Positions 1 through 64,000 of a stretch of DNA of 64,000 bases are shown here, in pieces; position 1 is the stretch's first letter; each line of letters begins with the position of its first letter. The DNA lies in NCBI GenBank assembly GCA_018398765.1, contig JAHBMJ010000653.1:28501-92500 (forward strand), given 5' to 3'. The notes below the pieces were generated by a model. That model had not been told where the DNA came from, did no database searches, and saw nothing but the letters and a program-made list of their open reading frames with translations. The stretch is from Chromera velia (taxonomy: Eukaryota > Sar > Chromeraceae). Made by a program: the position numbers and the translations under genes.

Positions 1-109
1 ACTCCTCTCTGTTTTAAAATGGACCTGGCTGCTTTCCCTCCCGCTGTCCCCTCTTTGGAGCCCTCCCGACCACACGGGGGGTCCCTCCCTTTGATTGAGT
101 AAGGACTTG

Positions 110-110
<1 letters not shown>

Positions 111-144
<34 letters not shown>

Positions 145-145
145 A
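111..145. repeat. (GAAA)n microsatellite
   Basis: About nine copies of the tetranucleotide GAAA, uninterrupted. Confidence 0.95.
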
Positions 146-1939
146 GAGCTAGGGAGGGAGGACTGATGATTGATGACTTGCCTGGCATCATTGTGTTTTC
201 TTCCTCTTTTCTTTCTTCGTCTTTTTTTGGCTCCTGGCCAATGAATGTGTCAGACTTCTCTTTCTGTCCGTTCATTCTTTTCTCTATCAGCTCTCAAATG
301 GACAGAATGTAACACCAATGGAAAAGGCGGGCAAGCAAGTTTTGAGTTGAGGGGGTCGGAAGAAGAAAGAAAACACGAAAATTCAGGATGTGAGCCGCAA
401 CTCACTTCTTCTAAAGTTCCCATGCAGCAAAAGGGAAGGCCAGTATGCGTTGATGTGTGAATTAAAGAGGAAAGGAGAGCTTTTAGATCCTTCGAACAAG
501 GCAAAAAAAGCCAAAATGACCAACCCCGAGATTTGGTCTGGAACGTTCTCCCAGGATCCTCTGCTTTCTGATTGTTGGAAGCCTTCGAGTTGTTTCCTCT
601 ACTCTACCTGTCCTTCCGTCATGTCTTTTGGTAATTGAACAAACTTCTTTCGTCTCATTGCCTGCCCGACACAATGAAGGAGGAAAAGGGGAACGAAATG
701 CTGAAGGAGGCAATACGTGCGCAAATTAAGGCATCAGATGACTGAAATGAAAAAAAAGAAAAGAGAGAGAGGAATGAAGGAACGAATGAATGAAGAATTT
801 GCTTTTCACACATCCCTAATCAATAGGGATAGTGACCGACCGATATCGGGTGTACATGCAGGACCTCCTCAATGTATGTAGCATTCCTTTTCCCCTTCTC
901 CTTCGAAAGAGAGAGAGAGACATGCAGAGTGGGTGAGAAACGGAGTGGGTGAGAAACGGAGAAGACAAGCAGACGCACATGCCTGTCAGTCAAACCTGCC
1001 TGCCTGCCTGCGCCCCTGCAGCGACTAATCGATGGATCGAAAAGTCGGCACACGCAGCAGGCCTGCCTCCAGGTTCGTTCCATGGATGTCGAGCTAGACA
1101 GACACGGACATGCATGCGCAGACTCTCTCTCTCTCTCCCTCTGTCTGCATGTATCAAAAGATTGGCAGACAAGACAGACAGAATCACGGAAAGAGGAAAG
1201 AATGAAGGAACGAACGGATAAAAAAAACATACATACATACATACAGACATAAGAAAGTCTGGTAGGGGGAGTGAAAAAAAGTGCTGTTTCATTCGTTCGT
1301 TCGAACACGTGAATGGCACAAAGACGGGTAGAGGAGCGTTTGTCCATGAAGGAATGTCCTTTCCTCCTTCCTCCCGATCCTCCACAGAGAAGGGGAAGGA
1401 AGAGAAGGATGGCAAAGAAGAGAGAAGAACGAGCAGTCAATGTTCATAGATACAGAGGGAAAGGGGAGGAGACGGAGGTTCCAGGAACCCGATCGGACCT
1501 TGCAGCGATCTTTTGTGCAACTCCTTCCTTCGCCTCTTCCCCCCAAAGGGCTGAAGAAACAATGACCCTTTTTTACATGAATTCGTTGAGGGTTTGGGGT
1601 GCGGGAGTTTCCCTGAAATTTTGTTGCAAGCCTGCATGCTTGCCTGCCCGCCTTTTTGCCCGTTCTTCGGATGCCCTCTCCGGGCGAGTAAGAAGAAGCG
1701 AGGGAATCTGAGAAGAGTGTGTTGCTCTCTCTCTGTCTCTCTCTCTCTCTCTCTCTTTTTCTGCCATTGAGGTGATGGTGTTCATCCACACCCATGCACA
1801 CATACTCACACACGATTGACAGAAGGTGAAAGAGAGAGAAGAGAGCGACTCGGTCCCCATCCAGCATTCCCGAATGGCAATTGGCTCGTAAGTTCCTGCA
1901 TGTCGTTTTTGCACTCTGGTCGTGTCGTCTTGTCGATGG

Positions 1940-1941
<2 letters not shown>

Positions 1942-1976
<35 letters not shown>
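1942..1976. repeat. (CA)n microsatellite
   Basis: About seventeen perfect CA dinucleotides. They account for the cysteine/valine-rich open frames on both strands. Confidence 0.95.
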
Positions 1977-1978
<2 letters not shown>

Positions 1979-2162
1979 TTCAAATTCACCATCCATCCAA
2001 CGTACAGCATTCTTGGGGCAAGACGGTGGGTCTCAGGCAGGCGGCCAATTGGAACGGTAGTTGGTTATTGATTCAGTCAACTCTCTCTCTCTCTCGGTGT
2101 CTCTGCGGGACGAGAGCAAACGAACAATGGAATGAAAGCAGAAGGGGGCCTTGGTCGTCTCA

Positions 2163-2181
2163 TTGATTGATTGATTGATTG

Positions 2182-2212
<31 letters not shown>
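2163..2212. repeat. (TGAT)n tract followed by (GT)n
   Basis: Five TGAT units (2163-2182) lead directly into about fourteen GT units. TGAT/GATT tracts recur at 3988-4015, 4070-4090 and 40946-40971, the last just past the end of a non-LTR reverse transcriptase. They may be the 3' tails of these elements (inference). Confidence 0.9.
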
Positions 2213-2694
2213 GCTTGAGTACGGGTGTGTGGATGTGATAGGTGGGGGGCGCGAGTACCCAGAGAGACGGCTTGTGGATTTTCATGCCAACCCTCGTCTA
2301 GCTGTCTTTGGTGAAGAGAATTAAAGAAAACCAATGCGTTCTTCTGCCGGCGTGATCCCATCTCTTTCAAGTTGTGATGGGCAGCTCGTAATCAGAAAAC
2401 AGAACCAGACCACACCACAGCAAAAAGGCCAATGATTGAGGGGCCAAGAAGGGTGTCAGCAGCCACCTTGTGGACATGGATGCAAGTTAGCATTCAAAGG
2501 AGGGGACTGCAATCAACCTAGAAGACAAGACCTCTTTCCCGAACAGAGAGGGGAAGCGTAGAGCGAGCGAGAGAAAGAGAGAGAGAGGCTGGATGTGAGC
2601 GGATAGGAAGGGAAGCAGCATTTCTTCGAATTGCAGGAATCCGGTGCTTTTGTTTTGACTCACTGACTGACTCTCTCTGCTTGTTCCATTTGTT

Positions 2695-3612
2695 CCCGTG
2701 TGCTCCTTTTTGTTGCATGGCTGCTTTTGGCAGTGGCATTGACTCCTTTCTTTCACGTCATGTCTATTGAGGCGCCTGATAGATCCTCCTTCTGCTTCGA
2801 CCTGAAGGGAGGGAAGAAGGCAAGAAGCCCTAGTCAGGCGGAGTCCCGTCGATCCTTCGTCCATTCGTTTGTGAATCCGTGAACGTTCGAAGGATGTAGT
2901 GCAGGTTCAATGCGACAGTCTTGTTGCGCGTGAAATGATCGCTCCCTTCTCCTATTCATTCATTCATCCTTCGCGCATCCATCCATGATGAAGCGGTAGT
3001 CAGGCCCTGCATGCATCGACCAGCGCATCGCCAAACTTTCTTACCATTGACCGTACTTTTCTTCTTGTGATGCGGCAATCATCCCAATGCATCACTGTAT
3101 CGCCCATTTTTCGCACCCACCAGTCTGTCGGTCTGTGGCACAGCCGTATGTATGTCTCTTTTGATTGATTGCGCTCAGATGTGTGGTGTCCCACGTCCGT
3201 GCGCATCTTGGGTCAAGACAAAAACATTGACTGGTTGTGCCCGTGCAGGCAGTCAGGCAGGCAAGCAATCGAGCTGCATGGTGGGTCTGCATGGCTTATC
3301 ACCTCTTTGCATGCCCTTTTTCTTGTTGTTCTCTTTCCTGTTTCTTCACGTGTGCTCCTCATTGAATGGTTGCGGATGACAAGAGGATTTACTCTTTTCC
3401 TTCACGCGATGTCGACCGAGCCGGCTGGCCGATCCTCCTTCTGCTTCGGCTTGGAGGGAGGTGAGAAGGCAAGAAGCTCTAGTCGTAGTTCCTTCGATCC
3501 TTCGTGCATCTATTAATCTGCGAACGAAGCCAGACTGTAGTGCAGGTTCCATGCGGGCGTCTTGTCGCGCGTCAAATGATCGCTCCCTTCTCCTCTTCGG
3601 CGTTGCATCAGT
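2695..3612. repeat. Diverged direct duplication, about 0.65 kb spacing
   Basis: The segment at about 2695-2960 recurs in the same orientation at about 3345-3612. Shared landmarks are a GTGCTCCT start, TCACG(T/C)(C/G)ATGTC, GATCCTCCTTCTGCTTCG, GTAGTGCAGGTTC and AAATGATCGCTCCCTTCTCCT. Similarity continues more weakly downstream (GTGATGCGGCAATC versus TACTGCGGCAGTC; ATCGCCCA). Neither copy keeps a convincing protein, so I cannot say whether this is an old gene duplication or an interspersed repeat. Confidence 0.75.
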
Positions 3613-3987
3613 GCATCGCCCAGAATTAGATCAACTCAAATCGAGATTACTGCGGCAGTCATGCATTTATGATCGCCCACTTCCCTTTTTCGCCGCTCCC
3701 CTATGCACCCTGGTGCGGCAGTTCGAGCTCGCACCACTTCATCGCTCACCTCTTCATGCCTTTCGCCCTAACTTTCGCCTTCGTTTCGCCCGCCGTAGGA
3801 CTGCCTGCATGTTTTACTTGTCGTTTTTACAATGTTCAAATGGCTTGCCCGACCAACGTAATTGAGTGAAGTCTGTTCATAACTTAGATAAGACACCTCG
3901 ATGGCTAGCTTAACTAGGTACTAGCACTGGAGAACTGTAAGAGTTCAATATAGTTCAGTCTGAAACCCTATATAGTTCAGTCTGTAT

Positions 3988-4090
3988 ATTGATTGATTGA
4001 TTGATTGATTGATATAGTTCAATAAGAGTTCAGTTTGGGGGTCTAAGGAAGGAAGGGGGTCGTTCAATAAGATTGATTGATTGATTGATA
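3988..4090. repeat. Two GATT-repeat tracts
   Basis: Tracts of GATT at 3988-4015 and 4070-4090 flank a copy of the AATAAGAGTTCAGT-type sequence that also occurs just upstream. They lie immediately before the reverse transcriptase relic that starts near 4220. Confidence 0.85.
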
Positions 4091-4219
4091 TGTAATAAGA
4101 AAGAGGGATGGTGGGATGATGAGTGTCAAAATGTGCTAAAGAGAGCGACTAAAGAATCAAAGGAAGCGACGGACCAAGAGACGAGGGAAAGAGAGGATTA
4201 GAATGCAACACGGCTTCTC

Positions 4220-6520
4220 ATGAAAAGAAAAGAAATCTTTAGGAAGAAAAGAGTAAGACACCAGAAAGCTGAGAGAGAGATGGTGAGAAAAAAGCTGCTG
4301 CATGATCCTCTTTTTCTGTGGAAGCAGCGAAGAAAGGTGTTAGGGGGGGGAAATACAAGACCGACAGCCAGAGAATTCTCGAACCATTGGGCAGGGGTCT
4401 TTGATGGGGAGGGGGACCTGCCTGAACCTACACCCGACTCGGAGCCTAACCCGCCTGAACATTTTGTTTTCTCTTACAAACAGATTATGGACCAACTGAA
4501 AGGAATAAATAAAAAAAAGGCAGCAGAACTGGATGGTATTTCTCCTAAGCAGCTTGCTTTGTGTTTTTCTCATTCTCCTCTTTCTCATTTTCTTTTATTT
4601 ACTTTCTTTAACTTGATGCATGCTTACTCTTGCTGGCCTGAGAATTGGAACATGCTAAGAATCGTCCTTATATCAAAAGGAGTCCCTTCCGCCAATCCGA
4701 ATGAATGGCAGCCGGTCCATGTCATGAACCCTCTCGCAAAGCTTTTTGGTCTCTTGATGAATAACCGGGTCCGCTCCCAGTCACGGTTTGATGAGAGACA
4801 GATAGGCTTCACGAAGGGAGTCGGGACCAGGGAAGGGATCGGAGCGGTGGTGGGCCTTACGCAGTCGTGCAGAAAGAAAAAGAGAGCGCTGTTAGGAGGT
4901 TTTATTGACTTTTCTAAGGCGTTTGACTCAATCCCACGAGACAAACTCTTAGTGAAGTTAGAGAAGGAAGACATCCAACGTGCAGACCTCTCTCTGGTGA
5001 CAGCAATGTATAGGGGGGTCAGGGCAAGAGTAGATGGGGACAGTATGTTATTTAATGAAGGGGCGGCCATCCAACAAAGGGATACGTTGTCTCCTTCTCT
5101 TTTTCTTTTGTATGTTAATGATCTGCATGAATCTATTAGTAATGGACTTACGGAGGATGGGAGCTAAACAGAGAAAGTTTGTTTGGGTGAGCAAGATTCT
5201 AAAGTGGGGAGCCTATGGTATGCGAACGACTTAGTTCTTTTTGCGTACTCCACTTTAGACCTCCAAGCCAAATTCAATGCATTGCATATATATTGTGAGA
5301 AGTGAGGGTTGAAAGTTAATTTAAAGAAAACAAAAATCCTCCGTCTATCTGATGAGTATGATGAATGTGCAAGAGCAGTCATGTATGGAGGGAAAGAAGT
5401 AGAGAGAACGGATGAATATAAATATCTGGGATATTTGTTTTTTAAAGGGGGGGACTTGGTTCGATCGATTGAAGCGCGGTTGTGAAACGGAGAGTATGCA
5501 TTGGGGGCAGTAATTAGGTTGGCAGCAAACATGCCAGGGTTGTCTCTTAGGGCAAAGATTCAGCTCATGCAAACCTGCTGGGAACCGGTTACGTTGTATA
5601 GTCTCAAGTGTCTCCCTGTCAGCCAGTCTGAAACAGACTGAGAATTGATCGATAATTTACGTTTACATTTCCTGTCTTCCCTTTCGCAGCCTCCGCATTC
5701 CTTCTCTTCTTTGCTTAGGTCTCCTTCCTATGCGAGCTTTTCTGTGTGCCCGTTTTGCAAATCTCTGGATCTCTCTAAGTTGTTCTACTCTCCCTATCCC
5801 TCAGGCACTTCTCAGGGTCTGGAGGGGGCCAGAAGGCCAGAAGCAGACTCTGAAAAGAACGGTGCGTGGACTCTTTGTATGGGCCGACCTTGAATTTCTA
5901 ATGTCTCTCCCCATACAGGCTTTAGGAAGGAATCTAAGCAGACAGAACCTTTTTGTCGATTTGAAAATAAAGGATGCAGTGGGAAAGGAGTGTATAAGAA
6001 AAAAAGAGCAACAGGAGGCTACCCGTTTTCCCCTGACTGTACACCTGTCTGGTATACAGAGAGCCTTTCCTTCTTCTTCCAGATCCTGTCTCTTTCTTCT
6101 CTCTTCCCGTTACGAGCACAGGGGGGGGGGGCAGAGTCAGAGTTTTTGGTCTGCCTAAGAAAGCTTTGTATAAAAAGATTAAGCCGCTGGTAAACTTTAA
6201 GGTCCTTTCTTTTAACAGACAAGGTGAGCAAGCAGGCGTGTCTGCTGAAGTCTTCTGCAAAGAGTCTTCTTGCATGAAAGGGAGGAAAGTTGACGACCTA
6301 TAGTATAGACTGTCGGTTTGCCCTCGGTAGGCCTTTGCAAGAGAGAGGTTGCCGGCGATTGACTCTGAGAGACGGGCACATCGGTTGTAGGGACTCAGAG
6401 TGAATCGTAATTCGGGGGTGGAGGGAGCAGACCCGGGAGAGAAAGAGGCGAGGAAATGGTTGTGGGATGGCTTGAAGGCAGACTCCGAAAGCGCTATGAA
6501 AATTATTCGAAAGCTTTGTA
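4220..6520 (+). pseudogene. Decayed non-LTR (LINE-type) retrotransposon with reverse transcriptase
   Basis: The first frame (4220-5167) carries recognisable reverse transcriptase blocks. They are a WPENW...LISKG segment, the QIGF block, the catalytic FIDFSKAFDSIPR block (first Asp) and LSPSLFLLYVNDL. The reading then shifts frame. The second catalytic box, normally YADD, reads WYANDLVLF near 5215-5240. The thumb region (WGLTVNLKKTK-like, then YKYLGY) follows with stops near 5304, 5483 and 5640. A C-terminal segment similar to the two other copies in the window continues to about 6520. No endonuclease domain is visible upstream, so the copy is 5'-truncated as well as frameshifted. It is dead, and resembles the fragments at 37.6 and 39.3 kb. 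Confidence 0.88.
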
Positions 6521-7002
6521 TTTCTTTTTACTCACTTGAATCAGTTTACTGAACATTCTTTAACTTGTTGTTTCTCGATTTTTCCTCTGATTCCAATTCA
6601 GCTTCGCCATTGAAGTCTTGCTTCAGCCTACCGTCTCTTGAAGTAGAGCTAGGATCTTAAACAAGGCTTATATAAACATGAACTGCCAGGAGCTAGGCTC
6701 CGATGGCTATAGTCATTCATTCATTCATATACCTCAAATATTTGAGCTTAAATTTAGCTTTAATATCAAATGAAATGAAATTAAATAAATAATAAATTAT
6801 TTATAATTTTTATAATGATTTACCTGTAGCACTACAGCTGTAGAAGTAGAGTTTTAAATAAATTGCATGCTATATATTGCTAGTATTTTGCGATAGCTCA
6901 TAGATGCATCGATTCATCATAAAACTAATTGCATTTGTATTTCTTTAAAATTAACTAGAAAAATTATTTGAGAAATAAATTTTAACGTATAACTTACTGA
7001 AT
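6521..7002. other. AT-rich intergenic DNA
   Basis: AT-rich sequence with no open frame of interest and no splice-consistent exon. I see nothing functional in it. Confidence 0.5.
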
Positions 7003-8147
7003 GTAGTGCATAGTGACCATGTTTGATTTGATTATATTTGATTTGATTTGATTTGATTTGAGCTTCAACCTCAAATATTTGATATTTGAGGTAAGATTTG
7101 AGGTTAACCTCTTAGCGTTCCTCACTAAGTCACTGACTTACTGTCACTCTGATCATTTTTCTCATGACAATAGTTATCAGAACATTTCTGATGTGTGTTT
7201 CAAAAATTTAAAAAAATATATATATAATTATAACTTATCAGTTCCGTAAAAAAAATATGCCTGTGTGGCAGTGTATATATACTAGTCACTGAGACTCACT
7301 TTAGTACTAATAGAGATTAAGAACGTAAAATTGATAGATTTAAAATTGCATATGACTTTTTGTTGATACGATAAAGTTAGAACACGTACTAAAATTGAGG
7401 TGACAATCACTCAGTTTTATGGCACTTCCTTTTCCTCTTCTTCATGATCACTTTCTTCAATGTGGATCGAATCGATCGGTGGTGGGAGCTGCTGAAAACT
7501 TTTTTTCTGGCTTTTTGGCTTTCCAGGAGTGGGTGCTCCTGGGCTTCTTCGGCTGCTGCATACTCACAGCCACAAATGGTTTCTCCTTCCCCCTCGGCTC
7601 CTTGTATTTTCACCTGACACTGAATCACATTTGCCCCCTTTTGCACGGACCATATTTTTTTTTGCGTACCTGGCTCTAAAAACAAATGTCTCCTTCTTCC
7701 CGTTCGACCCTGTCAGATTGTGTGACATGTCTTTACAGGGTGTAAAATGTTTGCAGACGCTCAAAAAGGGGGCTGTAAAAGATGTTCCAGCACCAGAAAA
7801 GTCAACACAGCTGTTCAGAAAAACGTTCAGTTGATCGGTTTACCTCTGTATGAAGTAAAAGGGGGTGAAACGTCAATTTCAGTGCAGCTCAAAATGTTTT
7901 TTTTTTGAGAGCAAACCATCAAGATTTAGGTTTTTTCACTTGAATCAGCATGCGTGACGGATTGGTACTTGCAAAAGTTTTTTCGGGACCTTCATATTTG
8001 AGGTTGAAAGTCATATTGATCAAATATTTGATCGTATTTGATAGGTCTTTAAACACTAGGTCCTCCCTGACTGGATATTTATTTGAGCTTAAGCCCTGCC
8101 TCAAATCAAATCAAATCAAATCAAACATGGTCATTAGTAGTGCATTG
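7003..8147. repeat. Inverted-repeat-flanked block (possible DNA element)
   Basis: GTAGTGCATAGTGACCATG followed by a (TTTGA)n tract at 7003-7061 recurs as its reverse complement at about 8100-8147, ending in CATGGTCATTAGTAGTGCAT. The roughly 1-kb interior holds a GC-richer patch (7400-7860) with only broken frames on either strand. The architecture suggests a transposable element or captured fragment. No transposase motif is recognisable and no target duplication could be fixed. Confidence 0.5.
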
Positions 8148-8463
8148 CATGTTATAGTGCATGTACATGCATATATAGGCTATGGTATAGCTAATTTACT
8201 TTTATAGTCAACCATTATTCATTCAATCAAAATATTAAAAGCAATCCAAGTCAATCTATAGTCAAATTAAGTCGAATCTAGAATCAGAGCAATCAATCAA
8301 TCTGCATCATGAGTTACTACCAGACTAGTACCAGTATAAAGTTATACATAGAGTCATACCTGATTTTTTAAGAGCTTCTCCGTCAAGTTGTGACCTAGCT
8401 TAGAGGCTAGCTAGCTTACGACTTTTTTTGGGACTAAGGTGCGCTGCACACCAAATCAGATTT

Positions 8464-8992
8464 TATACAGTATGGTTAGGAGTTATTACCGGCCTCTTTT
8501 AGCCAGTAGCGAGTAACTGTGACTGGCAGTTTGGTAACCATGAGATGGTAACCGGTAGACTTGAAAGCATGTGCCACTAGTACCACTACCATGGTAGTTC
8601 AAGGAAAAACTCTAGTAAAAACAGTTGTTAGACCTATATTTTAAAGCCTGACCACTTAACTTATTAGCAGTTTAAAGCCCTAAAATGATCATATTCAAAT
8701 AACATATGCTATACATAGTGATATACTAGTCAGAGTTCAGTCATAAAATGATGAACATTGAATTTCACTAGAATGAACTTGAACTTTTAATGAATGTCAA
8801 AAATACGATTTTTACTAGTCTAAAATTGGTTTTATACGTTAAGTTTGACTCAGAATATGGCCAAATCTGCCTGTTTTTAGCTACTACCACTACCATTGGA
8901 ACAGTACTACCGTAACCACAAAATTGGTAACCGGGCGGCCTAGCGGCCGCCTAGTAACCGTCCTACTTTCGTTACTCCTAACCATACTGTGT
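8464..8992. mobile_element. MITE, 529 bp, with 9-bp target site duplication
   Basis: The terminal inverted repeats share ACAGTATGGTTAGGAG. The left end is TATACAGTATGGTTAGGAG and the right end, reverse-complemented, is ACACAGTATGGTTAGGAG. Directly outside both ends lies the 9-bp direct repeat ATCAGATTT (8455-8463 and 8993-9001), as expected for a target site duplication. Nine bases is typical of Mutator-like elements (8 would suggest hAT). The interior has no coding capacity and contains several GGTAACC/CCATGG palindromic motifs. It is therefore a non-autonomous element. Confidence 0.75.
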
Positions 8993-9351
8993 ATCAGATT
9001 TGCTCGTCGCTCATCTCAACATCGCCCATGCCCCCTCCAGTTTCCGCTTCGTCCCTGCTAACATTTGACAATGCCGAAATTTCAATGGTGGCAAGAAGCA
9101 GGACTGGCTTAATCAGATCTGGGTTGAAATCTCATGCATCATAAAGTCTATTTGTCACAACAAGAATATTTATGGAAGGACACCAAGACTCCCAAAACAT
9201 GAATAGTCGCACAAGTAGTGGCGGTTGATGCAGGAAGCTCACTGGTACCTCGCTGTTAGAAAAGCGGAACTGATGCATATGGTTGATCGATGCAATTAAA
9301 TTCACGCAACAATGAAAAGGGCTGAATGAAAGAGGGGACAGAGCAGGGATT

Positions 9352-9352
<1 letters not shown>

Positions 9353-9399
<47 letters not shown>

Positions 9400-9484
9400 C
9401 GTGCGTGTGTGTGTGAGTGTGTGTGTGCGCGCGCGCGGGCGTGTGTGTGTGTGTGTGTGTGAATGTGTGCACGTGTGTGTGTGT
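9353..9484. repeat. (GT)n compound microsatellite
   Basis: A long GT-rich tract with GC and GA interruptions, just beyond the 3' end of the minus-strand gene that stops at 9491. Confidence 0.95.
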
Positions 9485-9490
9485 CTGTCT

Positions 9491-9783
9491 TCAGATGGAT
9501 CTCCCTGATTCTTTTCCTGCTTTCCTGACAAGAGCTTTGAGGCATCCCGCAGATTCGGCTGACTTGTCGTACGCCTGTCTTGCCTGCACGAGACACGAAT
9601 AAAGGGGCACGATTACGAGCTCGGAGGAGAACACTCTGTGTAATGCTTGGTTGCGTTTCATGATTACGTCGTTATCCCGGTCCTGAGGACCCAGGGCTCT
9701 CCCTCCCTCCCTCCTCTCCCGAACCGCCCCGCCATTAATGTCTTTCTGCTTGCGTGTTTGTCAGTCTGTCTACGTCTGTTTTA

Positions 9784-9818
<35 letters not shown>

Positions 9819-10979
9819 AGAGAGATGAAGGAAGACGGCAACTCTGAAGAAAACAAAGCCGGAGGAAAATGCGGAATTGTCCAAAGAAACCAGTGAGGAA
9901 CAAACGAAAAGTAGAGAGGGCTCAAAGGAGGACGAACGGAGTAACCAACCAACCAACCAACCAACCGACATGCTGACCAAATCTGGAAATCCCGTCGCTG
10001 GAGCCGCAGATTTGGCTTTGTTTCTGTGCAGCAGCAGGTTTCGTGAAGGTTCCACACTGGGGAGTCCGCTCTTGTTCGTGAGCTCCGCGAGTTCCCTTTG
10101 CATCTGCACACAAGCACGCACGCATGTAGAGAACCTGACACCAACAAATCCCCACCCATTGCATCTCAGACAGTACTGCGGGGGAACAGATTCTGACAGC
10201 ATGATATGTGGGAGACAGAGCGACTGCTCGAGGGAAAAACGAACCGCACAGAGAAGGATGGACAGAAAAAGGGGAATGGAGTCCGCCGAAGCCGGGGCGA
10301 TGGAGTTTTTCTCAGCCGCCTCTTCTCCCCTCCCCTTTTCGCTCCTCTCGCACAAGCACCAGCGTCTCTCAGAAAAGTGCCATACTTTCCATCCACCCAC
10401 TTCATTTGACCCGCATGCAGTCTCTCTCCTTTCCCCTCTTCTCCTCTCGTCTTCTCTCCTCTCCTCCCCTGTCCTTTCACCTCACCTCTTCATCCAGACC
10501 CGTCGTTGAGTTCTCCATCAGAGACGCTATCACTTTCCGGACGTCGCCCCTTTCCACCGACTGTCTGCCCACAGATTGGGCGGAGGACGTAGCACGGCTC
10601 ATGACAGTGTGAATTTCGCCTGTAAGACACAAGACACGGCCGCGGAGAGGGAACGGACGGACTGACGGATAGATGGAAGGGCTTTAAAAGAAGGGAGGAG
10701 ATCCACAGCAAGAGAAAAGACGACAGGGGAAGAAGAGGAGGTCAACCGGGACGGTAGATGGATGCAGAAGAGTCTAAGGCGAAAACTGAAACGCGACAAA
10801 ACATTGCGAAGGACGGCAGGATCAGGGCAAAAGGAATGTACCGGTTGGAGACGGGAACAGAAATTGAATGGAGACGGCAAAGAGTTTAGAGAGAGCAAAG
10901 TGAGGAGAATAGACTACTGACGGTGCATCAGTTCTGCAAGCATCATCTCGATTTCTGGTGAACACTTTGGAGCTGCCAT
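9491..10979 (-). CDS. Four-exon gene, 136-residue protein of unknown function
   Basis: I built this model from splice signals. The exons on the minus strand are 10979-10922, 10619-10486, 10103-9978 and 9583-9491. Donors are GTCAGT, GTGAGG, GTCAGC and acceptors are TTACAG, TGTGCAG, CGTGCAG. All reading phases close (1, 0, 0) and the sum is 137 codons including TGA. The protein begins [13 protein letters not shown]. It is mostly helical in character, with segments such as [33 protein letters not shown] and [20 protein letters not shown], and no membrane segment or signal peptide. I recognise no family. The third intron contains the (CA)n run at 9786-9814. Four exons closing in phase make a real gene likely. 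The start ATG is the least certain part. Confidence 0.72.
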
Positions 10980-11584
10980 GTCACTCAATAAAGATCGAAT
11001 TTGTTTCACCTCCTCAGGCAGCCGTACGTCACTCCCTTCCATTTTTCCTGCGTTACCGGCTGGACCTGCCCCATGCATCTTCTCTCTCCAACCTGGATCT
11101 ACCTAACCCCTATTCAACTCTTGAGATTCTGTGCTTTACTTCTAGACTCCATCTTTGTTGAAACGGGGCGCTTCGAAGTTGGATAGCTGTAAGATGAGAT
11201 CGACTTCTCTCCGCCTCTCGAGTCTGACAAGAATGGCCAGAAAATGCCAGATCGATCAACATGCATGCAAATTAACATGCATCTGACGCACGCAAGCGTG
11301 CGAACGGCCCCGGAAAGCCCTGATAATTTGTGAGCATGAGTCCCGAGGACTTATAAAGTTTTGTATGCACGTACCAAGGACGAGCTAGCCCATGCTGTTC
11401 CGGTACAAATTTTTTGAGTGCCCCACGCTATGCTTTCCGGGGCCACACGGGGTGGGGATCTGTGGGTATCACGGAGCAACGCATGCATGCAGTATGTAGA
11501 GCTCTTTGGAATCCTCTGTGGCGGCGGCCCCGGCCCCCTTCCTCCGCAGGGACTAGCGCGGGGACGGGGCCAGCTATAAGGGGA
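10980..11584. other. Intergenic DNA with short hairpin
   Basis: No gene seen. An inverted pair, CGGCCCCGGAAAGC near 11305 and GCTTTCCGGGGCCA near 11431, could form a stem about 100 bp apart. Related GGGGCCCTGATAA sequence recurs near 37245, so this may be a transposon end. Confidence 0.4.
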
Positions 11585-12523
11585 AGGCGAAGAGTAAAGC
11601 GGCGCTTTTCATGCGTTGTGGGACCACCAGGCTAGGCCAGAGCGAGCAGGCCAGATTCAGGGCTAAAGAAATTTTGAAAAACACGCTCGCCTTCGTAGGA
11701 ACTCTTACAGAGTTTCAAAAAACCTTAAGAATTGTCTTTATTTCCAGTTTTGTACCATCTGCACCATTTTGGAACACAAACCTGCTGATGAATAATAACA
11801 AAAAAATCCTGGGCTTATGAGGCCACATACGCTTCAAGCGGTGTAACAACAGTTTTTTATGCGTTGCGGGACCAGCTAAGCCGCAAAGCTGAGCTAGAAC
11901 GAGCAGGCTAGATTCAGGAATAAAAAAATTTTGGAAAACACGCTCGTCATCTATGCTCGTCATCACATGCAGGAACTTACACATACTGACATATATAGAC
12001 ATATTAATACATCATTTTCAAAAATAATGATATTTATTTTTTTGTATTCTATTTATGTATTGATGTGTATAGTATTGTTGCAGTTTAAAGTTATTTATAC
12101 TTCCGTATCATTTGTATCATTTTGAAATAAAAATATGCTAATACCATTGGATACTAAAAAATTGAGACGATCATGCTTTACATGGTGAAACTTAAAATAG
12201 CGCTTTTTCTGTATTATAGGACCAGGCCGCGAGATGTCGCAAGGCTGGCTGGGAATAGAGCTGGGCCAGAACGATTCAGAATGAACAGACCGGATCCAGC
12301 TAAATTAAGACGCGGGGAAAGTAGGGGAAGGAAAAAAGTAAAACGACGCTTTTTATCCGTTATGAGACTAAGTTGCCAGGCTGGACTAAAGCAAGCACGC
12401 CAGATTTAGCGATAAATTTTTTTTGAAAAAGACGTTCACTATTCTAGGAACTCATACACAGTTTCAAAAAAACTTTTAAAATAATGTTTATTTCCACTTC
12501 TGTATTATTTCTATCATTTTGAA
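11585..12523. repeat. Degenerate tandem/dispersed repeat, about four units
   Basis: A unit appears near 11585, 11850, 12190 and 12335. It contains GCGCTTTT-CATGCGTT-G-GGACCA, then CAGGCTAG-CCAGA-CGAGCAGGC-AGATT, then a run of A and CACGCTCG. The copies differ by substitutions and truncations. The first and last also share a downstream AGTTTCAAAAAA...TTTATTTCCA block. No coding potential. Confidence 0.6.
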
Positions 12524-13064
12524 TGTAGGGCCTATATGTGGCGCCGCTACGAGGCTGTCATGGTACTTAGTCGCTCGGCGGGCTACTCACACAGAGTAGG
12601 GCGCGGGATCGATGAGCACGTGTATCTGTGCACTAAATGATACTTACAGTGAGGCATGCGTTTTATAGCCGAGCAAGAGAAAGCCTGGAAGGCAGTACCC
12701 AAACTATAAGCTGTGTGCGTACTGGGCTAAGTAGTCATAAGGCTAGCAGTGTGGTGGGCTAGACAAAGATATTCTCGATCAGACGTTTATAGAGGGAGTT
12801 CCAATGGCATCTTTACTAGAGTTCTGACAACAACCACTCATGCCAATCATCCAGCTTCTACTGCCTTCTAGGCTTTCTCTTGCTTGGCTACAGATTCTGA
12901 ACGCATGCCTCACTGTAAGTATTGTTTAGTGCACAGACGCACGCGCTTATTGATCCCGCGCCCTACTCCGTCCGAGTAGCCTGTCGAGCGACTCAGTACC
13001 ATAACAGCCTCGTGGTGGCGCCACATACAGGCCCTACATCTGCCCGCTCGCCGAGGCTGACGTC

Positions 13065-13524
13065 TGTGGAGTCTTACCCTGTGGCGCCGCCCTTTAAGCC
13101 TTCGTATGCGCAGTGACTAAGTGAGCCAGCGTGCCGCGCCACATTCCGCTGCCGCGCTTTGCTTCGTACGTGTCGCGCGCGTCAATCAAAGTCGTTGAAA
13201 TCGAGTCTGACCTTCGTATTCAAGCATGCAACATGTCACTCGAGCAACGGATAGCATTGTTTGAGTCTGATGTCTGTTTGGCATAGATCGGGAGTCTGAG
13301 ACTCTGAGAGAGAGGAACAGAGAGGAGTATAAGTAGAGATTGTGTAATGATAGAATGAACCTAGCTGATTGGAATCCCAGATAGCTCTAGAGCTAAACCT
13401 TCTATAAACTGCTGCCTGAATGAGTGTTGCTCACATTCCTTCTCTAGATCTTTCCTAAGGTTCTTATCCTCGCTTTACCTTCTCTCTGGACGCCATAAGG
13501 TGGCCGGACAGGAGGGACAAAGCA
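13065..13524 (+). repeat. 5' LTR
   Basis: 460 bp, TG...CA. It contains GAGTATAAGTAGAG near 13326, a possible TATA element. The target duplication CGTC lies at 13061-13064. Confidence 0.9.
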
Positions 13525-13527
13525 TTG

Positions 13528-13545
13528 TGGTGAACGCTCAGCTCG
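13528..13545 (+). other. Putative primer-binding site of the LTR element
   Basis: TGGTGAACGCTC starts three bases after the 5' LTR. TGG is the complement of the universal tRNA 3' CCA end. Which tRNA it matches would need a comparison with the host tRNA set. Confidence 0.5.
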
Positions 13546-15071
13546 ATGAGTGTCGACTCTCGTTTTCCTTCTGTGATGGAGATCAGATCTTCCTTTTGCG
13601 CAACAGTTGAAAGCCGATTGCAACGATACGGGCACGGTCAGGCAAAGACCGTGAGTAGAGGAATTCAGCGTCCCCTTGCGTCCCAAGCTGCCCGGAGCCT
13701 TCTTTTCGAGATCATCGTGGTAGACTGGGAACTCGGGGTCACCGTGGCGTTCCTGATTGGAGAAGTGGATCGGAGACCTCTGCATGAAACCGATTGTGGA
13801 GATGTTGCTTGGTGTTACTTGGACTTTCGAGTGACTCTGTCTCATGGAGATTGCCGTCTACGAGTACATCACAATTGAAACGGCCAGTAGATTGCTTCTT
13901 TTGCTTGCTATTCTGTGAATGTGTGACTGGTTCTATGTCTGATCGAATGGGACTGGCTTGTGTCCAGCTGTGACTCTGCTGTTTGCTGTGTCTGTGTCTG
14001 TACATGACTGACTGTCTAACTCTGGCAGCTGGTGTGTGCGCTTATTTACGGTGGTTGGCATCTTTGTGTGATAATCCTTTTACATCGAAATGATGTGAAA
14101 GGTATGGGCGCTTAGCAGGAGGCTGAGTGTGCCACAGCCCTACAACCACTCCATCCATTGTGTACACATGCACATGAAGTCGTCAGGAATTCCCTCTAAA
14201 AGAGCAGAGCTGAGAGAGTTCTTTCTGCTGCAAAGTGACACGCTGTCCGAAGCCGAAAGACTTGCACTTTCGATCTTGATGTTGAGCCAGGAGGCATTGG
14301 ATGTATTTGATGTCCCTGAGGGAACGGCAGGCCTGAAGTACAAAAAGTCAAGTGTGTGACTGCTGCTGCGTGGCCGAGTTCCCCTGTGATGGGTTAGTAA
14401 ACCCCAGTTGCACCGTTCCTCTTGACTGACAGTAAGAAGGTGGAAGGATTTAAAGCTGGTGATGGCTGCTCATGAAGTAAACGATCGAACAATCAGAGCA
14501 ATGCACCTCGAGGAGTGAGGTCATGACAGAGTGTTCTAAAGTCACTTGGCTTGGCATGGTAGCTTAGTGAGAATGAGGATGGCCGATACACAAATAAGCT
14601 TTCAGGAAGCCATGAGTGGAGCAGTATGTAGCTGCACCCTTTTCTTTTCTCTACATCCCTTTGCAGCTGTTAACAATTCATTGACGCCGAGTTGGACGCA
14701 TACATATGGGTATTGTGCTCCTGGACTAGCTGGTGCTAGAGACCTACAACTCCGATCAAGTCTTCCAGTCGACGACATACACACATGGTAGACGAGTGCT
14801 CTTATTGGTGCCACCAGTATCTGCATCGCATACCTACGTCTGGGTGATCTTGGACTTGCGAGCACACCTCACACATCGTGGCGCTTTGAGATCGTTCTAA
14901 TTCACATGGCGCCCCGGCCTTTGAATATTTTGATATAGATGCCATCGAGATGGAGTTTTTGGAGTTCTAACAGCATCTACGGTGACTTGGATGAGATTTA
15001 TTTTGGGCATTGAAGCGCATGCTCGGCCTTTTTATTTGTTGATCGCGAGGACGCGATTTTTTTGTCCGTGG

Positions 15072-15083
15072 CCGGGGGGGATC
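15072..15083 (+). other. Putative polypurine tract of the LTR element
   Basis: A G-rich run (CCGGGGGGGATC) immediately precedes the 3' LTR, where the plus-strand primer is expected. It is short and imperfect. Confidence 0.45.
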
Positions 15084-15543
15084 TGTGGAGTCCTACCCTA
15101 TGGCGCCGCCCTTTAAGCCTTCGTATGCGCCGTGACTAAGTGAGCCAGCGTGCCGCGCCACATTCCGCCACCGCGCTTTGCTTCGTACGTGTCGCGTGCG
15201 TCGATCAAAGTCGTTGAAATCGAGTCTGACCTTCGTATTCAAGCATGCAACATGTCACTCAAGCAACGGATAGCATTGTTTGAGTTTGATGTCTGTTTGG
15301 CATAGATCGGGAGTCTGAGACTCTGAGAGAGAGGAACAGAGAGGAGTATAAGTAGAGATTGTGTAATGATAGAATGAACCTAGCTGATTGGAATCCCAGA
15401 TAGCTCTGGAGCTAAACCTTCTATAAACTGCTGCCTGAATGAGTGTTGCTCACATTCCTTCTCTAGATCTTCCCTAAGGTTCTTATCCTCGCTTTACCTT
15501 CTCTCTGGACGCCATAAGGTGGCCGGATAGGAGGGACAAAGCA
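15084..15543 (+). repeat. 3' LTR
   Basis: 460 bp, colinear with the 5' LTR without visible length change. It is followed directly by the target duplication CGTC (15544-15547). Confidence 0.9.
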
Positions 15544-15712
15544 CGTCCACGTTCGGCTCACACTGTCTTTCTTTTTCTTTCACCATTCGTATTCCAGCCC
15601 TACATCTGCCCACTCGCTGAGTGGCTTGGGTAGGCAAACTTAATTCATTCAATCTTAATTCCTTCCATCAGATTCCTTCATTCAAACAAAGTGATCACGC
15701 AGTAGCAACAAA

Positions 15713-16163
15713 ATGACAATGGCGCTGAGCTCCAAGCTTGGATCGCTGAACAAGAAAATACAGTCAACGGTCACCTCCAAAACGGATGTATGTAGCTCAG
15801 TACACCCTCTTACGCATATTAGCTAGTAACCCTGAGCACTCAATTTCCAGTCGACTGTTCAGGATACACGCTGGCCTCCAGTCCCGAAGGACCGCAATAC
15901 CTTCCATCTCCAGCCTATAACATACTCAGTGTGTTGCACACATTACCCTCTCTAGTCCTCTCCAGTTTATCTTCTCACCTCAGGCCCCCCGCTGCGCCAA
16001 GGTCGAAATCGCACGTAGCCTGCTTATGGATGTGCAGCTCCGTGCTCCTTCACATACTCCTGACAGTCGGAAGCAAAAATTACAGTCCTCTGCGAGCGGT
16101 GCCATGACAATGATCTGCATGCATACCAGAGGATTCAGACACTGCGACGCGCAGTCAGAATAA
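15713..16163 (+). CDS. Candidate three-exon gene, 110 residues, unknown
   Basis: The exons are 15713-15787, 15851-15928 and 15984-16163. The ATG follows AACAAA. Donors are GTATGT and GTGTGT; acceptors are TTTCCAG and CACCTCAG. All junctions are in phase 0 and the last exon ends in TAA. The protein starts MTMALSSKLGSLNKK and has a middle WPPVPKD segment and a basic, serine-rich end. I recognise no family. The model lies just past the repeat nest, and a minus-strand frame overlaps exon 3, so it could be a chance assembly. Confidence 0.35.
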
Positions 16164-16808
16164 GACAAATATGACCACACACCGGCGAATATGGCCGTAA
16201 ACAGCCGGGTTTTCTCTTTCTTCTTTCGATGCAAAGTTGACGGTCTGACGCAAAGTCAACACACTGCTCAGAACTTCTAATCGCAAAGATGTGCTTTTAG
16301 AATTCATAGCATATGGGGCATGGTTCGACGTGCAGTCAACACTCTCACTCTTCTGTTTGCTGTGTCAGTATTATGCATGTGCACTCTTGTACTCTCGCTC
16401 CCAGTCCCTCTTATTTTTCCTTCTTCTCCCCCTTTTCTTTTTTCACTCTTCCTCCCTGAACTCCAGACAGATAGCAGGGAAGTAAAGACAATAGATAATA
16501 TAAGACAGAGACAGCAAGAGAAACCACACACTAACATTCGCCCTACAGACATCCCGGCCGAAGTTATCAGCCCCCAGGCAGCCATTTCCAGGAACTGAAG
16601 ACATACAGCCTCTCCTTTCCCTGCCCCACTATCATTCCCTCATGCAGTCATTTCTCTTCTTTGCGACATCGCCTCTTCTCTTTTGTGCTTGCATCTCTTC
16701 TCTTCAGCAATGACCTCAAAATCTCTATGTATCAGTTTCCTCACTTCTTTCTCTCTCTCTCCTTCTTTCATTCTTCTTTCTTTCCCTCCATCCCAACCAC
16801 CTGGATCC

Positions 16809-17223
16809 CTATGATGCATTCTTATCTAGAGAAGCAAGAGAGTCAGGATGCAGGGAAACACTGTAAGAGAACTAAGCACCCAAAGCCAACGTCATCTCAA
16901 CACACATTCTCCTTCACCTCTAACACCCACTGAGTCTCCTTCCTCCCCCCAAAAATAAATTTCCCAAATTTAACCCTCAACCAAAAGAAAACAATCCAGG
17001 AGTTCACTAACTTGGAGATGTGCAGCAGCCGCGATGCCCCTATGGCACTACTGAGCGTTTGGAAACGTGGTACACCTGGTTGCGAACGAAGACAAAGATC
17101 ACACACCTCCAGTCACCACAACTAAACCTCCACTCTACAAGATGCTCTTCCTCCTTCCATCCTAAACCTCTCACAGAGCAAAACAGCCAAGAGCATCTTC
17201 TGCATCACCTGGGCACGTTCCAT
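16809..17223 (-). CDS. Candidate small three-exon gene, 54 residues, unknown
   Basis: The minus-strand exons are 17223-17175, 17075-17012 and 16860-16809. Donors are GTGAGA and GTTAGT; acceptors are AACCAG and TTACAG. Phases 1 and 2 close and the frame ends in TAG. The peptide starts MERAQVMQKMLLAVLLC, which could be a short hydrophobic anchor. It is small enough that coincidence is possible; I list it so it can be tested against transcripts. Pyrimidine-rich DNA with no gene signal lies on both sides. Confidence 0.28.
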
Positions 17224-17659
17224 GTAGGCCTGGACACCTCGTACTTCATTGTAGCACAATCAGCAGAGACAGCAGTCAGTCAGTCAGTCAGTTCAGTCAA
17301 CCAGACTGAATGGTCTCCCTCCTCAAGCTTGTCCTTCTGGACCCTCATCTCTAGCGGGCCAGCAACCTTGAGTTCCTCAAGACAAAGAGAATAGAAAGAA
17401 ACACTGCGCTCCATTACATCTGGAAGAGAATCTCAAATCTGCCATAAATTTTGATTCGAGAATAAACAATACAAAGGAGACGAAATGTCTTTTCTTTTAA
17501 CGAGTTTTTCCACGGATGAGCTGGCACTGTACTCTTGTCAGTACAGACCTTGCGTACAATGGTGAGAATTCTCTGTCCAGTCTAACTATTTATCAATACT
17601 GCAAAGTTTGCGATCCATATCACATCTGCCTCCCTGTGTTGCCAAAAGCTCTGCTAACC

Positions 17660-18070
17660 AAACTGTAAGCTGTATATGTATTGGGCTAAGTAATCATGAG
17701 GCTAGCAGTGTGGTGGGCTAGACAAAGATATTCTCGATCAGACATTTATAGAGGGAGTTCCATCTTAGAGTTCTGACAACAACTACTCATCCCAATCATC
17801 CAGCTTCTACTGCCTTCCAGGCTCTCTCTTGCTTGGCTACAGAATGCATACCTCACTGTAAGTATCGTTTAGTGCATAGACGTACACGCTTATCGATCTC
17901 ACGTCCTACTCCGTACGAGTAGTCCGTTGAGCGACTATATATAAGTACCATGACAGCCTTGTGGTGGCGCTACGTACAGGCTCTACATCTGCCTGCTCGC
18001 CGAGGCCAACGTCCATGCTCGGCTCACACTGTCTTTCGTTTTCTCTCACCATCCATATTCCAGCCCTACA
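17660..18070. mobile_element. Second copy of the foldback repeat (left arm missing, LTR-free)
   Basis: It is colinear with 12701-13064 plus 15544-15604: spacer, right arm (GTGGTGGCGC, CTACATCTGCC) and tail ending CCAGCCCTACA. At the position matching the LTR insertion it reads GAGGCCAACGTCCATG. This is an intact site carrying one CGTC, so the copy supplies the empty-site evidence for the LTR element. The left inverted arm is absent. Confidence 0.8.
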
Positions 18071-18785
18071 TAGCTGCGTATTTGCGAATGAATATTTAAA
18101 AAAAAATTGGGTTCATGACGTTAGTGTCCCTAGCAGTGTCCTAGTCAGTGTCACGTCACGCACACTTCAAGCAGTGTAAAGAAGATGCCCGGAAATACGC
18201 GGTACGCGTGCATAGCTGATGCTAGCGGCACTAGCGGATATGAACAAAAAGAGTCGCGCTACCATATATAGCCGTGACAGACCATGAGAAAGGCTAAAAC
18301 TTAAAAGAGAAAGAGGAAAAGAATATCAATTACAACATTAGGATAATTATGAATTATCCATTTATATCATATCTCATATGACTTTTATTTATTTTTAGAT
18401 TCATCTGTACAACCTTATAATTATAGAGTCAAATTTAGAGAAGTTATGATTTCTTTTAAAATTTATAAAATTCAAAAGCTTGAAAACACTTCAGGTGAAT
18501 GCATTCTTAGTCTTAAGTAAACACGAACGGAAATTATTAAGGGAAACGATTGAACTGTACGTTTAACTTATTGAAATATGATTTACTTATTCACTTCTCT
18601 TCATGTTTATTTTCTCTTCATTTTTTTAGAGGGAGAACATTTCCCCCCCCTCTGATCCTCCTTCTGTATAATATTCAATACATCACACTGTATACCCCTG
18701 GAACGTTGCACACATCCATTTTAGCTGCCAGTGGTTTTGAATTTGTAAACTTTTACCAGAACTTTCAGGAAAAAATGACGATGTT
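18071..18785. other. AT-rich spacer downstream of the UbiB-family gene
   Basis: AT-rich sequence without exons I can support. It probably contains the 3' untranslated region and terminator of the minus-strand gene ending at 18786. No canonical poly(A) signal stands out. Confidence 0.5.
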
Positions 18786-19027
18786 TCACCGGCCTCTGAT
18801 GCTGTCACGCACTAGGTAGGGAAGAGCTGCGTCAATCAGATCCAGTGAGGGGTCCAGTCTTCGTGCAAGCCCCTCCAAAATGACCACTGCAATCACGACG
18901 GACGCGAAGCAGCTATCCAGCTGGACGCGGTGCTTGCACGACAGCGAAAGCATGCGAGTCAAGACAGAACCTACCTTGACATTCTCCAAACGAAGACCCC
19001 CCTGCACAACATCAATGAAATGCGCGC

Positions 19028-19115
<88 letters not shown>

Positions 19116-20443
19116 TATCCGGAAAAATGTGCCAGAAGAACATGACAGTTTGAGTTAAGCAGGCACGATCATAATTTTTGCACGCGTGTAGTCGAAACGC
19201 AGCACCCTCAAAGACTCTCAAAACACGCAGCAGATAATTAAAAAAAGCCTTGGGAAAAGGAAAAAATGAATACAGAAAGGAAAGACGAAAGAGAGGGGGG
19301 TAATTTGGAACAGGAGACCGGGAGACAGACCCTCATGAAAGTGTTCACAAGGTCAGCAACTTCCGCACAGTACGCCTCTCTGTCTCTGCACTGTTCCTGA
19401 GGCGACCGCTCAATTATCAAACGTCCCGCCAGGTGCCCATCTCTCATCGCTACGGCTTTGAAAACGTCCCGAAAATTTCTCCTGTCGCTTCCCTCCAGAG
19501 CGGTCACCAATCCACAGTCCAGAATGATCAGGTCAATGCCTGTCTCCTCATCTTCTTCCAACGCATCCAGTGTCGATCTCCCTTCCCCCCCCCCTTCCTC
19601 CTCTACCCGGGTGGCATGGCTCCTTTTGGGGGCAGAGGACGAACGCGAGGAGGCCAAACGTCTCTCTCTGACCAAAATGTTTCCGGGGTGGAGGTCGGCG
19701 TGGATGAAGTGATCCTTGAACAGCATCTGCACAAAAACAATCCGGAGAGGCGAAACGTCTGTTCTTTCTTCAAAAAGGCCAGGAAACCAATGCAGGCAAG
19801 TTATGCTTACAGAAGTAATTGCATCCAGCAAGCAAGTAGACGGCACGAAGATGGAAGAAAGTGCACCAGCCATCGCAAAACTGCCTGCCGAAAAGTTAAT
19901 CTCTACGTTCAAGTTTGCCACACCTTTGGGATTTCCCCCTCGTCCCCTGCCTCCCCATCGGCCGCACTCACTTGCAGAAATGCATGTATACAGAGGGAGC
20001 CCACTCGACGTCTGAGAATTTCCTTGGTTTCGTTTTTCTGAAGCCACGATCCGATAGGGGTTCCCTCTTCAAAACTTTCAATCAAAACCTCCTCAGTGCA
20101 CACGGAGAGGAAAATTTCGGGAAACAAAACTCGCCCAAGACGATTTTCCTTTTCGGGAAGAACTCCTCCCCCCCCTCCTCCAGTCAGCACACCTTTCAAA
20201 ACAGAAGATACAACTCCGACGCTGGCCGAGGCCAGCCGTGCCTTTTCTTCCATTGTGCCTTCACTTCCCGGAGTCGCAAAATTCGACCGAAAACGCTCAC
20301 CAGCCTCCGCTTCGATCCTCATGTCTACTTGCCGAAGCATGTGACGCGAGAACTCAGCAACACTGCAGGCAGGCAGGCAGGCAGGCAGGCAGGCACGCAG
20401 GTAAGCAAGCTGGAGAAAAATGCAGAAACAAGAAAAGAGAAAA

Positions 20444-20474
<31 letters not shown>

Positions 20475-20476
20475 GA

Positions 20477-20508
<32 letters not shown>

Positions 20509-23500
20509 AGGAAGGAAGGAAGGAAGGAAGGAAGGAAGAAAGGAGAGAGAGGAAGGAGGGCGGCCTAAAATATTTCTCTCTCGATAGAGAGAATTGGAAC
20601 ATTTTTTAATCATCTTTTGGCGTGGAGAAACCATGGCAGGAAAACCGCACGTTCATTCACACCGCCTTCGATCGGTCTTTCCTCGTTCAGCCCTCCTTTC
20701 TTCCTCCATATCCATCGCCGTCCCACCACACATCTGAATTTTTCTCCCAATCCCTGACTGACTGACCTTTTGGTGGGTGCCATCCAGTAGAAGAAGTCGA
20801 AACACTCAAGGAACGAAGCAACGGCAGCCATGAGCATTAAATCTGCATACACTCTCGCACACACACACACACACACACACACATGTACAAATATATATAC
20901 AGAGAGATAACATGTATGTATAGAGAGAGAGAGGGCGAGAGAGAGGGAGAGAGAGGAAGGGAGAGAGGCTGACAGGAAAAACTAGACAACCATTCTATCT
21001 CCAACTCCCCAGAAAGAAAGAAAGAAAGAAAGAGGGGTCCCCAAAGGCCAACAGAGAGAAACAAAAGCCAGGCAGACTGACAGGTGCATGCATACCTCTT
21101 ACTCTACTGCAAGCGGGCAAACACCAAGACGACACACTACAGGAATCCCTGACCGAATGCCAAAGAGAACACAAAAAGAAAAGCCTGCCAATGTTTTGGA
21201 GCCTCTGAGTCGACCCACCTGTTTCAACGGAAACCCGGCAGCCCGGATGCACAACCTTCACAGCAACATCCCTCCAACAATCAGCCCCTCCACTTGGTCT
21301 TTCAAGTTGGCCCGACTCTCCCCTCTTGCTTGGCTCTGTTTTGTCTTGCCTCAGTTTCCCTTTATAAACCTGAAAAACACAAACCAGGAACACACACACT
21401 GTGTGCTTGACGTGGATGGGTTCGGGATTCATGCAATGTAGTGAGTAAAAGCCGAGAAAGACGTATCTCAAAACTGCAGATAGAGGAGCACGATGACTCC
21501 GAGTCTCTGCATCCATCCCTCTGCTCCTCTCTCTGTCGTCACCGTGACGTCGAACCGAAACTTAGTGCTGAGGAAATCCAAGATTGCAGCCATTCCTTTC
21601 CTTTCCTTTGCAGCCTGGATCCTGTGGAGCAGCTGCTTACTCAACAGCACTCTTCCAATCGGACGATTGCTCTTGCCCTACTGTTTCTTCATAGCAGAGA
21701 CTGTCGAGTGCATGGAGGGAGATGTACAACCTTTAAGTGAGAAACAAAAGAAAGAGGACAAACATGAAGCACAACTGTGGGTGTCGGCTCATTCACATGC
21801 AACAGGGGGCTGGGAGGGAGGGAGGGCTGACTTGTGCGATACAACCAGAGCCCACTGGTCTGCAGGGGTGGTACATTCAGACAGGCGCAGAAAGTGTGTA
21901 GAAAACGAAAAAGGCGAGAGTGAAAACTGACCGAAGACTCTGCGAAACAGAAATTAGCATACAAATCAGGCCGATGGAAGACAGGCAGCTCGACGAAAGG
22001 TGAAAGAAATTGAAGGAAGGAAAGAAATTCGAATTCCATGACAGAATCAAAGACAGAAGAAAACAGGAAAGTGGATATTCGAAAGCCACCCATCTGCTTT
22101 GGTGTCTGTCGCTTCTGTTGACTGACTGACTCCTCTTCGATCTGCAGCCACTCTTTCCACTTGTCCCCAAATGCGCGTCTCAGTACTTTGTCAGTGGCTG
22201 AACGGGAGTGAGGTCGGACCCTTGAGTGAAATCTGCATCCATCCGTGCACCCATGATCCAGAAGAGAGAATGACGGCAAAGTAGAAACTGCCAGAATCGC
22301 GTTATTGAGAGCTGATCAGCAGACAAGAGAACAGCGATCCGAATTCCAGATTGCAGGGAAAGTCAGTCAAGCAGTCGGCCGAGTCCTTCTAAAGTCGGCC
22401 AGGTCACTACTCAATCAGCCATTCAGAGAGAGAGAGAGAGATTTCTCCGAAGTCTCTTCACATTCAATCAAGGCGCGAGAAAGACCGATTTCCCTTTTCC
22501 CTGTGAATCAACATTGTCGCTGGTCGAGAAACAAGCATCATCTTTCCTTGCCAATCGCACGCGCAACCAAAATCTTCCATTATAAGCAATGTTCATACTC
22601 GAATGCTGTCTCATTTTCTGCTGTGCAATGCATTACGACTTCTTTCTTCCACACTCAAGGCCAGGGCTGGGTACTCCTTCCGGTATCTGGCCAGTCGGAA
22701 AAAAGGACCCTCAAGACACCTTTTCGTCTGCCTGCCGTCGCCACCCGCTGCCTTCATTTGACTTGCTGACCTCGCACACCTCTCACAGAAAGAGGGGGGG
22801 AAGAGGTCCTGTCGGGTCCCTGCCCACTGCATGAACTTAATATAACAGGGCCCGCACATCTCCACGGCCCAATACAGAAAACCCCACCGCACATCTTCAG
22901 CCCACTGAAGCTTCGCAGGCGAGGAATCAAAGAGAACGCAGATCCAAAGAAAACACTCCAGGGGAAGCGCTAAGGCGAAAAGAGAGGCCAGCTGAATGGA
23001 CTTCACTAATCCTCGGAGACAGAAAAGGAGACGGATTAATAGAGACTTGAACCATTGAAACCAGGTCCGCTTTTTAGTACGCACTCTTTCTGCATCTCCC
23101 CTTTCCTCTGGCACCTCTTCATCTCTGCCATCTCCACTCTGTATACCCAATCTTTCTCTCTCCAGTGACGCTCTCGCTCCCACACCTCCCTCCTCTTTCG
23201 CTACGTCCACGTCTCGATGAACAGACCGAATCCCGTCTCCGTCTCCGTCTCTCCGGACTCCGTCTCCGTCTCTTCGCTCTCGAGGTTTGTGGGAAAAAAA
23301 CGGAAATCCATCATGTGATCGAACACATCTCAGTGACTCCCAAATACTTCGAAATTGCTCTTCTGGAGACGCAAAGACTGGAGAGAGAAGGACGCAGGAC
23401 GGTTGGAAGGATCCTCGGAGAACGGAAGACCAAAAGAGCTGATCGGTCTCACCCCGGGCATTCGTGCCAGTCAAGAAAGATTTCCAAAAAGAGCCGGCAC

Positions 23501-23714
23501 CCCTGCTTAAAGGTGAAAGAAGGGGAACACAAGGTTGCCACAGAGGACACGGGATGAGGCGCAAGGACCTCATTGGCGTACCAAAACGGCGGGAATAGAA
23601 TCTTCGGCAGAAGGATTTGACAGCGGAGACGGCCTCCAGGCGGTGATATGTCAAACTAACAATCCGTGAAGACGCTCGACCCGCGGACAGCCGGACTGGA
23701 TCTCTTCGTAACAA
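18786..23714 (-). CDS. UbiB/ABC1 (ADCK-type) atypical kinase-like protein
   Basis: Family members are atypical protein kinase-fold ATPases that support ubiquinone synthesis in mitochondria or quinone/lipid metabolism in plastids. The minus-strand exons are 23714-22780, 22232-22127, 21504-21475 (doubtful), 21369-21219, 20842-20767, 20362-19972, 19726-19331 and 19001-18786. All phases close, giving about 766 residues. The basic Arg/Ser-rich N-terminus resembles an organelle targeting peptide. A hydrophobic stretch (near residues 225-255) precedes the core. Family marks are the KxGQ-equivalent IKFMQWAGTRQDLFPP, then RVRPHSRSATDKVLRRAFG, VYKGKL...VAVKVVHPGC (Lys of the small lobe), DLMLMAAVASFLE, FIHADLHPGNILV (catalytic loop), IILDCGLV (DFG-equivalent) and LEGLARRLDPSLDLIDAALP near the C-terminus. 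ADCK2 is the closest human type I can suggest. KxGQ has Met for Gly, and the glycine/alanine-rich loop exon is unclear. Introns hold large CA, GA and GAAA repeats. Confidence 0.9.
19034..19113. repeat. (CA)n then (GA)n microsatellite in the last intron of the UbiB-family gene
   Basis: About 28 CA units with TA interruptions (19034-19090) are followed by GA units. The tract lies 30 bases upstream of the last exon's acceptor. On the coding strand it forms a (TC)n(TG)n pyrimidine-rich stretch. Confidence 0.9.
20370..20540. repeat. (CAGG)n, (GAAA)n and (GGAA)n tracts in an intron
   Basis: CAGG units at 20366-20394 form the coding-strand (CCTG)n run that leads into the acceptor at 20362. GAAA and GGAA units follow at 20446-20540. 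On the minus strand this is a strong polypyrimidine tract. Confidence 0.9.
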
Positions 23715-24353
23715 TTTGCATTGACCGAGCGCGGAAGCGGGAGAAATGATGGAACGTACCGGCTCCTATATAGCTGGTGCAGATCAGGGGATCGATAGAA
23801 TATCGATAGATACGCCCCATCCTGCTCCCTTCATTGAAGTTCATTCCCCATTCATTCCCCTCAGTGCCCGCGGCCGGGATCAGCCGCGCCGCGCCGCGGC
23901 GGCCGCGCGGCCCATTCCGCGGGTCATATTTTGCGGGGACTGCATGCATGCCTGCGCGTACGTGCAGCATGCAGATGCATGATGATGCATGCAGTCATCC
24001 GTGGAACTCAGACATGCAGATCTCAGACAGCCTGCGCACAACAATTCAACCGATACGCGCAAAAGCCACTCAGCACAATCTCAGCACATCTCATCTCCAA
24101 TTCAATCTCGGCACACATTTCAGCACAATGATCGAGTCGGGCTACTGATGGCTACCGTCACTTTTGAAGTTTTACACCTACTCGTCGTAAGAATCAACGT
24201 GGAACTCAAAGACAGCAAGTGTGCCCCAAAGAAAGCGTTTGAGACGGCGGAATATTGTTGAGTTTAGCAGCGAAAAGAAAAAGAGGTCCTCTTCGTTTCG
24301 TTTCTCCTTTCTTCCTCTAGAAACGTTGTTCTGGCCCGAACCAGCCAGGAGAC
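23715..24353. promoter_or_regulatory. Shared upstream region of a divergent gene pair
   Basis: 640 bases separate the ATG of the UbiB-family gene (minus) from that of the long plus-strand gene. The middle contains a very GC-rich palindromic patch (CGCGCCGCGCCGCGGCGGCC near 23885) and clustered GCATGC/TGCATG motifs (23940-23995). It is a plausible bidirectional promoter, by position only. No TATA box could be assigned. Confidence 0.45.
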
Positions 24354-27300
24354 ATGGACAGAAAAAGGACGAAGACAATGTCGATACCGTGCCCTGAGGG
24401 AAGGAGACCCATGGAGGAGATTCCCTGTGGGAACCTGATGGAAAAACTGAATCGATTCGCAGACACGCTGAGAAGAGAACTCGAAGATGCCCAACTCCCC
24501 CTGTGTGTCCACGCGGTGTGGCAGCGCTTACTTGAGCTTTCCGTAGACGTGTGGGGGATTTGCTCTCGTTGCAGAGAGATGGATCCCGACTATCACTCTG
24601 TGGCTGGAGGAAGCGTGGTCAGTTTCTCTCGCGAAGAAGAAAAAAAAGAAAGAGACCCCACTTGTAGAGACTGACAACCTTTTGTATGTTTGTCTCCCCC
24701 TTTTCTCTTTGCAGATTTCGGAGGAAAAGTTTCTCTGCACGGCCCGGGACTTTCTGAACATCCTCGAGCAGACCCACTTCTTTCCTGACATTCTCGGAAG
24801 TGAGTCGTCTCGTCACACTTTTTCTCTGCTTGGAGAGAGGCCTCCCAACGTTCGTGCGAAGCACTGTTGCCTTTTTTTTCCGATCATTGAACTGAATATT
24901 TCTTGGGGTTTCCCACTGTCTCTTTCGCCCCTTTCTCTTTGCAGTGCGCCCCCTGGCTCGCGAGGCCGTGATGGAAATTTTCCAGCTGGCGAGGGCGTTC
25001 TGGGGGGACACTGCCGAGGTCCGTCTCCTGAACCCGAAAGTTGCCTTCTGGGACCGGGTCGAATTCCTCACCCACAGAGAGAGCAGCTCGGAAGGAGCGA
25101 CGGCCCTGGGACTGAAACTCCATCAGTGTGAACCAGAGAAACGTCTTTGGGGACTCGTCGAGCCTACCGAGTTTGGTCTTCTCATCGGGGGTATTGGTCA
25201 CCCTTTTTTTCTGGTGCGTTGGTTTGGGGTGGGGTAGTTGGTGGGGTCATTTTGGGACAGACAGAAGCCCGTCTCTTTTCGCTTTTGATAGAATACAAAA
25301 ACCAAGACTTCTCTGGTTGAAAAGCCATGAATCTTCTCACTCTGTCCGGCAGTTTGAATCAGCCTGTGCCCGACTGTTCGTGAGAGAAGAGTGTTTGCAA
25401 TGGCATCGTCACCTGTACCATTCGGAAAAGCCTTACAGTTGTGCACTTATTTCAAGTTCCCTCAGCCCTGTTGTCATGTGACCTCTTCCCTCCCTCCCTT
25501 CTCCTCCCGCCCCCCTTCCTCTGCCTCAGAGTGTGGGAGATGAGCTGGCCGCAGAGGAGAACAGACTGAAGGAAGCGAACGAGAACCCGAACGACGAGAA
25601 CGACGACGTGAAGTCCAACCAAGAGGAGATGCTGATCCGAGCCAAGCGCTTCTGGTTGGCCCTCATTGAGCATGTCCTGGTCAACCACACGAAAATGCCC
25701 AAGTACTTCCGCCTCGAGATGGAGGAGGACCAACTCTTTCCTGACGATGACGTCTACAGGGTTCGTTCGTTTGTTCATTTGGGGTCCTTTCGCCCGTTTA
25801 TTTATACTTGTACGTGTGTTTCGGTCTGTTTTCATGTATTTGATTTCTTATTCATATATTCTTTCCCATTTTCTTGTTTTTGCTTTCTCGTGTCACTTCG
25901 TCGTGCCGTGTATCTGCGGCGTCAAGGGAGGTGCGAGGAGGTAGATTGAAGTGCGAGGGGAAATTCCATCCGAAAAGAGGGCGCATGGACGCCCGGGAAG
26001 ACACAAAGAGCGAAGGAAGTCGGGGAAAGAATGGCGGAACGGAAATGTTGCACGCATGTGTGATTGGAAGGGGAAGGAAAAGGGGAGGAGGGGAATCAAG
26101 GGAAAGTGAATCAGGAAAAAGAGCTTCCTCACGACGCCTTGTGTCCTCTTGTCTCGTTCCCTCCTGGCTTCTGTAGTTTTGTCCCGTGCAGAGTGTAGCC
26201 GAGAGGCAGGAAAGAAACCCTCATTCGGGAAAGGGAGAATTCTGGAAAGAAGGAGGCAAGGCATGAACACCCCTCGTCCACTCAGGCTCCCTTGCGCTCT
26301 CTCTGTCGCTCTCGCTCTCTCTTTCTTGAGTGAGGAAGTGCGGGAAAAAACGCTATGTCATGCGCTCATTCTCTCTCACTCGCTGGGGTCGAGCTGCGAG
26401 AACACGAAAGGTCATTTTCATGTCCCTTCGGACTTTCGTTCGCTTGACCGCACGTTTGGCGCTTCCAAAGTCTTCTCTTTTTCTTTTCTTTTCTTTGCTC
26501 TTCCGGCTTCATCGTCATTTCATTATCTTCCCCCTCACGCTCTAAAGTTCCATGCAAAAGAAACGAATACAAGTTCGCGGAGATCCCCTCCCGTGTGGTC
26601 GTGCGTGAGAGAAAGAAGTGAGCTGGTGCGCCAAAATGCGGACGGGGAATGGAATTTGTCCGGGGAAGAGGAAGAAAACACACTCACTCAAAGGAACGAC
26701 TTTACCGACCAGGGCGAGTTGCTGCTGCAGAAGGCAGAGAACGGAAAGGCAACCGCGAACTGAGTCGGAATAAAGACCAAGCTGGCAGTCTGCAAGAAGC
26801 AACGAAAGAAGAAAGGAAAAAAAAGAAGCGACAGCGGAAAAGGAGATAAGAAGAGGACAGAAAAGAAAGAACGTCAGAAAGAAAGGCTTGTGGCTTAACC
26901 AGCTCAGCGTGCCCATCTTCTTCCCCCCCCGCCTCTCTGTCTGTCTGTCGTCCATCGCGCCCCTCCCTCTCTCTCCCGCTTGTTTGTTGTCTTTTGGAAA
27001 TGTCAGAGAAGAAGTTTCGAACTCCAGCTGACTGAAAATCTTTTGTTTGTGTCAAACCTCTGCGAATTCTGTGGAAGCACTTAAACTCGTTTGGTTTCGT
27101 TTCTTCCAATCTCTCTTTGGCTGGCCGGTCTGTCTGCCTGTCCCTCTGTCCAACAGTGTTCGTTCGTTCAACTCTCTTTGCCTGCCTGCTTGCCTGCCTG
27201 CATGCTTGCCTACACAAATGAGAACAAGAAGAAAGGTGACAAGGACAGCAGGAAAGAAGGAGAAAAGACAGGCACGAATTGAATGTGTTGGTTCATTTGT

Positions 27301-27803
27301 TTGTTCGTTTGTTGTTTTTTCTGTCGGCTTGTCTGTCTGCCTGGAAAACTAGATGCTGCTGGAAGCGGAGGAGCTCCTGCGTTGCTTCCGTGCTTGAGTA
27401 TGTCTGTGATGAGTGAAGAGACGGTACACTTGACATTCCTCCCAATCTCCACACTCAACTGGGGGGCTTGTTTGTCGAGCGAGCGTGCGTGCGGCAAAAC
27501 TTCGTGGATTGACTCCGTATTCGCATGATTTTCTTCGAGGGGAATTTCCTTGAAGACAAAGCCGCTCGAAATCTGACTCCCTTCTCGCGTTTCCTTCTCT
27601 TCTCCCGTGTGATGGACGGATGCAGAGACTGGAGACTGCGTACTACAAGCTTGTCGTCTACGCGAAGAACCTCCTCAGAGCTCGTCTGGACTCGGGCGCA
27701 CAGAAAGAGACTGGACAGATCATCCCCCCAATCGGCGGAGAGGTCTGTCTGTCTTTTTTTGCGCCTCTGTGATCCGGCGGGCGTCTCTACATGTACCTCT
27801 CTC

Positions 27804-27893
<90 letters not shown>

Positions 27894-29049
27894 GGTGCAA
27901 AATGGTGAGATGTGGATGTGGTCGTCAATCAAAGGGCGGTTCCTTTTGCAAACTTATTATGACCTCCCTCAGGACAGTGTGCGAACACACATGTCCTTCT
28001 GTCTGTCTGACAGCACGATGTAGTTTGTCTGCCTGCCTTTCTGTCGGCTACTTATCAAGTCGATTGAGAAGCCTGCCTTGCTCTCTGTTATGAAGCCCAT
28101 GACCCAAAATCTGCTTTCAAACTCACTCCGGTCAAGGGTCTTGAATTGCTCTGTAAAGATTTAATCATTCGTTCTGCTTTCCCTCTTCTGTGACAGCGAC
28201 TGGGTTGGCCAAACCTGAGGCGCACAATGGACACCCTTCACTCCCTTCTGGATGTGGAGGTCCGTCGGCCCTTTATTCCTTGCTTTTCTTTGTTTGTGCA
28301 GTCCGTCCGCATTTTTGTTTTCCCGTTCGACGGTTCTACCGCTCTTCATGAGCACTTTGGATTCCCTTTGCTTTAGCGTTCGTTTCTTTTCACTTTTCTT
28401 CTGCCAGAAGCCCATGATTGACAAAATCAACCGAGAGAATACTCAAAACGGTTTCGTTTTTTTTTTCTTTTTTTGCAGGACTCCACTACCGAGATTCTCT
28501 CCGCCGTCCGAAATCTACTGAACTCGCTTCGGGGTGGGTAGGTAGCAGTGTGGGTATGCGTAGGCACTCCAGTTTGTCCCTTGTTTTGTTCTTCCCTCTC
28601 TCTTTGTGTAGATTCTTCGTTTCTGTCCCTTTCAGGGGTCCTCGAAGAATCTCTCCGTCGAGTGCGCAGATGGCCTCTCTCGTGCCCTCTTTTTCTTTTT
28701 TCTGTATTTTGTTCCCGGAATTCTTCGGTCCCTCTGTCATTTCTTCAATGCTTGCGTTTTTTTCCGAGGCTTGTTGTCCTTGTTCGTTTTTCTTTACCTT
28801 TGTGGGTGTGATGTTTGTGTCTGGTCGCCCAAAGACCGAGGTGGCCTACTCGCTCATTTCCTTATTCTGTCTTGTGTTCCATACTTCTGCAGTGAAGGAT
28901 TGTATGACAATGGGGGCAGGAACGGCGATTCCGAAGGCTGAATTGTCGGGTCCTCTGGGAGGTCTGTCTTGTCTATCTGTCGTCTTCTATCTCTCTCTCT
29001 CTCTCACACATTCTTGCTCCCATTCCCGGTCTCAATCTTTCTTTCTCTT

Positions 29050-29097
<48 letters not shown>

Positions 29098-32000
29098 CGT
29101 GTGTGTGCGTGAAGGCGTATGAGTGTTCGAATTGTCATCGCTTCTCCCGCTCTTCGAACTTTCCTCTCTTACCCTTTCGTTTCTCTCTCTCCTCCTGGTC
29201 GGTGCAGCTACCTGTGAGCGTGCGTTCAAGGACGGGAAGAAGAAAGGAGGGAAGCACGGGCACCCTGCCTCTGAGGTTCCCTCTGTGGATCCGTACGTCC
29301 ATCTGACGTTCGGGTTTTCCTTTGATGACCTTCCTCTGAAGAGAGTGCTGTCAGGGGTGATCGAGGGGGAGGAGGAGGATGACGACTTCGGAGAGAGAGG
29401 GTTTGAGCCCGTCTCTGTGCCTGCAGTTCTCCTCTCTCGTGTGTGTCCAAAAAGATTTCGGCTCGATTCCGTCAAGGTCGGTCCGTCGGTTGGTCAGTCT
29501 TGCTTTCACTCTCCGTGAAGAAACGGGGAGGAAGAAAGAAAAAGACGGGGGAGAGAAAGACGAGAAGAAAGATTCGCCGTCGCAAGAAACAAATATAGGG
29601 AGCAGAAACCATCCAGTGCGATAGTGTGGATTGTAAAGCGAAAAGAGAACAAAAAAAAAGGGAAGGAGACAATTTTCCAGGGAATCTAAAAAAAATTTCC
29701 TGGATCCTGCGTGCGTGACACCACTCCCGTCCGTTTCCATTCCCCGTGTCTTTCTGTGCAGCGGGACAGCACACGCACCTGTCAGGAATATCTGGAGGAG
29801 TTGAGGGAGGCAGGCGAGCAGTTGAGGGATTTGAGCTGGATGTGTCCTGAGGATGAGCGATTGATTCCTGCTGAATGGCTGCGACCAGAGGAGGGGTACG
29901 GTTGTGACGACATGTATGAATGTGAGGAGAATGGGTACAGGAAGTTTGGGGAGAATACGGAGGGGGGGAGAGCAGGGAGAGAGATGAGGGAGCAGCTCGG
30001 TGGGACGGCCAGGCTTCTGATGTCAGGAAGCAGAAGGACTCCCAGGGCTCGGGCTCGGGATGGATCGAGAATGGTCAGTCAATGTTGCGTTCTCCTTCTT
30101 TCTGTTTTTTAGGGGTGTAGAAGGTAGGTTCGGTTCTTGTTCACAGGTTTGCAGTGACCCCTTTTTCAGTCTTTGTGCTGCAGTTTTCTCCACGGGTCTT
30201 TCCTTTCTCTTCTCGTTCTCTCGTTTGCGTGAGAGATGTTTTTTTCGATACACTCCTCAGCCATCGGTGCCCTGGTTGACCCTTCGGCTGCCTTGATCGG
30301 ATTTTTCTCTCGGTCTGTTGTTTTCTGTCGTTGTTTGAATTGAAGCTTCTCTGTCCTGTGACTCAACTTTTCGCGGCTCTTCCGAATGCACGTGCAGGTG
30401 GATGTGGGAGAGGAAGAGGAGAGGTCAGACGCGCACGACCTGTCGGAAGACGAGGATATGACTGAGGAAAGGGAGAGTGGGCACAAGGGACAGCAGCCGA
30501 GGGCTGTTGGGGTGACATTCTTCCACCCACTTGAGACGACAGACACGAAGAGAAAGCAGAACAGCCCCCTGACACCCCAGTCTCTCTGTTCCACCAGAGA
30601 GGGGGAGCGCACGCCGCTGGACGGCCCCTCACTCTTTCAGGCCGTGCTCGGGCTGATCAAGAAAGATACTGCCGCACAGGTCGGAAGGGAGAGAGCACAG
30701 CTGACGCACGCCAACACAAACCCAAGCCGCCTCACTTCCCAGGTGAAGGGTGGCAGGAAGTCATCGGCAGAGGAGACTCACCTGTTTCCTCGAGGAGACA
30801 CACACAGACAGAGACCCCACATGCTTCTGTCCATGCACCCTCAACAACCCCAAAGCAATCCCCCCTCTGGAGGGCAAAGGGAAAGCCAGGCGGCTGCGAA
30901 TGGAAAGAAGGGCCCCGCCCTTTTCCCCTTTGGGCAGTTGGCAGGCGCGATGGTTCCCTCGGGGGAAGCCGACAAGTCACCGACGTGTTCCTCTGTCTCA
31001 TCTCTCACCCAGCCTTCTGTTGCTGTACGGATTCGCGTCAACCCCTCGCCTCTCGCAGGTGGCCCCAAATCTTCCCTCTCAGCACCGAAAAATCCAACCA
31101 CGAAGACTGCCGAAGAAGAAGCAGATCCCCCAAAACCGAATAAGGACGCTGCCCTCCACCTTTTTGGAGCTCTCGGATCCTTGGGAGGTCTGACGGTGTC
31201 GAACCCCCCTCAGGCTCCCGATCCCCCCTCCACAGACATCTTCTCACGTCTTTTCCCCCCTGCACAGGTGAACTCGAAATTTCCCATTGATTCCTTCCCC
31301 CCACAGGCTGTGAAGCTGCCTGCTGCCGAGAAGATGTCACATCTGAACGGCGCACTTCCCGACAAAGAGCCCCCTGCCAACACCGGTCCGTCTGGTGCTG
31401 TCAAACGCCAGCGTCGTGGGTCGGGAAGGCAGCCCGGGGAGACTCGAGAGACAGAGCCGCAACAGGCAGTGCCAAATCGGATGGCCACGAGACGGATGTC
31501 CACTCGACAGACGGCTGCCCACCTGAAGGCATCCCAGCAGCAGGCAGCATCTGAAGTCGAATGCAACAGCAACAGCAGCAGAGAAGACTTGAAGGGAAAA
31601 GAGAGGAAGGAGGGAGCAGTGGCACGGGGAGAGGACGCGATCCCCTCTCATTCAGCACCCGCCGACCAACCGCAGCAGCAACAGCAGAAGCGGGCCCGCG
31701 TTTGCCCTCCATCCCAGGAAGACATGAAGGCGAAACAGATCCCCAAAGGAGTGGGTGTTGGTGTGGGGCATTCCATGTTCTCCAACCTCACTGCAGCGTT
31801 CCCTACAGGGAAAGATCCCTCCCCCCCTCCCCCTCCCTCAGATCCCAGAAGAGGCCTACCGTCTCTCCTCTGTGGTGCTTTCAGCAAATCTTCAGGAAAG
31901 AAAGAGATTTCAGAACACCTCGAGACACAGCAGTCGAGCACGAGGAATCCCTTTCCATCCCCCCGCGCAGACAGAGGGAGAGATACAGAGGATGTCAATC

Positions 32001-34459
32001 CCGACCCTGTTTCGTTTCTGAAATCCCTTCAGGGGTCTCAGAGAGACGGAAAAAGAGGTCCTCCTTCTGCTTCACCCCCCCGCGCAGACAGAGGGAGAGA
32101 CAAAGAGAAAGATGTCAATGCCGACCCTGTTTGGTTTCTGAAATCCCTTCAGGGGTCTCAGAAAGACGGAAAGAGAGGTCCTCCGTCTGCTTCACCCCCC
32201 CGCGCAGACAGAGGGAGAGACAAAGAGAAAGATGCCAATCCCGACCCGCTTGCGTTTTTGAAATCCCTTCAGGGGTCTCAGAGAGACGGAAAAAGAGGTC
32301 CTCCTTCTGCTTCACCCCCCCGCGCAGACAGAGGGAGAGACAAAGAGAAAGATGTCAATGCCGACCCTGTTTGGTTTCTGAAATCCCTTCAGGGGTCTCA
32401 GAAAGACGGAAAGAGAGGTCCTCCGTCTGCTTCACCCCCCCGCGCAGACAGAGACACAGACAAAGAGAAAGATGCCAATCCCGACCCGCTTGCGTTTTTG
32501 AAATCTCTTCAGGGGTCACAGAGAGACGGGAGCAGGGGGAAGTCTTCTTCTGTTTCTCTCTCCACAGAGAGGTTCTCCATTGATTCCCACAAGCCAAAGT
32601 CCAAAGGCATTCTCGACACTCGCGCGAGAGCCATGCCGAGCCCTGCAGAGACCCACCGTTCCAAGCAGGAGCCCTTGTCGAGATCTTCTTTCCGACAGGC
32701 CCTGGGCTTTCTCTCGACTTCCCTGGGAGACAACGGGGAGGGGGGCTGTCTGAGGGGGGGGGCCTCCCATCCTCCGTCAGTTCGTGGATCGATTGGTTCT
32801 TCTTCGGTGGGTAGGGACGTTGAGACAGAGGGAAGCGTTCGAAGTGGGGGGAGAAGTTCAGTTGGTCAGCGTTCGGGGGGACTCGTGGGGGGACTAGCGA
32901 GCATTGTAGGGGGGCAACAAAAGGAGAAGGGCCGAGAGGGTGATCGTCTGTCGTTGTCGTCAGCATTGACAGGTCTGCGTGGTGCGTCAGAGAGGCGTGT
33001 GCGTGAGCCCCTTCCCGCGCCTGGAAGGAGACTGACTGGTTCTGAGGAAAGTTGGAAAGAGTGGGAGGGGGAGGAAGACAGTGTGCTGGATGATGGAGAG
33101 AGGGGGCAGATTCCTCACAGAGAGGGGTGGGTGGGCATTCTCAAGGGCACTGTGTCTACGTCTGTGCAGGGGGAGACGGGCCTTCCAGGGAAAGAGAAGA
33201 GGGGAAGAGATGTGACTGGGGTGCCTGTGTTCATGCCAGCAGAGAAGAGGGGAAGGGAAATGATGAGTCAGTCCCTTGGAGGTGGAAGAGAGACGAAAGG
33301 CAGGGGAAGGGATCAGACTGCGTGTGCTCCTGTGGCTCCCCATTTGCCACAGCAACAGCGAGACAGGCTCGTTGCAGTCAAGCAAGAGATCGGTCAGACG
33401 TCAAAAGCCGGGGTCAGGAAGGAGGCGGTGGGGGTGCATCAACAGCACGAGCACACCCGGAACGGCGAAATGGACTCAGTTCCTGGGCAAAGGGGGGGGG
33501 GAGGGTTTGCTTCCTTCACTCCCCTACTTAGGGAAGGGTATGAAGCGGCTCGCTTACCAACGTCAGTCTCTGGGGGTTCTGTGTCAGGCTCAAATGCCAG
33601 TAGACAGGGGGGTATGCCAACGTCCGTCTCTGGGGGTTCTGTGTCAGGCTCAAATGCCAGTAGACAGGGGGGTATGCCAACGTCCGTCTCTGGGGGTTCT
33701 GTGTCAGGCTCAAATGCCAGTAGACAGGGGGGTATGCCAACGTCCGTCTCTGGGGGTTCTGTGTCAGGCTCAAATGCCAGTAGACAGGGGGGTATGCCAA
33801 CGTCCGTCTCTGGGGGTTCTGTGTCAGGCTCAGACGCTGCGAAAAGAGGGGGGGTGTCATCAGGTTTTGACGTTCTCAATCAGCTGAGGATGCAGATGAG
33901 TGTCCCTCAAAATGGGGGACAGAGAATGACGCAAGCGCAGCCGCAGAAAGGCAGCGGCCTCCCCCCCCACGAAATTATGGCTGCACTCGTAGGGGGGGGT
34001 CGTCAGGTTCCTCAGTTGCTCGGCACAGGACAACAGAGTCATGAGCAGAGGGGGGTCGGGGGGGCTCTCAGCCAGCTGATGGAGGGGCGTGCACCGCCAC
34101 AGCAGCCGTACGGGAGGATGGGGTGGAATGAGGGGCACCGTGACGGGGGATTCAGGTCCCCCCATGATCCTCACGTGGAGACGTTGATGGATGCAGTCTC
34201 GATGTCGAGTCCGTCTGTTGTGTCTGCGGGGGGAACCCCTTCGTTCTCTCCCTTGACGGGCCCGAACGGCATCCTTGCGGGTTTGGGTGGCCAGAGGGGT
34301 GCGGTGGGTAAGGGGAAGATCCCAGCAGGAGACGGGGAGTCTGCGGGGGACTCTGCAGAATTTTCCTCTGCTCTGTCTGCAATCGAGTCGGAGTCAGAGT
34401 CGGAAGGGAATGACTTCGAGGACAAAAATGATGAAGACTGGGTTCCCTGGAAGAATTAA
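24354..34459 (+). CDS. Very long multi-exon gene; possible divergent cohesin SA/SCC3-like protein with disordered repeat tail
   Basis: Exons I can support are 24354-24617, 24715-24799, 24945-25190, 25363-25379 (17 bp), 25530-25760, 27626-27742, 28197-28259, 28408-28450, 28479-28533, 28636-~28656, 28893-28961, 29208-29476, 29762-30073 and 30398-34459. Phases close except around 28408-28660, and extra exons may exist at 25.8-27.6 kb (for example 27353-27389). The N-terminal ~600 residues are helical, HEAT-like. EFGLLIGG + ACARLF, MPKYFRLEM and RLETAYYKLVVYAKNLLRAR fall in the same order as weakly similar SA/STAG blocks (IPQYFDLE, LLAAFSKLIIY). This match is tentative, and an SA protein would normally have more sequence before it. 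The last exon (1,354 codons) is hydrophilic and disordered, has two tandem repeat arrays, and ends in an acidic ESESESEGNDFED segment with stop at 34457. Confidence 0.75.
31964..32540 (+). repeat. Coding tandem repeat, about 120 bp (40 residues) x 5
   Basis: Five units start at about 31964, 32081, 32201, 32321 and 32441. The first is 117 bp and the others exactly 120 bp, so the frame is kept. Each encodes PRADRGRD...DP..FLKSLQGSQ.DGKRGPPSAS. Units 2 and 4 (VNADPVWF) match each other, as do 3 and 5 (ANPDPLAF). This indicates a 240-bp higher-order repeat. Confidence 0.95.
33557..33840 (+). repeat. Coding tandem repeat, 60 bp (20 residues) x 5
   Basis: Five 60-bp units encode PTSVSGGSVSGSNASRQGGM. 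Units 2-4 are identical at the DNA level, the first differs at one base near its start, and the last diverges after GSVSGS. Near identity means recent expansion or gene conversion. Confidence 0.97.
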
Positions 34460-35150
34460 TTAATTAAGCCTTCGCCTGAGAGACTGATTGTGATTGTGCT
34501 CATTGGTTCCGTCTATCATCCAGTTTTGTCTGCCTGCCTGCGTGAGGCATGAGGTGTGCATGTGTGACTGGATAGTTGGGGGGACGGGAAGCTTGAGATG
34601 AAGTTCGTGAGGACAATCGATCAGGGAGGCAGAGAGAGAAGAGAGTGTGTGAGAGAAGTTGCGGTCGTTTGGTCTTCGAGTGGTAAGGGAAAAACGGGGT
34701 GTAGAAAAGTTTTCTCAATCACTATCGGTCGATGCTGGTGGGAGGGAATCGAGATGCATGTACTCAATCAAAGGTGAAGGTGGAGGTGGAAGAAATGAAA
34801 TACCAAAGGGCATGTAAGGGGTCGGAGGAAAATAGATAATGGAGGGAGGACAGTCACCGTCTCACTGACCGACTGAAGCTTCTCTTCTTGCTTGCAGTCG
34901 AGTCTCTTCCTTCTTTTCCCTGTCTTCTTGTATTGTGTCTTTCTGTGTGTTCATGATCATGCCTTTCTCTTGCCCCGTCTTTCTTCCTTCCTCCTTCTTG
35001 AGCCAGCCTCCTTTGCTGCTCTCATCTAGCTCTTTCTCTTTCCAATTCGGCGTCTGTCTGTCTGTCTGCCCAACGGAGTTTGAGTGCATCGCTTGGAGAA
35101 AAACTTTATTGAATGCATGCTGGGGAGGGGAGGGGTGTGAACGGAAGGAA
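34460..35150. other. Spacer after the long gene
   Basis: A TTAATTAATTAA stretch directly follows the stop codon. The rest has no supported exon, though a TTGCTTGCAG acceptor-like site occurs at 34889-34898. Confidence 0.45.
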
Positions 35151-35595
35151 ATGGATTACGGACGGGCTTTGTGGGCGCAGTTGGGTGAGGAGGGACGGTG
35201 GTCTGCCTGGTGAAAAAAATCTGTCTGTTTCGCAGGCACAGGGGGGCAGTGGCTCAAAAGACCAACTCCGATCGACAAATTGAAGTCGATCTGTCAGGCT
35301 GTCCCGTGTGCAGTTTCAGGTGGGTGGAGAGAAAGAAGTGTGCGTGGAGGAGCCAAGATAAGGTCTGTCGAGACCCCCCGCCTTTTTGTGTTTTTCCTCT
35401 TCGCCTGTCCGTCTCTCCTTCCCGTCAAGGAGTCCGGTGAGTAAGGAGGAGGAAGGGCTTCAAGAAGTCTCGGGCTTGTCAGGACCGGACGCCACCTCCG
35501 GCTTTAGAGGGGGTTGGGGTTCGTCCTCGGGCGTGGTGAAAAGGATGTCGGGAATTTTCGGATTGGTGGTAAAGTCGCCTGACGACCAAAAATGA
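35151..35595 (+). CDS. Three-exon gene, 76-residue protein of unknown function
   Basis: The exons are 35151-35184, 35236-35319 and 35483-35595. Donors are GTGAGG and GTGGGT; acceptors are TTTCGCAG and GCTTGTCAG. Both introns are phase 1 and the frame closes at TGA. The ATG has a favourable AAAATGG context. The protein starts MDYGRALWAQL, continues GGQWLKRPTPIDKLKSICQA with three cysteines in the middle, and ends with a glycine/serine stretch and a hydrophobic IFGLVVK segment before a charged tail. I recognise no family. It resembles small organellar accessory subunits in size only. Introns are 51 and 163 bp. An upstream exon is possible. Confidence 0.55.
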
Positions 35596-36460
35596 TTCTT
35601 CTACTTGCATGCTGCAAGGGGATTGGAGAATGAATAAATGAATGAATGAAAGATGGGATGGGATGGGCGCGTAGATCAGGAAGGGAGAGAGGCAGGGCAT
35701 TGGAGAGTCATTCTCAGACTCAAGACTGGGAAAAGGATGAGAGGGTCCAGCATGGTGGGCAAGAAGCAGGAGAGCTTCGGTCGATCGGACGAAGTGTGGC
35801 CGCACTGGGATGGGGGGAAAGAGAGTGCATTACGCCAAGAGAATCCATGCCAGGGTAGCCTGCACACTGCAGCACGACCTGGACTTTCATGGGGGGGGTG
35901 CATGGGTTCATGATCGATGGATACAAAATCGCATCGGCAGTCGTCAAGACCGTAGCCAGATGGGCAAACGAGCATGCTTTTTGATGGAGCCTCGGCAAGC
36001 TAAAAACCACCTGTCCGTATGACAAGCAGGCAGACTGTACAGTTCACAAAACAGGTTTGGATAAAGTTTCTGGCTAGGTTTCTAGATGAAGTTTACCATA
36101 ATTATGGCATAATAGAGCTAGTATTTAAGCCTAGTAATAGAGTCTAGAATAGAGTTTTACTCGATCTGTTCATTAAAACCTCAGGCTCCACAGCCTACCT
36201 AGCAGTATGTTGGTTGGAATTTCAACCCCTATACCTTATAAAACCACTGTTTTAAACCAAGTTAAATTCTTTAGGAATTTAGTGGAATTTACTTAAGGAA
36301 TTTAGTGGAATCTGATGCTGGATCGATTACTAGATCTGATGGAAGATATTTTTTTCCTTTAAATGTGGGAGCATTTGAAATAAAAGCAGGAGATAATTGC
36401 GTTTATGTCGTCGTTCCAGCCTCTAGCGCCGAGACTGGCGGGTATGAGGGTAATCAACTA
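35596..36460. other. Intergenic DNA becoming AT-rich
   Basis: No gene supported. The frame at 36305-36502 is open for 65 codons and reads protein-like in part (FFPLNVGAFEIKAG). It runs into the MITE beginning at 36461 and is probably a relic. Confidence 0.4.
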
Positions 36461-36720
36461 GGGGTGATCCCAATATATTTATTTACATTAAAGTGGCGAT
36501 AATTTCACTTTAAATAAATAATTTAAAACATTAAAACACTCAAAGAACTTTGAAGAAAAGTTGGAACTGAAACTGAAAGAAAACATCACTTTTCTAGCGC
36601 TCTTTGCTTAGTTCTTTGCAGGGTAGTTTCAAAGTGTGTAAAGGGAAAATTTTAAAGTTTACACTTAAAATCGGGGTGTCATCACTTTATTTAAAAATTT
36701 AAAACTATTGGGATCACCCT
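36461..36720. mobile_element. MITE, 260 bp, TA target (Tc1/mariner or Stowaway-like)
   Basis: Terminal inverted repeats GGGGTGATCCCAATA (left) and AGGGTGATCCCAATA (right, reverse-complemented) enclose AT-rich non-coding DNA. TA lies at 36459-36460 and 36721-36722, the duplication expected for Tc1/mariner-type insertion. Confidence 0.65.
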
Positions 36721-36722
36721 TA

Positions 36723-37619
36723 GGTGATCAAAAAATATATAGTTAAATTTGTGTGATTGGGTTAGTAGAATATATGTAATTATAGGTAATTAGCACCCCT
36801 AATAATTAAAATAGTACTTTTAATTGTATATATTCCTAAAATGCTTAAGAGATATGAAGCAGTTGCACGTCAGCGCCACTGCTTCCTGCCGATGCGTTTA
36901 GTGGTACATTTCACTTAATTCAGAATGCTTCCAGCGATTGATGAACTCGAAGTTGACAGACAATGACACTTGTGTCGCGCAAAAAACATGTCACTAACTC
37001 ACTGTGCATACAGATGTCAATGTCATTAAACTTGCCACAGCATGAACCCATAATCAAAGTAATTGCTCACGCATGGTTTCTATTATTCTCTGTGATAACT
37101 CTACAAAGTAATACTACATGTCATAAACTGTTATGTACCAGCCTGACGGCACTACATACCCACACAGAGAAACCAGTCAAGGCCCGGGCGTGCCAATGGA
37201 ACGGCGCGGCAGGCCGCAAGGCGCGTGACCGTGCAGGGTCTTTCCGGGGCCCTGATAAAGCGATTGATGTATCCTTTTACCAACCCATATCAACCAATCA
37301 CCCAATTGATCACCAATCAGATTCACAGATCGATCTTTCGTTTGCTTTCCTGTCTAATAGTCCATCATGGACTAGGGTGCGCACTTGCATGACTTCTCTG
37401 TATATCTATAACCTGCTTACCGTGTATATGACATGAACCGTAGCTGGCCAAAGCCTAACTAAGTGGTGGCTCATCGGTTTTAACCATTATTAAGCCTCTC
37501 TAACTTTTTTTTTTCCCTATGTGCGGCGCCTAGTCCAGATGATATGCACGAAGCTAGGTGGGGGGAGTTAGATAGAGGGGGGAGTTAGAGGCTCAGCCCA
37601 GAACTTTAAACTCCTTCCC
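36723..37619. other. Intergenic DNA, no gene seen
   Basis: An open frame at 36963-37436 has ordinary intergenic composition and no recognised motif. GGGGCCCTGATAA near 37245 echoes the sequence near 11305. Confidence 0.4.
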
Positions 37620-38610
37620 CTCAGACACATCCCCGACAGAAGCGAGGTTACTAGGAGACCTACTGCTGGAGAGCATTAGATATGCTGATAACCTCGTCAT
37701 CTTCGGATACTTGGAGTCCTCCCAAGACTTCCAAAAGAGGATTGATCGGTTGGCTACCTATTGTAATAAGTGGGGGTTGACAGTGAATCTGAAGAAGACA
37801 AAGGTGATGAGATTGGCAGGTAGAGGGGGAGTAGATGAAATTTATTTCAAGGGTCGGACAGTCGAGTGGGTAGAGAGTTACAGATATCTTGGCTGTCAGG
37901 TTTTTTCTGATGTAAACCCTCGCAAGTCTGTGACCGCCAGACTTGAAGCCGTAGAAAGAGGAGTTGGGGGGGCTATGGGTCTATGTGCGTCAATAGGTAT
38001 GCTCTCCCCCCACAGTCGCATATCCCTTTTTAAGGGGATGTGGGAGCCCGCCGCCACATATTCCCTTGAAGCTCTCCCCATTCAGGAATCTGACATCCGA
38101 TGCTTAGACTCCCTCCAGCTTCGTTTTGTGCGTTGGTCTCTCCGTCTGCCCTGGAATTCTTTTGTGTTTCCTACCCTTGCAGCCGTTGGGCTGAGGCCCA
38201 TGAGAGAGATTCTGAGTATCAGAGTGGGGGGATATTTGAGAAGTCTCTCCCTTGCTTGATTGGCTTTGCCTCAAGCATTGTGAGCATGCCACAAGAGGGG
38301 GGAGTTAAGGGTATGGTCGGGGTCTGTAAAGAAGCTTGTGCAACCCATCAGTCCTGTTCTCCTGAAAGGTGAACCAGATGAGGTCGATTTTAGAATATTA
38401 GATAGCAAGCTGAGAAGGAGAGCGAGAAACAGAGAAGTGAATGAATGGATGGAAGACTGGGTAAACCTGGTCTCTATCATAAAAAGGAGAGGGGGGAGGC
38501 AGGGGAGACAAGAAATAATATTATATGGGAACGTGTCTTTTCCTTTGTCTGCTTGCCTGACCGAATATCAGAAGGAGAATAGTAACAGCCAAGTTTTGAA
38601 CGTTTTGTAA
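37620..38610 (+). pseudogene. 5'-truncated non-LTR reverse transcriptase fragment
   Basis: The fragment opens at the catalytic box, reading IRYADNLVIFGY (YADN in place of YADD). It continues through the thumb region (WGLTVNLKKTKVMRLAG, YRYLGCQVF, then a GAMGLCASIGMLSP segment) to a stop at 38257-38259. A frameshift leads to a second segment (about 38338-38610) with RARNREVNEWMEDWVN. That segment is alignable with REAQEWLDNW in the next copy. The finger domain and endonuclease are missing, so it is an inactive relic. Confidence 0.85.
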
Positions 38611-39319
38611 AATTGATTCTCGGAAGCTTGGTGAAGGGGAGGGGAGGCTCATAGTCTACCTTGGCAGAACCTCTCTTCAAGCAGTTCTTGTCTTCCCCCC
38701 TTTGTTGTGCGCCATTGTTAGAGGGGGGGCAAACCATGGGGGGAGGGTTGAATCAATTTACAAAGCTTATAAAGAGAGAAGTTGGGAGAAATTGATTGAC
38801 TGAGTGATCTCTGGTATAGGCGACTGGAGCGTATATCAATAGAAGAAGTGTGTGAGCATGGAGAGAGACAGGAAGCCCGAGGGAGTAAGGGGGTGGGGCA
38901 GGCTGAGGAGTAGGTAAGGCGGTACTTCTCGCTTCTTCTTCAGAGGGACGCCCGAAAGGCCAGTGCTCTCATTGCTGCATGCCTAAGACCGGACTGATCG
39001 ATCCTGGGGAGCAGTATGCCAGTGTTTTGCTAGCTACTAGTAGTCCTAAAGTTCGGCCGCTTTAGGTGAGCATTCGCTAGCATGCTCTTAGCTTGCAATA
39101 TGACATGAATGCTCATAGACTGCCCTTTGACATTGAGATACGATGGCTGGCAGGTTAAGTCACCTCATCATCATCATCATCAGGTACGAAGGCCAAGAGA
39201 CTCTAGAAGAGACTATTTAAATTATTTACTAGAACTGAGAACAAATGAAAAAATAACGTCGTAAAAAAATATAATGCATACAATTTGGAAGCAATTTGAG
39301 TACATATAACTAGGCATAT

Positions 39320-40740
39320 TTGGTCGTTCTGTTTGGTTGTTCTTCGTATGAGCTTCAAGCGAGAATGAATAAATTGGCGGAATATTGTCAGACATGGGGC
39401 CTCACGGTCAATTTGAAAAAGATAAAAGTAATGAGGCTTTCCTGCAGCAAGGAGAATATTAGTCAGCCAATCTTCTTTGAAGGGAAGGAAGTTGAGAGAA
39501 CGGGCCAGTATAAGTATTTAGGCTACACCTTTTTTGAAGGTGGATCTCTCCGTTTCTTTGTGAGACATCGCCTGGAAGTGGTAGAGAGGACACTCGGAGG
39601 GGTTATTGGGCTCTGTGTTTCTCTTGGTCGTCTCTCCCCGACTTTGAAAATTATGCTCTTTTGGGGCCTGCAGATTCCTGTGGCCCTTTATGGGCTAGAA
39701 GCGTTTTCCCTCAGTCAGGCAGACATGAAAGCGTTGGATGATTTGCAACTACATTTTGTTAGATAAGTTTTCGGCCTTCCCCGCAATTCGTTTCGTGTCC
39801 CCTCCCTCTTCAGCTCCGGCCTTTGCCCGATATGGGCTATCTTGACTAAAAGAGTGGGGGGTTTTTTACGTAGCCTCTCCTTAACATCCTACTGTGTGCC
39901 CGCTGGCTTTTTAGATCTCTGTAAAGACGGCTTTTATGGCGATTGGTAGAGGTCCGTCAAGCTGTTGGTGGGACCTTTCGCTCCTGAACTCTTCTCTGTC
40001 GAGGGGGTGCCTTCGGGCCCGGGAGAGAAAGCTGCATTAAAAAGAAAGCTCGCGGTAGAAGGGAGAGGTAGGGAGGCACAAGAATGGTTGGACAACTGGT
40101 TTGTAGCTACCTCCCGTTCTTTGCAAAAAGAGGGCCGGCAGGGCAGGGGAGGGCAGGCAGGATGAGGGGGGGTTTTCCCTAATGGAGTGAGGCCTTTGGT
40201 CTTCCAAGTCGAACATCCGTCTAGACAGCGTTTGGCCCATCTTGTCATGAGAGGATGGATCGGCTCAAGCGGGCGGCGTGTTCCTATGGTTCGACCTCTC
40301 CCTAGGAGGCTGCTCTGTTCGGAGGCCAACGTCAGGCCGATTGCCCGTGCACTGTTGGGAAGGGGGGGGGGAGTTCCAAACGGGGAGGTAGAGACGGTCT
40401 GCGAGCACTGCCCCCTCGATTTGCATGGGCGTGGCCATCTGTCAGTGAATGATGTTGTCCATAAGTTGACTGAATGCAAAGGGACCGAAAGGAAGAGGGG
40501 ACGCATGAATAGGCTTTTGGAAGAAGTAAGAAACGCTCACTCTAAGTTAAACTTGATTGTATGGGTACAACAAATGGCTAAGCAGCAGTTGGGACGGGGT
40601 GTGAGCGAAAATGAGAAGAAAGTGAGGGAGATCTTCACACTTCTCCTCGAAAAGCACCCTATTGCAGGCGCATGGGCGATCTCCGATTGCCTTCGTAAGG
40701 AGCTGTGTGTGTTCCCTCAGTCTGTCCTTCTTTCTCTTTT
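39320..40740 (+). pseudogene. 5'-truncated non-LTR retrotransposon C-terminal part with zinc-knuckle-like end
   Basis: One reading frame runs from about 39320 to 40740, broken by three in-frame stops (39764, about 39948, 40163). It contains WGLTVNLKKIKVMRLS, YKYLGYTFFEGG, GLEAFSLSQADMKALDDL and REAQEWLDNW, then a CEHC...H....HKLTEC cluster. This resembles the C-terminal zinc-knuckle of LINE-type elements. Because the frame is otherwise intact this is the youngest of the three copies. It runs into a pyrimidine (TTTC) tract and a GATT repeat at 40946. Confidence 0.85.
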
Positions 40741-40744
40741 CTTC

Positions 40745-40781
<37 letters not shown>

Positions 40782-40800
40782 TTTCTTTTTTTTTTTTTTT

Positions 40801-40838
<38 letters not shown>

Positions 40839-40840
40839 TT
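40738..40840. repeat. (TTTC)n-(T)n-(TTTC)n tract
   Basis: Pyrimidine microsatellite with a central T run, at the 3' side of the retrotransposon relic. Confidence 0.95.
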
Positions 40841-40945
40841 TTCCCTCACTTCCTCTCATTCTTTCCCCGTTGTTGTTCATTCTTGACGACCATACTTGTT
40901 TTTGAGGGGAATATTTCGTTATGTCAGTCCGAGTGTGTGTCATCC

Positions 40946-40971
40946 GATTGATTGATTGATTGATTGATGAA
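40946..40971. repeat. (GATT)n tract
   Basis: About six GATT units. Candidate 3' tail of the adjoining non-LTR element. Confidence 0.85.
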
Positions 40972-42014
40972 CAAACAAGGGCGGAACGGAATCAATCGGG
41001 GGGTGAGCGAAAAGCATATGGGGGGGAAACGCGAGACGGACGACCCCAAGAGGCCCAGGCTGCGGGGTTCAGATTGCACTCCTTGCGTAAGCGTGGGAGG
41101 CGGTGGGAGGTGATGGGCTCGAGCCTGCACGGGTACGGGGGGGCACGCGGGGCGCTCGTGCTCGTACGGTTCACAAGCAGGTCTGCGAGCAGGGTGTATG
41201 TTACATGCGGCTTCTCCGTTCTCCTTCTGCCTTTTTCTCCCCTTTTTAAATTTTTTTATCATGCTTACTACTTGCAATTTCACTCCCCTGGAAAACAAGT
41301 CGTGCTTCAGGGATAAACCGATTGAACTGACTGAACTGACCGAACTGCAGGAACTAAACTGAGAGAGAAACCTTTGCTTGTACGTCTTCGGCAGAAAAAA
41401 TAGGGAATCAAAGGAGATTGGGAGTTCTGATCTTTTTCTCTCTCCGTCTCCTTCCATTCCGCCTCAGGTGATTTTCTTTAGAGGTCATCTGACAGACCTC
41501 TAACTGACACGAACTGACAGAAGGAATCTCACTGGCCCGTGACCCTTGGGAAAAAAAAAAGACACAGAAACAGAAGGGTCCATCTCCGTCCTTTCTGTTC
41601 CCCCTGAGGTACTTGTTTTTTCCCTTTCCTTCTCGTTTCCCCCTCCGTTCGGGCGTGCCAGTGCTGTTCTGGCGCTTTGATCGGTCATGGGGACCTTCTT
41701 CCGGGTGAAATGCAGGCAGTCCTCGATCGTCTGAAGGGTGGGATAGAGAGCATGTTGTAACTCAGCCTGTAAGAGAACTACTAGATGAAGCAAAAGCCTG
41801 TTTGCTTAGAGGTGGAGCCACCCTCCACTTCCATCCGCCTCCCCACCCTTGTCAGGCTCCCATCGATTCAATTTACCCCAGTGGGGCCTAAGTCGAAAGT
41901 TTAACTCTATGTATGACGCTCTAGGTTGGCCAGAGTCTATACGGCTCACAGGCTTTAACCCCATACATCATCATCATCATCATATAATTTATTCTGTATG
42001 CATGGAATCGATCA
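40972..42014. other. Spacer downstream of the aconitase X gene
   Basis: No supported gene. ATC/CATCAT repeats near 41960-41985 and a few pyrimidine-rich runs only. Confidence 0.45.
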
Positions 42015-44234
42015 TCACCAGTGAAACTCTGTGTGCTGTGATGATTTGCACACTCTGCATGGTGAAGGAAATTCACAATGAGATCGGCAGTGTGCCTTCC
42101 CGCCGCCAACGGCAGCCAATCGCGACCGAGGAGCGAAATTCGAAACCCAAGCCGGAAGCGACGGTGCTTGGTCGCTGACAGCCGCGTCTACACACGCACT
42201 GAGGCTGCCGAATCGTACGCACTCCAGCGGATGGCCTTGACTGGCCGCAAGGCCAGGGGCGTAGTGAGCGTATTTGGCTGAGTTGGTCATCACCGCCCGT
42301 GTCCCTGCGGGGAGAACGGAGGGGAAACACCAACAAGTGTCGGTCACAAATTCAACGCCAAAATATTTCAACACAGAAGCATGTCCTGCTTTCTCCGCCT
42401 GTTCCAACACCTCACGTCCCAACGTGATAATTACTCGAACCCCCTCCCGCTTCTTTACTGAAAAAAATCTCCCTTCCTCTGACCCCTCTGCTGTCCCAAC
42501 ACACAGCCCACACCTCTTCCGAACGAGCGCTGCTAACGACGCCGTCTCCTCGAGGGAAAAATGGGGATTTCCGAGGGCAATCAGGTCTACTGTACCACTG
42601 GAAGTGCACGTCTGCTCTTCACCCCCACTATCTTGGCTGACAGTACCCGACTGTGTCGGAGACTCAGACTCTCCTTCTTCCTCTCTAATGGGTGGAGCAT
42701 CGGCTCCCTCTCCCCCCTTGTCTGCCCCCGACTGACGCACGCCTGCTGACTCAACCTCGGATTCCCCCCTCACCCCAATGACCCCCCCCTCCTTCTGTGG
42801 AGGAACTGCGCCAACGTCGAGCGCCAGCCAGGCTCCGGACAGGTCTTCGACTGTCAGGCAGACTGTCGGAAGTGCATGCGCACCGTTCTGCGCAGCTGTA
42901 TCTGATTCTTTTTGGGTCACTTCAGGTCTCTTGGGAGTGACCCCTGTCATGTGGAACAGGGGAACAGCACTGGAAGTTCCCAAGGCTGCTGAGAAACTTT
43001 TCAGCTGATCTCGGGTCACCCCAACCGCCTCCAGTCCGTCAATCAACGGTACCCTTGTACCACACCGATGCCCGCACAGATACCCCAAAACAGAAAAAAA
43101 TGAGTCCCGATCCTGCCCACCCAGCAGAGCCTCCCCATGATCTCTCACCACCTCACTCACGTCCAACCGCATCGAGGGAGATCGTCCGCTCTCTAAATGC
43201 GCACCTGCAGCGGGCGCTTTTCCTGTCAAGGCTGCGCAGATGTCCAGATAGTCTGCGTACTTCTGTGTTCGCGCGCCCAGGACACTGTTTGCAAAAATTA
43301 CCGCATTGCTCTCCCCCCACGCCACGTCCTCGTGCTGGGTAGGCGCAGACTGAAGGAGATACGGAGCACAGGTAAAAGAAGGGGATGCACCCAAAGTCAC
43401 ATACGCGTCAGCAAGCGCTGCCGACCCCTTCCCCAGTTCCTCATCCACCCCCTGATCTTTCCAGTATCGTCTGTCTGCAGAAATCGCGTTCAAAGTGGTG
43501 GGCACCACAACGCGCCCCCCGAGCTCGACGAGCATCTGGGCGAACCTCAGCCCTCCGGGGCCTATGTAGCAGCAGCCGTCTATATGGGCTTGGCTGATTC
43601 GGATCAAACGGGGAGCCCCCTGAATGGAGGCAACTCTCGCAACGATGCGCAGTGCAATGCGATGGGCCTCTGATACTTTCTGTCCATCACTAGATCCCTC
43701 GAGGATCGCTCGCTCTTCGGTGGAAAGTTCTAAATCCCCAATATTGAATTTCGGTGCCACTCTGATCTCCTTCTTATTCTGTGAGACGAGTTTCCCACTG
43801 ATTTCTTTCTCATCATGTGCAGACACCTCACCGTTCTGTACTTTCACAAAATTCGCCCCACTCGACCAGATGACCTCGAAACTTTCCTCCCCGACAGACA
43901 CCACGGGGATCGAGACGGCAAACAGTTCCTCTGCCACGATCACACCGAGAGCCACTATGAAGTCAGGCTCTCTCAGAACGATCGCAGCAGGCGCAACCCC
44001 ATTCAAGAGAAGCTCCAAAAGCGCTTGGCTACCGGTGCAGGAGCCTCGTCCGTTGGGGATCGCAAGAACTGACCCTGCCAGGCGCTGACCGTGCAGCGGG
44101 TGGGTGTGGTCGACTACAGCAGACGTCACTACATCGACCCCTCCCCAGAAACTGAGACCAGTCTGACTTGCAAGCAAAGGCCCACTCCCCAAGCCACTAA
44201 CCAACTCTCGCCCAGAAATCGAAAACGAATTCAT
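42015..44234 (-). CDS. Aconitase X (AcnX) with fused swivel and catalytic domains, intronless
   Basis: AcnX proteins are Fe-S hydro-lyases. Characterised members dehydrate cis-3-hydroxy-L-proline (bacteria) or mevalonate 5-phosphate (archaea). This one is a single open frame of about 739 residues. I start it at the ATG at 44234 because SFSISGREL matches the usual swivel-domain start; the frame stays open 40 codons further upstream. Swivel motifs (DUF126-like) are SFWGGVD, HPLHGQRLAG and NGRGSCTGSQALLELLLNG. Catalytic motifs (DUF521-like) are HIDGCCYIGPGGLRFA, VPTTLNAIS, TCAPY, WGESNAVIFANSVLGART, DICAALTGKAP, GNPHFSLEE, DTCWCF and MTNSAKYAHYAPG. About 70 Glu/Ser/Gly-rich residues interrupt the catalytic domain after VEDLSGAWLALDVG. 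The substrate cannot be told from sequence. Fusion and lack of introns contrast with all neighbours. Confidence 0.93.
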   Translation of the reverse strand: MNSFSISGRELVSGLGSGPLLASQTGLSFWGGVDVVTSAVVDHTHPLHGQRLAGSVLAIPNGRGSCTGSQALLELLLNGVAPAAIVLREPDFIVALGVIVAEELFAVSIPVVSVGEESFEVIWSSGANFVKVQNGEVSAHDEKEISGKLVSQNKKEIRVAPKFNIGDLELSTEERAILEGSSDGQKVSEAHRIALRIVARVASIQGAPRLIRISQAHIDGCCYIGPGGLRFAQMLVELGGRVVVPTTLNAISADRRYWKDQGVDEELGKGSAALADAYVTLGASPSFTCAPYLLQSAPTQHEDVAWGESNAVIFANSVLGARTQKYADYLDICAALTGKAPAAGAHLESGRSPSMRLDVSEVVRDHGEALLGGQDRDSFFSVLGYLCGHRCGTRVPLIDGLEAVGVTRDQLKSFSAALGTSSAVPLFHMTGVTPKRPEVTQKESDTAAQNGAHALPTVCLTVEDLSGAWLALDVGAVPPQKEGGVIGVRGESEVESAGVRQSGADKGGEGADAPPIREEEGESESPTQSGTVSQDSGGEEQTCTSSGTVDLIALGNPHFSLEETASLAALVRKRCGLCVGTAEGSEEGRFFSVKKREGVRVIITLGREVLEQAEKAGHASVLKYFGVEFVTDTCWCFPSVLPAGTRAVMTNSAKYAHYAPGLAASQGHPLECVRFGSLSACVDAAVSDQAPSLPAWVSNFAPRSRLAAVGGGKAHCRSHCEFPSPCRVCKSSQHTEFHW

Positions 44235-46302
44235 CTCTCTGCTCAGGAACGAATCATTCACGGAGACGGCTGAAAAGGACTCATATATACATGCAAACAA
44301 TTCAAAAAATCGGTGGACTGCATACATGCTGGAATGCCACGGGCCACGGCTCACCCAACTGTACTACATTTCTCGTTTGTCGTAGCAAGCTGGTTCAATG
44401 GAGGGTGTGATGCAGCAATGTTTACAGAAGGAGCATTACAAAGGTGGGCTGGAAGAAGAATAGAGAAGAGACGCGGAGAGACGGCGGGGCCCGCGGCAAC
44501 TTAGGCCAAGATAGGTAAAGATAGGTCAAGGCATACACTGGCATGCGGAGGCCCATCATTGAAAGCCAAACAATTTTCTTACGGGCCCCTTACGACGATG
44601 GTGACCGGGAGTGAACACTAAGTGACTAAGTATTAGACAAAACGCCTACTAAACAAAGACTATATCAAATATGAAAAAAAAAAAAATATTTCCGTAAAAA
44701 ATATATATAAAAAAATCTTACGGGCCTATACGTCTCAGCATACTACAAAGCGCATAGCATAGGGGACCTGCATATCTATACGCATTCCTAGATCTTCCTT
44801 TACTATCACGTCTAATCACGTTTTTTTTTATTTTTTTCCTTACGAGCCCGTTCTAGCATATTAGTATGAATCGCTACATGCATGATACTTCTTTTTTTCC
44901 ACTGGGTGACAGCCTGGGTTATGGGGTCCTCGAGGTTCCCAAGTCGTAAGTCACATTAAAACTGATCGATGGGTAAGGTAGAACAGAGTTGCTTCTAGAC
45001 TCAAATAGGCTCAAAGTCGTACCTCAAAATTGGATCAAAAGGAAAGACAACTCGATTAATCGAATACGATCTGACAAACTACATGCAGGCGAGATCCGCT
45101 CTTCCCAGCGTCTTTCATATACAGGGATGTGATATACATACGAAACCTTTGATCATCCATACCAACCTTTTTTCGTTTTTGAGTTAACAATCCTTTTTTC
45201 GTTTTTAAGTGGGAAAACCTAGTGGTTTAATAAACAGTCAATGGTTTAAATTAAAATGAGATTTTACGTTTTTTTAAAAAAAGTATTTTAAACTATATCC
45301 CATCATATTAAAGACTAGCTATAACAAGTTTTAAAAAATGAATGTTACACTGGATGAATTAATGGTAAATTAACATCAACAATTCTGTCAGTGTAATCTC
45401 TTCTTCAGACGGATGGTTCTAAATCGTTATGACGCTCTGCATGTGCTATCTATTTTTTTCCCCCTATTTTCTTCCTGTTTTTCACATTCAAAGGCATTTA
45501 CATCAAAAGATCCGAATTTAAGGTCCTTCTGTTTTGTGTCAGCGTTGTCTGCCAGACGCCGCATGGATTTTTTAGGGAGGGGAGTTAAGAAAACACATAC
45601 ACGGACCCATCGGTCAACCGAATGCATTTGCACACTCATCGACTGCATGCACGAAAGTGACACTGGAACAAAAAGAAAGACTTGTCAAGTATAGCAGGTT
45701 CGAAGTAGTTCGAAGTCAAGACTGATGCATTGACCACTACGCTGGCTCCTGCCAGCTGAATGTGGGTCGTATAGCGATAGAAAGGTTCGAAACAGACACA
45801 GCAATGATCAAGCAGGAACCAACAACAAACAGGCAGGAACCAACAACAAACAGGGAGATCTACCGAAATTTCCTTAGTTCTTTTCCTCTTCTGACCTCGA
45901 AGCGCCCCGCTCATCCATTCTCTCATTCAGTCTCGGGTACGCACACTTCTCTCTTCCCCCCTCCTGACCGTTCGACGCTGCGGATCGATTTCGTTCACAT
46001 CTATTACAATCTATCCGTCTTTCCTCATTGGGCCCTTTCCCCTCTCCCGCTTCCCTCTTTCTTGCAGCTTTTCCCGTACGTTCAGGTCCCTAATGAGCGA
46101 AGACCTCGCACACCTCTCGACCCTTCTGGAAAGAAACTCCAAAGCATTCCCTCCCTTCTTTCCTGCAGCATGACTGACTAAAAGACAGACTGACTGACTT
46201 ACTAAAGGAAGTACGCGACCTCGACAAAATAAGTGAAAAAGGAAAGAACAAAAGGGGGAGAAAGGAAAGAGAAAGAGTTACGTTTCTTGCCCCTGGCTTG
46301 CT
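44235..46302. other. AT-rich intergenic region between aconitase X and thermospermine synthase
   Basis: Long A/T runs at 44670-44720 and 44820-44840, and the AT-rich stretch 45150-45360. No exon chain or protein is recognisable. Both flanking genes are on the minus strand, so it holds the aconitase X promoter and the 3' end of the thermospermine synthase gene. Confidence 0.5.
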
Positions 46303-50989
<4,687 letters not shown>

Positions 50990-52008
50990 AACTCACAAAA
51001 AACATACATATCCTCCTCACTCCCGTCTCGTCTCTCTACTGACCGGCTGCTCAGGAGCCGTCACGTGACCGTTCGCATTCGACATTCTGCTCGTCTACTT
51101 CTCCAATGAGACAATCCGGTTCTGCTATGTGGTCTTGAAGAGATCACAGCCATGCGGCAGCTCTACCAAGGTAGATAAGAGAGACAGAAAGAAGAGAGGC
51201 AGCTCAACTGCACAGTGAGCGCTGTATCCGAGGGAAGAAGCCAAACGACCCCGGAAATCAAAGAAACAAACCGATCAAAGACTGATCCAAAACGTCTCTG
51301 CGACCAAGTTAGACGGATTGTTCAGGGGGCGCCATGAACACAGTCAATTCTCCAACGTGAGGAGTCTGTTTGTGATGGCATCACAGCGAGCCGCCGGCCG
51401 GTTTTTCAAGCAATTCTGCTTGGTGGGACCGAAAGATACCGAAAGTGACTAAAAAGTTTTAGAGAAATGACGCACGCATCCTGCATGGCATCTGCATGGC
51501 ACAGTGGCCCCGGCCGCCCGGAGGGCGGAGCTGCAAGCCCAAGTAACGCAGCTCCGGGGCCTTTTGAGCATGCAGCAAGCGAAGCGAGCGGTTTCTATAT
51601 TAATATGTGGCTGTCTCTTCTGACAGTCATGCAGTCTGTCCGTCTTTCTGAAAAGCTGGATTGGCAGTTAGAACTCAGAAGAAAACCTTGTGGAGAACAG
51701 CAAAGGAATCGGTGTCGGCATGAAGTAAGTCAACATTGAGTCTGTACTTGGCGTTCGGCCAGGCGACAAGCATATTTAATCCGTGTCTACTGACCGTGTC
51801 TCATATTTTGGAGCACAGGTTCCTTCTTGTATGACGGTCCCGAGGTTCAAAAATGGCACCGTCCAGGGAAGGCAGCTGGCTGAAGAGAGGTAGATGACTC
51901 TGTATTCCGTGTGTGGGAGTCTCGCTGTGAATATTGGGAGTCGGGGTTGTCGTTGGTGATGGATCACCAACTTGTCATTTGCCTCCACATTGACGACTTC
52001 CCTTCGGG
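50990..52008. promoter_or_regulatory. Divergent upstream region (thermospermine synthase / PAS sensor)
   Basis: About 1 kb between the two divergent start codons. It contains a perfect-looking stem at 51527-51559 (GGAGCTGC...GCAGCTCC) within a GC-rich patch. No promoter element can be assigned with confidence. Confidence 0.4.
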
Positions 52009-55000
52009 ATGAATCCGCTCTTTCGTCTAACCGCAGCTTCAAACTTTGGATGTGTTCGCACTAAGCTTGGACTCCTCCGGTTCGAGAGCCGTCAGCTGGA
52101 GAAGATCTTCAATCAACATGTGGCAGTCGCGCTGACAGACAGCCTCACGGGGGCCTTTTCCCTCGCTTGCGTTGTCTTTGCTGTGCTTTCTTTACTGTGT
52201 GGGGGGCGCCAGCTTGCCGGGAGTGGTGCCTTTACCAGAGGGGCTGTGTTGATCATGGTCTCCTTCGGGTGTTCCGCACTCTGGGTGTTCGGCCGTTTCA
52301 ATCCGGTCGGTTGTGCCCATACAGAGGTAGATCCCTTCAGGTTGGCGGTCCCAAAACGCAGGTATGTGTTCCCTGTATGGCTGGTAGGTCTGATTGCTGT
52401 AGCGGTCCTGACTACCTTCTGCTTCTCGGTCCCTAAGAGCTTTTTCGCGCTCTACGGGTACCCAGATCACGAGTTCACACCGAGGCCGGAAGACACGTTC
52501 GCCCGCGAACTTCCTGGTTGCTTATCTCGCAGCTTCTTCCTCCTGTTCGAATTGGCGATCATTTATCTGTTCCGCTTCCTTCCTGTCGTTCTTGTGCTTG
52601 TCCTTCCGTATAATACGATCATGTTTCTGATCGTCATAGAACATCTGGACTTACCAGGAGGATTCGCGCACCAGTATCCGTTTGTAATCACCGCTGTTGC
52701 GATGGTGCTCATAGGCGTGTTTACCGCACTAGCCTTTGACATGTTCACTCGCTCCCAGTTTTACGCACGCGAAAGGATGAACGCACAACGTTTTGCCGCA
52801 GAGGAAAGATCGCGGTGTCTCTCTGCCGCCGCTGCGTGCTTCGGTTGTGCTGCGTTCATTTTTGAAGGCCCTGAGAAGGTTTTCTCTTTCCCTTTGTTGC
52901 TGGGGGGGAGGGTGGGGAGTGGCGCCAGCAGCAAAGTTGCAGGGGGGGCGAGGGAGGTGCACCCCTCAGGTGATTGGTGTACTTCGACAAACGAGACAAG
53001 AGGGTCGGGGGGGGGGAGGAATGACGGGTCTTTCTCACCGACGCGGTCGGAGGATTTGGCTCGGTCATGCTCGGCCAATTCCAAAAATAGCTCGGCACTT
53101 GCTGCGGCAACCCCCCAAGAAGAAGTCGTAGAAAGGGAACAGAGGTCAGGAACAGAACGAAAAGGAGGGGGGGGTGTCGAAGCCGGAAGACTTCAGTCCT
53201 CTTTGGTTCGTTCTCAACAGAGGGCTGCGGTAGCTGAGCGTGGACGTGTAAGGGATCTGACAGCAGATGGGGGGAGGGATCCAGAGGGGGGGCCTGCAAG
53301 AGAGGTGCACGTATCTGCAGCAGGAGAATGTGTGTGTGTTCATGTTACATCAGGGGCAGAAAGGAGTGTGGGGGTGTCTCAAGAAGATGCAGTCCGAAAG
53401 GGTGTGAAGGGGGTGGTGGACAAAGGTTTGCGGCCCTTAGATCGGAACGCTCTTGCCAGCGTGTGCGGAAGGGCAGTAAAAGATTTGAAAGAACGACTGC
53501 ACGAACGTGGTAAGGGTGTGGTGAGGGTATTGGGGGGTGGGGTTGGAGATGATGAGACGTCCTCTGTACCGTCTTCAGCCAGTCGTGGCAGTAGAAATTC
53601 TCTAGGTCTTTTTCGTCTCCTTCTGTCCCGACTGTTTTCTTCCCGTGCCCCCTTGCCAGAAGAGGATGATGTGAACACCCTCCTAGGAGCAGCAGCAGGG
53701 CGGGAGGGCGTTGATCTCGAGATGGGCATCAGCCGAGGCAGACTAGGCAGATCCGCACGCTTTTCCTTCTCAGACGGTGACCATGTCCTAGGTACCGCGT
53801 TAACAGAAGACCCCCTCTTGATGGATGTTTCGGCCCAGGCTGATGAAATCAGGGGTGTGGGGGGGAAGCGGCAAGGTGTTTGTGGTGGGGGTGGAAACGA
53901 AGGGGAAGGGGACAAGGTGTCGGGAGAAGTTTGCAAGAGACAGCGATACTTTGAAGTTACAGCAATATCGCAACTCCTCCGTCCTTCTGACCTGTTGGAA
54001 ACTGCCCCTTCGACACCTGTGGGGGACTCTGTCTCGGAACGATTCAATGGGGGTGATGAGAGTCACGGGGGAGAAGGGGATTCTGTGGGAGGAGGGCGGA
54101 TCCCTCAAGCCTCCCGAGGGGGGGACGCGCTTCTTCAAGTCCGTGTGATGCTCGTGTTCCGAGACATCTCCTCAAGGTGCGTTCGTTCGTTACCTTTTTG
54201 CGCTAGGTGCCTGTTTTTTTGCATGGGATTTCTTTGTCTTTTCTGGGGTCGCCTTCCTCTCCTTTCAGTCACCTGCTCTCTTTCTTTCTCATGCCCTTGC
54301 CCTTGCCCCTGCTGCATGTCTTGTTCGTTTGCTTGCGTGTCTGTGAATGTTCTTGCACGAGTGAATTAGAAATTCGGCCTTCAGGTTTATGATTATTATC
54401 TAGATGTCCAGCCTTGAAAGCGCTTTGCTAATTCCCCATTCCGGCCTTCTCTGCTCCTCGTCAGCCTGCCTGCCTGCCTTCCTGCCTGTGCATCTGCAGA
54501 GTTGAGGAAGCACAGAGAGCAAAGTCGATGTTGGAGGAATTCGCCCAGCTTCTCGGCACCGCTGCGTGGCAAGCAGACTTTCCATTCCCCTTTCCCCGTC
54601 CTCCGCCTCTTCCGATCGAACCAAGAGCATCTCCCGGTGCATCAACACCGTCGGTCGTCTCTCACAGCAACGACCAGAACATCACCCGACAGCCCGCCCC
54701 CCAAGTGTTCAACACCCATCCATCCCATGGTGCTGCACGGTCCTCAGGTCCTAACACTGTGCAGCGAGAAGCCTCCAGTCGCTCTACCGATGCCGAAGGG
54801 AAGGGGACCATTAGACGGAGACCGGTCTTGATCGTGGGAGGGAACAGCGAAGCAGCAGCAGAAGATCATCCAATTCTCACAGACAGTGATGAGAATCGGT
54901 CGAGTGTGCTGTCTGCCTATACTGCAATTTACCAATCCAGAGTGATCGAAGCACTTACCGGACGGTCTTTCCTCACACCCCTAGAAGCCCAAGAACTGTC

Positions 55001-58000
55001 TTTCACCCACACTTCCGCCGGTGCAGGCATCTCCTCTGCTGTCCGCTCAGAGAGTCCCTTTCCGTCGACTGAACTGCTGCCTCGTTCAGAACAATCCGGT
55101 TATTCTCCTCTTTCTCCAGCACCTCTTGATCAGCCTGACTCGGGGGGGCGAAGGAAAGCAAGCACCGAAATGCCGGCTCCAGTGTCGGTAGAGCTTTTCG
55201 ACTCCGATGTTGCTGTCCGTCCTCCTCACCCCCCCCCTTCGAATGTGTCTATTTCTGGAGGGGGGGGTGAGGTACTGCCGCCCCCGAGATCCGTCTCTCC
55301 AGACACACCGTTGCCCGCTGCAACGCCAGAAGACAACCCAGACTCTAGCAAACGAGAAAGGGAGGGGGAAAGAGGGGGTGTGGAGACTTCGGGGCGACAG
55401 GAGGGGGGAGAGGGTCCCTCAGAGGACCAGCCCGGAGACTCACCCACGCCTGTGGTTACTTCTTCTGCATCCTCGTCCTGCAAACCGGAGTTGGCTCAGC
55501 AGCAGCAGCATAGAACAGCAGCAAATAAGAGAATGTCAGGCAGAGTCCCGCGTGTCGCTGCACTGGCCTCTCTGCCCGAGCAGACGAGCGAGGTCGAGGG
55601 AGGGGGTGTGGGAGAAGAATTGCGAAATGGCGGGTCCTCAGGTGCAGTGCAGGTGTCGAGTGGCGCGTGTGGGGGGTTTGGAGGGGAGGGAATGAGTCCG
55701 ACCCCCGTTGTTCCCTTTTCCTCTTCCTCTCGAGTGCTCCACTCAGTTCCCCTGTGGACTGACTTCGTGACAGGGCCCGAGAGAGAGGCTCTGGAGGACG
55801 CCCTCGAGGTCTGTCTGAGGGACGGCACCCCCTTCTTCCTCAAATTGAGGTTCGAGAGACCGGATGGACAGCTGAGGTGGTCAGTCAGTCAGTCACTCCA
55901 ATATTTTATCGATCGGGTAGGGAGGCAGGCAGGTGAACAGATGCGACCGTGTCACTTTCTTTTTTTTTTAACCTGGCAAGAAGTGTGCCGGAATCCAACT
56001 TTGGGAGGGAGGGTAGGTGTGCTGCAGTCCTCTGATGTCGGCATCACATCGGTGGCCCAGACGGAATTTTGGTTCGGTGTGCCTTCGTGTCTAACTACTG
56101 ACAGTTTATGAGTGAGCGAGTGAATGAGGGAGGGAGGGAGAGAGGGAGGGAGTGGGTGCAATGGGTATCTCTTTCTCACATTATCCTTTGTTTCTCTCTG
56201 TTTGTGTGTGTGAAGGTTTGAATGTTCTCTCTGTTTGTGTGTGTTGTGTGAAGGTTTGAATGCGGGGGGAAGCGTGTTCTCCACCGGGGACAACCAGGTG
56301 ACCACCGTGCCCCATGTCTGCCCCTCTGGTCCTCTTCCTTCTCGGGGGGCGCTCCCTCCACCGTCACGGGTGGTGGATCGGGGGTGGGCGGGGGGGGAAA
56401 CTCGGATACAGCTGCAGTCTCTTCTGACGGCTGCGTTGCGTCTGTGATGGGCTTTGTGAGGGACGTCACGGAGAAGGAAATGGAGACGCGGAGGCTCTCT
56501 GCCGCTTACTCTCGGGCCTCAAAAACCGTGCAGGCTGTTTTCACGGTCGGTAAGGATGTCTTGCTGACTGAGAGAAGTTTTCCTGTATTTGAGGCAAGGC
56601 ACGCGTTTTTCTCCTGCCGCTTCCCTGCAAAGCTGAAAGATCAGCATCTTTTTCGGGGTGCCTCCGTCGAGAGTGTGCGCGGGTTCGGATAAGATTCCTT
56701 GTCGGTTAATTTGTTGACGCGGCTTTCCTCTGCATGCATGCATGCATGCATGCATGCATGCAGGGTTTTGCGGTCCTTGCTTCCTCGGTTCCTTCCTTCC
56801 TTCCTTTCTTGCTTCTTTCCTAGCTTCCTTCCTTCCTTCCTTCCCTCCCTGCACTGACCTGAGTGCAATTCTCTGCCTCGATCAATTTGGTAGTCTAAGT
56901 CTGCAGGAGAGGGGGCCTTCATGAAGAGCTCGGGGCTTTCCCTCTGTCTCTCTCTCTCTGTTTTAGTCAACTCTCACATCTTTCTTTAGGTTGCCATATG
57001 GAACGAACGAACGAGTGCATGACTGATTGCATGGTCTGCAGGCATGGCTTCGCATGAACATTCAAGAAATGAGCATCCTCGAATCCCACCCACTTTTGAA
57101 TCTGTGGAGCGGCAGACCTCTCGAAGGGTCACCCGTGTTCGGGTTGCTTTGGGGAGACGGGGCCGAGCGTGTTGCTGCCGTTGCGAGGGGTTGCGGTCGT
57201 AGAGAGAGGGGGGGGGACGTGGGGGGAAGTGCGGTGAAGAAGGACGGGGGCATGAGTGTGCGACTGATCCTGTGGAGACAGGGCACCGCAGCTCCTAGGA
57301 AGAAGTCCTTCCGGAGACGGCAGAGGCGCTGTGCCACAGAACCCGTCAGTTCGTCAGGGGCTGAGTGCGCGCTGCTGTCGATTCCGGAGCTAGAGTCAAG
57401 AGACGAAGAGTGGGGGTGGCCTGGAGGGAGAGGGGTGGCCTGGAGGGAGGAGACATCCACAGGAGGTCAAGCAGGTTCCTCAGTTGGTGGGGTGTCTAGG
57501 CATTTTACGGGAACGAATGAGTCATCTCTGTCTTTGTCGTTGAATGGTCGGAGTCGGACTTCCGAAATAGAGCATTGTGATCAAGTGACAGCAAGTGACG
57601 TGGCAGGAAGTTCTTGTTCGTCTTCGACAAGTAACAAAATGGAAGGGTCGCAGTGCAATGCTGCTGCAGAAGGTTTGGGTGGGGTGGGGGGAATGGATGG
57701 TTCTTTTTGTCCTCCACAGACTCTTCCTTCCGTCTCTTCGTCCTTCTTCAATTCCTCTTCCTCAGGCTCTGCCCTGAGCGTCTCTGCCAGCTGTCTCCTC
57801 CCCCACCCCCTGCTTTCCGCATCCGCAATGATCGTCCTTGAGGACGAGGACCCCGAAAGCGTTGTTTTGCACTTCTTCGACATTCAACCCCTTGACCCTG
57901 CGGAAGCTGTCCAAGCAACGTCGACCAACAGGGTCCCCCCCCCTCCAAGCACTACCGCCCCGCCAAGCCACCCTCAATCAACAGACCTGCACTCACGAGT

Positions 58001-58952
58001 TCCGGGAGGCCGACCAAGCCTGGAACCCTCAAACAGTCAGGGCCCACCGGGAGGGCCCCCTGGCCGACCGAGCCCCGGCATGCCTTCAGAGTTGCCTCCT
58101 GCGAGACACATCTCTCCCGGAAACGGGACGAGAACGTCCCGCATGCCCGACTGCCCCCCTCCCTCTCGACACATATCCCCAGGAAATGAGACCACTGCGT
58201 CACGACCACCTGGCTGTCCGCCCCCCTCTCGACACATATCCCCAGGAAATGAGACTACTGCTTCCCGAACACCTGGCAGTCCCCCCTCTCGACTCATCTC
58301 TCCGGGAAATGAGACTCGGACGTCCCGAATTCCCGACTGCCCTCCTCCCTCCCGCCCTGCCATCAACGCCACACTCCAGGCCCGACGCGGTTTCCCTGGT
58401 CCCCTTTCCATTCCTGGGGAAACAGTGAAAGACTCCAAGACCTCCGCTGAGGCTGCTGCTCTTCGGGTGTTGGAGCCGCAAGCTCCGCACCGTCCGGCCT
58501 CAAATGAGGGTGTCGGGATCGTGGAAGGTTTGCAGGAAGCACCGGAGGGAGGGGAGGGGGAAGGAGACCCGCCTCCACCTCCTATCATCTTCCTGGATTT
58601 TCTCGATGAGGACGGGCTTGAAGGAGAATTCGCAGCAGCAAGAGAGAAAGAGGGGCGTGGGGAATCAAAAAAGGAGGAAGCAACAGGAAGGGAAGAAACA
58701 GAGGGCGCAGATGGAAGAGGAGAAGGTCATGGTGGGAAGGAAGAGCGATTTCCGCCTCCTCCTGTTCCACAACCCACAGTGGGCAGGGGAGACTTTGATT
58801 CTCCTCCTACTATTGGGGAGGCAGTTACTAGCGCAAGGGTCGCAGGAGGGGTGTGTGTGCCTGTTCAGCAGTCACTGGCAGACACCCGGGTACGGTCCGT
58901 GATGCGTCCCCCCGGAATCCCCCCCCCTCCCTGCAGAGCCCCTCCTTCATGA
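52009..58952 (+). CDS. Six-helix membrane protein with three tandem PAS domains
   Basis: The exons are 52009-54176, 54500-55879, 56254-56545 and 57042-58952. Phases (2,2,0) close to 1,916 residues. An in-frame TGA lies 15 bases before the ATG. About six hydrophobic segments occur in residues 38-243, followed by FTRSQFYARERMNAQRFAAE, a signalling-helix-like stretch. Three PAS-type sensor modules are inferred. PAS1 ends VRVMLVFRDISSRVEEAQRA. PAS2 begins MLEEFAQLLGTAAWQADF, continues WTDFVTGPEREALEDALEV and RFERPDGQLRW, and ends VMGFVRDVTEKEMETRRL. PAS3 runs LNLWSGRPLEGSPVFGLLWG to VVLHFFDIQPLDPAEA. Each is broken by long Pro/Ser/Gly-rich insertions. No kinase, cyclase or other output domain is visible. 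It presumably senses a ligand or redox state at a membrane. The third junction (56545/57042) is least certain; 56549 is an alternative donor. Confidence 0.8.
56192..56262 (+). repeat. Tandem duplication of a 3' splice site
   Basis: A segment of about 34-38 bp (TTCTCTCTGTTTGTGTG...GAAGGTTTGAATG) is present twice in a row. It creates two GAAG acceptors, at 56215 and 56253. Only the second keeps the PAS reading frame (38 bp apart, not a multiple of three). Confidence 0.8.
58107..58352 (+). repeat. Coding tandem repeat, about 20 residues x 4, in the PAS protein
   Basis: Four units of the pattern SRHISPGNET.TSR.P.CPPP lie in the insertion of PAS3. The third is shortened by one proline codon. It is proline-rich and likely disordered. 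Confidence 0.9.
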
Positions 58953-59002
58953 TCCCCCCCCCCACCCGTGCAGCCAGCTACATGCATGCATGCATCCCCT
59001 TC

Positions 59003-60126
59003 TCAGCTGGATGGATCGATTCCATTTGACTGCATAGCGTTCTTGAGTTCTTCCTGCAGAGCAAGCAGTGGGGGACGGAAGAACAGCAGGCACATCGATG
59101 AGGGCGAGGAGAGGGTAGGTGAGGCGACAGGGTGCATGGGTGAAGAGAGGAGAAGGGTGCGTTCTCTGGACGGTGGGTGGGTGGGTGGATGCGTTAGTGG
59201 GGTGAAGGCAGCATCGTGACGGAGACCTCGTTTGATGTTCTCACCGTCCATTCTGTCTGACATCAAACGGGCTTTGACTTTGTCTGTGTTCGCTTTCTTT
59301 CGGTCTTTGGTAGAAGAGAGAAAGGCTCTGAACAAGACAAGAGAAGACAAGACGGGGGATTGAGGATGAACAGCTCCACTGCATGAAGGGGAATGAATTG
59401 CTCTGTCTGCCCTTCTTCTGATGCCGCAGGTCCCTTTTTCTCTGAAATGGACAGAGAGAGTTTCGAAGTATCGGAAGAGGGAGGGGGGGGAACAGAAGGA
59501 GCCTGGGGCCTTCGTGACTTGATGAATGAATGAATGAATGCCCTTAATTTGCATGCATGATACAGCGAACCCCACGGGAGGGAATACTGCATGAAGACTG
59601 TTCCATCGGCCAGTCAAGCGATAGATAAAAGAAATGTGGGGGGGTAAAAGCAGAATTGGACAGGCTGGAGCTGGGCCGCTGTCATCCTTGCAGCAAAAGC
59701 AAAAAAGGAAGTTCGCTTCCGATTGCCAATTGGCCACTTTACTTCACGTCCACTTATTTGTTACTGCCATGACAGACACAGTAAGGAAGAGAGAAAGAGG
59801 CGTTCATGTCTCTTGCTGTCCGCTTTTTTCTTCCTTATTTCATTTTGCGTGGGGGAGTCGTGTTGGAAAGTCCGGACAGCTAGGCGTCACCTGTTGTTCG
59901 TCACTTTCATGCGGAAACATGTCGACTCCGTGTTTCTGTATCTCTTCTGCATGCACGCAAAGATGCTGCTGCTGTCATGGACGTCTGCTGCCTGAAGTCG
60001 CCCATGCACGTCCTCGATCATGAACACGGTCTGACTGATTTTTCGTGTGTTCAAAAAGTGAATGTTCGTTTCGCAGTCCCGGATACATGTATCACATGCA
60101 ACAGTTAACTGCTCTTTTCCGTTCAT
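59003..60126 (-). CDS. Candidate multi-exon gene, unknown product
   Basis: Minus-strand exon chain: 60126-59905 (74 codons from an ATG, donor GTGACG), 59441-59380, 59327-59245 (donor GTGAGA) and a terminal exon starting at 59053. Acceptors are CATTTCAG, TTGTTCAG and GCTCTGCAG. The first three exons join in phase. The first encodes MNGKEQLTVACDTCIRDCET and later VHDSSSIFACMQKRYR. The third is very basic (STKDRKKANTDKVKARLM). The terminal exon has two readings. The spliced phase gives a read-through with a glycine-rich end. The most protein-like frame (EELKNAMQSNGIDPSS, stop at 59003) is out of phase with the strong donor. No family recognised. It converges on the PAS gene's 3' end. Confidence 0.4.
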
Positions 60127-60228
60127 ACCTGCTGGACTGCCTGGAATGCTCTCTAACCCCTCCCTCCTGCGTGTGTGACCGAAAGGAAAGACCTCTTGGT
60201 TCCAGATGATCTTCATGAAACCCGTCGT

Positions 60229-61166
60229 TTATTTCATGATCAAACCCTCCCGAAAGTCTGTTAGCCAACCGTCTGTGTCGCTGGTGTGTAAGGCAGACAG
60301 ACAGACAGAGAGGCAGGCAGACAAGATTGTGCTTTGTGCAAACATGCCGGGCATACATGAGTGGAGGAATGTGTGTGTGCATGTGTAGGACCTTTCTTGT
60401 ACCCCCTCTCTTTCTCTATCCCTACCTCCTCTCTGGATCCATTGATCTGTGGAGGCGTCCCGAGATGGAATTGGAGTTCGGTGAGCTTCTTTCAGGCTGT
60501 CGTGCCTTAAGTGGTTGGTTGTTGAAGAGACAAGGGCATTAAGGGACTTCCAAGGTTTGTGGTTTGGGGGTCTCCTCTGGCGGGTGGGTTGGCTTACAGA
60601 ATGGTCGAAGGTGGGGCTGGCTTCCGGCCTGCTCGCCTGTTTCTTTTCGTTCGATCGTTTCTTTGTGATGAGAAAGCGGCCAAACGTTTCTTGTATGTAA
60701 CTTTGCATCTTCAACAGATGTGTGTGCGCGGGTATATGAATGAAAAGGAGCAAGCCACACCTAGGTTTCTGTCTGCACGGGCAACCAGAAAGGGCGTTTC
60801 GATCGTCCCTGGAGGTGCGCCTGGCTTCTGTTTCTTTGCATCACTCAAGCGCGAATCCGAAATGTGGAATAGAAAAACAATGTGTACATGTATGTCTTTG
60901 TGCCGAATCGACCTCGACCGAGGGTGGATGGGGGAGGTTTGTTTGTTTGATTAGAATGTTTGCTGGTGCTGATTTCGATGCTGATTGTCACGTGCAAACA
61001 CAGAGTCTGTCGATCCGGGGGGTGTCATTTCGTTTGCTGATAAAATCCAATCCGGTTTTTGTTGAAGAACTGGTGCTGGCTTGCATGAGAGAAAACGCAA
61101 AAGCCAGACATCGCAAATGTGTCGCATACATTCTCTGCCAATGGATTGACAGACTCGCCTTTCTAG
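60229..61166 (-). CDS. Candidate 3' exons of an unknown gene
   Basis: Minus-strand exons 61166-61097, 61079-60992 and 60280-60229. The first is preceded by a strong TTCTTCTCACAG acceptor and the last by TTACACACCAG after a long pyrimidine tract. Phases 1 and 2 close and the frame ends MK-TAA. The encoded segments, LERRVCQSIGRECMRHICDV, LDFISKRNDTPRIDRLCVC and DGWLTDFREGLIMK, look protein-like but belong to no family I know. The intron between the first two is only 17 bp as drawn, which is too short. Part of the junction must therefore be wrong, or the two are one exon with a frame change. A preceding exon ending near 61270 is possible. Confidence 0.33.
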
Positions 61167-61169
61167 CTG

Positions 61170-62423
61170 TGAGAAGAAAAAGCAACCCATTTTTTGTGAT
61201 GGCCGATTGGCTGCATGTGGTCGTGCAGCTCGAACACACAGACGATTGCCTCTCCCTCGGTTCACTTGCATCGTCCGCGACAGATCTTTACAAACCGCAT
61301 GGCGTTTCGATTCATGCGTGCAAAGGCGCGCCACGTGCGCTTCGACTTTTCATTGTTGTCTGTATGTACAGATTTCGAATTTTCGATCAGAGACTTTTTG
61401 GGAGCATTCCCTCAGTTGGTCAGTCCGTCGGCCAAGAGTTGGGCTACAAACCCGGCCGGGCCGGCCCTACGAGATTTTGGGCAAGCCACCGTTGAAGCCG
61501 GCAACAGCGGCAGGCAATGACAGTCTCTTGGACAGTCTCAAAACGTCTCACAAACTTCATTTATACCAAGCTTCCGCTGTAAGTTTCCCTAGGAGTTTCC
61601 ACTAACTGTTTTTGATTCTGTATGTAAGTAGATAATGGAGACTCGATCTATGACTCGATCCCCACTGGTCTAGCTATAGCCCCCGGGATTTTGCAAGATT
61701 TTATTTAGGATTTTATCTTAGATTTTAGTTGAATTTTTAAAATTCTAGAAAAAATTAAATCTAAAATTATTTTTTTTATTTCTGAATGGGAATTTAAAGT
61801 GTACACAATATCAGAAAAAAGATGAAGGAAGATATATAACTAGCTGCATCATGCCTGCATGTCACGTTGAGATATGACCGGGGTTAGGGACGATGAAGGA
61901 CCTTACTGTTAGGCTGCTGAGCCTAATACTCCGCCATAGATCTAACTATAGATTCCTCCGATTAAAACTAAAACTCCTAGCTAAAATTATATAAAATTTC
62001 CTAAAATCCTTGCTAACATCCTTCCGAAAATCCTCTAGAAAATCTTATAAAAAAATAATAAAATCATATATCTTAGAAAATCCTAGCTACTTGTAAGATG
62101 GAGCTGGTTTTGACGCTAGTTTTGAGGTTATACACTTGTTTGGGCACTGAAAAAAAAAATAGAAAAGAAAAGTGATGGAATGAGAGGCCAGATCACAGCC
62201 TTTGTCTGACACCGTGGTAGTAGGCTGATAGATCCGCGCTAGATCCACAGTTGCGAACTCAATGTGGAGCGCTTCATTTTGACTTTTTATTTTTCAGACT
62301 GAGCTGTTTGTTCACATTGCAAATTTGTACCTGAACTGAACTACTGCATGGGATGCACGCGACACTTCTCCACCTCAAACGCCACGCTTCAGTGCGGCTT
62401 CACCTTGCAGTACTATCACTCTT
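61170..62423. other. AT-rich spacer
   Basis: 61.65-62.15 kb is AT-rich with repeated TAAAATC/AAATCCT motifs and no exons. It probably contains the 3' region of the BolA-like gene and the promoter of the gene downstream. Confidence 0.45.
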
Positions 62424-63398
62424 TCAAGAATCTGCTTGGGCCTTCTCAAATTCTGCCGGGGTGTAACACTTCATCGTGAAGGCGTGAATCTCAGCCATCT
62501 CGGCCTTGATCGCGTCGTTCACCATCCGCTGCCGTTGGAGAAGACGCTGGCCTGCACCGCATGCAAGTGCACACACCAAGAAAGGGTATCACCGCTGTTG
62601 CCAAACAAATGGGGCAGAAGGCGGGCAACTCCAACAGTCTACACAATCACGCGGCCAGCCGGAAATTGATCAGAGAGTCAGGTTCATTTTGTCGCTCTCT
62701 TTCCAGTCTGCTGGTTTAGACCCTAGTTTGCATCAATTTAATTCTCTCCGTGTCTTTCAGTTTCAATTGCATACCCACCCACGTCCCGTCTGGATTCTGG
62801 CGACAACTCGATCGTCTCTATGGCTGAGCAGCTCTCTGAGGTTTGATTTGGAAGTCCATCATGTGCGTTCAAGGCGGACGTCCATGAACAGCGAAATCCC
62901 TACCGAGAATACTCCCACTGCTAATATCGACTTGTGGTCCTTTACTCTCCGTCTATCCCCACGTACTCTCCTGACAAGTCATCCCCCCCTCACAAGCCCA
63001 CCCTTCTGTTCTCAGAAATCAGCAGATCGGGAGCGTTCAAGAAAACAGAATGAGATGGTTGAGAACTATGGCCGACCCTCAAAGGCTTCTGAAACAACGA
63101 TGGCATGAAACGCAGCTCCGCATCCACCACTCTGGTCAATGACCTGAAAAGAGATAGATAGAAACACATGTACGTACACATGCAGCGTTGCATAGAGTCG
63201 CGGTATATCCGTAATAATCTGGCAGCAAGAAAAGGCCTAGGTTTACTCCTTTATTCTCGCTTTGGCGGAATTCCAAGACTGCCCTCTCGAGACTTCATGC
63301 ACCCAACGTGCCGTGCACGAGACAAGCCTACCCACCTTCAAGACAGATGGTTTCAAAGCCTCTGTCAGCTTTGTCTGCACTTGCTCTGTCGATGCCAT
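62424..63398 (-). CDS. BolA-like protein (BolA2/3 type)
   Basis: BolA proteins pair with monothiol glutaredoxins to bind and hand on [2Fe-2S] clusters and to signal iron status. The minus-strand exons are 63398-63336, 63143-63077 and 62551-62424. Donors are GTGGGT and GTCGGC; acceptors are CTTTTCAG and GCGGTGCAG. Phases 0 and 1 close to 85 residues, the usual length. Motifs in order are MASTEQVQTKLTEALKPSVL (N-terminal helix), DQSGGCGAAFHAIVVSEAFEG (read as DQSGGCGAAF then HAIVVSEAFEG), LLQRQRMVNDAI and IHAFTMKCYTPAEF. The motif normally reads RHR-VN. Here the His is Gln (codon CAG). No targeting extension is visible, so it is likely cytosolic or nuclear. The model is complete from start to stop. 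Confidence 0.93.
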
Positions 63399-64000
63399 TC
63401 GTAAAATCAAACTTCTGAACATAAACAAACAAGGCAGAGAAGACTCGGACCGATGGTTGCGGTGTAAAACGAATGACACAGTGTGACAGAGAATCAAACT
63501 GAAGAACTTGTGCTGTTCAGATAGAAGAGTGAAGCGACCACCGGACAGAAAATGTACACTTGCACGCTTGCGTTGATGTCACATGTGATCTAATGCGGAC
63601 ATTATCGACTGGAGAGCGAGCGCCTGGCACTGCATCTGAGCTGAGCGTCAGTCGTCCATCTCAAAGCAGTGTTGAATGTTCAGTGACAGAGACGGTGATC
63701 CACTGTGTAGACGGTCAAGACGACACTCTCGCGGTACGGAGGCGCCGCCCGTACGTCCCGCGGCTCCGGCGCCGCGCCGCGTTCTCGTCGCCGCGACAAT
63801 TATAATATTAATAATTGGATTTTTGTTGCGTGTCAACAATGTGTCAACACGTCGACTTGACGTGATTGACTTCAGAGTCACTGTCACAATCTTGTAATCC
63901 TGTCAAACTGCTGCACGACTGTAAGACCCATGCATTGCATGTGAATTTGCCATTCTCCTTTGTACTGGAATTCCCTAACAGCTTGCGCCTCTACAGCCAC
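63399..64000. other. Upstream region of the BolA-like gene; nothing else seen
   Basis: A GC-rich patch (63735-63795, CGGCGCCGCGCC type) resembles the one between the divergent genes at 23.9 kb and could be a promoter CpG-like element. No exon is supported. Confidence 0.4.

Follow-up and report, generated by a model that had tools for sequence, protein, structure and literature searches.

The gene and its surroundings

The window (the whole stretch of 64,000 nucleotides of Chromera velia DNA that was analysed) carries on its minus strand, at 42015-44234, a coding sequence for a Type-I aconitase X (AcnX), recognized by its open reading frame, its Pfam matches and its match to a PDB entry. The frame comprises 739 codons and a stop, and runs uninterrupted from an ATG at 44234 to the stop at 42015 (782 codons if measured from stop to stop), which bears out the claim of an earlier note, made from the letters alone, that this is an intron-free coding region of 739 codons. 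An in-frame ATG computed to lie 31 codons further upstream (44325-44327, minus strand) provides an alternative start; because of this ATG, beginning at 44327, and an acceptor-like CCTTTTCAG that by eye ends at 44270, upstream of the first start, the gene may possess a 5' leader exon. Just 3' of the stop, an AATAAA (41988-41993, minus strand, by eye) is a possible polyadenylation signal.

How does this gene compare with its neighbours? A spermidine/thermospermine synthase-like gene lies on the minus strand at 48824-49468, its best solved match being the polyamine aminopropyltransferase 1uir. Its matched exons (49468-49373 and 48979-48824) are separated by a 390-base GT-AG intron (49371-48982, borders placed by eye), so the AcnX gene sits within intron-bearing eukaryotic DNA; among the three frames in the surroundings of this neighbour, two were without a solved relative. 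The earlier note had set the AcnX gene against a neighbourhood in which every other confident host gene was split. This held for the one gene checked, but the contrast is weakened by other stop-to-stop frames of 1365, 791 and 641 codons in the window, which may be long exons; uninterrupted frames of some length are evidently no rarity in this DNA. The missing introns in the AcnX coding region are mildly interesting. Tandem-like repeats are found at 31956-32529 and 33557-33832 within the 1365-codon open frame (30362-34459).

Pfam scans of translated frames gave matches in 34600-44592 (plus strand) and 44400-54392 (minus), and no family in 44400-54392 (plus), 20000-29992 (minus), 32000-41992 (minus), 10000-19992 (plus) or 54000-63992 (plus), while Rfam and tRNA searches of the whole window found nothing. 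The plus-strand matches were to reverse transcriptase, at about 37672-37902 (E = 7e-6) and 39326-39532 (E = 0.0077), both below the Pfam cut-off; the pieces concerned (37576-38259 and 39314-39766, plus strand) match RVT_1. A third reverse transcriptase piece, recognized by eye at 4202-5164 (plus strand), had no tblastn match to these two. Elsewhere in the window there is a direct repeat of 462 bases (13063-13524 and 15082-15543, 97.4% identical), with more diverged copies between about 12.5 and 18.0 kb.

Domain organization and predicted structure

Pfam places an AcnX_swivel domain (PF01989) at residues 27-112 (E = 2.1e-27; 43899-44156, minus strand) and the AcnX catalytic domain (PF04412) in two stretches of the same chain, the better of which covers residues 168-445 (E = 2.8e-118; 42900-43733, minus strand; also aligned with PDB 7cnp). 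The last part of the catalytic domain, residues 549-698 (42141-42590, minus strand), was delimited by alignment and residue mapping and contains the Cys-X-Cys cluster ligands. These matches confirm the identification as AcnX that had been made by inspection. The fusion of swivel and catalytic parts, to which the earlier note had drawn attention as a sign of something unusual, is present, but it is ordinary, because Type-I AcnX proteins of bacteria and fungi are described as single chains that begin with the swivel domain and continue through a linker into the catalytic domains (PMC8184944); we therefore do not regard it as an oddity. The Chromera protein, with its swivel N-terminal to the catalytic domains in a single chain, has just this arrangement. 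Its best match among NCBIfam families was C3LHypD (640.4 bits, below the curated cut-off of 700), and it is 44-52% identical to five plasmid-borne Type-I proteins and 46-52% identical to 17 taken from genome records. As judged from sequence, then, this is a member of the AcnX family and of its Type-I branch.

A predicted model (mean pLDDT 73.8, pTM 0.78) had as its first structural match the solved Type-I fold 7cnp (E = 2.6e-56; TM score 0.89 by target length, 0.68 by query length). The catalytic part is divided by a stretch of 69 residues peculiar to the Chromera protein (474-542; 42609-42815, minus strand), of low complexity and predicted to be disordered (pLDDT below 50 for residues 476-545), in agreement with the earlier description of a low-complexity insertion breaking this domain. 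Further stretches of at least 10 residues confined to the Chromera protein occupy residues 363-372, 575-593 and 710-739, and there are four of 4-6 residues. Past the usual bacterial end there is a C-terminal tail (residues 699-739; 42018-42140, minus strand), with pLDDT below 50 from residue 704 onwards. Third codon positions have a GC of 0.52 in residues 474-548 and of 0.46 in the tail, as against 0.56 overall, and from its lower value the tail may simply run to the next available stop. Both the insert and the tail seem to be disordered appendages lying outside the AcnX core.

Host adaptation and origin of the gene

The codon usage of the AcnX gene correlates closely with that of four long frames of the window, assumed to be host genes (r = 0.888), and much less with that of Pseudomonas aeruginosa lhpI (r = 0.385) or a Sulfitobacter copy (r = 0.589); the same computation gave a GC of 0.499. 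Since its codon usage is window-like rather than lhpI-like, adaptation of the gene to its host is supported. Bacterial contamination or an assembly chimera might be suspected of an intron-free gene in a family common in bacteria, but is scarcely conceivable: not only is the codon usage that of the window, but the low-complexity insert is missing from at least 90% of 84 bacterial proteins, and the nearest matched exon of a gene with a GT-AG intron is about 4.6 kb away. On these grounds we reject it. A viral carrier was likewise rejected, as no relative was found among viral contigs, and the search of phages gave one match, weak and partial, to a phage record of faecal origin.

Two trees were made. 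The first used 33 of 88 sequences after thinning at 82% identity (30 bacterial rows, two Type-II rows and the Chromera protein), and in it the Chromera protein branched outside the entire set of 30 bacterial rows (support 89/0). In the second, of 31 sequences with no Type-II rows, it paired with a P. aeruginosa protein (98/97). Its end branch (1.8-2.0 changes per column) was flagged as long. When it was constrained to group with a gammaproteobacterial set, the topology was not rejected (AU test, p = 0.17), the set having been named after the tree had been seen and without L008, a Pseudomonas sequence grouping elsewhere.

Horizontal transfer from a proteobacterium would accord with the second tree, with this constrained topology (subject to its post hoc choice of set) and with a coding region devoid of introns. 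It would fit less well with the window-like codon usage, with the long end branch or with the position outside the bacteria once the Type-II rows are included, and the relatives sampled for the trees comprise no eukaryotes; we consider such a transfer unlikely. More generally, trees that sample bacteria and contain no fungal or protist AcnX would not be expected to tell apart bacterial transfer, fungal transfer and old eukaryotic descent.

Could the gene instead have arisen by retroposition from an AcnX gene with introns in the same genome? Its intron-free coding region would be in keeping with this, as would the two weak matches to reverse transcriptase at distances of about 2.5 and 4.1 kb, but no direct repeat of 14 bases or longer flanks the gene on both sides (searched in 41400-44900), and by eye the 165 bases after the stop contain no A-tract. 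These absences do not favour recent retroposition (old copies can lose both features), and we think such an origin quite unlikely. The suggestion in the earlier note of transfer or retroposition followed by domestication thus survives in its second half, where codon usage indicates host adaptation, while on origin the two trees place the protein differently.

Active site and a change in the substrate pocket

When the protein was aligned with AtAcnX, 12 of the 13 ligand or contact residues named in PMC8184944 were found to be kept (in Chromera numbering Trp30, Ser65, Cys66, Thr67, Asp219, Cys289, Glu308, Ser309, Cys634, Cys636, Lys654 and Tyr658). They include all three Type-I cluster ligands, the mapping of which had been proposed as a check: Cys273, Cys508 and Cys510 of AtAcnX correspond to Cys289 (codon 43368-43370, minus strand), Cys634 and Cys636 (the codons of Cys634-Trp-Cys636 being 42327-42335, minus strand). 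In a ten-residue Type-I test set nine residues are kept, the exception being Ile206 of AtAcnX, which is replaced by Cys222 (codon 43569-43571, minus strand).

All 84 bacterial Type-I proteins compared have Ile at this position (the two Type-II rows and L076, a partial sequence, were set aside for this count). The figure overstates their independence, because the genome-contig part of the set consists of the 80 top-ranking of at least 581 relatives, and 69 of those 80 loci are titled Pseudomonas. The two Type-II large subunits, inspected by eye, carry Leu and Phe instead. The bacterial proteins share 139 columns with a conservation of 98% or more, and at 15 of these the Chromera sequence differs. 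In AtAcnX, Trp35 and Ile206 touch C4-C5 of the substrate ring, and I206A is among four mutants whose kcat/Km is weaker by 1-4 orders of magnitude (PMC8184944). The replacement of Ile by Cys222 is to our minds the most useful lead from the alignment, and hints at a changed substrate.

Reaction and substrate

We think it fairly probable that this is a host-adapted eukaryotic gene for a Type-I aconitase X that retains its catalytic residues, the likeliest substrate being cis-3-hydroxy-L-proline or a compound closely related to it. The C3LHypD score below its cut-off and the 15 differences at highly conserved columns count against this reading. The gene is real, and its predicted product is probably a working eukaryotic member of an already known enzyme type, for which we infer the cluster, reaction, substrate and expression. 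By analogy with the dehydration mechanism proposed for AtAcnX (PMC8184944, section 9), Ser65 would abstract the proton from C2. With Cys289, Cys634 and Cys636 as its ligands, and near Glu308, a [2Fe-2S] cluster would act as a Lewis acid towards the leaving C3 hydroxyl, which Lys654 would protonate; and cis-3-hydroxy-L-proline would thereby be dehydrated to a product that rearranges to delta1-pyrroline-2-carboxylate, from which a reductase could generate proline.

The earlier note had also named mevalonate phosphate among possible substrates. Activity as a mevalonate 5-phosphate dehydratase, the Type-II function, might be considered from the shared family and a weaker match to TkAcnX, but the protein is a single chain with the Type-I Cys-X-Cys pair, and at the place of the third Type-II ligand (Cys at AtAcnX position 449) the alignment puts Asn556, which speaks against such a function. 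On this ligand set we reject mevalonate phosphate, and regard the activity as very improbable indeed.

Doubt over cis-3-hydroxy-L-proline itself comes from Cys222 and from the weak fungal enzyme: the efficiency of TrLhpI was 316-fold below that of PaLhpI and 83-fold below that of AtLhpI, which led the authors to suspect that its physiological substrate is a different one (PMC5144071). The pocket may accordingly have been shifted by the change from Ile206 to Cys towards a different substrate, such as a 4-substituted 3-hydroxyproline. The position is Ile in all 84 bacterial Type-I proteins, and in PMC8184944 the contact between Ile206 and C4-C5 of the ring is proposed as the cause of poor use of a 3,4-dihydroxyproline. 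On 2,3-cis-3,4-cis-3,4-dihydroxy-L-proline, the specific activity of PaLhpI is reported to be lower by a factor of about 300. Against this, every other mapped residue is kept, and a single residue is thin evidence when the proteins compared are bacterial and mostly from Pseudomonas; a shift of this kind seems to us rather unlikely. A smaller residue at the Ile206 position could admit a C4 substituent, and 3,4-dihydroxyproline has been reported from diatom cell walls (PMC4557024, where the relevant statement gives no stereochemistry). It is a more speculative notion, and a decidedly improbable one, that Cys opens the C4 side of the pocket, so that the enzyme would serve as a dehydratase for 3-hydroxyprolines with a substituent at C4, 3,4-dihydroxyproline being an example. 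If it were true, the organism would gain a route for recycling this compound.

In PMC5144071, Type-I AcnX enzymes of two bacteria and a single fungus were assayed, and the real substrate of the fungal one was left open. Among nine papers on 'aconitase X', no title names a eukaryotic aconitase X (some AcnX, DUF521 or LhpI papers concern a fungus). The enzyme type is already known from bacteria and fungi; the Chromera gene adds a new eukaryotic member to it, with one interesting pocket change. With its catalytic residues intact and this single change, the Chromera protein offers a simple test of what determines substrate choice, and also of whether further eukaryotes degrade 3-hydroxyprolines.

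Comparison with known systems

The Chromera protein resembles AtAcnX in being one chain, in domain order and fold, in the three cluster cysteines and in 12 of the 13 mapped residues, but differs from it in having Cys222 for Ile206, the 69-residue insert and the extra C-terminal tail. With PaLhpI of P. aeruginosa it shares its architecture and, for a plasmid-borne copy, 52% identity; the plasmid copy, however, has as neighbours genes for a transporter, a proline racemase family protein and lhpD, whereas the stretches scanned in the Chromera window yielded only the spermidine synthase-like gene and reverse transcriptase fragments. TkAcnX, the Type-II mevalonate 5-phosphate dehydratase (PDB 7cnr), has the AcnX fold in common with it, but is made of two subunits and has a different set of cluster ligands (PMC8184944). 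TrLhpI of Trichoderma reesei, as described in PMC5144071, is like the Chromera protein a eukaryotic Type-I AcnX.
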